Source: Pedobacter sp. MR2016-24
GTDB taxonomy: Bacteria > Bacteroidota > Bacteroidia > Sphingobacteriales > Sphingobacteriaceae
Reading direction: 5' to 3'
DNA: 64,000 nucleotides
Assembly: GCF_026239655.1 (NCBI RefSeq)
Contig: NZ_JAPIVO010000003.1
Coordinates: forward strand, 434,001-498,000
Position numbers and translations under genes: made by a program. Under the pieces are notes generated by a model, which saw nothing but the letters and a program-made list of their open reading frames with translations, had not been told where the DNA came from and did no database searches. This document shows positions 1 to 64,000 of the stretch, piece after piece; the stretch's first letter is position 1; every line of letters starts with the position of its first letter.

Positions 1-1
1 A

Positions 2-64
2 GTGGACAATGCCAATTTGGAACTTGATCTTGACAATTCCGCAGCTCCATATTATTATTGGTGA
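2..64 (+). CDS. possible 3' end of an unidentified gene
   Basis: A reading frame open from the window edge ends at a TGA at 62-64 and would give the C-terminus VDNANLELDLDNSAAPYYYW. It is followed 17 bases later by a strong hairpin, as expected for the end of a gene that converges on the neighbour at 194-3409. Only 20 codons are visible, so neither product nor reality can be settled from this window. Confidence 0.25.
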   Translation: MDNANLELDLDNSAAPYYYW

Positions 65-81
65 TAGATTAAAAGCCTTCG

Positions 82-132
82 ACCATTTCTTACTAGGAGG
101 AGGCTGATCGCCTACTCCTAGTAAGAAATGGT
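82..132. terminator. large hairpin between convergent gene ends
   Basis: Bases 82-99 and 115-132 are perfect 18-base inverted copies. After one mismatch the stem continues (101-104 with 110-113), leaving a 5-base loop TGATC at 105-109. It lies between the possible gene end at 64 and the end of the convergent gene at 194, the expected place for a bidirectional terminator. There is no clean T-tract on either side, so an RNA-processing or mobile-element hairpin is an alternative. Confidence 0.5.
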
Positions 133-193
133 GTTGACAGTTCACTTTACACTCCCAAACGACCGTTCACATTATTGCCCTACGTAATTCATT

Positions 194-3100
194 TTACAGT
201 ATCTCATCATTTGCGAAATATGTTTTCAAAGCATTTACAAATTCTGAAAATGGTTTTCCATCTCTCCAGATAGGTCTATTCACATAAACACTTTCTGTTT
301 TATTATCAAGATTCACTTTAATATCCTCAGACAAAGTCAAACTTGTAAGGCCACTGTCCCAATTTTTTATTTTGTCACCAATCTGATAACCTATATCAGT
401 AACAAAATTTGAATTGCTAGTAAAATACTCTTCATCAATGTTAGTTTCATCATCGGGTCTTGTTAATACACACAACGCATAATGCTCTTTCTCTAACACA
501 GCTGTTCTTCCCTGAAGGATTGACATTCTTACATTCTCTTTTCCTCTAATTACATTCTTAATTTCAATAGAATAACCTTTAGTTTTCAAAATGATTTCAA
601 AGTCTTTTCCCAAATCTGGATTAAACAATTCCATCTCCATATCTATATTTTGAAAAACTTTTTTGAATGCATCTTCAGCAGTTCTACCTATTTTTTGCCA
701 TCTTATTCTTTGATTCCTTATAACTATCATTTCTTGCGCTTTTGAAATAAGGGCTTCAGGTCCTAACTCGTTCGCAACTGCTTCAAGCCTCTGCATATGT
801 TCAACTGATAGATTGATTTCAGCAAGTTTAGAAATATCTTCAATAGATTTCCCAGAATCCTTGAGTGCTTTAATGTGCGTGCTAAATCCTTCTCCGAGAG
901 AGATAACATATAAAACATCCCTTTTTGCAGCGAATGTTTTTAGATAACTCGAGGCGTCAGAATGCTTATCAAACCAGGAATTAACTGTATTAAAAACATC
1001 GTGGAATTTACCACCGACTGCGACTTTAGCCGAAATTTCATTATCTTCAAAAAGCTTATCGATATGCTTTGTAATAAAATTAACGTCTGTAGTTCTAAAA
1101 TCAGCAACTTGTATCTCATTTGCAATTAAAAACTCTTTTGGATTGTAGTTACAGTGATCTTGTACTATAGTCTTTAAATCCTCATCAAAATATCTTGGAT
1201 TGTCTTCTTTATACAACAACTCTTCATATGCTTTAAAAACTCCGTTCCATTTACTCGGTTCCTGACCATCCTGAATAACCATCTTAGTATTTTGAGTGGG
1301 GACTACCTTGTATTTTGTTAAAAAAAGCTTAATATCATCTCTCGATGAATTTAAGTAGTTTAAGAACCTATTAAGCCAATAGTAGGCAGCTTTTAAATCC
1401 TCTTCAAAATAAACTTTAGCAAACTGCGTCATAGTAATCTCATTTTGTACTAAGTAGCAGAAATACTTTGCTGTCCACAATTCTGCAGGATACTGGTAAT
1501 TATCATAATCAATCGCTATGTATTTCTTATCGCCAAAACTATTTGGCAATAACTCTTTAATCAAATTTAACCACTCCTCTCTTTTGTGCGCCCTATCGGT
1601 CTTGAACAAAGTATTAATGTGAAGAATTGCTAAAATTTGTTCAACTGATGCTGTTTCTACAGGTATTTTGCTAATAACTTCGTTGTTTAGAGACTTATAA
1701 AAATTTTCTAAATCGAATGGCGCAATCCCAGGAACATCAATTCCTAATGCTCTATTTAAAAATTCTAAATCTAAGTCTCTGCCTAACCTATGTGAAACAA
1801 ACTTCATTTCATCATCAATAGTTGGATATAATCTAACCTCACCTCTTACTTTTAGTTCATTCTTTTCATTTGGATAAATAGGGAATGTTTCACCCAATGT
1901 GGAGTTGATAGATTGCAGATATTGATAGACAATCTTTAGACTTTCATAAGGAAATCCATTTTCTGTTATTATCAAAGTAGGCAAATTGCTCAGCAGCTGT
2001 TCAAGAGAAATCGAGATATTTTCAGGCCAGTTCTCAATTTCTTGATTGATAACTTTATCTAGAAAAGAATAACATTTATTGTTTGGAATTTGGTCAGGTA
2101 ACAATCCGATTAATACTTCGTAAAATGAATCTCCACTAGCTTCAGTTAACAATGGAAACTTACTTTCACCAATTCTAATTAATTTTTTAGAGACTGTTTG
2201 TACCAACTCTTTTGTCGTCAGAAAATCTCTGATTGGTTTCTGTATGTTTTTGAGATACCAATCCTCACCTGTGTAATTCTTTGATTCAATAGGCAGGCCA
2301 GATAAGGTCAAATAATACAAATTATCGACTTTCGCGTTTACAAGTAAATCCAAAAACAAAAGATACTCCTTCCTGAACTCTAACATACAAATTCTATTAG
2401 CATCAGGTGTAAATTCCTTTTCTGACTCTGTTTCTCTTTTAGTTACAACACCATCTCTCGGTTCTGTAGGCCTGAAATCATTGTGTTGAATAAATACCGG
2501 CAGGTTGAAGTTTTCTGTACCAATTAAGGGAAACTCTCTGAATAGCACCGCTCTATTTTCCAAACTTTTTAACAAATAACCATCCATGGTTTCAGCTACA
2601 GGAATTCCAAAAATAAGATTATCGGTTTCGCTATAAAGTATACCATCGTTATTACCGGAACTAACATATTTTAAGCCCGATACCTTTGAAATGCCAGGCT
2701 CAATTCGATATAGATTAGAAGTGCTATTTCTAATTATTTTGATGGATTTTATTTTCTTTCTTATGATGTCTCCTCCATTAACCAATAAAGTAAATACAAC
2801 GTTCTTTTCAAGTTCATCTAATCCCTTTTCGGCATATTTTCTACCAGATTCACTTAATTCATAAACAAAAGAATGAGTATAACTATCGAATATCTCCGGA
2901 GGCAAATCACCTATTTTATTGATCTCATCAAAAGTTGTTTTGATGGATCTTTTCATTTTTATTAAAGCTTCTCTTTCTTCCAATGTTGCGGAAGTTCTAT
3001 CAACTGCTATCTGAAATTTTCTTTCTCCAACAGTATTTCGATGGATGCCTGAGATATTGAGTACCTTACTAAGAATATGAGTCGTAACAAAACCGGTTCC

Positions 3101-3409
3101 ATACTTTCCTGTTGTACCGTCATCGCCACCAAGTGATTTTGTAGATTTCTTATGTAAGATTGCGATTAAATGCTTGGTTTCAAATGGCGCGCCATTGTGG
3201 CTGATAGTAATTTTATCATTTTCAAGCATAAAAGTTATATCTACACCTAATCCTTCATCAGTATCTTTTGCATTTTGCAGGAACTCCCATACCCACCTTG
3301 TTTTTTGTAATTCATCTCTATTTGTTAAACTATTTACATCGTGAATAATATCACGGGCTTCACTGTCAACTCGTAGTTTTTCGCGTTCTTCTTCAGCTTC
3401 TGTCATCAT
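194..3409 (-). CDS. sacsin/Hsp90-like ATPase with C-terminal nuclease-fold domain (DUF3883-like)
   Basis: A 1071-residue protein with an N-terminal GHKL (Hsp90/sacsin-type) ATP-binding domain. The N-box is WEFLQNAKDTD (Glu42, Asn46, Asp49), the middle box is reduced to HNGAP (71-75), and the glycine lid is GKYGTGF (101-107). A long central region shows no recognisable motif. The C-terminus (about 900-1000) reads GRTAEDAFKKVF, then Asp936, Glu949 and Lys951 in GKDFEI and IEIKN, a D-ExK arrangement like PD-(D/E)xK or DUF3883/NOV domains found beside restriction and defence genes. Such fusions are usually unstudied and often lie in defence islands. It is visibly AT-rich compared with the genes to its right, suggesting acquisition. 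The ATG at 3409 is followed directly by a second ATG. The 275 bases upstream (3410-3684) are AT-rich and hold no gene. Antiphage function is inference. Confidence 0.75.
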   Translation of the reverse strand: MMTEAEEEREKLRVDSEARDIIHDVNSLTNRDELQKTRWVWEFLQNAKDTDEGLGVDITFMLENDKITISHNGAPFETKHLIAILHKKSTKSLGGDDGTTGKYGTGFVTTHILSKVLNISGIHRNTVGERKFQIAVDRTSATLEEREALIKMKRSIKTTFDEINKIGDLPPEIFDSYTHSFVYELSESGRKYAEKGLDELEKNVVFTLLVNGGDIIRKKIKSIKIIRNSTSNLYRIEPGISKVSGLKYVSSGNNDGILYSETDNLIFGIPVAETMDGYLLKSLENRAVLFREFPLIGTENFNLPVFIQHNDFRPTEPRDGVVTKRETESEKEFTPDANRICMLEFRKEYLLFLDLLVNAKVDNLYYLTLSGLPIESKNYTGEDWYLKNIQKPIRDFLTTKELVQTVSKKLIRIGESKFPLLTEASGDSFYEVLIGLLPDQIPNNKCYSFLDKVINQEIENWPENISISLEQLLSNLPTLIITENGFPYESLKIVYQYLQSINSTLGETFPIYPNEKNELKVRGEVRLYPTIDDEMKFVSHRLGRDLDLEFLNRALGIDVPGIAPFDLENFYKSLNNEVISKIPVETASVEQILAILHINTLFKTDRAHKREEWLNLIKELLPNSFGDKKYIAIDYDNYQYPAELWTAKYFCYLVQNEITMTQFAKVYFEEDLKAAYYWLNRFLNYLNSSRDDIKLFLTKYKVVPTQNTKMVIQDGQEPSKWNGVFKAYEELLYKEDNPRYFDEDLKTIVQDHCNYNPKEFLIANEIQVADFRTTDVNFITKHIDKLFEDNEISAKVAVGGKFHDVFNTVNSWFDKHSDASSYLKTFAAKRDVLYVISLGEGFSTHIKALKDSGKSIEDISKLAEINLSVEHMQRLEAVANELGPEALISKAQEMIVIRNQRIRWQKIGRTAEDAFKKVFQNIDMEMELFNPDLGKDFEIILKTKGYSIEIKNVIRGKENVRMSILQGRTAVLEKEHYALCVLTRPDDETNIDEEYFTSNSNFVTDIGYQIGDKIKNWDSGLTSLTLSEDIKVNLDNKTESVYVNRPIWRDGKPFSEFVNALKTYFANDEIL

Positions 3410-3684
3410 GTCAATTTCAAAATATTTTTGAATTAAATACTATTTATTACTATAACTTATTGGTTGATATCTAGGAATGCCCAGTGACTTCGAAAAAGCT
3501 CCTATTACTAAATATCGTTTAATATTACAGGAATGGGAATTTAATTTTCGGCATAGCAAAGACTGTGTTTTCTCAATATTATTTAAAAAATTGAGCTATC
3601 TATATAGGTATTTTTTTTGAATAATTATACCAGATTTGTTCCTATCTAGTGATCATAATGCACAAATTATGTCTTATCAAAAAC

Positions 3685-4485
3685 CTATTCAGCAGGCTCC
3701 ACGACTTCCATCTGTAAGATATTTTTCTTCGGATAATTGAACGCAATCGAAGTAATGACCGGAATTACAAAAACAGCCACCGTGAAAATTGAAACAAACA
3801 AATGCGTCTGCTCTCCTTCTATCGCATGAGAAACCGCTGATTCAGGATAGAAATGAGTAAACAATGATGAAGTCAGTTTAATCCCCAATACTCCTATCAC
3901 CACAAACGCAACTGTCTCCAAAAAGCTAAACTTCTCCATCAGCTTCACGAAAGCCTGGGCTACAAAACGCATCGCAAGAATTCCTATAAATACCCCGATG
4001 TAAATCAGCCAGATGTTATCTGTAAATGCTACCGCAGCAAATACATTATCTATAGAAAAAGCCAAGTCCATCACTTCCACCAATGCAACGGTCGCCCAAA
4101 ATGTGCCTACCAATCCTACGGTTGACTTATATATCCAACTTTTACTTTTATCTACCTCCTCTTCTTCGCCTTCGGCATTTTTATTCTTCTTCAAAAAATA
4201 GTCTATAGCCAGGTAAAGCAAATACAATCCACCTAAAGGCTTCAACCACCATATTTGAACCAACCAAGCGGCAAGGAATAAACATATCCCACGAAACACA
4301 TAGGCTCCTATAATGCCATACTTCAAAGCTTTGTCTCTTTGATCTTTAGGCAGATCCATCACCATGGTCGCCAAAACCGCAGCGTTATCTACAGAAAGCA
4401 AGCTTTCTATCACCACCAGGTTCAACACTACGAGTAGTCCGGCCTGGATGTCATCTCCTAAAATAGTGTGTAAAAAATCCATCAT
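3685..4485 (-). CDS. terC: TerC family integral membrane protein
   Basis: A 266-residue polytopic protein with about seven hydrophobic segments and the paired acidic membrane motifs of the TerC family: ESLLSVDNAAVLA near the N-terminus and DLAFSIDNVFAAVA in the second half. The acidic and Asn residues in these repeats are thought to contribute to metal-ion (for example Mn2+) transport or binding. TerC proteins are linked to tellurite resistance and metal homeostasis. A charged loop (GEEEEVDKSK) separates the two halves. It is the last gene of the minus-strand run that begins near 16723, 39 bases after the small membrane protein, and gives that operon its ion-handling membrane component. A role in tellurite resistance itself is not shown. 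Confidence 0.9.
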   Translation of the reverse strand: MMDFLHTILGDDIQAGLLVVLNLVVIESLLSVDNAAVLATMVMDLPKDQRDKALKYGIIGAYVFRGICLFLAAWLVQIWWLKPLGGLYLLYLAIDYFLKKNKNAEGEEEEVDKSKSWIYKSTVGLVGTFWATVALVEVMDLAFSIDNVFAAVAFTDNIWLIYIGVFIGILAMRFVAQAFVKLMEKFSFLETVAFVVIGVLGIKLTSSLFTHFYPESAVSHAIEGEQTHLFVSIFTVAVFVIPVITSIAFNYPKKNILQMEVVEPAE

Positions 4486-4524
4486 ATCCTATAATTTTAA
4501 GGTGTTATTTATTGTCTGTTCAGG

Positions 4525-4737
4525 TTATATCTTTCTTAAAACCGTCCTCAATACGGAGAGCATAAAAAGGATAAAAAAGGCAATCAGTACCGGAGCAAAA
4601 ACTTCAAACCAGCCCATGCTGCCGGTAATGATTTTGATCAGAAAGAGGATCACACTGAACAGTATTCCCAGTGAGATTACAGCTTTTTTAAAACCTGTTT
4701 GATGAGCCGTAGTTTTCTTAGTTCTTCTCTTCGCCAC
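4525..4737 (-). CDS. small two-TM membrane protein in the Ter operon
   Basis: A 70-residue protein with a very basic start (MAKRRTKKTT) and two hydrophobic segments, about residues 20-37 and 46-64. The basic N-terminus predicts a cytosolic end by the positive-inside rule. It sits between the OmpA-like gene (21-base gap) and terC (39-base gap) on the same strand, so co-transcription is likely. I do not recognise the family; a helper or anchoring subunit of the Ter module is a guess from position. Confidence 0.7.
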   Translation of the reverse strand: MAKRRTKKTTAHQTGFKKAVISLGILFSVILFLIKIITGSMGWFEVFAPVLIAFFILFMLSVLRTVLRKI

Positions 4738-4758
4738 GATGCGTATTTCTTTAAAAAT

Positions 4759-5532
4759 TTATGGAAACGTAATTTCAACTCTTCTGTTCTTTTTTCTACC
4801 GGCATTGGTATCATTTAATGCGATTGGATTTTCTATTCCTTTCCCTGTTGCTACTACCCTATTTTGGGCAATACTTTTTGACACTAGGTATTGTTTAAAA
4901 GCATCGGCCCTCGCCTGCGAAATGGTTTGGTTAATAGCTAATGACCCATCGCTACTGGCATATCCATTTACCTGGATGGATGATGCTGGATTTTTACTCA
5001 GGTAAGACGTGATTTGTTTGATCAATGATTGATCTATGCGACTAAATGAAGCAGAACCCTGTGCAAAGGTTGCAGGAATTTTATTGTTTAATCGCTTAAT
5101 AACTGCAGCGGCATTGCTAGATACTGCTTCTGGTTGTGCGGGAGCTGTTTCAGCACTTTCGGTAACGGAGGTTGCTATTTTTGGCTCAGTGGTTGCAGAA
5201 GGACTTTCGGGTCTGGGTTTGGTACTGGCAATGCCAGCGCCTAGTTTGGCCTGTGCTTCAGCTATAGTAGAAGAAGTATCTTTCACAGCTAATTCCTGTG
5301 GTGCACCACCAGATTCACTGACCTTTGCTGAGCGGGTTGAATAATACCAGATTCCACCACCAATTATTAAGATACCTGTCAGCGCGACAATCCAGTTTTT
5401 TGAACCGGATGAATTTGCTGGTACTGTTGTTCCTGCAGCCTCTCCTTTGGTTAAATCAAATTTAGAATTGCCTGGTGTTTTGTTGGATGTTTCTTTAGCA
5501 GATCCATCGTTTTTGTTTAAATCGAATGCCAT
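4759..5532 (-). CDS. one-TM protein with C-terminal OmpA-like peptidoglycan-binding domain
   Basis: 257 residues. The N-terminus is cytosolic and disordered, with two FDLxK motifs (residues 3-7 and 25-29). One membrane segment (IVALTGILIIGGGIWYY, about 49-65) follows, then a Ser/Ala/Pro/Glu-rich linker and an OmpA-like domain (about 155-257) with VNGYASSDGS and the arginine-rich end AGRKKNRRVEI that binds peptidoglycan in this family. It would tie the inner membrane and the cytosolic Ter proteins to the cell wall. The FDLxK motifs resemble the N-terminal strand of the TerD protein encoded 13 bases upstream (FNLSKG), suggesting a shared docking element. It is in the middle of the Ter operon. 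Confident on architecture, not on exact role. Confidence 0.85.
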   Translation of the reverse strand: MAFDLNKNDGSAKETSNKTPGNSKFDLTKGEAAGTTVPANSSGSKNWIVALTGILIIGGGIWYYSTRSAKVSESGGAPQELAVKDTSSTIAEAQAKLGAGIASTKPRPESPSATTEPKIATSVTESAETAPAQPEAVSSNAAAVIKRLNNKIPATFAQGSASFSRIDQSLIKQITSYLSKNPASSIQVNGYASSDGSLAINQTISQARADAFKQYLVSKSIAQNRVVATGKGIENPIALNDTNAGRKKNRRVEITFP

Positions 5533-5545
5533 TATTTCTATCAGA

Positions 5546-6199
5546 TTAGGTATACATATCTACTAATGTTTGCAGGCTGCCGGTATGTGCTCTGCCCATA
5601 GCTTCGAATTCCCAGGTGTCACCAACGCGGAACAAACGACCGAATTCTACAGCATCTTCGTTAGTGTATTGGTCTCTCAGATCATAGCGCATAATTTCTT
5701 CACCATTGCTTTCATCAACGATTCGGATATAACAGTCATTCACTTGCCCAAAGTTCAGGTCTAGTGTTCTGCGGTCTTTTTTGTTATCATGAGGGTATTT
5801 ACAGATGGTGCAGCAGATAATGATCTGTTCAATCTTGTGACTAACTTTAGAGAGGTCGATAAACATATCTTCATCATCGTCGCCATCGCTCCTTTTCCCA
5901 TCGGGATCATCAATGGCGCCAAGGATTGCACCATCTTCGGTAAGGGGTCTGAATAAACCTTTCTCTATTTGATCTTCGATCTGGTTACCCATACGTAGCT
6001 GACCATAAAATGTAAAGTAGGAATCTGAGGGGATCTTGAAGTTACTGCCTATGGAGAAGGCGGACACGTCCAAATCAAACTCCGGTCCTCCGGGTTCATC
6101 GTTAGGATCCCATCCCATGCCTATTTTCACAACTGAAAGTCCGGGCGCTGCCTTGGACAGGGAGAACCGATCTCCCTTGCTTAAATTAAAACTGCTCAT
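5546..6199 (-). CDS. TerD family protein (longer paralogue)
   Basis: A 217-residue TerD-domain protein. It opens with FNLSKGDRFSLSK and KIGMGWDPND, then the family core FDLDVSAF. The acidic loop GDDDEDMFIDLSKV corresponds to the Ca2+-binding segment of TerD proteins, and the end reads WEFEAMGRAHTGSLQTLVDMY. TerD proteins bind calcium and act with TerB, TerC and other factors in stress-response complexes. This copy carries about 30 extra residues, including an acidic insert (DDPDGKRSDG) and a cysteine patch CCTICKYP. The next paralogue lies 7 bases upstream. Two divergent TerD copies in one operon suggest a heteromeric sensor rather than duplicate function. Confidence 0.92.
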   Translation of the reverse strand: MSSFNLSKGDRFSLSKAAPGLSVVKIGMGWDPNDEPGGPEFDLDVSAFSIGSNFKIPSDSYFTFYGQLRMGNQIEDQIEKGLFRPLTEDGAILGAIDDPDGKRSDGDDDEDMFIDLSKVSHKIEQIIICCTICKYPHDNKKDRRTLDLNFGQVNDCYIRIVDESNGEEIMRYDLRDQYTNEDAVEFGRLFRVGDTWEFEAMGRAHTGSLQTLVDMYT

Positions 6200-6206
6200 A
6201 TGTTTC

Positions 6207-6773
6207 TTATTGATATAATTCTATTAGTGTATATAATCCGCCTGAAAAAGCCTGACCCAGCGCTTCTACATTCCATTCGCCTCCATTTCTGGAAATAGCA
6301 GCAATGATCAGGGAGTCTTCAGTAGTAAAGTTTTCCTGCAGCTTGTACTGGCACAGCACGGAATTGTCTACCGCATTTCTGATATTGATATAAGAATTCT
6401 GCACATGACCGAAATGATGGCCTCTTTCTTCGCATTGATCTATGGTGACCGCAAAATAGAGGAACTCAACCCTGGAATCTATTTTACCGAGGTTGATATG
6501 GATCACTTCATCATCGCCCTCACCTTCGCCACCCCTGCTATCGCCGGGATAATGGGCAGAGCCATCCGGACTTGTTTCATTGTTATAGAAGATGAAGTAC
6601 TCATCTGCTACCAATTTACCATCTGCACCCAACATGAATAGGGACAGGTCCAGATCTACCGGATGGCCGTTTACGGTGGCAGGATCCCAACCTAAACCGG
6701 CTATAATTTTATTTAGCCCTGGTTGTTCTTTGGTAATTGATACTGGTTTTCTTTTTTCTACTTGTATAGCCAT
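6207..6773 (-). CDS. TerD family protein (standard length)
   Basis: A 188-residue TerD-domain protein: KIIAGLGWDPA, VDLDLSLFMLGADGK, the acidic Ca2+-site segment GEGDDEVIHINLGKI, then INIRNAVDN and WNVEALGQAFSGGLYTLIELY. The length fits the family. It is the upstream member of a two-TerD pair, 31 bases after the proline-tailed Hsp70-like gene. The acidic loop is closer to the canonical GDDE form than that of its partner, so this copy is the better candidate for ordinary calcium binding. Confidence 0.92.
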   Translation of the reverse strand: MAIQVEKRKPVSITKEQPGLNKIIAGLGWDPATVNGHPVDLDLSLFMLGADGKLVADEYFIFYNNETSPDGSAHYPGDSRGGEGEGDDEVIHINLGKIDSRVEFLYFAVTIDQCEERGHHFGHVQNSYINIRNAVDNSVLCQYKLQENFTTEDSLIIAAISRNGGEWNVEALGQAFSGGLYTLIELYQ

Positions 6774-6804
6774 AATATTTTTATATTAAATTGATCTCCG
6801 GTCA

Positions 6805-8109
6805 CTATCCTTTTTTAGGAGGGATAGGCGGAAGTTTTACTGGATTCACTTTTGTGGGAACAGGAGGTTTAACTTCTGGTAACCTGGGCGTAATGATTGG
6901 CGGCGGCGTAGCGGCACTGGCAACCTTTTTTGGTGGCAAAGGAGGTGGCAGTTTGGGTATTGGTAGTGCAGGTCTTGCAGGTGGTTGTGCAGGAGCTTGC
7001 GACTTAGCCTGAACCGGCGCCTTTGCGGGTGCTGCGTAGTTAGCGGCAGAGATTCCTGCGAAAACGGCTTTCATGGTGTCGCTAACATCTGCTGATTGCA
7101 CTTCTTTTACATGCTGGTATTTCTTAAGGAGTTTACCGGAGAAATAGGAAGTACTGATGGCCGCTGTGCCTAAAAGAATAACTACATTTTCTGTAACAAT
7201 ACCGGCAGATTTTAACAGGTCATCTATCGCAGCATAAATCATGCTGTCGTTAGAGTAATATTGCAGCCTGTCATTGAGGTTATTGGCGTTGACCTTAAAC
7301 CAGTATGCATTACCATCAGACAGCTCTGCATCTCCTTTGATAATAGGGCTTGTACTTTCGAGCAGACTGGCACAAAATGGGAGCAAAACAGCAATCTCTG
7401 TATCCTTATCGATTGATAAATAGGAATTCTGGAGAATGATGTATTCTACAATCATATCGGCCAGAATCCTTACTCTCGGGTCTGCACCCTGACCTTCGAG
7501 TTTGAAAGTCCCTATCGCTTCAGCGTTGATGTCTTTGTACAATTTTGCATAGAGCACATCATCAACTCCGCTGAGTAACAAAACCGCTTTTTGTGAAGGT
7601 AAAGTTCCTTTACCAGCCAGCACGCTAAAGAGCGTCTTGTTATACAATACACGGTCTAAATTGAAATACCCGGCTTCCTGAAACAAGTGTTCTATGAGCG
7701 ATTTTTCCTGATCTTCTATATCTGTATCAAACAAAAAACGTAATGGGAAATGCTGCCGGTAGGATTCTATAGACTCCGCTTTATATAAAACCGTGTTCAG
7801 GAAATGTGATAGGTATTGTTCTATGCCATAGTAGAACAGTTGCTTTACCGGTTTTTTGTTCCCGTAAATGGTGAAATGTTTGCTTGGGTCTTTGATGATT
7901 TCAAAGTAATTCCCGTAGCTATTAGGATCATGTCTGTTAAAGCGTTCTCTTGCTGCACTACCAAAAATAAAGTCGTTACCGTTCACATAGAAGTACAGGG
8001 GAATCTCATTTGATTCCTTGATACTTAATGGCGCATAGGGATTACTTTCTGATTGATACCAGAAAGTAACCATACGTTTGGATATTTTTGCTAATACACA
8101 GAATCTCAT
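6805..8109 (-). CDS. degenerate Hsp70/actin-fold protein with proline-rich tail
   Basis: 434 residues. Residues 1-345 follow the layout of an actin/Hsp70-type domain: a strand-rich start, a long helix FYYGIEQYLSHFLNTVL, then LRFLFDTDIEDQEKSLIEHLF leading to AVLLLSGVDDVLYAKLY and finally VVILLGTAAISTSYF. The glycine-rich phosphate motifs of active Hsp70 (DLGTT, DLGGGT) are absent, so ATP hydrolysis is doubtful and a pseudo-ATPase is more likely. Residues from about 350 to the end are Pro/Ala/Lys-rich (PPPLPPKK, PPPIITP, LPPIPPKKG), a flexible arm that could bind partner domains. It lies 5 bases after the 1302-residue Hsp70-like gene, which suggests the two proteins act together. The actin fold is inferred from motif order only. 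Confidence 0.65.
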   Translation of the reverse strand: MRFCVLAKISKRMVTFWYQSESNPYAPLSIKESNEIPLYFYVNGNDFIFGSAARERFNRHDPNSYGNYFEIIKDPSKHFTIYGNKKPVKQLFYYGIEQYLSHFLNTVLYKAESIESYRQHFPLRFLFDTDIEDQEKSLIEHLFQEAGYFNLDRVLYNKTLFSVLAGKGTLPSQKAVLLLSGVDDVLYAKLYKDINAEAIGTFKLEGQGADPRVRILADMIVEYIILQNSYLSIDKDTEIAVLLPFCASLLESTSPIIKGDAELSDGNAYWFKVNANNLNDRLQYYSNDSMIYAAIDDLLKSAGIVTENVVILLGTAAISTSYFSGKLLKKYQHVKEVQSADVSDTMKAVFAGISAANYAAPAKAPVQAKSQAPAQPPARPALPIPKLPPPLPPKKVASAATPPPIITPRLPEVKPPVPTKVNPVKLPPIPPKKG

Positions 8110-8114
8110 GGCGT

Positions 8115-11100
8115 TTATTGTTTTTGGATTCCTTTAAGCAGATGTTTTTCAAAGAATTTCATCCCTTCTAAAATGATGATTGGCGCTACATAGTCGAACT
8201 CCTTCTGATCGTCGTGCTTGCGCTTTTGTGCTTTGATAAAACCGGGTTCTCCTTTGATATAATTTTCGATATTCATATCCTGGAAGCCGGCCATAAAATC
8301 TGCATTATTCATTTTTAAGCCGAACATACTGGAGGATACTTTATAGAACAGATCTGCGAAGTCCATAAATCTCGGACAATGGGCTTTGCCATCTGGCGGC
8401 AGACAAATAAAATGGTTACCAATGTGTTCCAACATCTCTGGAGTGATCGAATTGGTGGATTCCAGGTATTTGAACTCTCCTGCAGGCGTAACCACACAGA
8501 AATTATCTTCCCCGAGTATCTCTATAGCCTGTTTATTGGTAGGCACAAGGATACTGGTGATATGGGTAGGAATTGCGAGACCTTTGGATACCTCATACTT
8601 GACATCGGCATTGTCTGTTCCGCGCTGTGAGTTGATATCGATAATTTTTAAAGGACTGGTATGAATTGGCGTAATGGTCTGTCTTGCGACAGCTTCTCCG
8701 CCCATTCCCCTGATAAACATCTGGGTATAATAATCGTCGGCTGCTGCCGGGTTAACGGCAGTGAACCAATCAAAAATTCTGGATCCCTTTCCTGCAAAAG
8801 CAATCTTAATTTTAGGTGGAATTGCTTTAACTGCTGCCGGGGCATCTTCAGATTTTACGATTTCGGTTCTTAGTTTATAGGCCAGCTGCCCTGCGTAGAA
8901 CATGATCAGTCCTGTCACATACAAGTTAATGCTCATCATCTCCTTACACTCTGCAGCAATCAGCAGGTAAAAGGTTTCAAAGTCTGAGGCCTCTAACCTG
9001 TCTACTACCTGTTCAAAATAATAGGGAGCAGTGTTTTCAGAAAACTTATTGGTACCCTTATTTAATCCCTGGATGGAGATGTTTTTCTTTTCGCACATCC
9101 TTAACAGGACGTTCTTAAAGTTGGGCGAATATTTAGTGGCCTGTGCAATTCTTTCTGCTGCAAAACGGATAGAGTTCTGTTTGATCATTGCTTTGCCACC
9201 TTCCATCTGGCATAAGGCGGTGATATCAGTAGTACTGCCACCAATGTCAAAACACAATACCAGCTCGCCAGGATTAATGGAATAGCCGCCATTTGGTCGA
9301 ACTAAATAATTCGCTACCGCACAGGCTTCAGAAAGCGATTCTTCATTACTTAGTTTTTTGAAGTCGAATTTCACCGGACCGGTTTCGGTAGCGATATTGA
9401 CCGCAGCTACAGCTTTGTTTGTCGTCTCACTGCCCCAGCCACCCGCATTAGCAGGAGCTTTAGTTTCACTTCCCCATCCGGTAGTGGTTTCGGCTGTTCC
9501 CCAGCCTGAAGCAGACACAGGTGCTGCCGCAGCGCCACTGCCCCAACTGGTTTCAGCTGCAGGCGTACTCCACGCACTTCCACCAGAAGTATCACCCAGA
9601 TCTGAAAGATCAGACGGAGGATAAGTTTTTAATTTGACGTTACCCACAATCGGAGAAATCTCTTTCAGTGAATCCCAGATTGCCCGGTATTCACTTAGCA
9701 ATTCCTTACCCATTGAAGAGGGATAAGACCATTTTAGCGTGTGCGGCTCATGGTTTTCAACAAATAGCTGTGCATAAACGTGCAGTAACAGTGAGCTCAG
9801 ATAAGCAGTTTTATAACTCTTATCAATAGGTTGGGTAGACCATTTCATATTGTATACTAATTCTGCCCTCCCTACTCTATTGTAGCTCAATATGTATCGG
9901 TTGTCTTCTGCAGTTTCTATCGGCAGGTTCTTCTCAAAGCAGGGAAAACCACCTTTAATAGCTTGCGCCATTAATGAATCATTCTGTATGTTATTTTCAT
10001 TAATTACCCTTCTGGAATCGTGAATGGTAAGCACAGATTTAATGGCATTGGTCAGAATTTCATCGTTCTGAAAAAAGAAAATCTCATCCTCCACAGCCGG
10101 ACGCTCGTCGTTATTTTTCGCATCGGTAGATAAAAGGGAAACTCTTTTATTGGTCAGTTTCAGGCTTTCACACACCTCATTTTTATGATCGGAAAAATAA
10201 GCGATAGACGAGTTGGTACTGCCAAAGTCGACCCCCAGATAGGCTTTGGATAACGATTTCGGAGAATTGAGCATATTGACGGGCAGTGATTGTGTATTTC
10301 CTGATCCGTCATACCGTATAATTCCAAAACCACAGTCAATACCTGCATGGGCAAATTTTACGCCTTTAAAAGGCCTGTTGCTTTCATAGATTTCGTATTT
10401 GTATTTGTTATCCGCAACCGCATTATTTGAGGTAATATGTAACTGTGCTTTTAAATCCCCGTACTTTTCAGGAATCACCGCTGCTCTTCCATTGCTGGCC
10501 AGATACAAGGGCACTCCATTTTCATCTAAAACGATCCGGAAGAAGTCGTCATCAATATTCCCGATAAATGGTGTCGCCTGAAACTTCGCATCATTATGCG
10601 GAATCTCTGAATACAGGAAATAACGGTTCCATTGTTTGGAAATGAAATTGGGCCACATCAATATGTCTTTGCCTACAATCGAATCGGAGGTTACTTTGTA
10701 GATTACCTCTTTAATAATCTCATTTCCGGTTTCTGTATACAGCTTTAGGTTAACCGTTAAACGTTCGCCATTTTTATCGTTTGGATCGTAGATTGCAGTG
10801 ATCCGAGATTTTACATTCGAAGCGTCTGAAATACCTACCAGCGCATCCAGTGTAGCGCCGAAAACATTTAAGGCCAGGGGAGTTAGTGGTAAGGTAAAGT
10901 AAGCATAGTTATTGGGCTGACCTTTGGTTTCTGCAGCGAGTAACAGGATAGGTTTAGCTTTCAAATAGTTTTTGGTTTCCATACCTTCTCTGCCAAAATC
11001 AATCTGTGCGATTTCGGTAGTATCTGGCAGGAGCAAATCTTTGGGATCAAAACTGATCCTTCCGTTTAACGGGTCATTATAGATGATCCCTTCCGAACCG

Positions 11101-12023
11101 TATAATTCGGTAGAATAGTTAAACAGGATGCTGAAAGGGTAATTGAATAAAGAACCCACTTCCGGGGGCGTCTGGTTATCTAATTTGGGATAACCCTTCT
11201 TTTGCTGATAAACCACCATCTCATCCAGCCATCCCTGAAGAGAGGAAGATAGATTACCATATTCTGGTCTGATCAGTTCTTCCAAACCTGCATAATTAGC
11301 CCTGAATTTTTCAATATGATGGAGGATATGTTTGGCGTAACCATAGAGTGTAAAAAGCTCCTGCGGATTTAATTCTGATTGTAAGGGATCTATAAACTTA
11401 CCGTTCTGTACGTTGACGAATGGCAGTTTATCTTTAACATTATAGGCTACAGAGGTGAACAGAAAGCTGTCTGGCGAAGTTCCGCCTACCACACTCCCTT
11501 TAAAAGAGATCACATCAATGAAAGGGATTTTATCTGCATTGTTGGCCAGCGACTGATCGCACCACAAAGGCTGGCGCTCAAAGAGCATATTTCCAAAGGC
11601 ACCTACGGGTTCATATATATTCGCTGTATTGATGAGCGGATTTCCATCGGTATAGGCTAAGTGCACCCGGCTCACCTCTATATCTTTATAGTTTAAAGCG
11701 ATACAGCTGATAAAACCTTTCCATTCACTAATCAGCGACTTATAAAAGAGCATCAAACCAGCTGCTTCCGCATCTTTATCCTGGATGTTATCCAGCGCTC
11801 CTTTAAACAAGTTAGCACGAGCAAATACAGATGGGATACCAGATACAATGGTTCCTATGTTGACAGAAGAGTTGCCTTCTTTGTCAACCGCTATTTCGGG
11901 TATTAAAATGTTCTTGGTAAAAACTTCTAATTGAGGGATCTTGTCCCAGGCAAATTCAACTCCATTAGGTTCAGTCTTAGGATGAACTTTTATCGCCAGT
12001 GCTTTTATTCTTTTATCTGACAT
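8115..12023 (-). CDS. giant Hsp70-like ATPase with novel N-terminal half
   Basis: 1302 residues. The first 590 or so form a large region with no family I recognise. An Hsp70/actin ATPase follows: phosphate-1 motif YLGVDFGSTNSSIAYF (about 595), phosphate-2 motif CFDIGGSTTDITAL (about 922) and adenosine-type motif FAGKGSRIFDWF (about 1075). These look intact, so ATP binding is likely. Between the two phosphate motifs sits a low-complexity insert (about 805-875) with repeated Trp-Gly units (SGWGTAE, TGWGSE, GGWGSE). The ATG comes one base after the stop of the tubulin-like gene, so the two are translationally linked. The neighbour downstream is a degenerate relative of the ATPase. The probable role is a remodelling ATPase of the Ter-linked complex; its substrate is unknown. 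Confidence 0.85.
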   Translation of the reverse strand: MSDKRIKALAIKVHPKTEPNGVEFAWDKIPQLEVFTKNILIPEIAVDKEGNSSVNIGTIVSGIPSVFARANLFKGALDNIQDKDAEAAGLMLFYKSLISEWKGFISCIALNYKDIEVSRVHLAYTDGNPLINTANIYEPVGAFGNMLFERQPLWCDQSLANNADKIPFIDVISFKGSVVGGTSPDSFLFTSVAYNVKDKLPFVNVQNGKFIDPLQSELNPQELFTLYGYAKHILHHIEKFRANYAGLEELIRPEYGNLSSSLQGWLDEMVVYQQKKGYPKLDNQTPPEVGSLFNYPFSILFNYSTELYGSEGIIYNDPLNGRISFDPKDLLLPDTTEIAQIDFGREGMETKNYLKAKPILLLAAETKGQPNNYAYFTLPLTPLALNVFGATLDALVGISDASNVKSRITAIYDPNDKNGERLTVNLKLYTETGNEIIKEVIYKVTSDSIVGKDILMWPNFISKQWNRYFLYSEIPHNDAKFQATPFIGNIDDDFFRIVLDENGVPLYLASNGRAAVIPEKYGDLKAQLHITSNNAVADNKYKYEIYESNRPFKGVKFAHAGIDCGFGIIRYDGSGNTQSLPVNMLNSPKSLSKAYLGVDFGSTNSSIAYFSDHKNEVCESLKLTNKRVSLLSTDAKNNDERPAVEDEIFFFQNDEILTNAIKSVLTIHDSRRVINENNIQNDSLMAQAIKGGFPCFEKNLPIETAEDNRYILSYNRVGRAELVYNMKWSTQPIDKSYKTAYLSSLLLHVYAQLFVENHEPHTLKWSYPSSMGKELLSEYRAIWDSLKEISPIVGNVKLKTYPPSDLSDLGDTSGGSAWSTPAAETSWGSGAAAAPVSASGWGTAETTTGWGSETKAPANAGGWGSETTNKAVAAVNIATETGPVKFDFKKLSNEESLSEACAVANYLVRPNGGYSINPGELVLCFDIGGSTTDITALCQMEGGKAMIKQNSIRFAAERIAQATKYSPNFKNVLLRMCEKKNISIQGLNKGTNKFSENTAPYYFEQVVDRLEASDFETFYLLIAAECKEMMSINLYVTGLIMFYAGQLAYKLRTEIVKSEDAPAAVKAIPPKIKIAFAGKGSRIFDWFTAVNPAAADDYYTQMFIRGMGGEAVARQTITPIHTSPLKIIDINSQRGTDNADVKYEVSKGLAIPTHITSILVPTNKQAIEILGEDNFCVVTPAGEFKYLESTNSITPEMLEHIGNHFICLPPDGKAHCPRFMDFADLFYKVSSSMFGLKMNNADFMAGFQDMNIENYIKGEPGFIKAQKRKHDDQKEFDYVAPIIILEGMKFFEKHLLKGIQKQ

Positions 12024-12024
12024 G

Positions 12025-13671
12025 TTAGTTTATATCGAAGTTTTGTGAAATAGTCAATGCGTTGAAAATGTGAGCGAGGAATTTCTCTTTGGTAGTGTTT
12101 ACCTTTTGCTCATCCTTCGGACCAGTGTTAATGAGTTTCGCCACAAAGGTGTCGTAACGGTCGCCAAATATTCCGCCCTTAGACCAGTGGTGTTTGTCGT
12201 CGAGGAACATTGTTCCTACGTCTAGTTTTTTCAGCTCTGCCTGGTTATCTGGAAAAGCCCGGCTATCAAACAGGAATTTGCCCGGCGCCACAGAGTTCCG
12301 CACCTGATACAGCCAGCCCGGGATAAACCTGGCATCTTTAAAACTATAGGCGAACAGCTTGAAGTACTCATTGATATCCTTACATTCCGTGTCTGTAATA
12401 GTGCTGTATTGATTCAGCTTTTGGTTTTCACACTGTCTGATAAAGCCTTTGATACCGGCGTCATCGAACGCAGCACCATTCTTGGTTAAGGAGATATGCG
12501 CAAGGGAAAAGAGCGCTCCCAGTTTGTTGACAAATATTTCACCCGCTTTATTGTCTTTACCAATAAAATCATCAAAAGAGAAATTGAACGAATTGTCTTT
12601 AAATTCAACTGCTTTGTACAGATAATCTGCCTTTGCACTGTCGAAACCAGTAGAACGCGTAAAGAAGTCGTAGGCCGCACAAGCACAAAGCAGCTCCGTA
12701 ATATGGCATGCGTTCTTTTGCTCACTGCCACCTGTTATGGTTTGGTTGGAAGTATTATTTCCATCTATCTTTTTACTTTCTATCGGCCAGCCGATATGAT
12801 ACAATAACTTATAACACTTTTGTACGGTTGGATCACTTTGATAAAACTGCAGGGCGGCCTGACTATTCAAAGGAAAGAAGGAGGAGTCGGCAATTACGCT
12901 ATTGGCTTTGGTCGACTTCTGTTGCGCATCTGGTTTATTGAAGGTAAAATACTCCGTCAATAAAGTAGAACCGAATTTAGCCTTAGAAAAATCGATGCTC
13001 GCATTTCCATTGGAACGGATCTTCACAAAATCCTGCAATGCTTTAGGAATTACCGGAATCGAAGATGCCCCAGTACCTCCGAAAACAGAACCAAAAATAA
13101 ACACCCTTGCATTTGCACCCGCTTTTTCAAGCTTGCCCATGAAAGCATCCAGTTCACGTTCCTGAGATTGCACTGCAGATCCTTTCAAAATATTTCTCGC
13201 TGCTTCGACTATTCCATGATACATCAGCATAGAACCCAGATGTGTCTGGGCACGGTAACCATGGTCCAAAGCAAATTCCTGTACAGAACTGGTATCCAGG
13301 AATAAATCAGACACCAGTTTATTGGCCTTCTGTTGCTCCGGTGTACCCGTGCTGATCTTCGTGATATTTTTATAGTTTTCTCTTCCGGGACCTGAATAGT
13401 TTGTCCAGAAACGATGCAGGTTAAGCTTAGCAGAGAAGAAGGTATTTGCATTAGGCGTTCCACCTTCCGCAGTTGTACCCGATGTTTTGATCCGGTTGTA
13501 TAAGTTAATCAGCTCTTCTACCCTACCCTTATTGCCGTTATTCTGGTCAGTGTCAAGCGTTAACACCTCTATTTCCTGGTTATCAAACATGCCTATGCCA
13601 CATAAGTGTACAAAAGATTCAAGGCAGCGCATTCCAGTACCGCCTATGGCGATGACAAATAATTTATCCAT
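12025..13671 (-). CDS. tubulin/FtsZ-like GTPase (Tubulin_2 / FtsZ-like type)
   Basis: 548 residues. The N-terminus LFVIAIGGTGMRCLESF is the glycine-rich nucleotide loop of tubulin-like proteins. EVLTLDTDQNNGNKG follows as the second nucleotide contact. Near residue 195 the sequence FIFGSVFGGTGASSIP matches the tubulin signature loop in the shortened GGTG form seen in the non-division FtsZ-like families. It is not FtsZ: it is longer, divergent, and lacks the FtsZ C-terminal tail. FtsZ-like families of this kind have been proposed to remodel membranes. It is placed directly before the giant Hsp70-like ATPase (1-base gap) in the Ter operon. Polymerisation is inference; the GTP-binding fold is well supported by the motifs. 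Confidence 0.8.
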   Translation of the reverse strand: MDKLFVIAIGGTGMRCLESFVHLCGIGMFDNQEIEVLTLDTDQNNGNKGRVEELINLYNRIKTSGTTAEGGTPNANTFFSAKLNLHRFWTNYSGPGRENYKNITKISTGTPEQQKANKLVSDLFLDTSSVQEFALDHGYRAQTHLGSMLMYHGIVEAARNILKGSAVQSQERELDAFMGKLEKAGANARVFIFGSVFGGTGASSIPVIPKALQDFVKIRSNGNASIDFSKAKFGSTLLTEYFTFNKPDAQQKSTKANSVIADSSFFPLNSQAALQFYQSDPTVQKCYKLLYHIGWPIESKKIDGNNTSNQTITGGSEQKNACHITELLCACAAYDFFTRSTGFDSAKADYLYKAVEFKDNSFNFSFDDFIGKDNKAGEIFVNKLGALFSLAHISLTKNGAAFDDAGIKGFIRQCENQKLNQYSTITDTECKDINEYFKLFAYSFKDARFIPGWLYQVRNSVAPGKFLFDSRAFPDNQAELKKLDVGTMFLDDKHHWSKGGIFGDRYDTFVAKLINTGPKDEQKVNTTKEKFLAHIFNALTISQNFDIN

Positions 13672-13689
13672 TAAAATGTATTTAGGAAA

Positions 13690-14028
13690 TTAAAACCAGT
13701 GACCGATTTTGCCGTTTGCGAATACTTTACTTAGTATAAAGCCCAGCAGGATGTACAAGACGAAGCCTATGGCCGTTCCCATACTCAATGCACTTACATA
13801 ATTGTTGACTACCATAATATTTGCATCCGGCTTGAAGATGAAGTAACCTAGCAAGAAAGCCAGGATTGGATTTAAGATAGCCAGGATCCAGAACCAGGTC
13901 TTCCGCGATTGCGGATCTTTAGGATTGCTGCCTCCTTCAAACTTGATCGCATTAGCAATGATTGCTGATAAAATTAGAAAGATAAAGGCGGTGATGATGG
14001 TGATGATATAAGCTGATGTAGATTGCAT
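13690..14028 (-). CDS. three-TM membrane protein in the Ter operon
   Basis: 112 residues with three hydrophobic stretches: about 8-26 (IITIITAFIFLILSAIIAN), 45-65 (WFWILAILNPILAFLLGYFIF) and 82-104 (MGTAIGFVLYILLGFILSKVF). A short polar loop (GGSNPKDPQSRKT) lies between the first two. It is 18 bases before the tubulin-like gene and 21 bases after the lipoprotein gene on the same strand. The family is not recognised. Its position suggests it recruits the cytosolic GTPase/ATPase pair to the inner membrane. Confidence 0.75.
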   Translation of the reverse strand: MQSTSAYIITIITAFIFLILSAIIANAIKFEGGSNPKDPQSRKTWFWILAILNPILAFLLGYFIFKPDANIMVVNNYVSALSMGTAIGFVLYILLGFILSKVFANGKIGHWF

Positions 14029-14049
14029 GTTCTATTTTTTTGAGGTTAA

Positions 14050-15597
14050 TTATTGTTGTGTTTTGATGTAGTATGAATAGATTACTTTATTGGCTGGTGT
14101 AAGTTCCTGTAAGGTATTTTTAACAGACTCATACAAAGCTGTATTTGGTATTTTCTTAGCATTTAGCCATTGGAATTTTGATAATTTCGGATTCGTCAGG
14201 TTAGGGATGGCTGTATTCAATACGATATCGGTTTTGACCAATCCATTAGAATTTTGGATGTTTTTGATACTGAACTTAGGGTCAAAGGAAACTCCGAATT
14301 CTGCATTCTTATTGTCAGTATTTTTAGTGTTTGTGAATAACGTCTTGTTCAGCACAAAAACTTCATTCAATGCGCTTCCCGCTGCTGGTTGATATACCCA
14401 TTGCTCCTTCAACTTGCCATCAGTATTGTAACATGAGAGTGCGATTGGATCCGTTTCATTGTCAGCGAACTTAGCTTCCCCATTACTTCCTTTAGTTAAT
14501 TTAGGCTGGTGTTTTTTGGCCTCGGCGGATTTAGCAAAGTTTTCAAAATCGGTGGTCACATCCGCAACTTTTACATCAAAATCACCATAGGTATAGCTGT
14601 CATTATTACTCAGGTCGATATATAACTTTCTAAAAAAATCAGTAAACTGTCCCTGAGCAGCAAACGTAGTATGCAACTGATCTATCGTATTCCAGTCTAA
14701 TCCCAAAGGATAGAATTCAAAATGATTTCCGTCTTTCAATCCGTTCACATATCCTTCTTTTAAATCCAGCACATTTTTAGCCGCATCAGATTTACCGGAT
14801 GGATCATAAAATACTCCTCCTGATTTTTCGCCAGCGTATCCGGTGCGCAGTTTGTAAGATTTATTAGACAAATCAAAACGCGTTGTTAACGGTGCCAGCT
14901 GAGCCTCCAGTTTGGTGATCATGCTCGAACTATTGGGATTGCCACAGTTGAAAATGGTGAAATACAAGTGTTTCTGCACACCGGCCTCATTATAATCAGC
15001 AATAAAAAAATGTATGGTATTTCCTTTTGCCAGCCATTTAGAGAAGGGTATTTTCAAAAATGCGGTATTGGTTACTTCAATGTTCTTTTGCCACTCTTCA
15101 AAATCAGTGATGAGGAGTGCATCGTTATTACCTTCGACAATTTTTTCTACGGTACCCTGGATCGGTGCCCATATGTCTGCATACTGAGCAGGATTACTAA
15201 CCTGCTGACCTAGTTCCGTAGTGTTCGAAATATTTAAAGGGGTTATTTTATTCGCACCCAGTTTGTACACTTCAAATTTTTCAGCTAAAACTGTATTAAA
15301 GCAGTTGGTCATCATCCCCTTAATTGCCGGATCTGAGAAAGCTTTGTTAATACCTGAAGAGAAATCGATATACAAAGCAGGATTACCTGTTTTCGAATTT
15401 GCACTATTCGGCAAGATGGTATTGTTGTAGGCTTCAATGCGTTTACCCAATTCCTGGTCGTATGGATTGAATTTTACATCTTCGAAGGGTGTTTCTGACA
15501 CACCACTTGGTTTACTACCAGAACATCCTGTTAGGGCAACCATCAGCATAAGCACGCCAGATACACTGATCGTCTTCAGCTCATTTTTCATTTTCAT
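14050..15597 (-). CDS. vWA-like lipoprotein of the Ter operon
   Basis: 515 residues with a lipoprotein signal: basic MKMKNELK, a hydrophobic stretch, and lipobox ALTGC with Cys25 as the lipidated residue. After a short linker the sequence ALYIDFSSGI (Asp78-x-Ser80) followed by LLITDFEEW resembles the metal-site strands of a von Willebrand A domain, though a full MIDAS motif is not evident. The C-terminal half is strand-rich and unassigned. It is the first clearly envelope-targeted gene of the operon, 46 bases after the nuclease-fold gene. Ter systems elsewhere commonly include vWA proteins (TerY type), which supports this reading. The vWA assignment is tentative. Confidence 0.75.
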   Translation of the reverse strand: MKMKNELKTISVSGVLMLMVALTGCSGSKPSGVSETPFEDVKFNPYDQELGKRIEAYNNTILPNSANSKTGNPALYIDFSSGINKAFSDPAIKGMMTNCFNTVLAEKFEVYKLGANKITPLNISNTTELGQQVSNPAQYADIWAPIQGTVEKIVEGNNDALLITDFEEWQKNIEVTNTAFLKIPFSKWLAKGNTIHFFIADYNEAGVQKHLYFTIFNCGNPNSSSMITKLEAQLAPLTTRFDLSNKSYKLRTGYAGEKSGGVFYDPSGKSDAAKNVLDLKEGYVNGLKDGNHFEFYPLGLDWNTIDQLHTTFAAQGQFTDFFRKLYIDLSNNDSYTYGDFDVKVADVTTDFENFAKSAEAKKHQPKLTKGSNGEAKFADNETDPIALSCYNTDGKLKEQWVYQPAAGSALNEVFVLNKTLFTNTKNTDNKNAEFGVSFDPKFSIKNIQNSNGLVKTDIVLNTAIPNLTNPKLSKFQWLNAKKIPNTALYESVKNTLQELTPANKVIYSYYIKTQQ

Positions 15598-15643
15598 ATG
15601 CTATTTCTTATGTATTTTAATAGAGAAATTTGGGGGACATTAT

Positions 15644-16723
15644 TTATTTCACCTTTGTTACTTCCAATCTGGAAATGACTTCTTTTAAAATCGCCGCATG
15701 TTTATATAAATCGTCGAGGGAATCCAGTTCATATTTGATCTCCTTTTTATTCTCGTCGAGGATTGCCAGATATTTTTTGGTGTTCAGGTAAAGTCTGCAG
15801 ATCGTCTTACGGTTATTGTCATCCAGCAGGATAGCGAAATAAGAAAGGGCATCCCTGTAAGTGATTCTTTTCGAATCTGTAGTCTCTCTCAGAATGGATT
15901 TCACTATAAAAAATCCTTCAATCTCTTCTTCAGTAGTAATGATGCCAGATTCTTGATCAGATGTCACTACAGTTTCTGCAATCTTCGTTGCTTCGGCAGC
16001 ATCTTTTTCTTTTTCCTGATTTAAGGCAGATTTAAGACGTTCGTTAATGGCATCACTGATCAGTTGATTGAAAGAGCGTTTGATAATTGGTGCAAATTGC
16101 TCTTTGACTTTAGCAGTTATGACTTTTGGAAAAACCTGTTTTGTGAAGAATGTGATAAAACCTTCTGATGGATCTGCAATCTCCTTATGCAACAGCGCCT
16201 TTAGCTCATTCAGGTATTTCAGTTCACTCGCCGTGTTAGTGATATTTTCTACATCAAAATACGACTTATGAAATTTCTTCAATTCTAATAGTTCTGCATC
16301 TTTAATTTCGGTTAACTTGAATTCAAAGAAAGGAGTGTTGTCCATTTTGTTCTTCTCCATAAGATCAGTATAGAAACGATAAACCAAGCCATTGGTCAGC
16401 AGACCAAACTTCGCCTTAGTGGTATGAAAATATCTGAAAAGTTGTGAATTATGAGGGTCGAGATTCTCCAGGTGGTGTTTGCATTCAATCAATATGGTAG
16501 GCTCGCCATCTTTCATAATGGCATAATCTACCTTCTCTCCTTTCTTAATTCCTAAATCGGCAATGAATTCCGGATTGACTTCAAATGGGTTGAATACATC
16601 GTAACCCATAATCTGAATAAAAGGCATTACCAAAGCATTTTTTGTAGCTTCTTCTGTTTGTATTTGAGGCAACATCTTCTCTACACGAGATCCCAGTTGT
16701 GCTATCTGATCTTTAAAATCCAT
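15644..16723 (-). CDS. type I restriction HsdR N-terminal-like nuclease-fold protein
   Basis: 359 residues. The N-terminal 150 residues match the HsdR_N pattern: VMPFIQIMGYDVFNPFEV, then a PD-(D/E)xK core with Asp66 in KVDYAIM and Glu80-x-Lys82 in LIECKHH, and FGLLTNGLVYRFYTDL. The C-terminal half is Lys/Glu-rich helical sequence followed by a small domain ending in a helix. There is no helicase domain, methyltransferase or specificity subunit nearby, so this is not a restriction system. It starts the compact minus-strand run that leads to terC (46-base gap to the lipoprotein gene). Ter-type operons have been described together with DNA-processing enzymes, which fits. Cleavage activity is not shown. 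Confidence 0.8.
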   Translation of the reverse strand: MDFKDQIAQLGSRVEKMLPQIQTEEATKNALVMPFIQIMGYDVFNPFEVNPEFIADLGIKKGEKVDYAIMKDGEPTILIECKHHLENLDPHNSQLFRYFHTTKAKFGLLTNGLVYRFYTDLMEKNKMDNTPFFEFKLTEIKDAELLELKKFHKSYFDVENITNTASELKYLNELKALLHKEIADPSEGFITFFTKQVFPKVITAKVKEQFAPIIKRSFNQLISDAINERLKSALNQEKEKDAAEATKIAETVVTSDQESGIITTEEEIEGFFIVKSILRETTDSKRITYRDALSYFAILLDDNNRKTICRLYLNTKKYLAILDENKKEIKYELDSLDDLYKHAAILKEVISRLEVTKVK

Positions 16724-16777
16724 TCAAAATTCTCTTTAATGATTAGCTAATTGTTGTAATTGAAATGTGCCATAAGC

Positions 16778-17002
16778 CTATTTGCTTTTTTTGCCTTCCC
16801 AGGCACAAAGACTCATCTTTTTATTCTTTGCAGTCTGAGCTGAAATTTTGACTATTTTAAACTGGCAATTGCGCAGGCCTTTGCAGGTAGGCGACAAATG
16901 GTATTTGTCAGTTTTGTGGTTATTACAGATGTAAACCTCGCCAGGTCCTTTAGAGATGGCGGCATTGAAGAAAATGCTGAGAGATAGTAAAATTGTTATC
17001 AT
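16778..17002 (-). CDS. small secreted Cys/His protein
   Basis: 74 residues. An N-terminal signal (ITILLSLSIFFNAAISKG) is followed by VYICNNHKTDKYHLSPTCKGLRNC and ends in MSLCAWEGKK. The pattern of one Cys, a His, a Cys pair and a final LCAWE is a recurrent small exported family in Bacteroidota, probably binding a metal or disulfide-linked; its function is unknown. It precedes the nuclease-fold gene by 54 bases on the same strand and may share its transcript. Confidence 0.7.
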   Translation of the reverse strand: MITILLSLSIFFNAAISKGPGEVYICNNHKTDKYHLSPTCKGLRNCQFKIVKISAQTAKNKKMSLCAWEGKKSK

Positions 17003-17358
17003 ATACTTTATTTGTGGTGAGTGATAATTTTTGTGTGAAACTTATACGTTTCTGTTATCAAAAGTATACAGCGGAATGCTGGTAATCTTACGGGAAACCG
17101 TAAAGCAGAATATATTTAATGAATCTATTTTTCAGCGATTTAACTTGGAAATAGCATTATTCTCAGGCAGGATCAGGTGTAAGAATAAGCAAACAGGTGT
17201 TAGAGAAATGATCACATTTACTAAAGATTGATGATTACCCTTAGCAACAGCATCAGTTGACAAGTAGATTATTTATTGCCTACCTGGTTAGCTAAATATG
17301 GTAGGTAAACCTTTGCTTACCTACCAGGAAATAAAAAGATAAATTTTAAAGTCTGAAA
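17003..17358. other. 356-base gene-free interval
   Basis: No credible coding sequence on either strand. It separates the end of the 17359-19971 gene from the start of the small secreted protein, both on the minus strand. It therefore holds the terminator of the former (17299-17326) and, near 17003-17100, the promoter of the latter. The sequence is AT-rich; I could not pick a convincing -7/-33 pair. Confidence 0.5.
17299..17326 (-). terminator. stem-loop after the large envelope-protein gene
   Basis: TGGTAGGTAA (17299-17308) and TTACCTACCA (17317-17326) are perfect 10-base arms with an 8-base loop. It lies about 30 bases beyond the stop at 17359 of the minus-strand gene. A further partial copy of the arm (CTACCTGGTTAG) lies just to the left. 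Confidence 0.6.
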
Positions 17359-19971
17359 CTAGTCTGACGTGATAAAATCGCTCAGATAACTACATTCATT
17401 GACTGCTTTTTGATAAAATGCCGTTTTTTTGTATTGTTGCATCTCACTGAAGTAGCTATTTTCTCTAAGCCGTTGAGCATATTGCTTTTCACGCTCAACA
17501 TAGCTATCATAATCGTCCATGAATGACGGATACACATGTTCTTTCTGCTCGCATTTGGCGGCCATAAAAGTACATTTCGCCTTCAATTCCGGATCATGAC
17601 TAAGCTCACGGGCTTCCAGATAATACTGTTTAGCCTGCGAAGCATTGATATAGTCACGGTCATAATAATAGAGTTGCTTCCGGCCAACGTCATTGATAGA
17701 CCAGCTGTAAGCGATCAGCCCCCATGAGTTACCATACATAGAGGTGTTATATAAACCATTGGCCAGCTGAAAGCAGGCAGTGCTATTTTTGGGATCCGAC
17801 CGTAGCTGGCTCTCCAGCTCAGCCATTTTCTGTGCGAAAGTGAGTTTCGTGTAACGTTTGCCGCCAAAATATTTGGGATAGTCGTTAATATCCACCATAA
17901 ATGGATCGCCCTGGTAGCTTTCGCCTTCGCTGTATACATCCTCTCCATTGTAAGGCTTAGTGATGATTTTCCTGTCTCTGATATGCTGAAACGCAGCTAC
18001 TGCATTGCTGTAACGGTGCTCACGCAAGGCGATAGTTCCCAGTAGCTCAAATAGATTGTCGGCTTTCACACGTTTCAGGCCATGGCTCAAAAAATCCAGA
18101 TACTGATCACCACTGACACCATTTTTCCAGTCAATGACTTGCTGAAGCTGGGCGCTGTGTAAATAATTATACCAAAAACCGGGCATTTCCGTAGATTTAT
18201 ACTTGTTGTCGACCGACAAGTCACTGTTCAACATAACAAGGGCTGCCCGGGCAGTATCTCCCTGGCGCAGGTAGGCAGGTGCCAGAACATGGGTGTAGAA
18301 GTTGCGCTGGGTAATTGCAAATTGGTTGTTATGATCGGACTTTTCATCGAGCCACTTTAAAGAAGGTAGCAATGCAACTTCATCTATTGCTTTGAGCTGT
18401 TTGATGTGCTGGGAAGATAACAGCAGCTTTACGATTTGTTTTTGATCATTGAGTTTTTGGCTGAGTCTCTGCCCATCTGATTTTTGGAGTGCAGCCAGTC
18501 CATCATCTGGCTTGTTCTGTATAAAGTATAAATAAGCAGAGGTTAAATCCCCTATTTGCGGTTCAGTATAGCGGCCATCGCTGCTCAGCTTGGTACAAAA
18601 GTTACGAAGTTTTTCAATGTGAGCTTCGTACTTCGTTTTTACGCTATCAGGCATAGCTACGAAAAAGCTGCCCTGAGGCAAAGATTTCGGGCCTGCTGCC
18701 TGGGGTTGCTGACTAAAATAAAACCATACTACAGCGAGCGCTCCGCTGAAAAGCAATGCCCCAGCCAATACTTTATAAACGGCTTTTCCTTCCTGCTTTT
18801 TAAATGCCAGTATGAACAGTATCCCCGCCAGTAGAATCGTTGCTGCAGCTACCCACAAGATCCATTTCTTTGATGCGGAATGAGCTTCCGGGCCCTTCTT
18901 GCTCAGCCCGGAGCGGTCACTGTAAAATTGATCGGTGTTATTGTTGAGGGCCGGGGTCAGGTAATATTGCTCTAACTTATTGATTTCCCGCAGCAATAAT
19001 ACGCCCACTAGTGATGATGTTGGCGCATTGTCATACACCTCCTCCAGATTATCGGTTTCAATTTCCGGGTTGGCAAAACCTTTGATGGCATACAGGTTTG
19101 CTTTTTCCCTGGGTGTTTGTGCCAGCTTGATCACCTGGTCAAATGGAGCATCAATATAATGGTAATTGCGGTAGGCCTGAAGTCTGCGTTCGGGATATCC
19201 TGCAAATACTTTGGAAAACAGGTATGCAGCCTGGATGGTATCACCGAGGCGGCGCTCCTCTCCTGCCTTTAAGGCCAGAGCCCAGCCCTTGATATGGCTT
19301 GATGATGATACCGTGGCAATATGCTGGTCAAATATTTTTTTTGCCTCCTCAAAATCACCTGCGTAATGATTTAATTTTTGAGCCTGGTAAAAATACCGCA
19401 GCTTCAAAAAACTATCATTCTCTTCCATTGCTGACTGTACCGCTGTCGCCGCTTCATCTTTGAGTCCTGCCGTGTCTACAGGTGCAGGTTCCCAATAGTT
19501 ATAATTGGACTGACCTAATAGTTCTGCCTCTACAGCAAACTGGTAATATTTTCTGGCATGATCATGCCCTGGTTCTTTGAGGCTGATAAAGAAGCTGTTG
19601 CTTGTTAAACTATCTGCTGCTGCCGGATCCTGTTCGAAAAAGTGGAAAGCCCGCTCTTTGCCGGCACTGTCCAAATGGTACATGATCTTTTCTACATCTG
19701 CTGGCTTTACGTCCGCTCCTAAGTACTTTGCCCATTCAGCTGAGTTGATGGCGGCTTCACTTGCCGGTTCTTCATCCCCATAAGTAAACTTATAGTCTGT
19801 AAAATAAAAAGCGCCGTATTCCTTCTGCCCCTGGATATCGGGATGAAAGAAAGAGGTGTAATAATCGTAGGGATCGGGCTCGTCCGCGCAGGCCATAATG
19901 ATGGCCACGCTCATCAGGCACAAGCCGGTAATACTAACGAAATACAGCAGCAGTTTTGGCAAGGTCTTCAT
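17359..19971 (-). CDS. large envelope lipoprotein with helical (TPR-like) repeats, unknown function
   Basis: 870 residues. The N-terminus has a hydrophobic signal ending in a lipobox-like IIMAC (Cys28). Long helical regions rich in Tyr/Ala pairs resemble tetratricopeptide repeats (for example FDQHIATVSSSSHIKGW, ACFQLANGLYNTS). Two adjacent membrane segments lie near residues 370-392 and 401-420 (WILWVAAATILLAGILF, LAGALLFSGALAVVWF). It thus has periplasmic N- and C-terminal parts separated by a membrane hairpin, an unusual layout. The start overlaps the end of the upstream lipoprotein gene by 38 bases, so the two are a unit. I do not recognise the family. Confidence 0.75.
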   Translation of the reverse strand: MKTLPKLLLYFVSITGLCLMSVAIIMACADEPDPYDYYTSFFHPDIQGQKEYGAFYFTDYKFTYGDEEPASEAAINSAEWAKYLGADVKPADVEKIMYHLDSAGKERAFHFFEQDPAAADSLTSNSFFISLKEPGHDHARKYYQFAVEAELLGQSNYNYWEPAPVDTAGLKDEAATAVQSAMEENDSFLKLRYFYQAQKLNHYAGDFEEAKKIFDQHIATVSSSSHIKGWALALKAGEERRLGDTIQAAYLFSKVFAGYPERRLQAYRNYHYIDAPFDQVIKLAQTPREKANLYAIKGFANPEIETDNLEEVYDNAPTSSLVGVLLLREINKLEQYYLTPALNNNTDQFYSDRSGLSKKGPEAHSASKKWILWVAAATILLAGILFILAFKKQEGKAVYKVLAGALLFSGALAVVWFYFSQQPQAAGPKSLPQGSFFVAMPDSVKTKYEAHIEKLRNFCTKLSSDGRYTEPQIGDLTSAYLYFIQNKPDDGLAALQKSDGQRLSQKLNDQKQIVKLLLSSQHIKQLKAIDEVALLPSLKWLDEKSDHNNQFAITQRNFYTHVLAPAYLRQGDTARAALVMLNSDLSVDNKYKSTEMPGFWYNYLHSAQLQQVIDWKNGVSGDQYLDFLSHGLKRVKADNLFELLGTIALREHRYSNAVAAFQHIRDRKIITKPYNGEDVYSEGESYQGDPFMVDINDYPKYFGGKRYTKLTFAQKMAELESQLRSDPKNSTACFQLANGLYNTSMYGNSWGLIAYSWSINDVGRKQLYYYDRDYINASQAKQYYLEARELSHDPELKAKCTFMAAKCEQKEHVYPSFMDDYDSYVEREKQYAQRLRENSYFSEMQQYKKTAFYQKAVNECSYLSDFITSD

Positions 19972-20965
19972 AGGTGTAGTGTTTAAGCGTTGGTTCGTCG
20001 AGGTGAAAATAAATGATTTTTAACGTATCTGATGGTAAATATTGCTGAATGTAGCTGGCAGCAGCAAACAACTGGTCAGCAGACAGTCGCTCCAGCCTGA
20101 TCTCATCCCCGCGCAATAAACCAAATGCGGGCAGATCTTTTTGCAAGGTGTAAAGGTTGTTGCCCCCTGGTTTAAAAGTTTGGTGATCTGTAAAGTTCCC
20201 GGAGCCCAGTCTCTTGGCGATCCCTGCATATTGTTTGTGCCTGAATACCACCGCCCAGCTGAATAAAGGCAGCCCCACATCGAGTGGTACAGGATAATTA
20301 CCTAAGTTCTTACCTGCATATTTTTCCAGTTCTTCTTGCTCCAGTATTGAATTCTGATCTCCATATTTGCGCAGGTTACCCATATTGTAACACATCAGCA
20401 TCGCGCGGTCAACCGGTGGTATACCATTTCTTGCCTGATATTTGAGCTGATGCAGGCGGAGCGTAGCAGACAGGATCTTGTTTTTCAGCTTTGGGTTGGA
20501 TTTGATCCGGCGCAGCAGGTAGAAATAATTATCCCGGGTACTTCGCGTCCAGTCGCAATCGATCTGCAGTTCCTGATAAGATAGCTTCCCGGAAGGTTTG
20601 ATCCGGCCTTCTACGTAATAAACAATCTTAGCAGCGAGGTCATCCAATTGCCGCGGATTTTGGTTTTTAAGCACATCATTAACAATAAATACAACAGGAA
20701 TGAGCTGGATGGAATCAGGCAATGCTGATTTGAAGCTGACCGGCGATACAGGCTGAGGCCCATTGTCGCCATAATCCACATCCATTAACCGCACATAAAG
20801 TTCCTTACTATGCAGGGCATTCACGTATTTACTTTCCAGCGGATTGTTTTCATAGACTGTTTTCCAGTAATAAAAGCTGGTGCTGACTACCCTGTCTCTG
20901 CGACAGGAAACCAGGAAAAACAGGATCAATCCTGTGAGCAATAGGATCAGTTTCGGCATCTTCAT
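19934..20965 (-). CDS. lipoprotein with DUF3142-like (TIM-barrel-type) domain
   Basis: 343 residues with a lipoprotein signal ending FFLVSC (Cys21). The body contains LQIDCDWTRSTRDNYFYLLRRI and IDCDW/YLPSDTLKIIYFHLDE patterns like DUF3142 proteins, which are predicted barrel-fold glycan-active or glycan-binding proteins. The overlap of 38 bases with the following gene implies coupled translation of an envelope protein pair. The second in-frame ATG at 20959 is an alternative start. Substrate unknown. Confidence 0.7.
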   Translation of the reverse strand: MKMPKLILLLTGLILFFLVSCRRDRVVSTSFYYWKTVYENNPLESKYVNALHSKELYVRLMDVDYGDNGPQPVSPVSFKSALPDSIQLIPVVFIVNDVLKNQNPRQLDDLAAKIVYYVEGRIKPSGKLSYQELQIDCDWTRSTRDNYFYLLRRIKSNPKLKNKILSATLRLHQLKYQARNGIPPVDRAMLMCYNMGNLRKYGDQNSILEQEELEKYAGKNLGNYPVPLDVGLPLFSWAVVFRHKQYAGIAKRLGSGNFTDHQTFKPGGNNLYTLQKDLPAFGLLRGDEIRLERLSADQLFAAASYIQQYLPSDTLKIIYFHLDEPTLKHYTYEDLAKTAAVFR

Positions 20966-20995
20966 ACAGTTCAGTGCGGCATATGAGTGATAAAT

Positions 20996-21028
20996 TAAAT
21001 CTATGCAGAACCATACCTGATTAACAAA
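20996..21028 (-). promoter_or_regulatory. Bacteroidota-type promoter for the 20965-17359 pair
   Basis: On the minus strand TTTG (21028-21025) is followed after 21 bases by TAGATTTA (21003-20996), a 7 of 8 match to the TAnnTTTG -7 element. It lies about 30 bases before the ATG at 20965. Spacing and placement fit the sigma-ABfr consensus. Confidence 0.45.
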
Positions 21029-21139
21029 CCTTGATCGTGATTGTTGGCCAAATGCAAATTATTATCTGGAAATTAAACATCTTGCTGATTCGAATGTTAT
21101 CCTGTCAGAAACTATGCGACTTTCTTCACTGTATCCTAT

Positions 21140-21586
21140 ATGAAAAAAACGATTTGTTTATTCTTTTTGCTGGCAGTTATACTACAAGCCACAGCTCAAA
21201 CTAAAACGGCGGGAGCACCAACTTTACCAGTGCGGACGGGGCAGCATTCCTTCACCATTCAATGGATTACATTTGAAAAAGGGAACAAACCAGGAACAGT
21301 AATGATCCGGAAAATCGGAGATAATGAATATAGTATTGAAGGTGAGCAAAGGGACAAGCTTAAAAACGACTATGTAACGATAAAAGGTACCTTTTTGGCA
21401 AAGGGAAGAGAACTCAAGTTCAATGGAAAAATTGTATCACAGGTCTCCTATGTCAATAATGGGAAGCCCTGCGAAAGTACCGGCCTGGTTATTTTTAAAG
21501 CTTCCGGAAAACGCAAATACTGGCGCTTACAGCAGATGCTTAATTGTGATGGCAGTTCAACAGATTATATAGACATATTCTTTTGA
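21140..21586 (+). CDS. small secreted protein of unknown function
   Basis: 148 residues with a clear signal peptide (MKKTICLFFLLAVILQATAQ, cleavage after TAQ likely). The mature part is strand-rich (FTIQWITFEKGNKPGTVMI, EFKFNGKI-type strands) with two cysteines, in GKPCEST and MLNCDGS, that could pair. It is probably a small periplasmic or outer-membrane-associated beta-sandwich. It is monocistronic and divergent from the 20965 gene. Family not recognised. Confidence 0.7.
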   Translation: MKKTICLFFLLAVILQATAQTKTAGAPTLPVRTGQHSFTIQWITFEKGNKPGTVMIRKIGDNEYSIEGEQRDKLKNDYVTIKGTFLAKGRELKFNGKIVSQVSYVNNGKPCESTGLVIFKASGKRKYWRLQQMLNCDGSSTDYIDIFF

Positions 21587-21952
21587 TCAATCTTTTTAAC
21601 CTGACAACGATCAGCCTCTATTTGATATTTAGCATAGCTTGAAATTCAAATGAATTTGTATACTATAACTTGGTCAAGACCTGCTTCATCAACCTGAACC
21701 GTCTTAACCTCTCCTTCCGCCAGGATGAATGTCTGATCATAAATTTGTAAAAACGATATTTCAGCACGTAGGCTTTCTTTTCAGCACTTATTGGGGTCAT
21801 TGATATTTATAAACTAGAGTTCAGCATGTGTCGCGAACAGATATACAGCAATTGAAATGGAGGATTGTTTCTTTATAGTCAGAAAGAAAACAACCCTCAC
21901 ATTTCTGAGCGCTAAAATTAGCTTGATCTTAAATGAGGATTTCTATCAGCGG
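21587..21952. other. 366-base interval without a convincing gene
   Basis: It lies between convergent gene ends (21586 on plus, 21953 on minus). The only structure seen is an imperfect hairpin at 21860-21898 (GAGGATTGTTTCTTT pairing with AAAGAAAACAACCCTC, one mismatch and one bulge), which could terminate the minus-strand gene. The rest shows nothing I can support. Confidence 0.4.
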
Positions 21953-22162
21953 TTAACTGGTATGACAAAAATTCGAACAGGTTTTACAGCCATTAGAATT
22001 TATATATATTGTTTTTGCCTCAGCTATAGCAGAGATACACATCGAGAATTCTCCCAGATACAACCTGTGATCCGGATGAGGCAAATAAGTACAGTCTTCA
22101 CTGTGGACTTCATGATCACCCGTATTTGTCTGGGCATTTTTATTTACGTAGTACTTCTTCAT
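21953..22162 (-). CDS. small Cys/His-rich conserved protein
   Basis: 69 residues from the ATG at 22162: MKKYYVNKNAQTNTGDHEVH, then the cysteines of EDCTYLP and MCISAIAEAK, and the end NGCKTCSNFCHTS. Four of the five cysteines plus several histidines are in positions expected for a metal site. Small proteins starting KKYYVNKN and ending CxxCxxxCHTS are common and uncharacterised in Bacteroidota. A longer frame up to 22264 exists, but the family normally begins at this ATG. Confidence 0.7.
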   Translation of the reverse strand: MKKYYVNKNAQTNTGDHEVHSEDCTYLPHPDHRLYLGEFSMCISAIAEAKTIYINSNGCKTCSNFCHTS

Positions 22163-22232
22163 AACGGTTGTGGTTGTTACGGCAAAAGTATCCATGTAAA
22201 CAGACCCTTTATTACGGGATCCCGTAATCAGA

Positions 22233-22901
22233 TCAGATAATTTTTTTATCCTTACAGTAAGCAACCAACTGCTCGTTACTGGAGATATTTAATGAGGTCT
22301 TGATAGAGCTGAGTCGTTTTTCAACGCTGCTTAAGCCTGCAGGTTTGATATTATTTTCCTGTAAATAGGCAGGGATATTTTTTTGCGGCGTTCCGTTACA
22401 GAGCAGTTTGATGATCTGGATATCGTAAGTCTTAAAGTCGTAAGAGTTTTCTACTCTTTTCTTGCGCATCAAATCTGCGGAGCGGTATTTCTTATTGTTC
22501 GCAACAGCATCTACGGCACGTCTGAGATCTTCTGCATCATAACGCGCTTTACGAACATAGCCATCAATATCTAAGTCAGTGAACAGCTGGTCTACAATAT
22601 TCAGGTTACTTTCAACAGAAAAAACAATCACCTTAACACTTGGCTGTAGCAGTTTAACTGCTTTGATCAATTCCCTTCCCCCCTTTATTTGTTGGATATT
22701 CTTGTCTTCGTCAAATGATAAGTCGGTAATCAATAAATCAAAAGGCTGTCCTTTGGAAAGGGCTATTTGAAAAAGCTCCAGTGCTTCATCACAGTAAGTC
22801 CTGAATTCTTTCTGGCTAACACCTACATCATCAAGCGTTTTACGCAAAGAAATATTAGCGTGTTCCCAGTCTTCTGCTATCAATACTTTTTTAAACATCA
22901 T
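22233..22901 (-). CDS. response regulator with LuxR/NarL-type output
   Basis: 222 residues. The N-terminal receiver domain has KVLIAEDWEHA, the phospho-acceptor Asp in LLITDLSFDED (about residue 60), VIVFSVE and the Lys of VRKARYD. The C-terminal helix-turn-helix region runs from YDIQIIKLLCNG to SSVEKRLSSIKTSL, related to NarL-type but somewhat divergent. The gene is 10 bases after the histidine kinase gene, its obvious partner. Targets are unknown. Confidence 0.88.
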   Translation of the reverse strand: MMFKKVLIAEDWEHANISLRKTLDDVGVSQKEFRTYCDEALELFQIALSKGQPFDLLITDLSFDEDKNIQQIKGGRELIKAVKLLQPSVKVIVFSVESNLNIVDQLFTDLDIDGYVRKARYDAEDLRRAVDAVANNKKYRSADLMRKKRVENSYDFKTYDIQIIKLLCNGTPQKNIPAYLQENNIKPAGLSSVEKRLSSIKTSLNISSNEQLVAYCKDKKII

Positions 22902-22911
22902 TCAGTATATT

Positions 22912-24594
22912 TTAATGAATAGGGAATGATATGTTGATTTCAAGTCCCTTGGTTACGGTACGATCAAAAGTAATAGTACCCCGAATACTTTTAATACGGT
23001 TTTCCGTATTTGTCAGACCATTTTTCTTGGCACTGCCGTTCAGGCCCACCCCATTGTCTGCATACAGAATATTTATGCAATGATCTACCTTTTCAAATTT
23101 CAACACCACAGAGTCTGCCTTGCTGTGTTTTTTCATATTGGTCATCAGCTCCTGCAACACGTCAAAAACTTCAATCTTGCACTTACCTTCAACTTTTTCC
23201 CATAATTCTTCTTCGTTGCTAACGATCAGGATTTCAGTTGCTGATGAAGAATAAGATTGCAGCATTTCGGACAGTTGTTCTGCATAGTGCTCGTCGGGAT
23301 TTAAGTCTTTTTCGTAAGAGATATCGCGCGATACGTTATAAAGGTCTTCCAACTTGTCCAATAATTCTTCCTTATCAAAAACGGGTCTGTTCTCTACCTC
23401 AGACATCACATGGTAAACCTTATTGGCAACCCTGTCGTGAATTTTCTTCACGTACTTAAGTTCGGTATTTTTGACTTCCAGCTCCTTTTCCTGCTGCAGG
23501 ATCTTTTTTCTCTTCCTATACCATAGATAACTTAAGATGAACAGGAGTACCAGTACACCTAAGGCAAACGACTGCAGGACTATCCTGTTTCTCTTCTGAA
23601 TGTTTTCTGTCTGCGCTTTGAGGAAATCTGCCTTATGTTTTTCCGTTTCGTAGCGTATCAGTGCAAATTGGTTCTTGGCAGCACTGCGGGCGGTCTGCAG
23701 GCTATCACTGAGATGATAAAAACTATCAAAATATACTTTAGATTCTTTAGGCGGACTCAGTTGTACCAACATCTGAAGTGCAGCCAGCCGGTCATCGGCA
23801 CTGTTAATTGCCTTAGCCACCTGATATCTCTTATCCGCATAGGATAAGGCCACATCCAGCTTTTTTGTTGCATAATATTCAGCCAGGTGAGTATAACTTG
23901 AATTTTGCCCCCATAGATCCTTTTCTTGCTGCCGAATCCGCAACGCCTTTAAATAATCAGATACGGGGTTATATTGAGGATCCTGAAGCCATTTCGTATA
24001 GGCCTGATTGGTGAGCATCCTTGCGAAGTCTTTCCTGGCAAGACCGGGCACTTTCAGGATTTCCTCGTATATTTTTAAAGCGGCTTTATAGTCTTTTAGC
24101 TTCTGGTAAGTAAGTGCTTTATTGTTGAGCAGAATCCGGGTTTCCGACGAATCCGGAGATAGGGAAATCGCTGAATCGTAAAATTCCAGCGCTTGCTGAA
24201 ACACATCCAGTTTATGCGTCACCATTGCCAGGTTGTTTAGATTGGAGCTGATATATACATGCTGTCTTTTTTGCGATGAATCAAAAAAGGGTATTGCCTG
24301 CAATGAAATCTCCTGTGCACCAAAATAATCTCCCTTATCATTAGAGATGATGCCCATGTTCACTAAACATTTGCCTGCACCAAGGCTATCCTTTTGCTGC
24401 AGGAACAAGTCTTTGGCTTTGTTAAAATAAAGAAATGCGCTGTCTGACTTACCTTTATCAAGGTATTCGTAAGCTACATCAAAGAATTCGTTTTGTTCCT
24501 TTTTTTCCTTCTTGATTGTTTTAGTACAGGAGAAAAGCAGGAACAGTACAAATGAGAATAGAACGTGATTTTTCAAGCGCTTAATTTTCACCAA
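22912..24594 (-). CDS. TPR-containing membrane histidine kinase
   Basis: 560 residues. Lipoprotein-like N-terminus (SFVLFLLFSC), about six TPR-like repeats to residue 310, one membrane segment (IVLQSFALGVLVLLFILSYL), a coiled coil, a HisKA_3-type helix (KIHDRVANKVYHVM) with a candidate phospho-His, and a HATPase domain with LQELMTNMKKHSKAD, ADNGVGL and GLTNTENRI. This is the common Bacteroidota TPR kinase that works with a LuxR-type regulator, encoded next. No ATG exists near the start; TTG at 24594 or the adjacent GTG is used. Confidence 0.88.
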   Translation of the reverse strand: MVKIKRLKNHVLFSFVLFLLFSCTKTIKKEKKEQNEFFDVAYEYLDKGKSDSAFLYFNKAKDLFLQQKDSLGAGKCLVNMGIISNDKGDYFGAQEISLQAIPFFDSSQKRQHVYISSNLNNLAMVTHKLDVFQQALEFYDSAISLSPDSSETRILLNNKALTYQKLKDYKAALKIYEEILKVPGLARKDFARMLTNQAYTKWLQDPQYNPVSDYLKALRIRQQEKDLWGQNSSYTHLAEYYATKKLDVALSYADKRYQVAKAINSADDRLAALQMLVQLSPPKESKVYFDSFYHLSDSLQTARSAAKNQFALIRYETEKHKADFLKAQTENIQKRNRIVLQSFALGVLVLLFILSYLWYRKRKKILQQEKELEVKNTELKYVKKIHDRVANKVYHVMSEVENRPVFDKEELLDKLEDLYNVSRDISYEKDLNPDEHYAEQLSEMLQSYSSSATEILIVSNEEELWEKVEGKCKIEVFDVLQELMTNMKKHSKADSVVLKFEKVDHCINILYADNGVGLNGSAKKNGLTNTENRIKSIRGTITFDRTVTKGLEINISFPIH

Positions 24595-24686
24595 ATTAAT
24601 GAATAATTTTAGCGTTAATTTTATTTATTTGACACTTTTTATTATAAACTAATTGTTTCAACAAAATAATGGTAGAAAAAGAAAAA

Positions 24687-24707
24687 CAGGGCGGTTCTGC
24701 CGCCCTG
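24687..24707 (-). terminator. intrinsic terminator, probably bidirectional
   Basis: CAGGGCGG (24687-24694) and CCGCCCTG (24700-24707) form a perfect GC-rich stem with loop TTCTG. On the minus strand it is followed directly by TTTTTCTTTTT, a classic T-tract, 32 bases after the stop of the 53-residue gene. On the plus strand TGATTTTT follows. Confidence 0.85.
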
Positions 24708-24738
24708 TGATTTTTATATAACTTTTCTTTGAATTGTA

Positions 24739-24900
24739 CTAGTTATTTTTTGGTGGAGGGATGTGTCCGTGGTCTCCGCCTGTATCACCACCGTCATCCT
24801 GAGTAGACATAGGAGGTCCATCATTGGTATTTGTATTGTTAGAATCAGATGGACATCCAAGTCCAAGAAGCATAGCGATTATTAATTGAAAGAACATCAT
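24739..24900 (-). CDS. 53-residue putative lipopeptide
   Basis: A short gene starting with two ATGs (24900, 24897). Hydrophobic start MMFFQLIIAMLLGLG, then Cys16 in GLGCPSDSNN as a possible lipidation site, and a low-complexity tail rich in Asn, Thr, Asp, Gly and Pro (DDGGDTGGDHGH, IPPPKNN). It is supported by the strong terminator behind it (24687-24707). It is short and of simple composition, and the function is unknown. Confidence 0.6.
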   Translation of the reverse strand: MMFFQLIIAMLLGLGCPSDSNNTNTNDGPPMSTQDDGGDTGGDHGHIPPPKNN

Positions 24901-24932
24901 TCAAAAATTTAGAATTGAAATACGATGTAGTT

Positions 24933-24984
24933 CCCCACGACCATTCGTGGGGGCTGCTACGGTTGTAAATCAGAAGGCCTTCTG
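24933..24984. other. two short hairpins beside the tRNA-like sequence
   Basis: CCCCACGA (24933-24940) pairs with TCGTGGGG (24945-24952) around a CCAT loop, and CAGAAGGCCTTCTG (24971-24984) is a perfect palindrome. Together with the tRNA-like block at 24993-25059 they suggest a structured RNA transcribed on the minus strand, or clustered recombination sites. Confidence 0.35.
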
Positions 24985-24992
24985 AAATTTTT

Positions 24993-25059
24993 GGGAAGTA
25001 TGAGAGTCGAACGCGGGAGCTGATAACTGCTTCCCAAACCGGTCATGAACTACCGCGCC
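24993..25059 (-). other. decayed tRNA-like sequence
   Basis: Read on the minus strand it begins GGCGCGGTAGTTCATGACCG, which resembles a tRNA acceptor strand plus D-arm (A-box TAGTTCATGACCGG). Further on comes GTTCGACTC, an exact match to the T-loop consensus GTTCRANNC. In between, GGGAAGC and GCTCCC could form part of an anticodon stem. The acceptor ends do not pair and the T-stem has only two pairs, so it is not a functional tRNA. It lies at the left edge of the AT-rich accessory region, where tRNA remnants are often left by integration. Confidence 0.4.
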
Positions 25060-25171
25060 TTTCTCTCTTTATGAAATCTGTTTTGTACATTTAAACCCTG
25101 ATAGCGAATCAAAGTCTGAACTGATTTCTTATGCAAACATAGGGGGATGTAATTGATTAATTATCAGCGGA

Positions 25172-25233
25172 TTCCGAAGATTCCATTAATTCCATTGGAA
25201 TTCCATCGATTCCAAAAGAATTCCAATAGTTCC
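25172..25233. repeat. array of seven TTCC(A) units with helical spacing
   Basis: TTCC starts at 25172, 25181, 25190, 25201, 25210, 25221 and 25230, giving steps of 9, 9, 11, 9, 11 and 9 bases; six of the seven are TTCCA. The mean step is close to one DNA helical turn. It ends 26 bases before the TTG start of the gene at 25259, the position of a regulator-binding region. Confidence 0.6.
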
Positions 25234-25258
25234 ATTTAACGACTAGCTCTCCACAGAT

Positions 25259-26020
25259 TTGAAAAGTTTTGAAACGTATAAAGAAGAAGTAATTCTTGAT
25301 TATAAAGCGAAAAAAGAAAAGGGATTATTACCTTTTAATTTGCAGAATCCTACCCCTGCAAAAATCAAAAGAGAGTGTATTGATATATTTCCAACGAGGC
25401 ATTTAAAAGCCCATGAGTTTACCTTTCCAGCACTTTTTGGAGACAAGGATAATGCGGCAGATTATCTGAGTGCATTTGAGAATTCTGATCCTGATATCTT
25501 TAGGCCATTGAATACTTTTTTGCGCAGAGATACGAAAGTTGGTACCAACGACAGGAATGTTTATTTGCTGGCATGGTTAATAGGATTTGAGTCAGAAACT
25601 TCAGATGGAACATTAGTACGAGACCAGGGAAAACCTCCCGGCACTACTCCACCTCCATTCGACTTCAAAAGACTCATTTTGCCAGTAATAATTGTTATTG
25701 GCGTAATTATATTCATAAAAGTTATTTGGCCCAAAGATGAATGTATGTACTGGGACGGGGATCAATATCAAACCATAGCATGCGAACAAAAAGCTGATGG
25801 GATAGTTATCGTTAATCTGGATACTTTCAGAAGAGCGCACTTGAAAAGGATTAAAAATCTCGAATCTATTAAGCTCAGAGATATTGGAAAAGTTCACTAT
25901 TCTACAGTGGGTGGTGTGCCCGAATTTTATACGATGGGCGGCGAGAATCCAGCTGATACGGCTAAAAGGCTATTACCTTTAACCAGAGGCATGTATGAGA
26001 AATATATAAACAAGAAATAA
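25259..26020 (+). CDS. single-TM protein of unknown function
   Basis: 253 residues from a TTG; no nearby ATG is in frame, so the exact start is uncertain and 5' loss is possible. The N-terminal 135 residues are soluble and mixed helical. A Pro-rich hinge (GKPPGTTPPPFDF) leads into one membrane segment (LILPVIIVIGVIIFIKVIW, about 140-158). The remaining 95 residues are probably periplasmic and carry two cysteines (DECMYWDG, IACEQK). It is AT-rich, on the plus strand, and followed by a second unknown membrane gene. Family not recognised. Confidence 0.6.
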   Translation: MKSFETYKEEVILDYKAKKEKGLLPFNLQNPTPAKIKRECIDIFPTRHLKAHEFTFPALFGDKDNAADYLSAFENSDPDIFRPLNTFLRRDTKVGTNDRNVYLLAWLIGFESETSDGTLVRDQGKPPGTTPPPFDFKRLILPVIIVIGVIIFIKVIWPKDECMYWDGDQYQTIACEQKADGIVIVNLDTFRRAHLKRIKNLESIKLRDIGKVHYSTVGGVPEFYTMGGENPADTAKRLLPLTRGMYEKYINKK

Positions 26021-26134
26021 AAAAATCACCTCAATCTTACTATACTCACCAAATCTCCCTCACTATTAATCTCCTAATCTCCACATGAATAATATTTGAA
26101 TTTACTAATAAAAACCTAAATTATACATTGAGAA

Positions 26135-26839
26135 ATGAAATTGAAAAGCACCCTTATTTATCTATTTTACCAAACTTGCAGAGCGATAAACAGACTTGAA
26201 ATTGTAAACCAGAAAGTAGACATCACCACATATTTGCTGGTGATGGGCATAACATTACCTCTAAGTGCATCTCTGTATTGTAGAGTTTTATTTGAGAATT
26301 TAAACAGTGATTATTTTTCCTGCTGTTATTCTGCAGAAGATGCAATTTATATTCTATACGAAAAGGGCACAATCCTTTGGTATGCAATTCTTTTCATAGC
26401 AACGCTGCTGATATTGTTACCTTTGATAAAAAAGTCTAAGTTTTTTACTGGCTTTTTTATTGCAGTGCTAATGACAAGTGCGATATTTTTACTAGTAAAA
26501 GTGGGCGGATTTGATGATAGAAAGATCTATCTTTATATGATTTTATTGATAATAACCAATCTATTGATCATTTATAACAACAGGAATTTTGTATATGCAT
26601 ATGCTCTCTTGATTGGTTTTTATTTTATTATGGCAGCGAACAGTGATTATAATAGGATATTGGAAAGTAAAAATCATATTTCCTTAAGGCTGAAGAATGG
26701 GCATGAGATCTTGAAAAAAGACGATGAAACTATAATATGGGCAACATCGACTTCCAGATTTATTTTGATATATAACAAAACAACTAAACAGCTGATACCC
26801 ATTGAACGCGATAGCATCCAATACGATAGCTTAAAGTAA
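26135..26839 (+). CDS. multi-TM membrane protein of unknown function
   Basis: 234 residues. Four or five hydrophobic segments occupy residues 33-170 (TYLLVMGITLPLSASLYC, WYAILFIATLLILLPLI, FTGFFIAVLMTSAIFLL, IYLYMILLIITNLLIIY, YALLIGFYFIMAA). A soluble C-terminal tail of about 60 residues ends ERDSIQYDSLK. It is AT-rich and converges on the broken SUKH gene. No family recognised; not obviously a transporter. Confidence 0.65.
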   Translation: MKLKSTLIYLFYQTCRAINRLEIVNQKVDITTYLLVMGITLPLSASLYCRVLFENLNSDYFSCCYSAEDAIYILYEKGTILWYAILFIATLLILLPLIKKSKFFTGFFIAVLMTSAIFLLVKVGGFDDRKIYLYMILLIITNLLIIYNNRNFVYAYALLIGFYFIMAANSDYNRILESKNHISLRLKNGHEILKKDDETIIWATSTSRFILIYNKTTKQLIPIERDSIQYDSLK

Positions 26840-26856
26840 TTTTCAGCCGGTTTCGA

Positions 26857-27354
26857 TATTATTTGCTGTAAGCCATCGATAAATGCAGTAAATTTCTCAG
26901 CAACCAGAAATAAGTCATTGCCAATATCACCTTCATGATACCAATAGTAGATTTTCCCAAAGGACTTTTCTTACAGGGAAGATCAAAATAGGTCTCCAGA
27001 TACACCATCACATAATGGGAAAAACCTGATTGATATCTGTTCGGGTATACTATAAGTTTTGATGATGTTATTGATCGAATTTTTGCCATCGCCAAATCCA
27101 AAAAACCTGCCTACCGGACAAACTGGATCTTCCTTAGTCACTACGGGTGGCAATTCGATCGGGATAATTCCAACTTCGCCGGAGAAATAGCCAAAACCAT
27201 ATTGACTTACAAAATCAAGTACTTCCTTTTCAGGTAAAATCCCCAATGTCTTTTCGACACCGCTAATCATTGATTTCGTAAGTTCAAATTGTCCTTCCTT
27301 TTCGGAAGAATAAGCGAAAGCGCCTAATTCTTGAATCTTATTGAGTGTAGCCAT
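26857..27354 (-). pseudogene. SUKH (SMI1/KNR4) immunity gene broken by two in-frame stops
   Basis: The intact part (27354-26986) reads like a SUKH immunity protein: EKTLGILPEKEVLDFVSQYG, PVGRFFGFGDGKNSINNIIK, FPLCDGVSGDLF. It hits TGA at 26983-26985 and TAA at 26971-26973. The same frame then resumes with the family's C-terminus, EKSFGKIYYWYHEGDIGNDL and FLVAEKFTAFIDGLQQII, to about 26857. The continuation in a single frame shows the gene was whole until recently. It is the second immunity gene after the effector at 27903-29552, 6 bases past the intact SUKH gene. Confidence 0.75.
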
Positions 27355-27360
27355 TTAGAA

Positions 27361-27891
27361 TTAATCAATACCGTTATAAAGTATCTCTGCATCTTCGTCA
27401 TCATCATCTTCTTCAGTGTCATAGAGTTTTTGCAGGGCTTCTTCTAAATTAGCTGCAACAAATTCCAGTCTATATTTTTCGAATTCATCTTCAGTGTCAG
27501 GAATAATTAATTCATCATCATGAACTTCAAACTTTTGTTCATGATCCCAATAATAAATTTTGGGTTCGCCATTATCAACATTTCTATAATCCAAACACAT
27601 GAAATCTCCACCCCCGTCACCTGCAAAAGGATAAACATCTTTTGGCAACTTATCCTTTATATCCTCATAATCAGTGAGAATATTATACTCGTCATCCAAA
27701 TTAAAATTTAATAATTCACCAAATGATTTACCCACTAATAATTCAGTATCAAAAGTGTTTGGAGATGGAGTTCCGTTATTAAATTCCCTGATCAGTTTTA
27801 GCAAAGACTCTGGGAACTCTATCCCAAACGACTGCTCTACAGTTGCTATATAATTTTCTTCTTTTAATTTTTTAACAAAATTCCAATTCAT
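27361..27891 (-). CDS. SUKH (SMI1/KNR4) family immunity protein
   Basis: 176 residues with the SUKH pattern: EQSFGIEFPESLLKLIREFNNG at the start of the domain, LPKDVYPFAGDGGGDFMCLDY in the middle, KIYYWDHEQKF and a very acidic tail (TEEDDDDEDAEILY). SUKH proteins neutralise polymorphic toxins, frequently nucleases. It begins 11 bases after the stop of the PAAR/Hint/HNH effector, the usual effector-immunity order, so it most likely protects the cell from that toxin. Confidence 0.9.
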   Translation of the reverse strand: MNWNFVKKLKEENYIATVEQSFGIEFPESLLKLIREFNNGTPSPNTFDTELLVGKSFGELLNFNLDDEYNILTDYEDIKDKLPKDVYPFAGDGGGDFMCLDYRNVDNGEPKIYYWDHEQKFEVHDDELIIPDTEDEFEKYRLEFVAANLEEALQKLYDTEEDDDDEDAEILYNGID

Positions 27892-27902
27892 ATTTTTGTA
27901 AA

Positions 27903-29552
27903 TTAACGTATTCCTCCACCCCAGATCGAATTTCCACCAGTATGACCAGTTTGACCATGAACCGTTTTGTCTACTAATTGCATAACTCCTGTCTGTTCAT
28001 TATGATCCCAAGTAAGTCCTTCTATCCTAGGTTTATTTGCTGCAATATCTTTTAATTGTTGTTCAGTAAAGTTCTTTGCAATTTCTGGATTCTTTGCGAT
28101 CTGTTTTTGAAGTTGCTTAGTACAATATACAAACTGTTGTTTATCGGCCAACTTTAATTTTGAAGCAGGAAGCTTCAATGTAAACTTAGATTTAAAAGTT
28201 GGAAAAACACCAGTAACATTTCTCCCTTCTACTGTAACTGGTTTCCTTTCAAATGGAACACCTGTAACAGGGTGAGTTGTACCTTCCAAGGCTTGATTTC
28301 TTGTCTTTAATGACCCATCTGCATTAAAATCACACCCATTATGCACCAGCACTCCATCTTCAGTAACAAAATAATTTTCATTATCCAGTACATCAAAATT
28401 GTAAACTATAGCGCTTTTACTAATAAATCCGATGTTCTTGATCCTTACTTTTTCACCGGTAATTTCTTCAAGCTCATCGGTAGCCTTTAACTCCTGTATC
28501 TCTTTCCAGTCATCTCCAACAAGGAAACGATGCTCTGGTGTTACTTCAAATATAGTTCCATTTTCCAGCTCTACTACAATCATATTCAATGTAGTACGGC
28601 GATGGGTTTCTGTAACAGGTTTCAATTCCCGATCACCGCTTACCCTATTAACGGTCCATAATAAGGTCCCTTCAGTAATATCCTCAATCTGCTGTAATCC
28701 ATTACTGGTATGAACGAGCGTCCCAGCGGGGAAGCACACCAGCGATGCACCTTTGGCAGCGAAAATCGACAGTATTAACTCCTGGCCACTAGCTAATAAT
28801 TTATCGGTGATACTTCTCTGGTCGTCTGTCCAGATATCATACTGACCTTTATAGGCACCGAACATACCAAAGCCGCGCATACCCCGGCAAAGCCAGCTCA
28901 TTTTACCTGTTAAAGATGCAGGATTGAACATTATTCCCATCTCTGTACGGGCAACAGCCATAAATTCCATCCCAGCAGCCTTGATTCCCTGACTGCCCAA
29001 CGTTCCCGCCATACTGCCCATGCCCCTGCCTGCTAAAAATCCGAAGGCAAAATTGGCAATATGTCCTACATTGTTCATCGAGGTACTCATCATGGCATCC
29101 CAAAAAGTTTCTTTAATATCAATCAAGGCACTTTCTGGGGGACAAGAAAGCTGACTCTGACCAACTACTAATCCCTGATTATTATTGATGATCAGATTGG
29201 GAGAAGAATTAATCCATACCCTTGACGCTGCATTGGTTTTGCATTTTAGATAACCTGCTCCTATAGCAAATAATAAAGCACCTCCAATAATTGCTGCCAT
29301 CGCCCACCCTGCAACAGGCACAGCTAGCAGAGCCAGAGCAGCAACCAGTAAACCTGCAATTGCTCCCGCCATAAAAGCCATACTGCCCAGACAAATAAAA
29401 ACATTGGCTTTCATTGTATCGGCGGTTGTTGCGGCAAGGTTGCCGCTAAAAGTAGCGTCAGTCTGACTTGTTACTTTCATCTGCTTAAACATGGCACCCT
29501 TAGGGCATACCAGGTAATGCTTTTCCGTTAACCATTGTAAGTCCTCATCCAT
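27903..29552 (-). CDS. PAAR-like (DUF4280) - Hint - HNH nuclease polymorphic effector
   Basis: 549 residues in three parts. (1) A Bacteroidota PAAR-like N-terminus (HYLVCPKGAMFKQMKVTSQ, LIINNNQGLVVGQSQLSCPP) with a membrane hairpin near 55-98. (2) A Hint self-cleaving domain from Cys273 (CFPAGTLVHT) through TPEHRFLVGDDW to VHN at 403-405; cleavage after Asn405 would free the toxin. (3) A toxin of 144 residues ending GLTWDHNEQTGVMQLVD, VHGQTGHTGG: Trp515, His517, His532 and His537 match the WHH-type HNH/EndoVII nucleases. The start comes 3 bases after the adaptor gene and VgrG is further upstream, so delivery on the VgrG tip by a type VI system is expected. The immunity gene follows directly. 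Confidence 0.9.
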   Translation of the reverse strand: MDEDLQWLTEKHYLVCPKGAMFKQMKVTSQTDATFSGNLAATTADTMKANVFICLGSMAFMAGAIAGLLVAALALLAVPVAGWAMAAIIGGALLFAIGAGYLKCKTNAASRVWINSSPNLIINNNQGLVVGQSQLSCPPESALIDIKETFWDAMMSTSMNNVGHIANFAFGFLAGRGMGSMAGTLGSQGIKAAGMEFMAVARTEMGIMFNPASLTGKMSWLCRGMRGFGMFGAYKGQYDIWTDDQRSITDKLLASGQELILSIFAAKGASLVCFPAGTLVHTSNGLQQIEDITEGTLLWTVNRVSGDRELKPVTETHRRTTLNMIVVELENGTIFEVTPEHRFLVGDDWKEIQELKATDELEEITGEKVRIKNIGFISKSAIVYNFDVLDNENYFVTEDGVLVHNGCDFNADGSLKTRNQALEGTTHPVTGVPFERKPVTVEGRNVTGVFPTFKSKFTLKLPASKLKLADKQQFVYCTKQLQKQIAKNPEIAKNFTEQQLKDIAANKPRIEGLTWDHNEQTGVMQLVDKTVHGQTGHTGGNSIWGGGIR

Positions 29553-29555
29553 AGC

Positions 29556-30359
29556 CTATATATTTTCAAGATGAAGGTATAAGTCTGATTTGTAATCGTT
29601 ATTTAGCTGCTCAAATACCTGCATCTCCGCAGCCATCAGAACACCTTCCTGATTATGCTTAAAACTAGCCTTGGTATAATGTTTAATATCAAACTGCTGT
29701 TGGCCGGTTACTTTAGATATCATATTAGTATCAAGCTTCCCCTTCTCATCCAGCGTAGCTTCAGCAAAAATAGTATACCCATCTTCAGTCCTTTCTGAAG
29801 TAAAAGTCTGGTTAACCGGAATTAGAAAGCCGATACCCATACGGTCACGACTCAAATTTTGTTGGTGATATTCTACTCCATCTGCATTAGCCTCATAAGC
29901 GTAAAGGAACAAATGCATGAAATGTGTGTTAGAAAGATTTTCTAATAGCTCTACAGGATTTGAAAGCTCTCGGTCCTTATGCCGGATTACTTCAAAGGCA
30001 GCAATGGGATTTGTTTGCATGAGTTCTTTCTTCAACTTGTCCCATTTCGCCTTTATCTCGGGCATGTTTAACAAGCCTTTGATTTCACCACTGCTGTTTA
30101 CGCACAGATGCTGCCTGTTATAAATATAAGCCAGTTTATTTACATATTCTATCAGCTGGAATGTATTCGGATCATAATATTCGGTCAGTTTTACTTCCTC
30201 TTCCTCAATTATATATTCCTGCAATTCAGGCTTGATCGTATTTTGTCCGTAATGGCCCAACACGTAAGTTCCTGTTGTGGAGAAACTGTCCATCATGGTG
30301 AGCATCTTCACATTACCTTTTACAGTAAGCGTATATCTATTTTCAGAAAGCTTGGTCAT
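29556..30359 (-). CDS. hypothetical protein between VgrG and effector, putative adaptor
   Basis: 267 residues, no signal peptide or membrane segment. It starts with a strand-rich part (YTLTVKGNVKMLTMMDSFST, YVLGHYGQN) and continues mixed helix/strand with no catalytic motif. It is separated by 3 bases from both vgrG and the effector gene. Short proteins in this slot usually act as loaders linking effector to spike. The family was not recognised; the role is inferred from position. Confidence 0.7.
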   Translation of the reverse strand: MTKLSENRYTLTVKGNVKMLTMMDSFSTTGTYVLGHYGQNTIKPELQEYIIEEEEVKLTEYYDPNTFQLIEYVNKLAYIYNRQHLCVNSSGEIKGLLNMPEIKAKWDKLKKELMQTNPIAAFEVIRHKDRELSNPVELLENLSNTHFMHLFLYAYEANADGVEYHQQNLSRDRMGIGFLIPVNQTFTSERTEDGYTIFAEATLDEKGKLDTNMISKVTGQQQFDIKHYTKASFKHNQEGVLMAAEMQVFEQLNNDYKSDLYLHLENI

Positions 30360-30362
30360 TGT

Positions 30363-31850
30363 TTAGGAATTGATTTTCACAGGTTTGCCGTCAATGAAGG
30401 TCTTGCTGCCGACTATATTTATTGCTTCACTATTTAGCTTGGCAGATGTCTCACCCACCATAAAGAGTTCATTTTTAGAAGTGATGGAAAGTTTATCCTG
30501 AAACTCCAGGCTACCATTTTTGCTTGGTGCGCCATCCCCTGTTAGTTTAAAATCATCTGCTGCCCTGATCTCAATATTTTTAGCCTGGATGATGATCTTG
30601 TCATTTTCCTTATCCATGATAATCATCACGTTACCTGTTTGCAGTGTCACGTTGTTATCGCTCGTCACGGTAATTGCATTGGTACCATCTATTGAAATAT
30701 GATTCAAGCCAGACCTATCTTTGAGTAGCATACCTCCGGCATCGTCCATTGTGAAGGTATGTCCGCTTTTTGAAGTTATGCTTTTATTGTTATTGCTGCT
30801 ACTGCCTCCGCTACCATTTTTACCGTGAAAAACCGATCCTAAAACAATTGGTCTGGCAATGTTCCCCTCTTCAAATGAAACCAATACCTGATCGCCTATT
30901 TCGGGAATAAATACCAGTCCACGATTTTTACTTACACTATCGCTGCTCCCGGCGTCCGGCGTGATCACACGCAGCCATTCGGTCACGTCATTGGTCTGGC
31001 AGGCCCATTTAAATTTTACCTTGATCCTGCCACTCCCTTGGGGGTCATCATTATCTACCACATCTGCCAATTGCATATCAGGATTTGGTCGCTCAAAATC
31101 ATCTGCTGCCAGTCGTTCCGTAGTAGAAACCACCCCTTCGAAGGTATTTTGATAATGCCCACGCTCATCGATAGTATGAGATATTGAGGTGACCAAAAAC
31201 TGACCTAAGCTTTCTGTATTAAAAGACAAATCTTTTTTAATACTCATGGTGATGTCCACAATGGTACCAATACCTACTTCCGGATTGTCGCCGGTAGCAT
31301 TCACTTTCAACAGCTTGCTAATATTGGCCTTTTCCTGATTTTCTACATAATTACTGATATCATTGTTATTCTCTACACGAATAGCAGCAGGCTGATTAAA
31401 TGTTTTACTGAACATCGAATTGGATGCGTTAATGGCATGTACCAAATCTGGTCTGCCGTCCGCATTTCCTGATGTTTCAGCCTGCAGCATTTCATCTTGT
31501 TTAGGATTATACGAGAACCGTTTGTTCTTGATTGGTGCTACACCCATGGCATACTGGAGGTTATGGAGATCTCTTCCATAAAACAGGGATACCTCTTTCT
31601 GCTGATCCGGTTTACCGAAATTCAGGTTTTCTCCGTCGTAATAAAACCATTCGTAATACTCGCCACTTAAGCGGTTAAGGAAGTCGAAATCACTTTCCCT
31701 ATACTGAATCACATAATCAATGGAATTCTTCCGCGTCGCATTGCTTATAATCCGAAGATCATTTTGTGGTGTATCATTGGTGGCAAGCATCACAATATCG
31801 TCCAGCGTTTTGTCGAGATAAGAGCCTAAATCTGGTCCCCTGTCTATCAA
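30363..31850 (-). CDS. vgrG: type VI secretion VgrG-like spike protein, 5'-truncated
   Basis: 495 residues. Visible parts: the end of the gp27-like region (SYLDKTLDDIV, VIQYRESDFDFLNRLSGEYYEWFYYDGENLNF), the OB-fold region (DNDDPQGSGRIKVKFKWA, WLRVITPDAG, RGLVFIPEIGDQVLVSFEEG, RPIVLGSVFHG) and the beta-prism C-terminus with repeats such as ITVTSDNNVTLQTGN and KIIIQAKNIEIRAADDF. Bacteroidota homologues have about 100 more N-terminal residues. Here only a TTG is available as a start, and reading back meets a stop at 31869-31871, so the 5' end has been lost at about 31860. It heads the operon vgrG - adaptor - effector - immunity. It may be non-functional as a spike. Confidence 0.8.
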   Translation of the reverse strand: MIDRGPDLGSYLDKTLDDIVMLATNDTPQNDLRIISNATRKNSIDYVIQYRESDFDFLNRLSGEYYEWFYYDGENLNFGKPDQQKEVSLFYGRDLHNLQYAMGVAPIKNKRFSYNPKQDEMLQAETSGNADGRPDLVHAINASNSMFSKTFNQPAAIRVENNNDISNYVENQEKANISKLLKVNATGDNPEVGIGTIVDITMSIKKDLSFNTESLGQFLVTSISHTIDERGHYQNTFEGVVSTTERLAADDFERPNPDMQLADVVDNDDPQGSGRIKVKFKWACQTNDVTEWLRVITPDAGSSDSVSKNRGLVFIPEIGDQVLVSFEEGNIARPIVLGSVFHGKNGSGGSSSNNNKSITSKSGHTFTMDDAGGMLLKDRSGLNHISIDGTNAITVTSDNNVTLQTGNVMIIMDKENDKIIIQAKNIEIRAADDFKLTGDGAPSKNGSLEFQDKLSITSKNELFMVGETSAKLNSEAINIVGSKTFIDGKPVKINS

Positions 31851-31895
31851 AATATCAAATGTCCATAATTAATTTTCAGCCCATCTCCATGTCGT

Positions 31896-32853
31896 TTGAA
31901 AGTGACACACCATAATAATTCGAAAATTTATGGCGAATTCCTAGCAAGTGAAATGGATATGATTCCAGGTGAAAACATTCAGCCAATGGGTATTTGTTCT
32001 GTTACGAATTCAGCATGCAAACCAGAACCTATATATTGGAATAAAACCAACAAAGGAGTGAAAGTAAATGGCTACAAATTACTTTTTGAAGATGCAAATC
32101 TACTTTGTAAACAGGGAGGTAAAGTGAGAATAAGCTTTGAAATTCCATATGCTGCATCAGTAACGGGTCTGGGAGCTGGTTATTTGGATCATATTTAAAA
32201 GCTACGGATGCAAGGTAAAACACAGCAACAATACAGAATAGAAATAATGGTAGGGAATTGAGCAGAAGATGGACGTTTAATCATATTGAAAATAATGATG
32301 CAATAAATTCGGCCGACAAAGCTTCCTTCATTGAAGCTAACAATAACGGTACATTGCAGAGAGAGGTTATTAGGGCAAAACCAGATGGCACAATGAGTTC
32401 TGAACTCTGAATACCAATGGCAATAAGGCTACGAGCGGACAGCGTGAATCACTAGCAATAAAGATAGGACGTACCTCCGATTTCATAAATGGTATCCGCT
32501 CATCAATACAAAATTCAAAATACGTAAATGCCCTTGCACAATCAAATTTCTATCAAACAATCAGAAACAGTAAATTAGCCAATGCAGCAAACAATAAATT
32601 ATTCCAGACTAGTCAAGCATTTTCTAGATCTAGCGCCCTAAGGGTGACTGGTAAAGTGGTAGGAAAGGGCTTAATAGTTGTTGGTATAGCAATGGAGGCT
32701 GCAAATATTTACAATGCCTATCAGGAAGAAGGGGAATTTGGCGAAAAAACACAGGAAGCTGTTGGCGAAGGAGTTGTGGGTGGACTGCTTGGAGGGGTAA
32801 TTGGCGGAATCGCAGGTAGCAGTATAGGTGGTGCTATAGCAGATTTATTTTAA
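31896..32853 (+). pseudogene. remnant of a second DUF4280-type effector, frameshifted
   Basis: Three pieces in three frames. 31896-32198 encodes PAAR-like C-terminal sequence (MGICSVTNSACKPEPIYW, ANLLCKQGGKVRISFEIP). A second piece (about 32219-32409) reads RRWTFNHIENNDAINSADKA and ends SSEL-stop. From 32407 to 32853 a third frame continues naturally (LNTNGNKATSGQRESLAIKI) to a glycine-zipper end GVVGGLLGGVIGGIAG, SSIGGAIADLF. At least two indels have destroyed the gene, and its 5' end is missing at the junction with the truncated VgrG. The zipper suggests a membrane-inserting tail. The immunity gene follows 16 bases later. Confidence 0.7.
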
Positions 32854-32869
32854 TTAATACAAACATACG

Positions 32870-33646
32870 ATGGGACTAATGGACAGAATTTTTGGAACAA
32901 GCAGTAAAAGCTTAGATACCAAAAAGCAACGTGCGGAATTTAAAAACATTCGACATTTTGAGGCAACGCTAAAGCAAAAAGAAGCAACAAAACAGTTGAT
33001 ACTGACAAGCAATGAAAAACTTGTTCAAGATAAAACTATCGAGCCCTTTAATCATTGGAGTGTAGCAATGATGATTCTTGATATGATTTACATCAATTAT
33101 TCTATTGGAAATAGTATCTCTGAATGCAATCTCTTGTACAAAGAAGCAGCTAAATGGTATAAATATGGATGGGATAGCAGCGCTGCTTATTCAGACATGC
33201 TCGATATGGTATCACTTGGGTATCTGCTAAAAGCTCCGGATTCATATTTCGATGGTGTAGTTGAATATGTAAAGAATACTGATAAGGGGTCTGATGATGA
33301 ACAATGGCATCCGGATGCAATCCTTTGGTATATCATTGCTGCCAAAAATGGAAATGGCAGTACAACTGAGAGAGTTCGCTGGCCTAAACTTTATCAGCCG
33401 CTATTAGATATAACAAAGATGACCAAGAAAGATGCGGAATTGGCAATGCAAAGCTATCTGGACAATTGGTATGCACTCCACAGAAATGATCCCTGGTATG
33501 ATAATCACAAAAAAGAACTTGTGTATAAAGGTTATTGGAGTTGGGAAGCAGCCGCCATAACTAAAATCATGAAACTGGATGATACCTCGTTTAAAGATCA
33601 TCCAAACTATCCTTATGATATGGTTCACTGGAATTTCAACGAGTAG
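32870..33646 (+). CDS. DUF1911/PoNi-like immunity protein
   Basis: 258 residues, helical. The C-terminal half has the DUF1911 pattern: YKGYWSWEAAAITKIMKLDD, FKDHPNYPYDMVHW. The N-terminal half (FKNIRHFEATLKQKE, LLYKEAAKWYKYGWD) matches the DUF1910-like part of immunity proteins for PoNe-type DNase toxins. It follows the effector remnant by 16 bases on the same strand, so it is an orphaned immunity gene kept after the toxin decayed. The DUF match is by eye; the partner toxin type cannot be confirmed. Confidence 0.8.
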   Translation: MGLMDRIFGTSSKSLDTKKQRAEFKNIRHFEATLKQKEATKQLILTSNEKLVQDKTIEPFNHWSVAMMILDMIYINYSIGNSISECNLLYKEAAKWYKYGWDSSAAYSDMLDMVSLGYLLKAPDSYFDGVVEYVKNTDKGSDDEQWHPDAILWYIIAAKNGNGSTTERVRWPKLYQPLLDITKMTKKDAELAMQSYLDNWYALHRNDPWYDNHKKELVYKGYWSWEAAAITKIMKLDDTSFKDHPNYPYDMVHWNFNE

Positions 33647-33707
33647 CTGATGCTTGCCATAGAAATGAAGGAAATGGATATAGAATTAGGTTAAATGCTG
33701 CCTAGGA

Positions 33708-34049
33708 TCAGCTGGAATGCTGATAACAATAACCTCCTCCTCTAACCATTCTTTTACACCTTGCTCCTTTTTTAGTGGTTCCCTGACACTGTGAACTTGA
33801 TCTGGAAGTCGTGCTGCTTGATTTCACTATCGGTTTCTTATTGTTCGTAGCGGGTGATGAAGAACAAACACCGCAGGTGCCTCCACCAGAATTGCAATGC
33901 GCACAGTACTTGCAATTTTTACAAGCATAACAAGTACTGTTTCCGTAACAAGTAGCGATATGCTTGTTTGTTTTCTCTGGCCGCAATTCCGTAGCATGCC
34001 CGGTAAAAAGAAGAATGGAAGTGAACACGATGAATAGCAGGTTTTTCAT
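33708..34049 (-). CDS. secreted Cys-rich protein with DUF5763-like C-terminus
   Basis: 113 residues. Signal peptide (MKNLLFIVFTSILLFTGHA), then a dense cysteine block (CYGNSTCYACKNCKYCAHC, GTCGVC) and a Ser/Thr linker. The final motif CQGTTKKGARCKRMVRGGGY, ending CYQH, is the short metal-binding-type unit seen in DUF5763 proteins. Nine cysteines within 45 residues plus the C-x-H end suggest zinc binding or disulfide bridges. It is unrelated in strand and composition to the effector island next to it; function unknown. Confidence 0.75.
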   Translation of the reverse strand: MKNLLFIVFTSILLFTGHATELRPEKTNKHIATCYGNSTCYACKNCKYCAHCNSGGGTCGVCSSSPATNNKKPIVKSSSTTSRSSSQCQGTTKKGARCKRMVRGGGYCYQHSS

Positions 34050-34114
34050 AACAGAGATGCGTCAGGATTAAATCAATAGCCTGATATAGAATCGGATATC
34101 AGCATGATCAAATA

Positions 34115-34136
34115 TATCATTTTATATCAAATGATA
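34115..34136. terminator. AT-rich stem-loop between two minus-strand genes
   Basis: TATCATTT (34115-34122) and AAATGATA (34129-34136) are perfect inverted copies around a 6-base loop. It lies about 105 bases beyond the stop of the YoaK-like gene and 66 bases before the ATG of the Cys-rich gene, so it could be a weak terminator or an operator. Confidence 0.3.
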
Positions 34137-34239
34137 AATGTATTGTACCTTAATTTGCATCATTACATAAAGATGCCATCATTAATGCTTATCAAATTCG
34201 TGTATGCTATCTGAAAATCCCAATTCAGGCTGATTATGG

Positions 34240-34974
34240 TCAATGTCGGATAGTATGAGTTTTTACGTGGTAGTATCGTTCCACTTTAATCCTCAGCAAA
34301 TCATATAAAAGAGCAAAGCATAGGATAAATACAGGCGCATAAAAAGAACGGAAACCGATATGATGAAATAGATATGCTCCGGATACGGCACCGGTCATAA
34401 AGAAAAATATAATCACTGTATGAAGCTTAATTTTAGATTTAATCACCACACGCTTTTCTTCCTCGGCACCGATCAGCTGTGCCAGCTCAATGCCCAAATC
34501 AGTAAATGTGCCGGTGAGATGCGTAGTTCTTACTACAGATCCTGAAACCATGGAAACCAACGCATTCTGGATCCCCATGGCAAAGAGCAAACTTCCTGCA
34601 AACAGGCCCTGTGAAGCGAAGCCTCCATCATATTTGCTGCCACAAAGTGCTGAAAAAAGCAGAATAGAGATTTCAATGATGATGGGAATAAAATATGAAA
34701 AGCGTCGGTTATTACCTGTTACGGAAAGAATCAGACTGGTCAGAAAAGCGCCCGCAAAAAACAGCAACATCCACAACGCAACAGCTATTGAACTATGCCA
34801 ATCCTGCAAAGAGATCTTTTCTGCAAATAATGCGGCATGGCCGGTAACATTAGTGGTTAATATGGAAAAGCCAAGAAAACCTTCTGCGTTTACCATGCCG
34901 GCTGTTAAACCAAGCAATGTTGCTAATCTAAGATTATGTACGGCACTGCGCCTGGTACCTGAATGTCTTAACAT
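34240..34974 (-). CDS. YoaK family (DUF1275) membrane protein
   Basis: 244 residues from the ATG at 34974 (MLRHSGTRR), which matches the usual start of the family; an ORF extension to 35031 is open but unlikely. Six or so membrane segments are present (LLGLTAGMVNAEGFLGFSIL, ALWMLLFFAGAFLTSLIL, SLLFAMGIQNALVSMVSG and others). Conserved features of DUF1275 are visible: NVTGHAALFAEK and GxxxTHLTGTFTDLGIELAQ. Transport or stress-linked function is unproven for the family. Confidence 0.85.
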   Translation of the reverse strand: MLRHSGTRRSAVHNLRLATLLGLTAGMVNAEGFLGFSILTTNVTGHAALFAEKISLQDWHSSIAVALWMLLFFAGAFLTSLILSVTGNNRRFSYFIPIIIEISILLFSALCGSKYDGGFASQGLFAGSLLFAMGIQNALVSMVSGSVVRTTHLTGTFTDLGIELAQLIGAEEEKRVVIKSKIKLHTVIIFFFMTGAVSGAYLFHHIGFRSFYAPVFILCFALLYDLLRIKVERYYHVKTHTIRH

Positions 34975-35194
34975 TTTTAGTAATTGTTTCGATGTGATGC
35001 TGTAGATCAGTAGCAGAAATACAGCATCCATTCCAACTCCTTTAAACCGCTGATGATGTATTTAAATGAGCGTTATCCAGATTGGTACGGACTCAGCAAA
35101 GGTCTGCCTTTATCATGTCATCAGAAATGATCTTCATCATTATATGGGCTGATAGAAGTCACGTGTAAATATTTGATTATGAATAACTTTAGCT

Positions 35195-35800
35195 ATGAAG
35201 AAAATAGAAGAGGTCAGAAAGGAATTGGAAAGACTAAAAAACATCATGCAGTCTGCACAGGGCATAGACCGGGAGGATTATCCTGAACTTTCGGCTAAAA
35301 CAGCAGCGCTGGGTTGGGTACTCGAAACGCAGGAGGAAACTGGAGATGTGATCAGTAAAGTCACCTCTATGGGATTTCATAAAATCTTAATCGCAATTGA
35401 CAGCAATCCAAGCTCGGAAATAGTCGCGCATAACGGTCTGCAACTGGCAAAACAATTCAATTCGGAAATAGCTTTAATCAGTGTAATAGATCCTGAAAGT
35501 TATCCTGATGAAGATGAGGCGACGATCAGGGAACGGGAAGACATGATGGAACATAATCTCAACAAAAGTCAGGGGAATGTAATGGAGAAGGTGTTTAAAA
35601 ATACGCCTTTTAGTAGCTTTGTAGAAGTGGGTACACCTTCCAAAGCAATTCTCCGGGTAGCTGAAGAATGGGGAGCAGACGTTATTGTTATGGGTACGCA
35701 TGGGAGAAAAGGACTGCCGCATCTTCTGATAGGAAGTGTAGCAGAGGATTTGGTAAGGCACTCAAAAAAAGCGGTAGTCATTATCCCTGTTGTCAATTAA
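35195..35800 (+). CDS. universal stress protein (UspA fold) with N-terminal extension
   Basis: 201 residues. Residues from about 60 form a Usp domain: HKILIAIDSNPSSEIVAHNG, ALISVIDPES, and the ATP-binding C-terminal motif GTHGRKGLPHLLIGSVAED (G-2x-G-9x-G-S/T type), so it is likely an ATP-binding member. The first 60 residues are a helical extension (KKIEEVRKELERLKNIMQSA) not typical of single-domain Usp proteins. It stands alone on the plus strand between the YoaK-like gene and fumC. Confidence 0.88.
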   Translation: MKKIEEVRKELERLKNIMQSAQGIDREDYPELSAKTAALGWVLETQEETGDVISKVTSMGFHKILIAIDSNPSSEIVAHNGLQLAKQFNSEIALISVIDPESYPDEDEATIREREDMMEHNLNKSQGNVMEKVFKNTPFSSFVEVGTPSKAILRVAEEWGADVIVMGTHGRKGLPHLLIGSVAEDLVRHSKKAVVIIPVVN

Positions 35801-35968
35801 GGAATGTTGGCAGAGCTGCATTCAGGAAGTCTGACGGTCCATCACATACAAATATGCATGACGAGTATCATTAATTCTGGTGATTTATAACCACTTATGA
35901 AAATTTAATAGTCCCATCTTTGATACAGCATAGCATTATATGCATATCAAACTATTAAATCTCCTATC

Positions 35969-37396
35969 ATGTACGACATCAACCCATTAAGCGGCGTTAA
36001 CAAATTAACATACAGAATTGAAAAAGATACAATGGGCGAGGTACAGGTACCCGCAGGCAAATACTGGGGCGCACAGACAGAGCGTTCACGTACTAATTTC
36101 GAGATAGGCCCCAAAGCCTCTATGCCGGGAGAGATCATTATTGCATTTGCTTATCTGAAAAAAGCTGCAGCATTTGCCAATACAGACTTTTCCGTTTTGG
36201 ATGAAACAAAGCGGGACCTGATTGCCCGTGTTTGTGATGAAATCATCAGCGGCGAGCTGGCAGATGAATTTCCATTGGTGATCTGGCAAACAGGTTCAGG
36301 TACGCAGTCAAATATGAATCTCAATGAAGTGATTGCTAACCGTGTGCATGTACTGCAGGGCCATCAGCTTGGTGATGGCAAAACCGCGATCCACCCCAAT
36401 GACGATGTAAACAAATCGCAGTCCTCCAACGACACATTTCCTACAGCGATGCATATTGCTGCGTATCAAATGCTGACGGACGTTACTATTCCCGGAATAG
36501 AAGCTTTAAGGGATACGCTAATGGCAAAATCAGTAGAATTTATGCCCATTGTAAAGATTGGTCGTACGCATTTAATGGATGCTACACCGCTTACTCTTGG
36601 TCAGGAACTGTCGGGATACGTTTCTCAGCTGGATCATGGATTGAAAGCACTAAGGAATACACTGGATCACCTGTCTGAACTGGCCCTTGGTGGCACAGCA
36701 GTGGGTACAGGTATGAATGCGCCAAAAGGATATGATGTTAAGGTAGCGCAATATATAGCGCAGTTTACCGGACTTCCCTTTCGCACGGCCGACAATAAAT
36801 TTGAGGCTTTAGCTGCACATGATGCTATTGTAGAAAGTCATGGTGCATTGAAACAGATCGCAGTTTCATTGATGAAGATTGCCAATGATATCAGGATGCT
36901 GGCCTCAGGCCCCCGTTGTGGTATTGGGGAAATACACCTGCCAGAAAATGAACCGGGATCCTCTATCATGCCTGGAAAAGTCAATCCTACACAAAATGAG
37001 GCAGTGACGATGGTTGCAGCCCAGGTAATGGGAAATGATGTAGCCATAAGTGTTGGTGGCTCAAGCGGACAATTCCAGCTGAATGTCTTTAAGCCAGTCA
37101 TGGCCGCCAACTTCCTGCAGTCGGCCAGGCTGATAGGCGATTCCTGTGCATCGTTTAACAAGCATTGTGCGGCAGGCATTGAACCAAATTATGATGGGAT
37201 AAAAAAACACCTGGAAGATTCCTTAATGTTGGTGACTGCATTGAATCCCCATATAGGATATGAGAATTCAGCGAAAATTGCAAAGAAGGCATTAAAAGAA
37301 AACCTCACACTGCGCGAAGCTGCAATTGGCCTGGGTTTACTCAACAATGAAGATTTCGATTTGTGGGTACGCCCGGAAGAGATGACAGGCTTGTAA
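35969..37396 (+). CDS. fumC: fumarate hydratase class II
   Basis: 475 residues with the full FumC/aspartase-superfamily pattern: [50 protein letters not shown], the catalytic-region histidine in [15 protein letters not shown], and the signature loop [13 protein letters not shown]. It interconverts fumarate and malate in the cytosolic TCA cycle without an iron-sulfur cluster. The start at 35969 adds about 20 residues before the usual family beginning ([12 protein letters not shown]); the ATG at 36032 is an alternative. A stem-loop follows at 37406. Confidence 0.95.
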
Positions 37397-37405
37397 TTAC
37401 ATTCA

Positions 37406-37442
37406 GATAAGAACTTGTTTATGCGAATAGCAGGTTCTTATC
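37406..37442 (+). terminator. stem-loop after fumC
   Basis: GATAAGAACTTG (37406-37417) pairs with CAGGTTCTTATC (37431-37442), 12 positions with one G-U pair and a 13-base loop, starting 9 bases after the fumC stop. A short T-run (CCCTTTG) follows. Its placement supports termination. Confidence 0.6.
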
Positions 37443-37619
37443 CCTTTGAAAGGGAAACGTCTATGGCCGAGATGCAACTATCGTGCGGGGAATGTAGTAG
37501 TCGGACTCCTGAACAAGCAACGACATGAATCGCTCAGGTTTCGTTTTCTTACAATTTTCCACTTCCTGATCGTTTTACTTTTGAGTATTGAAATTAAACA
37601 AATCACTCAAAATTTAAAG

Positions 37620-38555
37620 ATGAAATTACATACAATCTTAGGTGCCAACGGCACCATCGCAACAGAACTTATCCCGGTGTTAAAAGCCCACAATGAAAGC
37701 ATCCGTGTCATCTCCAGATCTGCAAAAGCACAGGAAGGGGTTGAAGCAGTGCAGGCGGATGTCTTCAATTATGATCAGCTGGAAAAAGCAGTGGCTGGCT
37801 CCTCAGTAGTCTACTTACTGATTGGCATTACCTACAATGCTGCACTCTGGAAAAAAGACTGGCCTGTCATCATGGATCATACGATAAGAGCTTGTAAAAA
37901 GGCCGGTGCGAAACTGGTGTTTTTTGATGGCGTTTACATGTATGGCAGGGTAAAAGGCGAGATGACGGAAGCAACACCTTACCAGCCTTCGAGTAAAAAG
38001 GGTATGGTGAGGGCTGAAGTAGCGAGAATGCTGGAACGTGAAATGGCCAACGGAAGTATTAAGGCTACCATAGCCCGGGCGGTCGACTTCTACGGACCGG
38101 GAGTAACGGAAAAAAGTGCAGCAGCAATATTGGTTTTTGAGAATATGAAAAAGGGCAAGCGGGCGCAATGGTTCATTAATGCAGACGTGCCGCGTTCCTA
38201 TAACTACACTCCTGATGCTGCACAGGCATTGTATATACTGGCAACGGACGATAAAGCGCTGGGTGAAATATGGCACCTGCCTTCAGTACGTCCTGCATTA
38301 ACGGGCAGGGAATTTGTCAGGCTGGCCGCAAAATACATGCATGCGTCTGATAAAGTAACTGTATTACCTAAATGGATGCTGAAGATGATAGGCTGGTTTA
38401 ACCCTTTCATGAAAGAAGTATATGAAATGAATTACCAGGATGAGTTTGCTTTCAGATTCAACTCATCCAAATTCGAGGATACTTTTGGTTTTACACCTAC
38501 GCCATATGAAGAAGCGGTTAAAAAAACAGCAGAATGGTTCCTGAAAAAAACATAG
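37620..38555 (+). CDS. NAD(P)-binding epimerase/reductase (SDR-like, extended)
   Basis: 311 residues from ATG 37620; an upstream frame to 37446 is open but contains no family sequence. N-terminal Rossmann motif ILGANGTIATEL, then VQADVFNYDQLEKAV, VYLLIGITYN, and a catalytic-type Tyr in DGVYMYGRVKGEMTEATPYQPSSKKG. It resembles bacterial NAD-dependent epimerase/dehydratase-like proteins (atypical extended SDRs) of unknown substrate. The AraC-type gene at 38568-39437 is convergent, so no regulatory link follows from the order. Confidence 0.85.
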   Translation: MKLHTILGANGTIATELIPVLKAHNESIRVISRSAKAQEGVEAVQADVFNYDQLEKAVAGSSVVYLLIGITYNAALWKKDWPVIMDHTIRACKKAGAKLVFFDGVYMYGRVKGEMTEATPYQPSSKKGMVRAEVARMLEREMANGSIKATIARAVDFYGPGVTEKSAAAILVFENMKKGKRAQWFINADVPRSYNYTPDAAQALYILATDDKALGEIWHLPSVRPALTGREFVRLAAKYMHASDKVTVLPKWMLKMIGWFNPFMKEVYEMNYQDEFAFRFNSSKFEDTFGFTPTPYEEAVKKTAEWFLKKT

Positions 38556-38567
38556 GCTAATTTCAGC

Positions 38568-39437
38568 TCAACGATGATCAGCCACCGCTTTATCCTGGCC
38601 GGACAAACAAAATTGCCGGCCTTTTAAATTATTAATGAATTTCAGCGGTGTGGTACCCAAATAAAAATTGAAATCCTTGATCAGATGACTCTGGTCGTGG
38701 TAATTGAATTGAATGATGATTGCAAACACGTCAATCTTCCCGGGAGCCAGCCGCAGCATATGATTGATCATGTTTTTGAAACGCAGAAAGCGAATCAGTT
38801 CCTTTGGGGAATAACCTACATATTTCTGGAAGCGCAGCTGGATACTTCGTTCTGTTAAGTCGGTATCTGAAGCCAACGCTTTTACGGGATTGACCAAAGG
38901 ATCGAAGAAATAAGCTTCCCCTGCTACCAGCGAACTTGCAGCTTCTTCGCTTTCAGCCGCATGGGAAATGATGAAATCACTCAGCAGGTTCAACCGGTCA
39001 TGTACATCAGGCATACCTGCTAATTGCTGCCAAAGCTCATCAAGGTCAGCCGCAACAGGCAGTTGCAATTCCTCCAGGTTATGAAAAAAATTGCCTGTAA
39101 CACTCGCCAAAGAAGTTTTAATAAATCGATAGTAACCGTCCAGCTCAAAATTGACCACCAGCGCATCAGATCCCGGGCTTAGCCGATAATTCATCATTTT
39201 ACGCAAGGGACCAATAATAGCCATCCGATGGATAAACTCCCCATTCAGCGGATCATCACCAAAAGATACCTCCACGGGATCGCCGAAATTGAATACCATC
39301 ATGATTTCGAGGGTGGGCGACAAATGTTTGATGACCGGCACCAGTTCCGCTCCGCTAAAGATATGATAGAAGTGCCTGACAATTCCTTTCAGCTTGTCAC
39401 AGCACTCATACAGCGTTCCGTTCAGGTCCTTTTCCAT
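38568..39437 (-). CDS. AraC-family transcriptional regulator
   Basis: 289 residues. The N-terminal ligand-sensing half is strand-rich (VIKHLSPTLEIMMVFNFGDP, LSPGSDALVVNFELDG). The C-terminal half has two helix-turn-helix units, the second ending YHDQSHLIKDFNFYLGTTPLKFI, the AraC signature region. The first unit contains LTERSIQLRFQKYVGYSPKELIRF. It is divergent from the DinB gene (97-base gap), which it may control. Confidence 0.88.
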   Translation of the reverse strand: MEKDLNGTLYECCDKLKGIVRHFYHIFSGAELVPVIKHLSPTLEIMMVFNFGDPVEVSFGDDPLNGEFIHRMAIIGPLRKMMNYRLSPGSDALVVNFELDGYYRFIKTSLASVTGNFFHNLEELQLPVAADLDELWQQLAGMPDVHDRLNLLSDFIISHAAESEEAASSLVAGEAYFFDPLVNPVKALASDTDLTERSIQLRFQKYVGYSPKELIRFLRFKNMINHMLRLAPGKIDVFAIIIQFNYHDQSHLIKDFNFYLGTTPLKFINNLKGRQFCLSGQDKAVADHR

Positions 39438-39534
39438 CTTAAGCTAAGATAACAAAGGAAGAATTCCCTTACTATAAAATCTTAAAACTTTTGGCTTTAG
39501 ACAGGCGTTATTTACAGGCTAAGCTTTAAAGATT

Positions 39535-39996
39535 ATGGACATTAAATCATTAATTGCGCAACATGTGATTGAAGCACATGAGGGCGGAAACTGGACCAGC
39601 AATTCCATCAAAGAAACCTTACAGGATGTCTCGCTAAGCGCGGCTACAACTGTGACAGCTGCATCGCAGAATACCATTGCTGCCATATTACATCACCTCA
39701 GTTATTGGAACAGGGTGATGATTCAGCGGATAGCAGGTATAGCGGTAGAAATTCCTGACAGCAATGGATTTGATGTGCCGGCAATTACGACCGAACAGGA
39801 ATGGACAGCATTACAGGAAGATAATATCAAATCTGCTCATGAGCTGGCTTCGGCTATAAGGGCATATGATCCGGAAGATCTGAGCAATCCCATCCTGCCG
39901 GGTTATTCTTCCGCCTATAAGAATTTACAGGGTACTGTGGAACATATTCATTACCATCTGGGGCAGATCACGATGTTGAAGAGGCTTACGAAATAG
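39535..39996 (+). CDS. DinB-family four-helix protein
   Basis: 153 residues with the DinB layout of four helices and a three-histidine metal site: His in ILHHLSYWNRVMIQ and the C-terminal pair in VEHIHYHLGQITMLKRL. DinB/YfiT-type proteins are metal-dependent enzymes, several of them thiol transferases, with unknown substrates in Bacteroidota. Two near-identical hairpins follow from base 40013. Confidence 0.82.
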   Translation: MDIKSLIAQHVIEAHEGGNWTSNSIKETLQDVSLSAATTVTAASQNTIAAILHHLSYWNRVMIQRIAGIAVEIPDSNGFDVPAITTEQEWTALQEDNIKSAHELASAIRAYDPEDLSNPILPGYSSAYKNLQGTVEHIHYHLGQITMLKRLTK

Positions 39997-40012
39997 TATC
40001 AGTTTAGATCAT

Positions 40013-40083
40013 GAGCCGATTAATTTAACTAATCGGCTCAAATAATGGCAAATTATGAGCCGATTAGGAATTCTAATCGGCTC
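40013..40083. repeat. two near-identical hairpins in tandem between convergent genes
   Basis: GAGCCGATTA (40013-40022) pairs with TAATCGGCTC (40030-40039), and an identical pair of arms recurs at 40057-40066 and 40074-40083. The loops differ (ATTTAAC; GGAATTC). Both copies are flanked by AT before and by A or AC after. The region sits between the DinB stop (39996) and the ATPase stop (40114), so bidirectional termination is likely; one hairpin per gene direction would explain the pair. Confidence 0.7.
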
Positions 40084-40113
40084 ACGCATGTATATTATTG
40101 TTTCATGCTCCCT

Positions 40114-41319
40114 CTATCTAAAATCAAAAACAGGTATCGCACCATATCTACCTTCAAAATAACGTTTCTCTTTTTCCATATCCTGAGTTTCGGTAGACTT
40201 AGCACTTTCATGATCATTTACGGAGTTTACATCTGCGAGGGAATAAATCTCCGTAGACTCCCAGCTGTTCTTCTCCACAAAATAAATCTGATCTCTTCTC
40301 AGCCGGGCATAACTCAGTAAATTGGTATCATGGGTAGAGAAGATCAGCTGCGCGTTATTGGGATTTGTTTCTTTATTCAGGAACAGATTGATTGTATCCA
40401 GAGTGATCAGCGGGTGTAATTTAGCCTCCAGTTCATCAATAATCAGCACACCGCCTAATTGCAGAATTACATTAATGGGTACACTAAACTCTAAGACTTC
40501 GTTTGCGCCACTTGACTCCCTTTCGAAAAAATCCCAGCTCACGGTCTTTTCAGTGGCATTGCCCTCCTTATCATAGAATTTGTGTGTAGCCACTGCTCCA
40601 TAAACCTGCGCTTCTACATTTAATAATCCTGCTTTCAGACGCTTCAGGTGCTGCGAAACCTGGATCTTCACTTCAGAACTTTCGCATATGCTCTCCAGCT
40701 CACCAAAATTAAAGCTCTTCAGCCCGTCAATCATAATATTGCGGTTAAAGAATTCAAAAATCACATTTGCTTCTGCTACTTTAAGCAGGTACAAATTGCC
40801 AAGAAACAGCGAATTGCTCTTTGTTTTTTTGATGGCAGAACTGATCATCTTTGCGGTTGCTTTCAAACTTGAACCGGCATTAATGGTATCCCCTTCCCTT
40901 TCGAATACCCCGACTTCACCTCCCCTGGTTTGGCGAAAAAGATATTCTTTTAATATATGAGTTGCATTGAAACTGAATCCATAACGGTAACGGTGCTCTT
41001 GTAAAGAAAACATCATTTCAAATTCAGTCGGTTTCTCTTCCCAGCCTTCCCGTAACAAAAAAGGGTCAAACTCAAGCGTATCTGAGAAGACAGCATGTGC
41101 TGTATCCTTAACCATAGATATAAATTCACCTATTGCCTTCAGTACGTTGCTTTTACCGCTTCCATTGGCACCGTACAGGGCGGCCATTTTGAGCGCGGAA
41201 TAACCGTCATGTGCTAGAATATTTTCCTGGAATTCTTCCTGATTAGCTTCGGGCAGCAGGCTAAGCACCTGCTCCTCTCCAATCGACCTAAAATTACTGA
41301 CCTTGAATTGAAGAAACAT
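40114..41319 (-). CDS. AAA-family ATPase, RloA/OLD-like
   Basis: 401 residues. Walker A GANGSGKSNVLKAI (about residue 50), an ABC-type signature-like ESSGANEVLEF, Walker B LIIDELEAKLHP, and FSTHDTNLL, the H-loop; this is the SMC/ABC-like AAA_15/21 class. It starts MFLQFKVSNFRSIGEEQVLSL and ends RYGAIPVFD, as RloA-type proteins do. RloA proteins usually have an RloB partner gene immediately downstream; none is seen here. Role in defence or repair is possible but unshown. Confidence 0.85.
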   Translation of the reverse strand: MFLQFKVSNFRSIGEEQVLSLLPEANQEEFQENILAHDGYSALKMAALYGANGSGKSNVLKAIGEFISMVKDTAHAVFSDTLEFDPFLLREGWEEKPTEFEMMFSLQEHRYRYGFSFNATHILKEYLFRQTRGGEVGVFEREGDTINAGSSLKATAKMISSAIKKTKSNSLFLGNLYLLKVAEANVIFEFFNRNIMIDGLKSFNFGELESICESSEVKIQVSQHLKRLKAGLLNVEAQVYGAVATHKFYDKEGNATEKTVSWDFFERESSGANEVLEFSVPINVILQLGGVLIIDELEAKLHPLITLDTINLFLNKETNPNNAQLIFSTHDTNLLSYARLRRDQIYFVEKNSWESTEIYSLADVNSVNDHESAKSTETQDMEKEKRYFEGRYGAIPVFDFR

Positions 41320-41486
41320 ATTTGTTTAGATATTAATCCCAAACATACAAAATTCCGCAGAATAAGAATAATAATTATCCCTTTGGTTCACGCAACAGCG
41401 CGTTGACAAAAATCAGCATTAAACAGCGAAAGAATTGATATTTAAAATAGAACTTTTTTTATACATTTATCAAAACATCAGTCATC

Positions 41487-41978
41487 ATGCTTCTACCCCC
41501 ATATGATAATTTCCCAGCGCTGAGCGACGGCAAAATAGCTTTACATCAGATTTTAGCTGAAGATATAGAGGAGCTGATTGAAATTTCCTTTTATGATGCT
41601 GTTCCCGCTAAAAGTGTTGCGGAAGCAACAGCTATGCAGGACAAAATCAATCAGGATTATCTGGCCGGCAATTCCATTCACTGGGGCATTAGAGATCAGC
41701 TAACAAATAAGATTGTAGGCACCTGCGGTTATTACCGGGGCTTTGAACAAAAAAGTGGTGAACTGGGCTGTGTATTATTACCTCAATATTATGGACATGG
41801 ATATATGACCGCCGCAATGTTACTGGCTATCGACTTCGGCCTGAAAAATATGAACCTGAAGCGTATCTGGGCGGCAACAGGTAAAGACAATCATAAGGCG
41901 ATTAAATTGTTTGAAAGGCTAAACTTTGTGAAAGTTGCTGATCTGGATGACAATGAAATTGAATACGAATTAAACTGA
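41487..41978 (+). CDS. GNAT family acetyltransferase (RimJ/RimL-like)
   Basis: 163 residues. GNAT features: WGIRDQLTNKIVGTCGYYRG (strands), LGCVLLPQYYGHGYMTAAM with the acetyl-CoA-binding turn YYGHGYM in place of R/QxxGxG/A, and ATGKDNHKAIKLFERLNFVKV at the C-terminus. It is of the ribosomal-protein-type N-acetyltransferase group; the acceptor is unknown. Confidence 0.88.
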   Translation: MLLPPYDNFPALSDGKIALHQILAEDIEELIEISFYDAVPAKSVAEATAMQDKINQDYLAGNSIHWGIRDQLTNKIVGTCGYYRGFEQKSGELGCVLLPQYYGHGYMTAAMLLAIDFGLKNMNLKRIWAATGKDNHKAIKLFERLNFVKVADLDDNEIEYELN

Positions 41979-42045
41979 CATTGCCTCAGAACAATTTGCT
42001 CCTTAAATAGTTATTTCATCTCTGGAACAATTGAAACCTAATAAC

Positions 42046-42711
42046 ATGCTGATGAATAACATAGCGATTATATATGACCTTGATGAAACCATTCTGCCGG
42101 CAAGTGCAGTACCCGACTCTACCTTTGATCCGCTGTTTGAGGCGCTCAGAAAAGCAAATAAGGGTAAAATAAAGGATGCGGAGCTGGATAAGGCTTTTGC
42201 AGAAATGAAGTACCTGGCGATAGATGTGCTCTCAGACAAGTATGGCTTCAGTAAGAAAATGGACCAGGTGGCGAAAGAGCTGCTGACGACAATGGATTAT
42301 AGTTTTCAATTGAAAACGTATGAGGATTACGACTTCATTAAAACAATTCCGGGAATTAAAGTTTTGGTGACGAGTGGCGTAATCAAACTCCAACAGGCTA
42401 AACTGGACGCGCTGGAAATTGAGGGTGATTTTGATGAAATAATCATTGATGATCTCTATGCAGCTGACAGACCGGGTAAAAAGGAAATCTTCTCGCGTAT
42501 AGCGAAAAAATACCAGTTAACACCTGACCAGGTTTGGATTGTTGGTGATAATCCTGATGCTGAAATCAATGCCGGAAATGAACTGGGAATGATCACCGTG
42601 TTAAGGATAAATGCAGAGGATAAAAAAGTACCCGGAAAGCCAATGTTTACCATATCATCATTTAAAGAACTGAAGAAGCTCGTGACAGCATCTTTAAAAA
42701 TTAATGCTTAA
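42046..42711 (+). CDS. HAD-superfamily hydrolase
   Basis: About 221 residues. Motif I YDLDETILPA with the nucleophile and general-acid Asp pair DxD, motif II VLVTSG, a Lys in the RPGKKEIF region and motif IV VGDNPDAEINAG complete a HAD phosphatase core with a small helical cap in between. The frame is open from a TTG at 42031; ATG 42046 or ATG 42052 is the more likely start. The gene lies 67 bases after the GNAT gene and before the AraC gene. Substrate unknown. Confidence 0.85.
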   Translation: MLMNNIAIIYDLDETILPASAVPDSTFDPLFEALRKANKGKIKDAELDKAFAEMKYLAIDVLSDKYGFSKKMDQVAKELLTTMDYSFQLKTYEDYDFIKTIPGIKVLVTSGVIKLQQAKLDALEIEGDFDEIIIDDLYAADRPGKKEIFSRIAKKYQLTPDQVWIVGDNPDAEINAGNELGMITVLRINAEDKKVPGKPMFTISSFKELKKLVTASLKINA

Positions 42712-42750
42712 GGCAGCGTGTGAATGCAGTCTTATTAATACCTTTAGTTC

Positions 42751-43641
42751 ATGCAAGTACTGACTCCGAATCCGCAAGTGCCGCTTTATTCGCTTGAACC
42801 TGATGAATTAACGGGTAATAAACATTTCCGCATGTATAATTTTGACGGGGTTTTACCTGATCATGCTGATTTACTGATTCCACACAGAAAAGATCATTAC
42901 CTGATTGCTTTGATCAGGCATGCGGACAGTAGTCAGTGGGTGGATATGACCCGTCATGTCATCAAAGACAATACGGTTTACTTTGTAGGACCAAACCGGG
43001 TGATCGTAAAGGAAGGACATAAAAAGATGTGGAGTACAGGCATTGCTTTTACGAAGGAATTCCTGTCTTTCCAGGGAAACGATTCTTTAAGTAAACTCCC
43101 GCTAATCGAAAATCCGCAAAATGGTTTTGAATTGTTACTGAGCACGGCCGACCTGGCCTTTGTGGAAGATATGATTGCAAAGCTGAACGCAGAATACATC
43201 ACACCGGGTGAATGGCAGCAACGGATGTTGGGTGCTTACTTCACCCTGCTGGTTACCTATCTGAGTCGCCTGTATATGGAGCAATACAGAGAAACGACCA
43301 ATTCTGCGGATAAAATGCTGCTGAGAAGCTTCCAGGCAAAGATTAACGCGTGTTTTCAGGAACTGCACGAAGTGGGCGACTATGCTGCTTTGTTAAACAT
43401 TTCTGCGGGTCATATGAGTGAAGTAGTGAAAATACAAAGTGGTAAACCGGCTATTAAACATATTCATGAACGGTTAACACTGGAGGCCCAGCGACTGCTT
43501 TGTCATACGAATAACGCATTGAAAGAAATTGCGTTCGACCTGGGTTTTACGGATGCTTCTTACTTTAACCGCTTTTTCAAGCGCGAAACTGGTGTAACGC
43601 CTGCAGAGTATCGGGCCAACATCCGTGAAATGTACCATTAA
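42751..43641 (+). CDS. AraC-family transcriptional regulator
   Basis: 296 residues. An N-terminal cupin-like part (ADLLIPHRKDHYLIALIRHA) is followed by an AraC DNA-binding domain ending IAFDLGFTDASYFNRFFKRE, TGVTPAEYR, an almost canonical second helix-turn-helix. It is encoded directly before the SDR gene on the same strand (130-base gap), the common arrangement for a regulator with its target oxidoreductase. Confidence 0.92.
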   Translation: MQVLTPNPQVPLYSLEPDELTGNKHFRMYNFDGVLPDHADLLIPHRKDHYLIALIRHADSSQWVDMTRHVIKDNTVYFVGPNRVIVKEGHKKMWSTGIAFTKEFLSFQGNDSLSKLPLIENPQNGFELLLSTADLAFVEDMIAKLNAEYITPGEWQQRMLGAYFTLLVTYLSRLYMEQYRETTNSADKMLLRSFQAKINACFQELHEVGDYAALLNISAGHMSEVVKIQSGKPAIKHIHERLTLEAQRLLCHTNNALKEIAFDLGFTDASYFNRFFKRETGVTPAEYRANIREMYH

Positions 43642-43771
43642 TACCATTGGAAGTGTTACACCGGGAGCTGCTGCTGCATGTAGATTTGTATCATACAAAA
43701 GAATCCTGCATTAGGTCACCTTTTCAAATATACATTGATCGCATGCAGGCTTCATTACCTAAATTAAAGAC

Positions 43772-44509
43772 ATGAAAACAGTATTGATCACAGGAGCCAA
43801 CAAAAGCATTGGCTTCGAAACAGCAAGACAATTATTACAACAGGGATATTATGTATACCTGGGATGCAGAGACATCCACAAAGGACAGGAAGCGGTGAAC
43901 CAATTGCTGTCGGAAGGCCTCAACAATGTAGAACCTTTAGCAATCGACGTTAACAGCCAGGAATCAATCGAGGCAGCGAGACAGGTATTGGGTGAAAAAA
44001 CAGCAGTATTGGATGTGCTGATCAACAACGCCGGAATTTTAGGCGGTATGGAGCAAAACCCTTTAACAGCGGATATCAAAGTATTGAAAGAGGTATTTGA
44101 TACCAATTTTTTCGGGGTCATCGCAGTAACACAGGCATTTATAGACCTGATGAAAGCAGCACCGGCACCCAGGATTGTAAACGTGACTTCAGGTTTAGGT
44201 TCGCTTACCCTGCATAGTGATCCTTCATGGAAATATTATGCAGTGAAATCAACTGCTTATGTGACTTCCAAAGCCGCCCTGAATGGGTATACGATTATAC
44301 TTGCGCATGATTTGCGGGATACAGCCTTTAAGGTAAATGCGGTAGATCCGGGTTATACGGCGACAGATTTTAACCACCACAGCGGACCGGGCACTGTAGA
44401 AGATGCTGCAGCAAGGGTAGTCAAAGCAGCGGTCTTAGGCGAAGACGGCTTAACTGGACAGTTTTTTAGTGATGACAATTCGCCGGAAACAGGAATTAGT
44501 CCCTGGTAA
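43772..44509 (+). CDS. short-chain dehydrogenase/reductase
   Basis: 245 residues. Cofactor motif TGANKSIGFETARQL (TGxxxSIG), NNAG (about residue 86), active-site Ser region VNVTSGLGSL and catalytic YVTSK (YxxxK). A classical SDR with NAD(P) likely, substrate unknown. The Crp-like gene follows after 15 bases, suggesting one transcript under the AraC regulator upstream. Confidence 0.92.
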   Translation: MKTVLITGANKSIGFETARQLLQQGYYVYLGCRDIHKGQEAVNQLLSEGLNNVEPLAIDVNSQESIEAARQVLGEKTAVLDVLINNAGILGGMEQNPLTADIKVLKEVFDTNFFGVIAVTQAFIDLMKAAPAPRIVNVTSGLGSLTLHSDPSWKYYAVKSTAYVTSKAALNGYTIILAHDLRDTAFKVNAVDPGYTATDFNHHSGPGTVEDAAARVVKAAVLGEDGLTGQFFSDDNSPETGISPW

Positions 44510-44524
44510 CAACATAAACAAATC

Positions 44525-45094
44525 ATGGATAGGCTCCTTACCAATATTGCGAAACATATCAGTCTCACTGAAGAAGAAACAGTTTTGTTGACTTCACTGG
44601 TGACTTCTAAAAATCTGGCTAAAAAGACATTGCTGCTGGAGGCCAATCAGGATTGCAGGTACCTGAGTTATGTAGATTCAGGGGCGTTACGTTCGTATTT
44701 TATAGACAAAGATGGTAAGGAGTCTACCATTATGTTTGCCATCGCCGACTGGTGGATAACGGATATGTATTGTTATCTGAATAAAAAACCGGCGATGATG
44801 CATATCGAAACTATCGAACAGAGTACTGTGTTTCAACTGAGCAGGGACAATTTTGATCGTTTGCTGGAAACGGTACCGAAGTTCGAGAAGTTTTTCAGAA
44901 TCCTGATGCAAAATGCTTATACGCGTGAGCAGTTAAGGGTAATGGAAAATCTTTCGCTGACGGCGGAAGAGCGATACCATAGTTTTCTGATGAAGTATCC
45001 GCAGATCGTCAAACAGGTGACGCAGAAACAAATTGCTTCCTATCTGGGTATCACACCGGAATTTTTAAGCACATTAAGGAAAGTAAAAGGATAG
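44525..45094 (+). CDS. Crp/Fnr-family transcriptional regulator
   Basis: 189 residues. The N-terminal part is a cyclic-nucleotide-type beta-roll (DSGALRSYFIDKDGKESTIM, ADWWITDMYCYL). The C-terminal helix-turn-helix reads VTQKQIASYLGITPEFLSTL. There is no canonical cAMP-binding phosphate cassette, as is common in Bacteroidota members, so the effector is unknown. Confidence 0.88.
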   Translation: MDRLLTNIAKHISLTEEETVLLTSLVTSKNLAKKTLLLEANQDCRYLSYVDSGALRSYFIDKDGKESTIMFAIADWWITDMYCYLNKKPAMMHIETIEQSTVFQLSRDNFDRLLETVPKFEKFFRILMQNAYTREQLRVMENLSLTAEERYHSFLMKYPQIVKQVTQKQIASYLGITPEFLSTLRKVKG

Positions 45095-45243
45095 TTTAAA
45101 AATATCATCATGGCTGGTATCATCATAAATAATAGTGGCAGGTCAAAATGATTTGACTTGTTAAATGAAAAAATCCGAATTTCTTAAGGTACCTTAATTT
45201 TTTATCGGCTATCTTTTATTCTATTTGTAAAAAGAAAAGAGAT

Positions 45244-45600
45244 ATGTTGATATTAATTGCTGGCCCTTACCGAAGTGGCACTAATGACGATCCTGTTTTA
45301 ATGCAGCAGAATTTAAGTAATCTTGAAGCGCTTGCCCTTCCTTTGTTTAAAAAAGGCCATGTCCCGGTAATCGGCGAATGGCTGGCTTTACCACTGATCA
45401 AACTGGCGGGCTCTGCCTCAACGGGTGATGAGATCTGGAATGAGATTCAGTATCCCTGTGCACACCGGCTGCTGGAGAAATGTGACGCGATATTGCGGAT
45501 TGAAGGGGCATCGCAGGGAGCGGATAATGATGTAAAAATTGGTCGCGAAAGAGGATTAAAGATCTATTTCAATATTGATGAGGTGCCAGATGCAGAATAG
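45244..45600 (+). CDS. DUF4406/nucleoside 2-deoxyribosyltransferase-like protein
   Basis: 118 residues. The start ILIAGPYRSGTNDDP is the nucleotide-binding-like turn of this Rossmann-related fold, followed by VPVIGEWLALP and CDAILRIEGASQGADNDVKI. It resembles small DUF4406-type relatives of nucleoside deoxyribosyltransferases. The end overlaps the start of the Nudix gene by 11 bases, suggesting a two-gene nucleotide-metabolism unit. Confidence 0.75.
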   Translation: MLILIAGPYRSGTNDDPVLMQQNLSNLEALALPLFKKGHVPVIGEWLALPLIKLAGSASTGDEIWNEIQYPCAHRLLEKCDAILRIEGASQGADNDVKIGRERGLKIYFNIDEVPDAE

Positions 45601-46198
45601 TAAATTCAAGATCGTTGCTACTGAAATCTTATCGTCCGACTGGTATACTTTACGTAAGATTACTTATGAGTATCTGCAGCAGGACGGAGCAGTAAAAAGA
45701 GTGAGCCGGGAGGCGTACGACAGAGGAAACGGTGCCACGATTTTATTGTACAATATGGAGCTGAATAAGGTAATCCTGACGCGGCAATTTCGGTTACCAA
45801 CTTTTATTAACGGGAATGAGAGCGGCATGCTGATCGAATCCTGTGCAGGTTTACTGGACGACGATCATCCTGAAGACTGCATCAGGAAGGAAACAGAGGA
45901 AGAAACCGGCTACAAGATTACTGATGTAGAGCAGATTTTCGAAGCTTATATGTCGCCCGGATCCGTAACAGAGCTGGTCCACTTTTTCATTGCGGCTTAT
46001 TCCCCTGGCATGAAAATAAGTGCTGGCGGAGGACTGAGTGAAGAAAATGAAGATATCGAAGTACTGGAGATGGATATGGATGACGCATTTAACATGATCA
46101 GCACGGGGGAAATCAAAGATGGCAAAACGATCATGTTATTGCAGTATATGCAGATCAGAAAGATGATTAAGGCACCGACGCACCGATTAAAAGCTTAA
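45590..46198 (+). CDS. Nudix hydrolase, GDP-mannose pyrophosphatase (NudK)-like
   Basis: About 202 residues from ATG 45590 (MQNSKFKIVATEIL), which overlaps the previous gene by 11 bases; an open frame to 45575 adds nothing. The layout fits NudK: ATILLYNMELNKVILTRQFR, LIESCAGLLDDDHPEDCIRK, then ETEEETGYKI. The Nudix box is slightly divergent: Asp replaces the first Glu and Lys precedes the central Glu instead of Arg. It would hydrolyse a nucleoside diphosphate sugar; substrate by homology only. Confidence 0.85.
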   Translation: MQNSKFKIVATEILSSDWYTLRKITYEYLQQDGAVKRVSREAYDRGNGATILLYNMELNKVILTRQFRLPTFINGNESGMLIESCAGLLDDDHPEDCIRKETEEETGYKITDVEQIFEAYMSPGSVTELVHFFIAAYSPGMKISAGGGLSEENEDIEVLEMDMDDAFNMISTGEIKDGKTIMLLQYMQIRKMIKAPTHRLKA

Positions 46199-46268
46199 AC
46201 TGCAAACATAGATTAAAGATAAATACAAAGCCCGGGATCTGTTAAAATACCGGGCCTGATGTAAGTTG

Positions 46269-46315
46269 ATAAAGCTTTTGATTGCTTATTATTGATTAGC
46301 AATCAAAAGCTTTAT
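46269..46315. terminator. 18-base perfect hairpin between convergent genes
   Basis: Arms 46269-46286 (ATAAAGCTTTTGATTGCT) and 46298-46315 are perfect reverse complements with an 11-base AT-rich loop. It sits between the Nudix stop (46198) and the SDR stop (46331), the usual site for a shared terminator. It is AT-rich, so strong but not GC-based. Confidence 0.7.
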
Positions 46316-46330
46316 TAAGTTTGAGCATAC

Positions 46331-47230
46331 TTATGGATGTCCGCTTCCACCGGCAGCACCGTAAACTTGTCCTGTCGCGTAACTGGCATCGCTATCAGCG
46401 AGCTGCACATAGATAGAGGCCAGCTCTGCTGGTTGTCCCGGGCGACCAAGTGGTGTTTTTCCACCAAATTCTACAATGTCATCCTGAGGCTGACCACCAC
46501 TGGTTTGTAAAGGAGTCCAAACCGGCCCCGGAGCAACGCCGTTTACGCGGATCCCTTTAGGGCCTAACTGTTTTGCGAGTGATTTTACAAAGGCAACATT
46601 AGCTGCTTTGGTTTGCGCATAATCAAACAGGTTTTCTGACGGATCATAGGCCTGTACAGAGCTGGTCGCAATAATTACCGCACCTTCGGGAAGAAGTGGT
46701 AAAGCGGCTTTAGTGATCCAGAAAGGTGCGTAAATATTGGTTTTTATCGTCGTATCGAAACCCTCCGAAGTCAGATCCAGCAGCGATTCAACCGCTTGCT
46801 GGTGACCGGCATTATTAACGAGTATATCTATTCCGCCCAGTTTTTCCGCGGCTTGTTCTACCAAAGATTTACAAAAAGCTTCCGTTCTGATATCACCCGG
46901 AATTCCAAATCCCTTACGTCCCGCAGCTTCAATCAGTGCAATCACTTCATCTGCGTCAGATTGTTCTTCTGGTAAATAATTGATGACCACGTCTGCACCT
47001 TCTCTTGCATAAGCAATGGCAGCAGCGCGACCAATTCCGGAATCACCACCGGTAATCAAAGCTTTACGACCTGATAACCGGCCTGACCCCTTATAACTTT
47101 CCTCACCATGATCTGGTACAGGCTGCATTTTGGAGGCAAGACCCGGAACTTCCTGCGGCTGTTTTACAAAGGGTGGTTTTGGATATTTATTTGCTGGATT
47201 CTCGAGCGGTTTTTGATTTTGTTCAGACAT
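46331..47230 (-). CDS. SDR oxidoreductase, general stress protein 39-like
   Basis: 299 residues from the ATG at 47230 (MSEQNQKPLEN); nine further upstream codons are open but unlikely. A Pro-rich N-terminal tail (PFVKQPQEVPG) precedes TGGDSGIGRAAAIAYAREGA, NNAGHQQ and the catalytic YAQTK. This extended-tail SDR class is induced by general stress in Gram-positive bacteria (YdaD/GSP39); its substrate is not known. Confidence 0.9.
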   Translation of the reverse strand: MSEQNQKPLENPANKYPKPPFVKQPQEVPGLASKMQPVPDHGEESYKGSGRLSGRKALITGGDSGIGRAAAIAYAREGADVVINYLPEEQSDADEVIALIEAAGRKGFGIPGDIRTEAFCKSLVEQAAEKLGGIDILVNNAGHQQAVESLLDLTSEGFDTTIKTNIYAPFWITKAALPLLPEGAVIIATSSVQAYDPSENLFDYAQTKAANVAFVKSLAKQLGPKGIRVNGVAPGPVWTPLQTSGGQPQDDIVEFGGKTPLGRPGQPAELASIYVQLADSDASYATGQVYGAAGGSGHP

Positions 47231-47420
47231 ATGTTGTTTTTTATCGACCAATTTCAATCCTCAAATCTATCCCTGGCCGGGGCCTAGAAATGAGCGGGGA
47301 ACAGTTTCATCATTTTTGTTCCTCTGCGTATTTAACAGGGGACATATGCCTTTGTTTACAAAAAAAAGAATCTTTTTTATAATTGCTCCTGGTGATTTAT
47401 GTGATCATTGTACTGGAGGA

Positions 47421-48884
47421 TTATTTTTTGGCTTCGAGTAACCGCCTGTATCCGATGAAACTGAGGAACACAATAATGCCCAGGTAAATGCAAAAATTCT
47501 GCCTGATATTGATCCAGGAGAAGTCGGCATATACCCTGGGCTGAAAGCGGGGAATCGCATCTGCATCTTTCAGGGTAAAACTGCGGTAAGTACTTTCCGA
47601 AGCCATTTTAGGATAATAAAATTGCTGGCTTTTTTTCCTGAAGGTCGCCGCATCGTTACTGAACTGGTTAAACTGGTACCAGTGACTACCGGTTAATGCA
47701 GCTAGTTCTTCCTGCATCATAAGAGCCGGACTGAGGAGCTGGAATCGCCTGATCCCCTCCTGCTGTTTCCTGATCTGCGCATAGAGCTTTTCTTCTGCCA
47801 CGGCAGCTGCCTGATCTTTGATCTCCTGACTTTTATAAACGATTACACCATAACCGTATACCATGCCAGGAGTAACGATTGAGGCTTGCCTGATCATTGT
47901 CCTCGGACTACTAAAAACACTTTTAGTGAGCTCCTGACCATCTTTTTCGAAGTATTTATTGATCGCATCCCTTTCTGCGGTGAGCATATCAATCCTGCTG
48001 GGAATAGGATAAATTTTGTTTAACCCGATCTGCAACAGGTTAGGGATGATAATTCCGGTGAACAGCCAGATAAATATCAGCACCATGGCATTCACGTTAG
48101 ACGTCAGCGAGAAACTATTTACCAGCAGCGCAAGGGCAAACCAAAAGGCGAAATACAAAGATACCCCGGCCACTATCCATTGCCAGTTGGCGCTGAAAAG
48201 GAAATTACTGCCAATGGAGGCGATTAAAACGGGCGTAACCAGCAGCCAGAAAAAACCTGTAAAGAGAATATAGCGGATGACGATGCGGCAGATCATCATT
48301 TGTGCCAGGGACTGATTACTTGTTTTCAAAAGCACCCAGGTCCCCTGCTCCTTTTCGGATGACAGCACGTTATAACTAAACACAATGATCAGCAGTGGAA
48401 AAAGATAGATCACCACAAAAGCGAAATCAAAGTTGCCGATGAACTGGAGAAAGCTGTTTTCAATTTCGGATTCAAAGGTGAGGTATTGTTTCTTGTTGAG
48501 GTATACCTTGTAGTAAAAAGGCTGTACATCGCTCTGACCTACGTTGAGTGCCTGCAAGGGAAAAGGTCTTTTGATGGCATAGTTGGGTCCTTCGTTCCTT
48601 GCGGTATTATAGGCGAAAGTAGGATCATCCCAGATAAAACCGGGGTAGACCATATGGTTGGCTTCCACACGTCTGATCCTGGTTTTTAAACTGTCCAGCA
48701 TCTCCCTTTCGGAACTTTGTATTTTACTGATCGTCTGCTCTTGTTTACGGAGCATGCTGCTGCCAATCCAAAGGGCAGAAAGGAGAATGAAAATAATCAG
48801 GGTAGACAAAGAGAGCAGCACCTTGTTGCGGGACAGGATCCTGAGCTCGTGTTTAAGTAATATGCGGATAACGGAGACTTTCAT
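47421..48884 (-). CDS. ABC exporter permease (DUF3526-type)
   Basis: 487 residues from ATG 48884 (MKVSVIRILLKHELRIL); the frame is also open to a TTG at 48914. One membrane segment near the start (LLSLSTLIIFILLSALWIG), a periplasmic domain, and a C-terminal group of membrane segments (FAFVVIYLFPLLIIVFSY, FTGFFWLLVTPVLIASIG and others). The layout with the large N-terminal soluble part is that of DUF3526 exporters. It follows the second permease gene by 30 bases; the ATPase gene is upstream. Confidence 0.88.
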   Translation of the reverse strand: MKVSVIRILLKHELRILSRNKVLLSLSTLIIFILLSALWIGSSMLRKQEQTISKIQSSEREMLDSLKTRIRRVEANHMVYPGFIWDDPTFAYNTARNEGPNYAIKRPFPLQALNVGQSDVQPFYYKVYLNKKQYLTFESEIENSFLQFIGNFDFAFVVIYLFPLLIIVFSYNVLSSEKEQGTWVLLKTSNQSLAQMMICRIVIRYILFTGFFWLLVTPVLIASIGSNFLFSANWQWIVAGVSLYFAFWFALALLVNSFSLTSNVNAMVLIFIWLFTGIIIPNLLQIGLNKIYPIPSRIDMLTAERDAINKYFEKDGQELTKSVFSSPRTMIRQASIVTPGMVYGYGVIVYKSQEIKDQAAAVAEEKLYAQIRKQQEGIRRFQLLSPALMMQEELAALTGSHWYQFNQFSNDAATFRKKSQQFYYPKMASESTYRSFTLKDADAIPRFQPRVYADFSWINIRQNFCIYLGIIVFLSFIGYRRLLEAKK

Positions 48885-48914
48885 AATGAGCTGATTAAAC
48901 GGTCTTTTGTACAA

Positions 48915-50315
48915 TTAGACCGTCAGTTTGCGGTAAGCGTAAACCATCAGGCCGATGGAAAATAAAGTCCAGCCCAAAAGGATAAAGATAGAACCGGCTG
49001 CATGGGATAGACGCCAGCCAATGCCCGGTGCGGTATAGGCAAACTGGGGAACGGTTTTCCAGAAGGCGTTGCCGGCGACTGTATTTTTCTGGTAGTAGTC
49101 GTCCACAATCACACCTATTTTACGCCGGTGGATTTCAGCTTTTGCTGTAAAGTCGTTATGCGTATCCATATCTGTCGCCGTTATCCGCATAGAAAAATCG
49201 CGGAAAGCCAGGAAAGGCGTGAGCCATGCACTGCTCAGCACCAACCGGTCTTGCCTGGCCTCGTTATCATCTACCGCTTTATAGGCCCGGTCCATCACTG
49301 CTGCATCCGATTCCTCAAAAAACTCTATAGTGATGGGGATAAAGAAAACCGGCAGGTCTTCAATTCTTTTCACCTGGTATTGCTGCATGGTCTGTTGCAA
49401 TAACTTTTCCCTGCGCACATCTTTATGTCCTTCATTGCCCACTCCGTATTGTTTTTCATTGAAAGTTTGATTTTCAAATTCCAGGGACGTCATCGCAGGG
49501 TGGATATTTTTTGATAACTCACCCGCTAATCGCGGCAACAGGAAAACACCGATCAGCCAAAAGCCGTAAAGCACAATCAGCGAGAGGTTCGCGTTCCTGG
49601 TCAACAGTGAAACACTCACCCCGATGGTAGTCATCATTGCTGCAAAAAGACTTAATCCCAGCAGATAACAGGTAAAAGCAGGTAAAACGCGATTCAGCAA
49701 TCCGGCTGTATGATGTTCTTTGGCAAATAAAATCAGTGAAGACAGGGCGATAAATAACACCAGTGCCATCACCAGCGTGAGGCAGGACAATAACTTGCCC
49801 ATAAAAATTTGCCGCGCGCTCGCTTTAGAACTCAGCAGCATCTTTATGGTTCCGTTTTCCCATTCTTTGGAGAAAATATTATGGCAGATCAGGAAGATAA
49901 ACAACGGAAGGATAAACTGCGCAAGGTAACCTATATTGAGGAAGCCAAAACTTCTCAGTCCCGTTGCATCGCTGATTTCTTTAAATTTAACCACCCCTCT
50001 TTTATGCGGTTCCAGGTAAAAGGAATTACCGGTATAATCCTCAATGCCATTCTCTATCATCGCCATATCGGCTGTAGGTTTATAGGCATAAAAGCCAAAA
50101 TGGGCACCCAAATGCGGATTTTTATCTCCCTGGGAGATAAACTGCTGATAGGTCATCTCTTGTGATTCCCTGATCAGGGTGCTGTGGTTTTCGTAATAGG
50201 AATTGCCGTTGTAGAGGGCCAGCAGCAACAATACGATGATCCCGCCAAGCATCCAGACCACCTTAGCTGTGCGAAACAGTTCTTTCAGTTCTTTTTTGAA
50301 TATGAGCCTGATCAT
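48915..50315 (-). CDS. ABC exporter permease (DUF3526-type)
   Basis: 466 residues, same architecture as the following permease: a membrane segment at the start (VVWMLGGIIVLLLLALYNG), a periplasmic part of about 100 residues and five or so C-terminal membrane segments (IGYLAQFILPLFIFLICHNI, LVMALVLFIALSSLILFA). It starts where the ATP-binding gene ends (50316). The two permeases probably form a heterodimer with the ATPase, exporting an unknown substrate. Confidence 0.88.
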   Translation of the reverse strand: MIRLIFKKELKELFRTAKVVWMLGGIIVLLLLALYNGNSYYENHSTLIRESQEMTYQQFISQGDKNPHLGAHFGFYAYKPTADMAMIENGIEDYTGNSFYLEPHKRGVVKFKEISDATGLRSFGFLNIGYLAQFILPLFIFLICHNIFSKEWENGTIKMLLSSKASARQIFMGKLLSCLTLVMALVLFIALSSLILFAKEHHTAGLLNRVLPAFTCYLLGLSLFAAMMTTIGVSVSLLTRNANLSLIVLYGFWLIGVFLLPRLAGELSKNIHPAMTSLEFENQTFNEKQYGVGNEGHKDVRREKLLQQTMQQYQVKRIEDLPVFFIPITIEFFEESDAAVMDRAYKAVDDNEARQDRLVLSSAWLTPFLAFRDFSMRITATDMDTHNDFTAKAEIHRRKIGVIVDDYYQKNTVAGNAFWKTVPQFAYTAPGIGWRLSHAAGSIFILLGWTLFSIGLMVYAYRKLTV

Positions 50316-51023
50316 TTATGCGTTTTGTTTAACGATATCAATATATAAGCGCGTCAGATCTGCGTGGGAAACTTCATCTGATAACAAGTTATGTTTTAAT
50401 GCGCCCTGGTGCATGATGCCGATCCTGGTGCCCAGGTTTTTGGCCATGAGCAGATCGTGTGTGGCCATCAGCGTACTTACGCCCTGTTCGCTCAGGTTCA
50501 TAATGATCTGTGAGAACTCACTGCTGGCATGCGGATCCAGGCCTGATGTAGGTTCATCCAGGAATAAGGCCTTCGCTTTTTTGACAAGTGCAATGGCGAT
50601 GCCTACCTTTTGCCGCATCCCTTTGGAATAAGAAGATACACGTTTGTGAATGGCAGAACGTTGCAAACCTGCGGTTTCCATAAAATGGCTCAGCTCTTCT
50701 TTGGAATAAGTATAGCCTGAAAGGCCGCTGAAAAACTCCAGGTTTTCCATTCCGGAAAGGGTTGCATACAGATTCACCACCTCCGGAATATAAGCCACCA
50801 AATCTCTGGTGGCATGATTGTTCAGCGTAACTTCCTGTCCGTCAATATAGGCGAAACCGCTGCTGGCGGGAATAAAGCCAAGAAAGATGTTGATGGTGGT
50901 CGACTTCCCCGCACCGTTTGAACCTAAAAGGCAAAACACTTCTCCTTTTTTTATTTCCAGGTTCAGCTGATCGAGTGCGGTATGGTTACCAAATTTCTTG
51001 GTTAGATTTTCTGCTTTAAGCAT
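50316..51023 (-). CDS. ABC transporter ATP-binding protein
   Basis: 235 residues. Walker A GSNGAGKSTTINIFLG, ABC signature YSKGMRQKVGIAIAL, Walker B ALFLDEPTSGLDP and switch His in MATHDLLMA. It is the first gene of a three-gene exporter operon (51023 to 47421). Confidence 0.95.
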   Translation of the reverse strand: MLKAENLTKKFGNHTALDQLNLEIKKGEVFCLLGSNGAGKSTTINIFLGFIPASSGFAYIDGQEVTLNNHATRDLVAYIPEVVNLYATLSGMENLEFFSGLSGYTYSKEELSHFMETAGLQRSAIHKRVSSYSKGMRQKVGIAIALVKKAKALFLDEPTSGLDPHASSEFSQIIMNLSEQGVSTLMATHDLLMAKNLGTRIGIMHQGALKHNLLSDEVSHADLTRLYIDIVKQNA

Positions 51024-51214
51024 GGTGTAGGTATAAAAATGCGCGTGAAGATAATAATTAAAAGGAGTAACTCATGGAGAGTTTCCTTGCGACCCCATGG
51101 TCCTTTGATAAATTATGCGAACGACTGCTGTGAAATGAGCAACATGAAGAGGAGATAAAAAATCAAATTTCAGATAGTGTTATAAATAAGAGCGCTAATG
51201 TTGATATTCGGGAA

Positions 51215-51490
51215 ATGAATAGATTGAAAATCACCCCCCTGATGATTGTTGCCCTCGCCTGTGTAATCCTTGCATTATGGGGTTTATTCTCTCCGGAACC
51301 GGATAATGTCCGTCGCTCTGGCGTAAACGTTACCGGGTTATTCCCCGCATTATTGATTTTTGCAGCACTTATTGCAGCTATTGTTGACCGGATGGTACGC
51401 AAGCGGATTACGGAGCTGACTAAAATCTGGAAAGTAGAGTCGCTTATTCTCCTTCCGATTCTCCTGTTTTTTATGTTGCAGTTTTTTTAG
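51215..51490 (+). CDS. small two-to-three-TM membrane protein
   Basis: 91 residues: MNRLKITPLMIVALACVILA, then FPALLIFAALIAAIVDRM and ESLILLPILLFFMLQFF. Basic residues between the second and third segments are consistent with a membrane protein. A minus-strand frame covers part of the same stretch but has no such pattern. Family not recognised; divergent from the ABC operon. Confidence 0.6.
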   Translation: MNRLKITPLMIVALACVILALWGLFSPEPDNVRRSGVNVTGLFPALLIFAALIAAIVDRMVRKRITELTKIWKVESLILLPILLFFMLQFF

Positions 51491-51533
51491 GAGATTTAAA
51501 CGAAAAACCTTAGAAAGCCTTTCTTGATGATAA

Positions 51534-52718
51534 TCAACGAATAAACCCACCCCAGATAAATCCTTCAAATAATTTCACGGGATGCCTGCCAATAACATGA
51601 CATTCTTCAATGTTTAGCTTTTGTGCCATGCTTAACAGATTCCTTAGATCTCCTTCTGTAGCAGTCTCTTTAATTTCATAACATACTTGCTTGTCAAGAA
51701 TGAAATCAATTTCCTTTCCAGATTTGAGTTGATAATAACTCACAGCTCCTTTATGATGCAATTGATTAAATACAGCATTTTCAAACATAGCCCCACTACC
51801 AGCATCCCCTGAGATGGAAGCAATCCCATTATCAAGAAAATATATCTTTTTAGCCTTAGTAATCTCCCTGTCGGGACTATCTGACAAGACTGGAATAGTT
51901 CGTATCATATAAGTTTGCTCCAGTAAGTCCAGATAATTTTCAACAGTAGGCCGGGAAATTCCTGAGATACTGGTGAGTTTTGCGATATCGAGCTTTGTAC
52001 CAATCCTTACAGACAGCAATTTTATTAATTTATACAGATTTGACGGATTTCTTATATCAGATAACATTGAAATATCAAAATTGATATATGAACTGATAAT
52101 ATCCTGGATCATGTCATTTTTATCATCAATAGCGGGTGATAAAACTACTTCAGGAAATCCTCCATATTTAATATAAGTTTCATAATGGCTCTTCAAACGC
52201 TCATATTCTGCTTTCACAAACTTTCCCGTACTATCCAGAGGAATGTCTGATACAGAAACCCCATTAAATGATAACAATTCGGTAAAGTTGAGCGGATAAA
52301 TTTCAAACAGTTTTTTACGCCCTGCCAGCGATTCAGAAAACATATTCTTCATATAATATGCGCTGGATCCGGTAACAATAAACTTAATGTCATACGTATC
52401 GTAAAGATATTTTAAGACACTGGGCAGATTAGGAACCAATTGAATTTCATCAATACCAATTATAACCTTTTTACTGAAGTCGGCTCCCCGTTGCGTCAGT
52501 GCATAGATTATAGATTCATAATTGTCCTCTGAAAAAAGGGCGCGGTTATCCATCCTTTCCAAATCAAAATAGAACTGTTGATCAATTTTGGAATCCTTCA
52601 GTAGCTGCTTAACTAGTGTAGTTTTACCTGTACGCCTCATACCCGTCAGTACAGTGATTTGTCTCTTTTCTAAATGTGAAAACAGAGAAGAATAAATGAT
52701 TCGATTGTAGAATTTCAT
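51534..52718 (-). CDS. AAA ATPase with DUF4143 C-terminal domain
   Basis: 394 residues from ATG 52718 (MKFYNRIIYSSLF); a longer frame to 52847 lacks family sequence. Walker A GMRRTGKTTLVKQLL, Walker B KVIIGIDEIQLV, sensor-like FIVTGSSAYYM, then a DUF4143 end with HKGAVSYYQLKSGKEIDFIL and CYEIKETAT, an acidic/Lys pattern like the nuclease-fold part of these proteins. Such proteins are common, often in toxin-antitoxin-like or mobile contexts, and are functionally unclear. It stands alone. Confidence 0.88.
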   Translation of the reverse strand: MKFYNRIIYSSLFSHLEKRQITVLTGMRRTGKTTLVKQLLKDSKIDQQFYFDLERMDNRALFSEDNYESIIYALTQRGADFSKKVIIGIDEIQLVPNLPSVLKYLYDTYDIKFIVTGSSAYYMKNMFSESLAGRKKLFEIYPLNFTELLSFNGVSVSDIPLDSTGKFVKAEYERLKSHYETYIKYGGFPEVVLSPAIDDKNDMIQDIISSYINFDISMLSDIRNPSNLYKLIKLLSVRIGTKLDIAKLTSISGISRPTVENYLDLLEQTYMIRTIPVLSDSPDREITKAKKIYFLDNGIASISGDAGSGAMFENAVFNQLHHKGAVSYYQLKSGKEIDFILDKQVCYEIKETATEGDLRNLLSMAQKLNIEECHVIGRHPVKLFEGFIWGGFIR

Positions 52719-52918
52719 TACTATTCTTAATGTATACTTCAAATATAGTATAACTATTTTTAAGGTACAAATATAAAATAGCCTCAAAGAAACTTTTAAA
52801 CAGTCTTTATGAACGAATAATTCTTCATTATCTGATCCTGTGATCAACTAGTGGTGGTCGGGTCGTGGTTTGAAAATGATCGTGCTTTATTCGAATTTAC
52901 TCGGGTTTTCCACGTATT

Positions 52919-52939
52919 TGCTCGACTCCGAGTCGAGCA
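52919..52939. repeat. 21-base near-perfect palindrome
   Basis: TGCTCGACTC and GAGTCGAGCA are exact reverse complements separated by a single C. It is far from both neighbouring coding starts (more than 200 bases). Operator for a dimeric regulator or a recombinase site are both possible. Confidence 0.5.
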
Positions 52940-53148
52940 GATGTCCTGTAAATGATGATCAATTGCCCTGTAAACGCCCAACAAGAAGCGAAGATGATCC
53001 AACCAGTACTACTACACCACCTGAGCATCATCAGATGCTCACCTCATGACAGCGGCAAATCAGATCAACAGATCGGACAAGACCGGACAAATCGCGGTAA
53101 GTTGCGGACATTAATAGCTGTAATACAAACAGTTAATGATTTTCAATT

Positions 53149-53156
53149 TACATTTG
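53149..53156 (+). promoter_or_regulatory. exact Bacteroidota -7 box for the DUF6266 gene
   Basis: TACATTTG matches TAnnTTTG exactly, 22 bases before the ATG at 53179. A clean -33 TTG-type element was not found, so the upstream half is uncertain. Confidence 0.5.
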
Positions 53157-53178
53157 CATCCATAAAAACAATTCAACT

Positions 53179-53769
53179 ATGGCAATTTACAAACAAGGAA
53201 AAATGGCGCTAAGAGCAAAAAAACCATTACCCACAGTACCGCAAAAAAGTGAACGCAGCAAATTTGGCCTGGTCAGCGTCTTTCTGGGACCATTAAGGGA
53301 TTTGATTGACATCGGTTTCAAGTCGAGAAAAAAACGGGTCACTTCGATGAATTTAGCAATGAGCTATCACCTCGCAAATGCTGTGGCGGGGCAATTTCCC
53401 GATTATGAGATGGATTACCCGAATGTAATCATCAGCGCCCCGGTAGCTAGCAACGAAATATCAATGGTCGAGGCGCCGGAAATCTCTTTACCGGGAGGGC
53501 ACCAACTCAGATTAAACTGGGCAGCTGACCTTCATCCGATGGAATTCACAAGGTCTACAGATAAGGTTTGCCTGGTATGTTACAACCTGAACATCAGAAG
53601 ATTTCTATACCTGACTGAACTTGCCGCAAGGACTGCCTTAACTGCAACAGTGGTGCTGCCCCGATCTTTTAAAGGCAACGAGCTCCAGGTTTATATACTG
53701 GTTTTTTCTGCAAACAGAAAGCGGGTATCAAAGACTAAATATATGGGACTGCATACTGTACCCGGCTAA
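53179..53769 (+). CDS. DUF6266-family protein, short N-terminus
   Basis: 196 residues. KSERSKFGLVSVFLGPLRDL, IDIGFK and MTSMNLAMSYHLANAV-type text match the DUF6266 family of Bacteroidota. Many members begin with a longer Gly-rich segment (about 20 residues) that is absent here, so this is a shorter variant. Family function is unknown. A GC-rich stem-loop follows the stop. Confidence 0.75.
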   Translation: MAIYKQGKMALRAKKPLPTVPQKSERSKFGLVSVFLGPLRDLIDIGFKSRKKRVTSMNLAMSYHLANAVAGQFPDYEMDYPNVIISAPVASNEISMVEAPEISLPGGHQLRLNWAADLHPMEFTRSTDKVCLVCYNLNIRRFLYLTELAARTALTATVVLPRSFKGNELQVYILVFSANRKRVSKTKYMGLHTVPG

Positions 53770-53776
53770 AAAAATG

Positions 53777-53798
53777 CCGGCAGATGCGGGTCTGCCGG
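53777..53798 (+). terminator. stem-loop after the DUF6266 gene
   Basis: CCGGCAGA (53777-53784) and TCTGCCGG (53791-53798) with a 6-base loop, 8 bases after the stop at 53769. The downstream sequence TTAAGCTGTTCTT has few T residues in a row, so termination is probable but not ideal. The A-run before it would act as T-run in the other direction. Confidence 0.65.
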
Positions 53799-53949
53799 TT
53801 AAGCTGTTCTTCGCAGGGGTTTACGGAATGAAACCTAAAATTACGATATATCGCAATTGACCGAAAACTAAAAACCACATAAACAACTGAATATAAATAA
53901 ATTAATCTACGGCACTCCTATTGAAATGTTGTGATCAAATTCAGAATAG

Positions 53950-55278
53950 ATGAATAAGCGCATTTTTTTAACCGTCATGATGTTTGCGATTGCGTCTGCC
54001 CATAGCAGGGCACAATCGTCTTTACAGCAATCGCCTCCTGCTTTCAGCTTAGCCGAAATCTGGCAAAAAGTTGCTGCAAACAGTAAAGTGATCAATATGA
54101 AGGAACTGGAACTGCTCCAAAGTAAGGAGCAGTTACAACATGCGCAGGTATCCCGACTGCCGGATGTGAGTCTGAATGGTGAATTTACTAAACTGAGCAA
54201 CCTACCTCAGTTTGAGGATGGGATTTTACATAGCCCTACTTTATATCCTGTTTCACACACGGCCTACAATCTGGGTGCATCTGTATATTTTGATTTATAT
54301 CGCGGCGGACAGCTGAACAGAAGAGTTAATGCACAGCAAATCAATGTAAAGATCGGGGAACAGGAACGCAATTTATCTGCATCAGAAATCAAACTGCTGG
54401 CAACTGCCTGTTACCTCGATCTTTTGAGAGGACAGGCATTTCAGGAACTGCTACTGCAGGATATTGAGGAGCAGCGCAAAGTGCTGGTACAGATTAAAGC
54501 GATCTACCAGAATGGAGTGGTCTTAAAAAGTGATGTACTCAGGGCAGAGTTAAAATTATCAAAACAGCAACTTCAGGTGGATCAGATTAAAAATGAGAAT
54601 ACCCTGGCGGTGCAAAAGATGAACCTGCTGATGGGCCAGGAGGAAACATTACCGATTGAACCTTCACAACCCTTTTTACCTGATACAGTACAGGTGCTGA
54701 CCTATGAAACCCTGCTCGCCAATGCAGCAACGCATGCACCGGAAATTAATATTTCGAAGGAAGAACGCAACATCACCGCGCTGCAGCTGCGGGATGTGAA
54801 AGCGAATAGCTTACCGAGCGTAGGTTTGTTTGCGAATTACGCTTACAATTACCCTCAGGGCCGGTTTTATCCTTACGTCCTTTCACTTTACGGTTTGGGC
54901 ACAGTCGGACTCCGCGCCTCCTTCCCCATCTCCTCTTTATTTAAAAACAAACATCAGGTAAACAGCGCTGCATTGGCGGTAAAAATAGCTGCTGTTGAGC
55001 ATGAGCATACAGCAGATCAGATCCGGGTTCGGCTCAGGGAAGCTTATTTACAATTTCAGCACGAGCTGGAGCGGATTAAAGTAGCTAAAGCGAATATCAT
55101 TCAGACCACAGAAAACCTGCGTATTGTTAAAAACAGCTACCTGAATCAGACCTCCTTAATCACGGATTACCTTGATGCCGATGTGCAGCTGCTGCAGTCG
55201 AAATTCGACTTATCTGCTGCCCGCATCGCAGCGCAATTACAATATTATCAGATTCAAAAAATAACCGGAACCTTATAA
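53950..55278 (+). CDS. TolC-type outer-membrane efflux protein
   Basis: 442 residues. Signal peptide (LTVMMFAIASAHSRAQ), then two long heptad-rich halves: LAEIWQKVAANSKVINMKEL and LRLREAYLQFQHELERIKVA. The strand part GASVYFDLYRGGQLNRRV matches TolC membrane-insertion segments. It is the first gene of an operon with a periplasmic adaptor (1-base gap) and an MFS pump, forming a tripartite exporter. Confidence 0.92.
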   Translation: MNKRIFLTVMMFAIASAHSRAQSSLQQSPPAFSLAEIWQKVAANSKVINMKELELLQSKEQLQHAQVSRLPDVSLNGEFTKLSNLPQFEDGILHSPTLYPVSHTAYNLGASVYFDLYRGGQLNRRVNAQQINVKIGEQERNLSASEIKLLATACYLDLLRGQAFQELLLQDIEEQRKVLVQIKAIYQNGVVLKSDVLRAELKLSKQQLQVDQIKNENTLAVQKMNLLMGQEETLPIEPSQPFLPDTVQVLTYETLLANAATHAPEINISKEERNITALQLRDVKANSLPSVGLFANYAYNYPQGRFYPYVLSLYGLGTVGLRASFPISSLFKNKHQVNSAALAVKIAAVEHEHTADQIRVRLREAYLQFQHELERIKVAKANIIQTTENLRIVKNSYLNQTSLITDYLDADVQLLQSKFDLSAARIAAQLQYYQIQKITGTL

Positions 55279-55279
55279 A

Positions 55280-56335
55280 ATGAAGACACAAAATTATACA
55301 ACAACCGACAAAATGATTACCAGGGTAACTTCCTGGGTTGCGGCAGGGCTTCTGCTGATTTTGATCATCATGGGGATAGGGATTTTGAGGGACCGTTTCC
55401 GTTATGAAAAAACGAATGACGCGCAGGTACAGGAATATATCAATCCGGTGGTAACGCGTGTAAGCGGATATGTCAAGGAAGTCCGCTTTGAAGAAAACCA
55501 GGTGGTCAATAAAGGAGATACACTGATCAAGATTGACCCGAGCCAGTTTCAACTGCAGGAACTGGAATCTGCGGAAGCTACAGCGAATGCACGGGCAGAA
55601 CTGGAAGTACTGGAAAGTAATATTGTGACGGCAACGCGACTGGCAGCGGTAAGTGAATCACAGATTGCAGCGGTACGTGCGCGTTTAACGAAACAGGAAA
55701 AGGATTATTCCCGCTACAGCAAGCTCTTTACCGCAGAATCGGCCACCGCCCAGCAGGTAGAAACAACTAAAGAAGGGCTGGATATCGCAAGATCTGATTA
55801 TGAGTCGGCCTTAGGGAATTACCGCGCTGCGCTCTCGCGTATTGATGATTACCGCGCGCAAAAATCAGGCTTAACTGCCGAAATCAGGCGCCGGAATGCG
55901 GTGCAGCAAAGAACCAATCTGGACCTTACTTATACGGCCATCATTGCGCCTTATAAAGGCAAAATGGGTCGCCGCACTATACAAAACGGAGAATTTGTGC
56001 AAGCCAACCAAACGCTGGCCAACATAGTGAACCAGGATGCAGATAAATGGGTGATCGCTAATTTTAAGGAAACGCAGATCGGAAAGATGAAAATTGGTCA
56101 GCCGGTACTGATCGAAACCGATGCCTTTCCTGATGAGGTGTTTCACGGAGAAATTCTGTCTTTATCACCCGGTACAGGCTCCAGCTTTTCCCTGCTGCCC
56201 CCGGATAACGCGACAGGTAATTTTGTCAAAATCGTACAGCGTATCCCTGTTAAGGTAAAATTTACAGATCAAAAGAACCGTACCGGGCTGCTTCGTGCAG
56301 GAATGAATGCCACTGTTAAAGTAATCAGACCCTGA
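55280..56335 (+). CDS. HlyD/EmrA-type periplasmic adaptor
   Basis: 351 residues. One N-terminal membrane segment (VTSWVAAGLLLILIIMGIGI), then TNDAQVQEYINPVVTRVSGY (lipoyl half-motif), a coiled coil with ESQIAAVRARLTKQEKDYSR, NLDLTYTAIIAPYKGKMGRR (second lipoyl half) and a beta-barrel end. It starts 1 base after the TolC gene and its stop overlaps the MFS ATG (TGATG). It bridges the inner pump and TolC. Confidence 0.93.
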   Translation: MKTQNYTTTDKMITRVTSWVAAGLLLILIIMGIGILRDRFRYEKTNDAQVQEYINPVVTRVSGYVKEVRFEENQVVNKGDTLIKIDPSQFQLQELESAEATANARAELEVLESNIVTATRLAAVSESQIAAVRARLTKQEKDYSRYSKLFTAESATAQQVETTKEGLDIARSDYESALGNYRAALSRIDDYRAQKSGLTAEIRRRNAVQQRTNLDLTYTAIIAPYKGKMGRRTIQNGEFVQANQTLANIVNQDADKWVIANFKETQIGKMKIGQPVLIETDAFPDEVFHGEILSLSPGTGSSFSLLPPDNATGNFVKIVQRIPVKVKFTDQKNRTGLLRAGMNATVKVIRP

Positions 56336-57924
56336 TGATCCATCTTCCGAAAATGTTCAAAGAATGGGTACCGCACTGGGCCGTCAGGATCTGCATATTT
56401 ATGCTGCTGGTGCCCAATTTACTGCTGTTTACCATTTCGACAGTAAGTGTTACCGCTGCCTGCGGTTTTTATGGCATTGATCAAAATGATGCGAATTACT
56501 CGCTGATTGTTTTGTATGCAGCACTGGTAGGTTATTTTCCGCTGGAACGCCGCTTCTCCAGTTTCCTGGTCACGAAAGATTATATGCTGATCAGTCTGAT
56601 CATGGAAATCTTAAGCGCTTATGGTGCTTATTGTGCGAAGGACCTGACGGTTCTGCTGATCTTCCGCTCTCTTCAGGGCATCGCCAATATCAGCCTGGTG
56701 GCGATTTGTATCTCACTAATATTTAATCACCTGCAAACGGAGCGCGCGCGGGAAATTGGTTATTCAGTGGTCTATTGCATCCTGCTGTGCATTTCACCTG
56801 TGACTACCCTATTGGCTGCTCCATTTTTAGATACCACCAATTACAATGAATTGTATTTATTAGTCATGTATGCGTTTATCCCGGGAGGACTGTTTGCGAT
56901 GCTGATCATGGCGCGGCAAAGGCTGAACCGTAAGATTCCGCTCTACCAGCTGGAATGGCAGAGTTTTGTGATTTACTGTACCATGCTGTTCTCGCTCACC
57001 TATGTGCTGGTATACGGACAGCAGTTGAACTGGTTTTCGGATATGCGCATTGTAAAAGGGTCGGTGATTTTTGTGATCAGTATAATCACTTATATCATCA
57101 GGCAGCAACACCTCAAAAGGCCCTATCTCAATCTTAACATCTATAAATATCCGGGCTACCGTACTGGCATCTGCCTGATACTTATTTTATACCTGGCGCG
57201 GGGTGCTTTTAATTTCACGACGCTGTTTTTTACACAGGTGCTGGGTATGGATCCTGCTCATCTGGGCAGGATACTCCTGTTTAATGTGCTGGGTGCCATA
57301 TTGGGAACACTGATCTCTTCGCGAATGATGATCTTTAAAAGGTCTTCTTACCTGATCTGGATGGCTGGCTTCGCGATTTTGCTTGTTCATTATATATGGA
57401 TGATCTTTTTGTTTAGTCCACAGGCAAATACGGACGTGTATTACCTGCCTTTACTGTTACAGGGCATGGGCACAGGAATGTTGTTGACGCCGATTATTGT
57501 TTTCATGGTGACCTCCGTACCTGCGGAACTGGGTGCAACGGCAGGTGCTACAGCAGTTTCCATGCGTTTACTGGGCACGACTATCAGTATAGCGCTCATC
57601 AACTATTTCCAGCTGTATGATAGCGGCTTACATTTTGACAGGTTCCAGCATCAATTGTCGGCCATGGATCCTGCTGCCCTGGGCCGGCTCCAATCTTTCG
57701 CTCAGGTATTTTCACGTCATGGCAGCGATGTGCATGCAAGTCATACGGGTGCCACGCATCTGCTTAAGAATTTACTGGACCAGCAGGCATTGTTAAAAAC
57801 GGCGGTCGACTATTATACGCTGGTCAGCATTTTACTGGTACTGACAATTATTGCGCTGGCGATTTTACCGCGACTGCAGATCAAAAAGACGATGCTCGAT
57901 TCTGTGAAGGATATACCAGTCTGA
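56335..57924 (+). CDS. MFS exporter, EmrB/DHA2-type (about 14 TM)
   Basis: 529 residues with about fourteen hydrophobic segments. MFS features include FRSLQGIANISLVAICISLIF and the motif-C-like LLQGMGTGMLLTPIIVFM. It overlaps the adaptor gene by one base. With the TolC and HlyD proteins it should export a drug or lipid-like compound across both membranes. The substrate cannot be read from sequence. Confidence 0.92.
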   Translation: MIHLPKMFKEWVPHWAVRICIFMLLVPNLLLFTISTVSVTAACGFYGIDQNDANYSLIVLYAALVGYFPLERRFSSFLVTKDYMLISLIMEILSAYGAYCAKDLTVLLIFRSLQGIANISLVAICISLIFNHLQTERAREIGYSVVYCILLCISPVTTLLAAPFLDTTNYNELYLLVMYAFIPGGLFAMLIMARQRLNRKIPLYQLEWQSFVIYCTMLFSLTYVLVYGQQLNWFSDMRIVKGSVIFVISIITYIIRQQHLKRPYLNLNIYKYPGYRTGICLILILYLARGAFNFTTLFFTQVLGMDPAHLGRILLFNVLGAILGTLISSRMMIFKRSSYLIWMAGFAILLVHYIWMIFLFSPQANTDVYYLPLLLQGMGTGMLLTPIIVFMVTSVPAELGATAGATAVSMRLLGTTISIALINYFQLYDSGLHFDRFQHQLSAMDPAALGRLQSFAQVFSRHGSDVHASHTGATHLLKNLLDQQALLKTAVDYYTLVSILLVLTIIALAILPRLQIKKTMLDSVKDIPV

Positions 57925-57997
57925 GGAATGATATGCATCGCTGTTTGAACATTAAAGCCAGAAATACTTATATTCGCTTTACCTTTCACATCCGTTC

Positions 57998-58582
57998 ATG
58001 CCCGACTATAAGGATTTTACCGATCAGCAATTGGCTGACCTTCTGAGGTCTGACAATGAACCTGCGCTTAAATTCCTTTACGATAAATTCTGGGAAAAGT
58101 TATTTTACACTGCTGCAAAAAGACTCAATGATGAAGATGAAGCAGAAGAAGCAGTGCAGGATATCTTTGTCAACCTATGGCGGCGGCGGCATACCTTACA
58201 GATCAAAGTCAGCTTTGAGAGTTACCTGGCCGGAGCAGTAAAATTTGAAGTACTGAAAAAACGGGCGGCTATGTCCCGGAAAGACAATGTGCTGTCGGAT
58301 ATCATTGCACAGACCACAGGAGCTGCGCATAATGATTCAAATCTTTACGATTTACATCTTCTGGAGGAAGAGCTGTTGCAAACGGTCAATTCCCTTCCTG
58401 AAAAATGTCAGCTGGTATTTGTGATGAGCCGAAAAAAGGGACTTTCCAATAAACAAATTGCATCAGATCTGAATATCAGTGAAAAAGCAGTTGAAAAACA
58501 CATCACTACTGCTTTAAAAGTTATCAAAGGCAGGTTCGGCCGCTATTTTTACCTCCTGCTCATCCTGAAAGGTCTGATTTAA
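57998..58582 (+). CDS. ECF RNA polymerase sigma factor
   Basis: 194 residues. Region 2: FLYDKFWEKLFYTAAKRLND, EDEAEEAVQDIFVNLWRRRH. Region 4: LPEKCQLVFVMSRKKGLSNK, QIASDLNISEKAVEKHI. This is the FecI-like type used in Bacteroidota with FecR anti-sigma factors. The anti-sigma gene follows after about 165 bases. It would direct the SusC/D genes here or other loci. Confidence 0.93.
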   Translation: MPDYKDFTDQQLADLLRSDNEPALKFLYDKFWEKLFYTAAKRLNDEDEAEEAVQDIFVNLWRRRHTLQIKVSFESYLAGAVKFEVLKKRAAMSRKDNVLSDIIAQTTGAAHNDSNLYDLHLLEEELLQTVNSLPEKCQLVFVMSRKKGLSNKQIASDLNISEKAVEKHITTALKVIKGRFGRYFYLLLILKGLI

Positions 58583-58747
58583 CGCGTAAATATCCGTATT
58601 TCTGTATGCCGCCCGGGCCTTTTTCCTAATGAAATGTCTGTTCCGGGCCGGATCTCATCTCTTTTTCGATACAATTTTAAAAATAAATCACTTTTATGGT
58701 AGGGGTACCTTCATTTTTTGGAGCTATATCAATACAAAGCACAGAAA

Positions 58748-59878
58748 ATGGACGAGCAAAGAATAAATCATCTTTCCGATAAGTTGCTGACCGGCGAAAT
58801 CACTCCTGCCGAAAGACAGGAACTGGATGACTGGTACAATCATTTCGACAGCAGTGAGCAACGGGTTCATTCGGAATTAAACCAGCAGCAATTTGCAGCG
58901 CAGCTTTACCAGCAGATTCGTACAAACGCAGGAATGGAGACGGTTAAACGTATCCCTGTTTACCGCTCCCGCTATGCTGCAGTGGCAGCCTCGCTCATGC
59001 TTATGTTGAGTATTGCAGGAATCTATACGCTATATAATCGCCAGGATAAGCCAGAAAATACAATTGCAAAAAAGGCACAGGAAATCAAAGCCGGGAGCAA
59101 CCGTGCGCTGCTGACGCTGGCCAATGGTAAAACCATAGACCTGGAGAATGCTGCCGAGGGCATTTTACCTACGGGCGATCAATCCGTCCGGAAAACAGGC
59201 GATGGAACTATTGCTTATAACAATTCGGCTGATACTGATGGTGCCTATAATACCCTCAGCACACCTAAAGGTGGAAAATTCAGTATCAGACTGCCGGATG
59301 GAACGCTGGCGATACTGGATGCCTCCTCTTCACTGCGTTATCCTTCGGCTTTTAAGGGCGCTAAAAGAATGGTGGAAGTAAGCGGGCAGGTCTATTTCGA
59401 GGTGGTGCACAATGCGAAACAACCTTTCACAGTAAAGGTGGCTGATCAGACGATTGAAGATTTGGGTACACATTTCAACATCAACGCTTACCCAGGTGGA
59501 GATGGAATAAAAACTACGGTGGAGGAAGGATTAGTGGGTATCAGCAGTAACCGGAAAACAATTTTCGTCAGACCCGGACAGGCGGCTTTAAGTCACAGTG
59601 GCACAAAAGGGATCACTGTAGCTGCAGCTGACCTGGAAGAAGTACTCGCGTGGAAAAATGGCTATTTTCGCTTCAACGATGAACAGATAGAAAATATCAT
59701 GGCGCAACTGAGTCGCTGGTACGATATAGAGGTAAGCTATTCCGGCAAATTACCTGTTGATGGTTTTAATGGTACGATATCACGTTCCAAAAACCTGAGT
59801 CAGGTTTTAACCATGCTGGAACGCACAGGCATTATTCACTTTAAAATCGAAGGAAGGAGGATCACGGTTTTACCATAG
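58748..59878 (+). CDS. FecR-family anti-sigma factor
   Basis: 376 residues from ATG 58748 (MDEQRINHLSDKLLTG); the frame is open 10 codons further to a TTG. The N-terminal cytosolic domain has the FecR-N type pattern ITPAERQELDDWYNHFD. One membrane segment (AAVAASLMLMLSIAGIYTLY) is followed by a FecR domain (LSTPKGGKFSIRLPDGTLAI, VSGQVYFEVVHN, LGTHFNINAYPG) and a DUF4974 end (FNGTISRSKNLSQVLTMLER). It sequesters the sigma factor until signalled by the SusC N-terminal domain. A partly self-complementary stretch lies downstream (59912-59937). Confidence 0.94.
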   Translation: MDEQRINHLSDKLLTGEITPAERQELDDWYNHFDSSEQRVHSELNQQQFAAQLYQQIRTNAGMETVKRIPVYRSRYAAVAASLMLMLSIAGIYTLYNRQDKPENTIAKKAQEIKAGSNRALLTLANGKTIDLENAAEGILPTGDQSVRKTGDGTIAYNNSADTDGAYNTLSTPKGGKFSIRLPDGTLAILDASSSLRYPSAFKGAKRMVEVSGQVYFEVVHNAKQPFTVKVADQTIEDLGTHFNINAYPGGDGIKTTVEEGLVGISSNRKTIFVRPGQAALSHSGTKGITVAAADLEEVLAWKNGYFRFNDEQIENIMAQLSRWYDIEVSYSGKLPVDGFNGTISRSKNLSQVLTMLERTGIIHFKIEGRRITVLP

Positions 59879-60018
59879 GCCTCACCCGCCTTCGTGATCG
59901 GAAAAAAAAGCCATCCTGCGTGGAGGCAGAATGGCAGATAATCAGGATCACCTAAAATAATTCAACTAAACTATTGTAAGCGCATTAAGCCGTGACATTC
60001 GACTGTAACTCAGCAAAA

Positions 60019-63000
60019 ATGCATAAAACCCATTATTCACAAATGTACAAATTTTACAAAGACATTATTGTATCACCGCGAAGCTGTATAACCAACACTT
60101 TGCAGTTAACCGGACTGATCAAAACTACTGTCGCACTGCTGTTTATCGGCATGATGCAGATCAGCACCGCTGCTACCGCACAAACAGTAACGCTGACAGA
60201 AAAAAACGCACGTCTCAGTACGGTGCTGGAGAAAATGCGCAAGCAGACAGGCTATGACTTTCTGTATACGACTTCTACCCTGAAAGGTGCAGCTCCGGTG
60301 ACCATCACCGTTAAAAATGTACCGCTGGAAAGGGCACTGACCACTATTTTTGACAATCAGCCCCTGCAGTTTTCCATCAGAGATAAGTCGGTCGTGATCT
60401 CTAAAAAAGCAGCGCTGACTTATACTGTGATCCATCCTACCCTTCATGGTGTGGTTTACGATGAAAGTAACAAACCCCTGCCCGGAGCATCTGTAAGGAT
60501 TGACGGTCTTGACCAGACTGCAGTGACCAACAATATGGGTATCTTTTTCCTGAAAGATCCTCCATCCAATGGTAACCTGATTGTGTCCTACATTGGTTTT
60601 CAGACGGATACGATTGCTATTACTGGTCGCGGGGAAATCAATTTACACCTGACGATGGCTAACCTGAACATGAAAGAAGTGGTGATTGTGAATACAGGTT
60701 ACCAGAAACTCAACAAGGAACGGGCTACAGGTTCTTTTGGTAAACCGGATATGAAAATCTTCAACGAGCGTGCCGGTACCACAGATGTAGTGAGCCGCAT
60801 GGAAGGCCTGGTTGCAGGTATGTCTGTAACCCCGGGCAGTAAAGGAAGAGGAGCCAACAGATTCGGACTTGGCGGCAACCAGGTCAGCATTATCCGTGGA
60901 AAGAGTACTGCGCTGCTGGCGACCGACCCGGTTTATGTGGTTAACGGTGTGCTGGTAGAAAACCTGAGCATGTTGAATACCGACGATATTGCTGACATCT
61001 CCATCTTAAAAGATGCTTCGGCGGCAGCCATCTGGGGAGCACGTGCAGCAAACGGGGTGATCGTGATCACTACCAAAACTGGTCGCGCAGAAGAGAAAAT
61101 CAAGTTCAACTACACGGGTTATATCACTACCCAGGGTAAACCTGACTTCAGTTACGGCCGCTACATGAACAGCAGTCAGTATATCAAGGCAGCCCGGGAA
61201 ACTTTCGATCCGGTGGTTTTCCCTTACAATTCCTTATCCCAATCCGTTGTTGCACCGCACGAAACCATTTTATACAACCAGAGCAGGGGCTTGGTCACGG
61301 CTGCACAAGCCAATAGCAGTCTGGACAGCCTGGCAGGAATCGATAACCAGCAGCAGATCAAAGATTTGTGGTACCGTAATGCTTTCACCACCAATCAAAC
61401 CCTTTCAGCCTCTGGCGGAACGCAGTTTTACAATTTTTACAGCTCCCTGTCTTACCTAAAAAATTACGGCAGTCAGGTCGGCAGTTCAGATAATACCTAC
61501 CGTATTACCCTGAACCAAATCATCAACCCTACTAAATCTATCAGACTATCGATCAATACCATACTCAGCAACAATATTACCCGGAATGTCAGACCTGTTA
61601 CCGTAGGCCCCGATTTTCTTCCTTATCAATTATTTCAGGATGCTGCAGGCAATAACCTGAACCTAAACTACATAAAAGGCCTTTCACCCGCAACGGTCGC
61701 AGATTATCAGTCCAGAAGTCGTATTAACCTCGATTATAGTCCGCTGGACGATATGTACATGGGTGATACCAAAAGCAATATGTTAACACTTAATACTTCG
61801 GCAGATTTAAACGTTAAAATTATAAAAGGCCTGAGCTTTAACGGCACCTACGGTTACCAGAAATCGCCGGGAACCTCTTTGCAATACGACGATGCCGGTA
61901 TTTATGATATGCGTCGAGAATTGCTGAATTTCACCGTGGCACGGGTACCAGGCGCAACGCCGGTTTATTACCTGCCCGGCACTGGTGGTAAATATGCTAC
62001 GATCAATTATAACAGCTACAACTGGACTGTCCGTAACCAACTGATGTACCATACCCAGCTGCGCGGTGGCAAAGATGAGCTGAATCTGCAGGCCGGACAG
62101 GAAGTTCAGGAGCAATACCGTAATTCGGAAACCACTACTGTACGTGGGTATAACAGGGATCTGACCACTTACAGTCTGCTGGATTACAACACCCTGGCGC
62201 AAGGTGTATTTGGTGCGGTAGGTTCTTTCAGAAGTGTATTTAACGAGCGGCCTTTTGTGGAGCTTTATGAGCGCCAGCGGTACCGTTCTTATTTTGGTTT
62301 GATGAACTATAGCTTTGAGGGAAAATATATCCTTGATGCCAGTATCAGAAGAGATTTCAGTAACCTGTTCGCAACCAACAGCTCGTCACAGAAAAAACCT
62401 GCTTATAGTTTTGGTGGTAAATGGCTGATCACCAGAGAAGATTTTATGAAATCGCATACCTGGATAGACAATCTCGGATTGCGTGTCACCTATGGTATTA
62501 CAGGAAATTCACCTTACCTGAAAGCAGGTGCACTACAGGATATCTTAGCAACGGAGATCAACAATACTTATGGTAATTCACTATATATCACTTCCCCTCA
62601 AAACAATAAACTGAGCTGGGAAAGTACACATTCTTTCAATACAGGGATCGACTTTGGCCTGCTGGCTGGTCGTTTAAACGGAAGTATTGATTACTATTCA
62701 AAAAATACCACCGACTTGCTGGGAAAATTGCCGACAAACCCGCTTACGGGTTCGGATAACATTTCCGGTAACGTAGGTAATATCACCAATAAAGGTATAG
62801 AAGTTACTTTACGTTCAATGAACATCCAAAGCGCTGCATTTAGCTGGACGAGTAATTTTGTATTCAGCTATAACCAAAACAAACTGGTGACCTATTCCGC
62901 ACTTGATGCTTCACAAAACACGGCATCTTTCCGTCTCAATGCAGCTCAGGTGGTAGGTTATACCAGTTCTCCCCTGTTTGCTTACCATTATATGGGACTG

Positions 63001-63633
63001 GATAATATGGGTGATCCTCAAATCAGACTGGCGGATGGCAGTATCACCAAAGAGGTTGATGCCGCTACTGCAGATGACCTGGTTTATATGGGTACGACAC
63101 AGCCTAAATTCAATGGTGGTTTGAGCAATACTTTCCGTTATAAAAACATCTCCCTTACTGCAAATATGATTTATAACCTGGGTGGGGTAATGAGAAGAGA
63201 CGTGAATACTTTTTACTATGGTCGCGCGGGTCAGAATGCTTCCGGCTTTGCGGGTAACCTGAATGAGGACTTTGATTTGCGCTGGAAAAAACCAGGCGAT
63301 GAAGCCTTTACAGATATCCCTTCATACGTAGCCAATGCGGGTATCTCTACCAACCGCCGTAATACGCAGTATTATACTTTTGCGGATATCAATGTGGTCA
63401 GTTCATCTTATATCAAACTGCGCGACATTACGCTTTCGTATGATTTCACTGCGCGTTTGCTGCGCGCCATCCACCTGGATGCGGCGCGGATATATATGCA
63501 GACCGGCAATTTCATGTTATGGAAAGCGAATAAATACGATATCGATCCTGAATACCAGACATTTAGTGTAGGTACCCGTTCTATTCCTGCATTTTCTCAT
63601 CCTTTAACTTTAGGTGTAAACGTTACTTTTTAA
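60019..63633 (+). CDS. SusC/RagA-type TonB-dependent transporter with STN signalling domain
   Basis: 1204 residues from ATG 60019; GTG at 59992 is a less likely start. After the signal region comes an STN domain (ARLSTVLEKMRKQTGYDFLY, VPLERALTTIF), a carboxypeptidase-D-like domain (HGVVYDESNKPLPGASVRI), a plug (YVVNGVLVENLSMLNTDDIA, SILKDASAAAIWGARAANGV) and a 22-strand-type barrel. The STN domain is the part that signals through FecR to the sigma factor, both encoded upstream. SusD follows after 11 bases. Substrate unknown. Confidence 0.95.
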   Translation: MHKTHYSQMYKFYKDIIVSPRSCITNTLQLTGLIKTTVALLFIGMMQISTAATAQTVTLTEKNARLSTVLEKMRKQTGYDFLYTTSTLKGAAPVTITVKNVPLERALTTIFDNQPLQFSIRDKSVVISKKAALTYTVIHPTLHGVVYDESNKPLPGASVRIDGLDQTAVTNNMGIFFLKDPPSNGNLIVSYIGFQTDTIAITGRGEINLHLTMANLNMKEVVIVNTGYQKLNKERATGSFGKPDMKIFNERAGTTDVVSRMEGLVAGMSVTPGSKGRGANRFGLGGNQVSIIRGKSTALLATDPVYVVNGVLVENLSMLNTDDIADISILKDASAAAIWGARAANGVIVITTKTGRAEEKIKFNYTGYITTQGKPDFSYGRYMNSSQYIKAARETFDPVVFPYNSLSQSVVAPHETILYNQSRGLVTAAQANSSLDSLAGIDNQQQIKDLWYRNAFTTNQTLSASGGTQFYNFYSSLSYLKNYGSQVGSSDNTYRITLNQIINPTKSIRLSINTILSNNITRNVRPVTVGPDFLPYQLFQDAAGNNLNLNYIKGLSPATVADYQSRSRINLDYSPLDDMYMGDTKSNMLTLNTSADLNVKIIKGLSFNGTYGYQKSPGTSLQYDDAGIYDMRRELLNFTVARVPGATPVYYLPGTGGKYATINYNSYNWTVRNQLMYHTQLRGGKDELNLQAGQEVQEQYRNSETTTVRGYNRDLTTYSLLDYNTLAQGVFGAVGSFRSVFNERPFVELYERQRYRSYFGLMNYSFEGKYILDASIRRDFSNLFATNSSSQKKPAYSFGGKWLITREDFMKSHTWIDNLGLRVTYGITGNSPYLKAGALQDILATEINNTYGNSLYITSPQNNKLSWESTHSFNTGIDFGLLAGRLNGSIDYYSKNTTDLLGKLPTNPLTGSDNISGNVGNITNKGIEVTLRSMNIQSAAFSWTSNFVFSYNQNKLVTYSALDASQNTASFRLNAAQVVGYTSSPLFAYHYMGLDNMGDPQIRLADGSITKEVDAATADDLVYMGTTQPKFNGGLSNTFRYKNISLTANMIYNLGGVMRRDVNTFYYGRAGQNASGFAGNLNEDFDLRWKKPGDEAFTDIPSYVANAGISTNRRNTQYYTFADINVVSSSYIKLRDITLSYDFTARLLRAIHLDAARIYMQTGNFMLWKANKYDIDPEYQTFSVGTRSIPAFSHPLTLGVNVTF

Positions 63634-63644
63634 CCTCCATTGTC

Positions 63645-64000
63645 ATGAATAACAAAACTATAATTACTATAATCACCATAATTAGCCTCAGTACGTCAGC
63701 TTGTAAAAAGGATTTCCTCAATCTGGTACCGCAATCACAGCAAGTGGCTGAAACTACGGAAGACTATCGGCTGCTGCTGAATGATAAACGCTTTTTTGCA
63801 TATGACTTTGCCGGAGGCTGGCAGGGACAGGTATTGATGGGCGACGATGTCGCGGCTGAAGGAACATTTTTCAGCAGAGCCATAGCCCCTTCACAGAAAG
63901 CTTTCAGATGGGACGATGATATTTTCCAATCTGGCGATATTGACTGGACGCAAGGCCTTTTTCTGGCCAACTTGTATACGTTGAACAAGGTGATCAACGA
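63645..64000 (+). CDS. SusD/RagB-type lipoprotein, cut by window end
   Basis: Only the first 118 codons are present. A lipoprotein signal MNNKTIITIITIISLSTSAC has Cys20. The following KKDFLNLVPQSQQVAETTED and LLLNDKRFFAYDF are typical SusD/RagB N-terminal text. It begins 11 bases after the SusC stop and would cap the transporter barrel to bind the substrate. Confidence 0.92.
   Translation, partial: MNNKTIITIITIISLSTSACKKDFLNLVPQSQQVAETTEDYRLLLNDKRFFAYDFAGGWQGQVLMGDDVAAEGTFFSRAIAPSQKAFRWDDDIFQSGDIDWTQGLFLANLYTLNKVIN

Follow-up and report, generated by a model that had tools for sequence, protein, structure and literature searches.

Divergent tubulin-like proteins are encoded in the FtsZl1 operons alongside vWA, OmpA-family and transmembrane (TM) proteins. 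According to the portion of Makarova & Koonin 2010 available to us (PMC2875224), these patchily distributed operons specify a predicted membrane complex, and were proposed to act in membrane remodelling or vesicle formation. The GAP1-N2 GTPase-centric conflict systems have neighbourhoods with tubulin, HSP70, vWA and TM components (Kaur et al. 2020, PMC7159879). The available sections of that paper treat tubulin and HSP70 under different themes, the tubulin theme being limited to Firmicutes and Actinobacteria; its main text mentions TerD a single time, for a different system. Ter systems contain TerD sensors and TerC, and the accessible part of their description (PMC7824862) suggests that structures beneath the membrane could block entry.

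The gene cluster described here lies in a stretch of 64,000 nt from Pedobacter sp. MR2016-24 (contig NZ_JAPIVO010000003.1), hereafter the window, whose numbering is used throughout. The original prediction could name no precedent for its composition. The exact gene set is indeed a new variant, but its kind had already been described (Makarova & Koonin 2010; Kaur et al. 2020).

Gene layout and core proteins

On the minus strand the ORF list gives eleven ORFs in a row, from 16723 to 3685. The close spacing first noted for these genes, with gaps of about 1 to 50 bases, is real: counted upward from the TerC end, the intergenic gaps measure 39, 21, 13, 7, 31, 5, 1, 18, 21 and 46 bp, a range of 1–46 bp. 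A small ORF upstream (16778-17002) is a possible further member. No Bacteroidota promoter-type match was found upstream of the cluster, and a sigma-70/terminator scan gave results at chance level. Ten of the eleven proteins were scanned against Pfam, the 70-residue protein being left out. The identities proposed for TerC, the two TerD proteins, OmpA and HsdR_N are each confirmed by a score above the Pfam cut-off. The readings of one protein as vWA-like, one as tubulin-like and two as Hsp70/actin-like hold too, on evidence of unequal strength.

The first core gene, LIPO (14050..15597, minus strand), encodes a lipoprotein of 515 residues with a probable vWA domain at about residues 68–240. The sequence LTGC is lipobox-like as judged by eye. 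Pfam gave only a stray TetR_C_18 match (E 0.026), and Foldseek with the predicted model (AF2, pLDDT 87) gave no match at E ≤ 0.001. Against VIA the top rows are mostly vWA-type domains, with Z up to 6.8, a range that the tool calls common. Across 42 sequences, residues D78, S80, G82, T164 and D165 vary little or not at all; they give a conserved DxSxG and TD, a putative MIDAS with Gly in place of the last Ser of DxSxS. TM (13690..14028, minus strand) is a small membrane protein of 112 residues with three helices predicted by hydropathy, and sits between LIPO and TUB in all 67 loci with a complete core.

TUB (12025..13671, minus strand, 548 residues) is a divergent tubulin/FtsZ-like GTPase. It scores below the Pfam cut-offs for both Tubulin (22.1 bits, cut-off 33) and Tubulin_2 (15.5 bits, cut-off 27), and both families match all ten aligned relatives at E ≤ 0.1. 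The FGGTGASS loop is invariant in ten sequences. The TUB protein of a distant sister locus, L029, passes the Tubulin_2 cut-off with 28.9 bits, and direct BLAST between window-type and sister-type proteins gives E values down to 4.8e-22.

BIG (8115..12023, minus strand) has 1302 residues. Its N-terminal half is uncharacterised and its C-terminal half is actin/Hsp70-superfamily ATPase-like. In 46 aligned sequences the motifs DFGSTN, D(I/V)GGSTTD and GKG(S/A)R are near-invariant; we take these to be the phosphate-1, phosphate-2 and adenosine motifs of the actin/Hsp70 type. The window protein has no Pfam match at E ≤ 0.1, its C-terminal half alone matches no Pfam family of the superfamily at E ≤ 1, and hhalign against DnaK gave no significant match. 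Some relatives do match superfamily members weakly in Pfam, the best of 36 being to MreB (E 4.1e-4), and profile matches in the PDB are all to Hsp70-type proteins or MreB (best E 0.023). Together, the motifs and weak matches point to an actin/Hsp70-like protein.

The fifth core gene, HSP (6805..8109, minus strand), encodes a pseudo-Hsp70 of 434 residues with a proline-rich tail. There is no Pfam match at E ≤ 0.1. The predicted model (AF2, pLDDT 90) matches Hsp70 nucleotide-binding domains, with a best Foldseek E of 5.8e-16, to the DnaK NBD, and TM-scores of about 0.5–0.6. Inspection by eye found the phosphate-binding and adenosine motifs absent, while a conserved GxDPR stretch is retained. HSP is therefore predicted to have the Hsp70 nucleotide-binding fold minus its catalytic motifs.

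A constant core with exchangeable cassettes

A constant five-gene core is followed by an exchangeable cassette, either TerD-TerD-OmpA or DO-GTPase/GAP1-N2. We surveyed the best 80 of 163 loci in Bacteroidota, with genes called by our own profiles. All five core genes are present in 67 of the 80, and the order LIPO-TM-TUB-BIG-HSP holds in every one of these 67. The arrangement is more than chance, since the gene order is found again in distant genomes. Conservation of the genes together in other genomes, the test named in the original prediction, is borne out: LIPO through OmpA form a unit in distant genomes. Downstream of the core, TerD genes are found in 50 of the 80 loci, 47 of them with an OmpA gene (weakest profile call E 1.7e-4). 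A DO-GTPase/GAP1-N2 pair occupies this place in 15 loci, and no locus has both it and TerD. The remaining loci carry other genes (5) or are cut (10). Pfam applied to three of the 15 GTPase-type loci gave DO-GTPase2 at 31.3 and 33.9 bits (cut-off 27) and GAP1-N2 at 26.5 bits (cut-off 24) in one protein, another scoring 23.2, below the cut-off. A single clade of GTPase-type loci was rejected (p-AU 3.5e-6). On the tubulin tree there are four changes between TerD and GTPase cassettes. The TerD/OmpA and GTPase/GAP1 cassettes have been swapped repeatedly.

In the window the TerD gene transcribed first (6207..6773, minus strand) encodes 188 residues, scores 201.9 bits with Pfam TerD and matches PDB entries 3ibz (E 3.8e-46) and 2kxt (E 1e-41). 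The second (5546..6199, minus strand; 217 residues) scores 157.4 bits and matches 2kxt with E 2.7e-30. Further TerD genes lie elsewhere in the genome, apart from the cluster. The OmpA-domain protein (4759..5532, minus strand; 257 residues, Pfam OmpA 61.3 bits) has, by eye, one probable TM helix at about residues 46–66, ahead of the OmpA domain; the hydropathy threshold flagged no helix in it.

Three further genes complete the cluster. TM70 (4525..4737, minus strand), a small membrane protein of 70 residues by hydropathy, was called in 15 of the 50 TerD-type loci. TerC (3685..4485, minus strand; 266 residues) belongs to the YkoY subfamily (Pfam TerC 187 bits, TIGR03716 257 bits), and the gene at the head of the cluster (15644..16723, minus strand) encodes an HsdR_N/PD-(D/E)XK-like protein of 359 residues (Pfam HSDR_N 58.7 bits, cut-off 25.1). 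Because they are present in just 13 and 7 of the 50 TerD-type loci, respectively, TerC and the HsdR_N gene look like facultative accessories. The doubt first raised over the nuclease-fold gene can accordingly be narrowed: its HsdR_N identity is confirmed by profile, and it looks like an accessory, not a core gene. The view that the whole set makes one complete machine is not supported, in view of these same counts and of the 15 loci that use GTPase/GAP1-N2 and have no TerD/OmpA.

Twelve more distant sister loci share the core. Eight have MotA/ZorA-like genes at the cassette position; the other four have no ZorA call, one of them being cut. PADLOC identified ZorB (E 1.3e-13) and ZorA (E 1.2e-5) in L029, and ZorB (E 7.7e-11) in L048, where the ZorA-like protein gave no match. 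As to surroundings, a relaxase and an integrase adjoin loci L170 and L093 and a relaxase alone adjoins L108 and L105. In the window a Tiamat-like (TmtA-like) gene lies 275 bp downstream of the cluster (E 8.4e-213). From these neighbours, the relaxase/integrase genes by some copies and the adjacent Tiamat-like gene, we infer a role in defence or envelope stress. Families of the defence type are not clearly enriched in the flanks (8 family names in 77 proteins, against 8 in 102 at control places). Our impression, uncounted, is that the flanks vary among loci.

Possible function

We tentatively read the cluster as a modular, envelope-spanning NTPase machine, and place the likelihood of this slightly below even. 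The vWA domain of LIPO would sense an envelope event (damage, metal imbalance, or an incoming phage or mobile element) and the TM protein would pass the signal on. TUB and BIG might then assemble under the inner membrane in a nucleotide-dependent manner, on a scaffold of HSP. In the TerD variant, the two TerD proteins, with putative Ca2+ binding, could be a Ca2+-dependent switch or adaptor; the OmpA protein would tether the assembly to peptidoglycan by putative binding, and TerC, where present, may adjust metal ions. The machine would probably act by strengthening or reshaping the envelope locally, under stress or in conflict with phages and mobile elements.

A more specific, and doubtful, version is a machine of two cytoskeletons. 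TUB and BIG would co-assemble with HSP beneath the membrane, gated from the outside by the vWA lipoprotein, with three switch or output cassettes plugged in: the putatively Ca2+-binding TerD pair with a peptidoglycan anchor, DO-GTPase with GAP1, or a MotA/ZorA-ZorB motor, the last without the pseudo-Hsp70. If this is true, the Ter, GAP1-GTPase and Zorya-like conflict systems are alternative outputs of one envelope-guarding core.

The cluster might instead have the role that Makarova & Koonin suggested for FtsZl1 operons, a cytoskeleton that remodels membranes or forms vesicles; it would then be a housekeeping system not specially tied to conflict. The parts are of the same kind as those given for FtsZl1 operons in the available portion of that paper (tubulin-like, vWA, OmpA, TM). 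We nevertheless find this rather improbable. Within the genus the window-type core is patchy, occurring in 9 of 36 genomes, the sister type in 2 and both in none; some copies adjoin relaxase/integrase genes, and the flanks differ by our uncounted impression. An accessory system fits these observations better.

It is unlikely that the locus is a Ter-type operon for metal or oxidative stress, with TerD and TerC handling Ca/Mn or tellurite-like stress and the tubulin- and actin-like proteins a mere sub-membrane scaffold. TerC is absent from 37 of the 50 TerD-type loci (7 of these are cut short, stopping <900 bp past the last TerD/OmpA gene), 15 of the 80 loci have the same core with no TerD, and Pfam found no TerB or TelA among the ten cluster proteins scanned. 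In favour of the Ter-type reading stand the YkoY-type TerC and two TerD genes of the cluster and a cation P-type ATPase after OmpA in locus L102. That TerD/OmpA are independent stress genes merely packed beside the core is very improbable: other TerD genes of the genome do lie apart from the cluster, but TerD is downstream of HSP in 50 of 50 TerD-type loci, and in other loci this position is taken by the GTPase/GAP1 pair, the two never being seen together in 80 loci.

For the modular machine, the exchange of cassettes on one core suggests that TerD/OmpA and GTPase/GAP1 do the same job. What TerD proteins and the divergent tubulin-like operons do is, so far as we know, still poorly understood; the exchange offers the concrete, testable claim that for this core TerD-OmpA takes the part played elsewhere by the GTPase-GAP1 pair. 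The relatives point to cultured Pedobacter, Chitinophaga and Flavobacterium strains as hosts for genetics.

Relation to known systems

The finding links three literatures, on Ter, on tubulin/GAP1 GTPase systems and on Zorya-type motors. Like the FtsZl1 operons (PMC2875224), the window cluster is patchy and combines a tubulin-like protein with vWA, OmpA and TM partners, OmpA being assigned by Pfam and vWA, more weakly, by predicted fold. It differs in TerD, the actin-like giant and the pseudo-Hsp70, which the available portion of that paper does not name for FtsZl1 operons, and in lacking the GTPase and kinases given there. Most FtsZl1 tubulin-like proteins have, as described there, a long coiled coil and a helical C-terminus; the type protein has 1051 residues against 548 in TUB, which would seem too short for this layout. 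We infer that FtsZl1 and Pfam Tubulin_2 are one family.

With the GAP1-N2 systems, as far as the available sections describe them (PMC7159879), the cluster shares the tubulin/HSP70-family component. Bacteroidota relatives of the window core carry DO-GTPase2 and GAP1-N2, as in Kaur et al. 2020; Pfam matched neither DO-GTPase nor GAP1-N2 among the ten window proteins scanned. TerD and TerC are common to the cluster and to Ter systems, in the accessible part of their description (PMC7824862). The cluster has a tubulin, actin-like and pseudo-Hsp70 core in place of TerB/TelA; no TerB, TelA or biosynthetic PRTase/HAD partner was found by Pfam at E ≤ 0.1 among the same ten proteins. The ZorAB motors of Zorya, by PADLOC models, are related through the sister systems that share the core and have MotA/ZorA-like and ZorB-like genes. 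The ten window proteins include no MotA/ZorA-like protein, and the window OmpA protein matches ZorB models over residues 168–256 only (best E 1.6e-9). In sum, we read the window cluster as a modular system of NTPases and envelope proteins, which adds a new form to the described tubulin/vWA/OmpA and tubulin/GTPase/GAP1 operons.

Operon layout and protein identities

Eleven minus-strand ORFs follow one another from 16723 to 3685 with intergenic gaps of 1–46 bp, which bears out the compact run described in the original prediction. In transcription order they encode an HsdR_N protein (359 aa), a lipoprotein (LIPO, 515 aa), a membrane protein (TM, 112 aa), a tubulin-like protein (TUB, 548 aa), the 1302-aa protein BIG, the Hsp70-like HSP (434 aa), two TerD proteins (188 and 217 aa), an OmpA protein (257 aa), TM70 and, last, a TerC of the YkoY subfamily (266 aa). 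The identities foreseen for TerC, TerD, OmpA and the nuclease-fold (HSDR_N) protein were confirmed by Pfam matches above cut-off; both TerD proteins also match solved TerD structures. For the tubulin-like identity, matches to Tubulin and Tubulin_2 exist, both under the Pfam cut-off. A Tubulin_2 search matched 1 of 61 genomes, the genome under study giving no match at E ≤ 0.001. PDB sequence searches with the LIPO, TUB and HSP profiles returned nothing. An Rfam search of 1–22000 gave no match, and promoter and terminator scans did no better than chance.

The LIPO model, predicted from 42 sequences (pLDDT 87), gave no Foldseek row at E ≤ 0.001. In a VIA search vWA-type domains lead over residues ~68–235 (Z up to 6.8); D78, S80, G82, T164 and D165 are conserved. 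A vWA domain in LIPO is probable. In Foldseek, residues ~1–355 of the HSP model, predicted from 43 sequences (pLDDT 90), match the nucleotide-binding domain of Hsp70 proteins (best E 5.8e-16); a proline-rich tail comes after them. The anticipated Hsp70 likeness holds for the predicted fold and not for the catalytic loops, which are absent by eye; we call HSP a pseudo-Hsp70 because it appears to combine this fold with loss of the loops. Profile alignment (hhalign) with DnaK is suggestive only (E 0.04 across 326 columns). At L080:15544-18249 a single gene joins an HSP homologue to a true Hsp70 (Pfam E 2.3e-87). We note that a 731-aa protein with no Pfam match and a MORN-repeat protein follow this fusion gene.

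In BIG the motifs DFGSTN, D(I/V)GGSTTD and GKG(S/A)R are near-invariant among 46 diverse sequences, and we take them to be the signature of the actin/Hsp70 superfamily. Pfam searches of 36 BIG C-terminal halves at E ≤ 1 gave MutL (12), HSP70 (9), Hydantoinase_A (9), MreB (3) and FtsA (3), all of one superfamily. The C-terminal half of BIG in the window matched none of these five at that threshold; its sole Pfam match is PDE12-like_N (E 0.057), a family outside the superfamily that is matched by 6 of the 36 halves. The whole BIG profile found nothing in the PDB, only the C-terminal profile giving matches, all to Hsp70-type proteins or MreB and weak (best E 0.023). Alignment with DnaK by hhalign gave no match, the DnaK profile being narrow and drawn from this genus and class. 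Motifs and weak profile support suggest that BIG may be a member of the actin/Hsp70 superfamily.

Several neighbouring genes deserve mention. A 74-aa small ORF (16778–17002, minus strand) lies at the operon's head and may belong to it; small relatives (p74 calls) are located near several related operons. A response regulator (222 aa) and a TPR lipoprotein-type histidine kinase (560 aa), domains assigned by eye, lie at 22233–24594 on the minus strand. The same pair sits upstream of the operon in 5 of 80 loci (L058, L059, L060, L071 and L076) and is a possible regulator of it. Three further TerD genes are present elsewhere in the genome (G000:C19:416608-417752 and C17:333370-334023).

Conserved core and exchanged cassettes

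The distribution is patchy. TUB relatives occur in 13 of 59 related genomes searched and in 13 of 395 in a scan of the phylum; within Pedobacter this type is found in 9 of 36 genomes and a distant type in 2 of 36 (own genome included throughout). In 84,980 species genomes a scan detected 163 relatives, and the best 80 of these underlie the locus counts. All 80 titles name Bacteroidota except L105, a MAG labelled Saccharibacteria; its TUB is identical to one in a Bacteroidales genome, so the record is probably mislabelled or contaminated. L078, [Flexibacter] sp., falls with Chitinophaga on the tubulin tree.

The expectation that the genes are conserved together in other Bacteroidota holds for the five-gene core, complete in 67 of these best 80 of 163 loci and ordered LIPO-TM-TUB-BIG-HSP in all 67. 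TerC and the nuclease were dropped as core parts because of the locus counts. What follows HSP is exchanged. Among the same best 80 of 163, TerD genes lie downstream of HSP in 50 loci (at least two TerD in 45, OmpA in 47) and a GTPase/GAP1 pair in 15; other genes follow in 5, and the contig or locus ends in 10. TerD and GTPase/GAP1 never occur together (0/80). The proposal that the whole gene set forms one complete machine is not supported: in 15 of 80 loci GTPase/GAP1 stands in place of TerD. All 95 TerD calls are strong, with E 7e-37 at worst; the 48 OmpA calls are less so, the weakest having E 1.7e-4. For the GTPase type, Pfam searches covered pieces of three loci: L115 gave DO-GTPase2 at 31.3 bits (cut-off 27) and GAP1-N2 at 26.5 (cut-off 24), L094 a GTPase at 33.9 bits, and L120 GAP1-N2 at 23.2 and GAP1-M at 23.3, each just below the cut-off of 24. 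The remaining GTPase-type loci were assigned by our own profiles grown from L115.

A single GTPase-type clade was rejected: the group is monophyletic in 0 of 200 bootstrap trees, and forcing the clade gives p-AU 3.5e-6. The careful tubulin tree, which has long branches of which the tree tool warns, requires 4 changes between the TerD and GTPase states. The 10 cut loci were excluded from it, as was L093 for lack of a TUB ORF >430 aa; its only additions from the other fetched loci are 10 sister loci together with L050 and L056. In outline it agrees with a quick first tree.

Beyond the cassette, a cation P-type ATPase lies directly 3′ of OmpA at L102:19606-21657. ORFs of 684, 684 and 682 aa, close to it in length, follow OmpA in L105, L108 and L109 and reach the locus end.

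Sister loci, mobile copies and defence context

The distant type (TUB ~30% identical) retains lipoprotein-TM-TUB-BIG, with no HSP call. A MotA/ZorA-like gene comes next in 8 of 12 sister loci, a count from which L050 (OmpA and ZorA calls) was set aside as more divergent. For L029, PADLOC identified ZorB at E 1.3e-13 and also ZorA, at E 1.2e-5; for L048 it gave ZorB (7.7e-11) and no ZorA. The ZorA call is absent in L046, L054 and L055, and L047 is cut. Alignment of the LIPO and TM profiles with their sister counterparts by hhalign is suggestive (E 2.5e-4 and 1.9e-4; two controls 0.28 and 0.71). The 100 percent values for TUB and BIG were discounted, since the paired profiles have members in common. 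At L028:8915-17658, beside a sister operon of the ZorA/ZorB type, are SNase, DUF4236/SH3 and caspase-domain proteins, together with MoxR-like AAA and vWA-like proteins recognised by eye; this neighbourhood resembles the MoxR-vWA systems that Kaur et al. assign to conflict.

The cyanobacterium Picosynechococcus sp. PCC 7003 has a sister-type TUB/BIG operon (L171:9995-20740) on a plasmid that is typed as mobilizable; the plasmid search gave 6 records, each with query coverage below 80%. The viral-contig search gave one locus, a divergent copy at L170:2935-17380. Here a relaxase and a tyrosine integrase lie just upstream of LIPO, which is followed by TM, TUB, BIG, an 880-aa protein, two TerD-like proteins of weak likeness (hhalign E 0.001; no Pfam match) and an OmpA-like piece. 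Given the relaxase and integrase, we read L170 as a mobilisable element and not as a virus. Integrase and relaxase genes are also found upstream of LIPO in L093, and a relaxase in L108 and L105.

In the window, TerC is followed 275 bp further downstream by a same-strand gene for a 1071-aa protein (194–3409, minus strand; PADLOC TmtA, presumably Tiamat, E 8.4e-213); the other loci searched hold no relatives of it. The flanks of the window and of 18 Pedobacter loci supplied 77 non-redundant proteins for comparison with 102 control proteins, which came from 19 of 20 control places. At E ≤ 1e-15, counting names and not proteins, the flanks gave 8 defence family names from 20 models (7 of them PDC-S01) and the control 8 from 16 (6 PDC-S01). 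These counts being equal, we claim no defence-island enrichment around the operon.

Proposed role and comparison with known systems

The analysis establishes the operon's layout, its conservation, the cassette exchange and the patchy distribution. Beyond these, we read the operon as encoding an NTPase machine that would span the envelope and take exchangeable cassettes. Its products would assemble into this machine, with a sensing step, Ca2+ switching and anchoring as putative parts, and its purpose would most likely lie in envelope stress or in conflict with phages or mobile elements. Patchiness, the mobile copies, the adjacent TmtA-like gene and the way Kaur et al. 2020 (PMC7159879) frame related systems favour conflict; against it counts that the flanks hold no more defence family names than the control.

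In the literature searched, the closest described systems are those of Makarova & Koonin 2010 (PMC2875224) and Kaur et al. 2020. According to PMC12204202, periplasmic vWA proteins adjoin TolQ-type motor genes, a pairing that the sister type parallels. PMC7824862 provides the Ter background. The literature searched, in part and chiefly outside subscription journals, yielded no description of TerD with a tubulin-like/actin-like core, and we provisionally regard this association as new. The main Ter comparative-genomics paper is reportedly that of Anantharaman et al. 2012. For each of the tubulin-like/vWA/OmpA, tubulin/GTPase/GAP1, Ter and Zorya systems, the test of a defining feature was negative for this operon. 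We therefore file the operon outside Ter and Zorya, and as a variant related to the described tubulin-like/vWA/OmpA and tubulin/GTPase/GAP1 operons while a member of neither.
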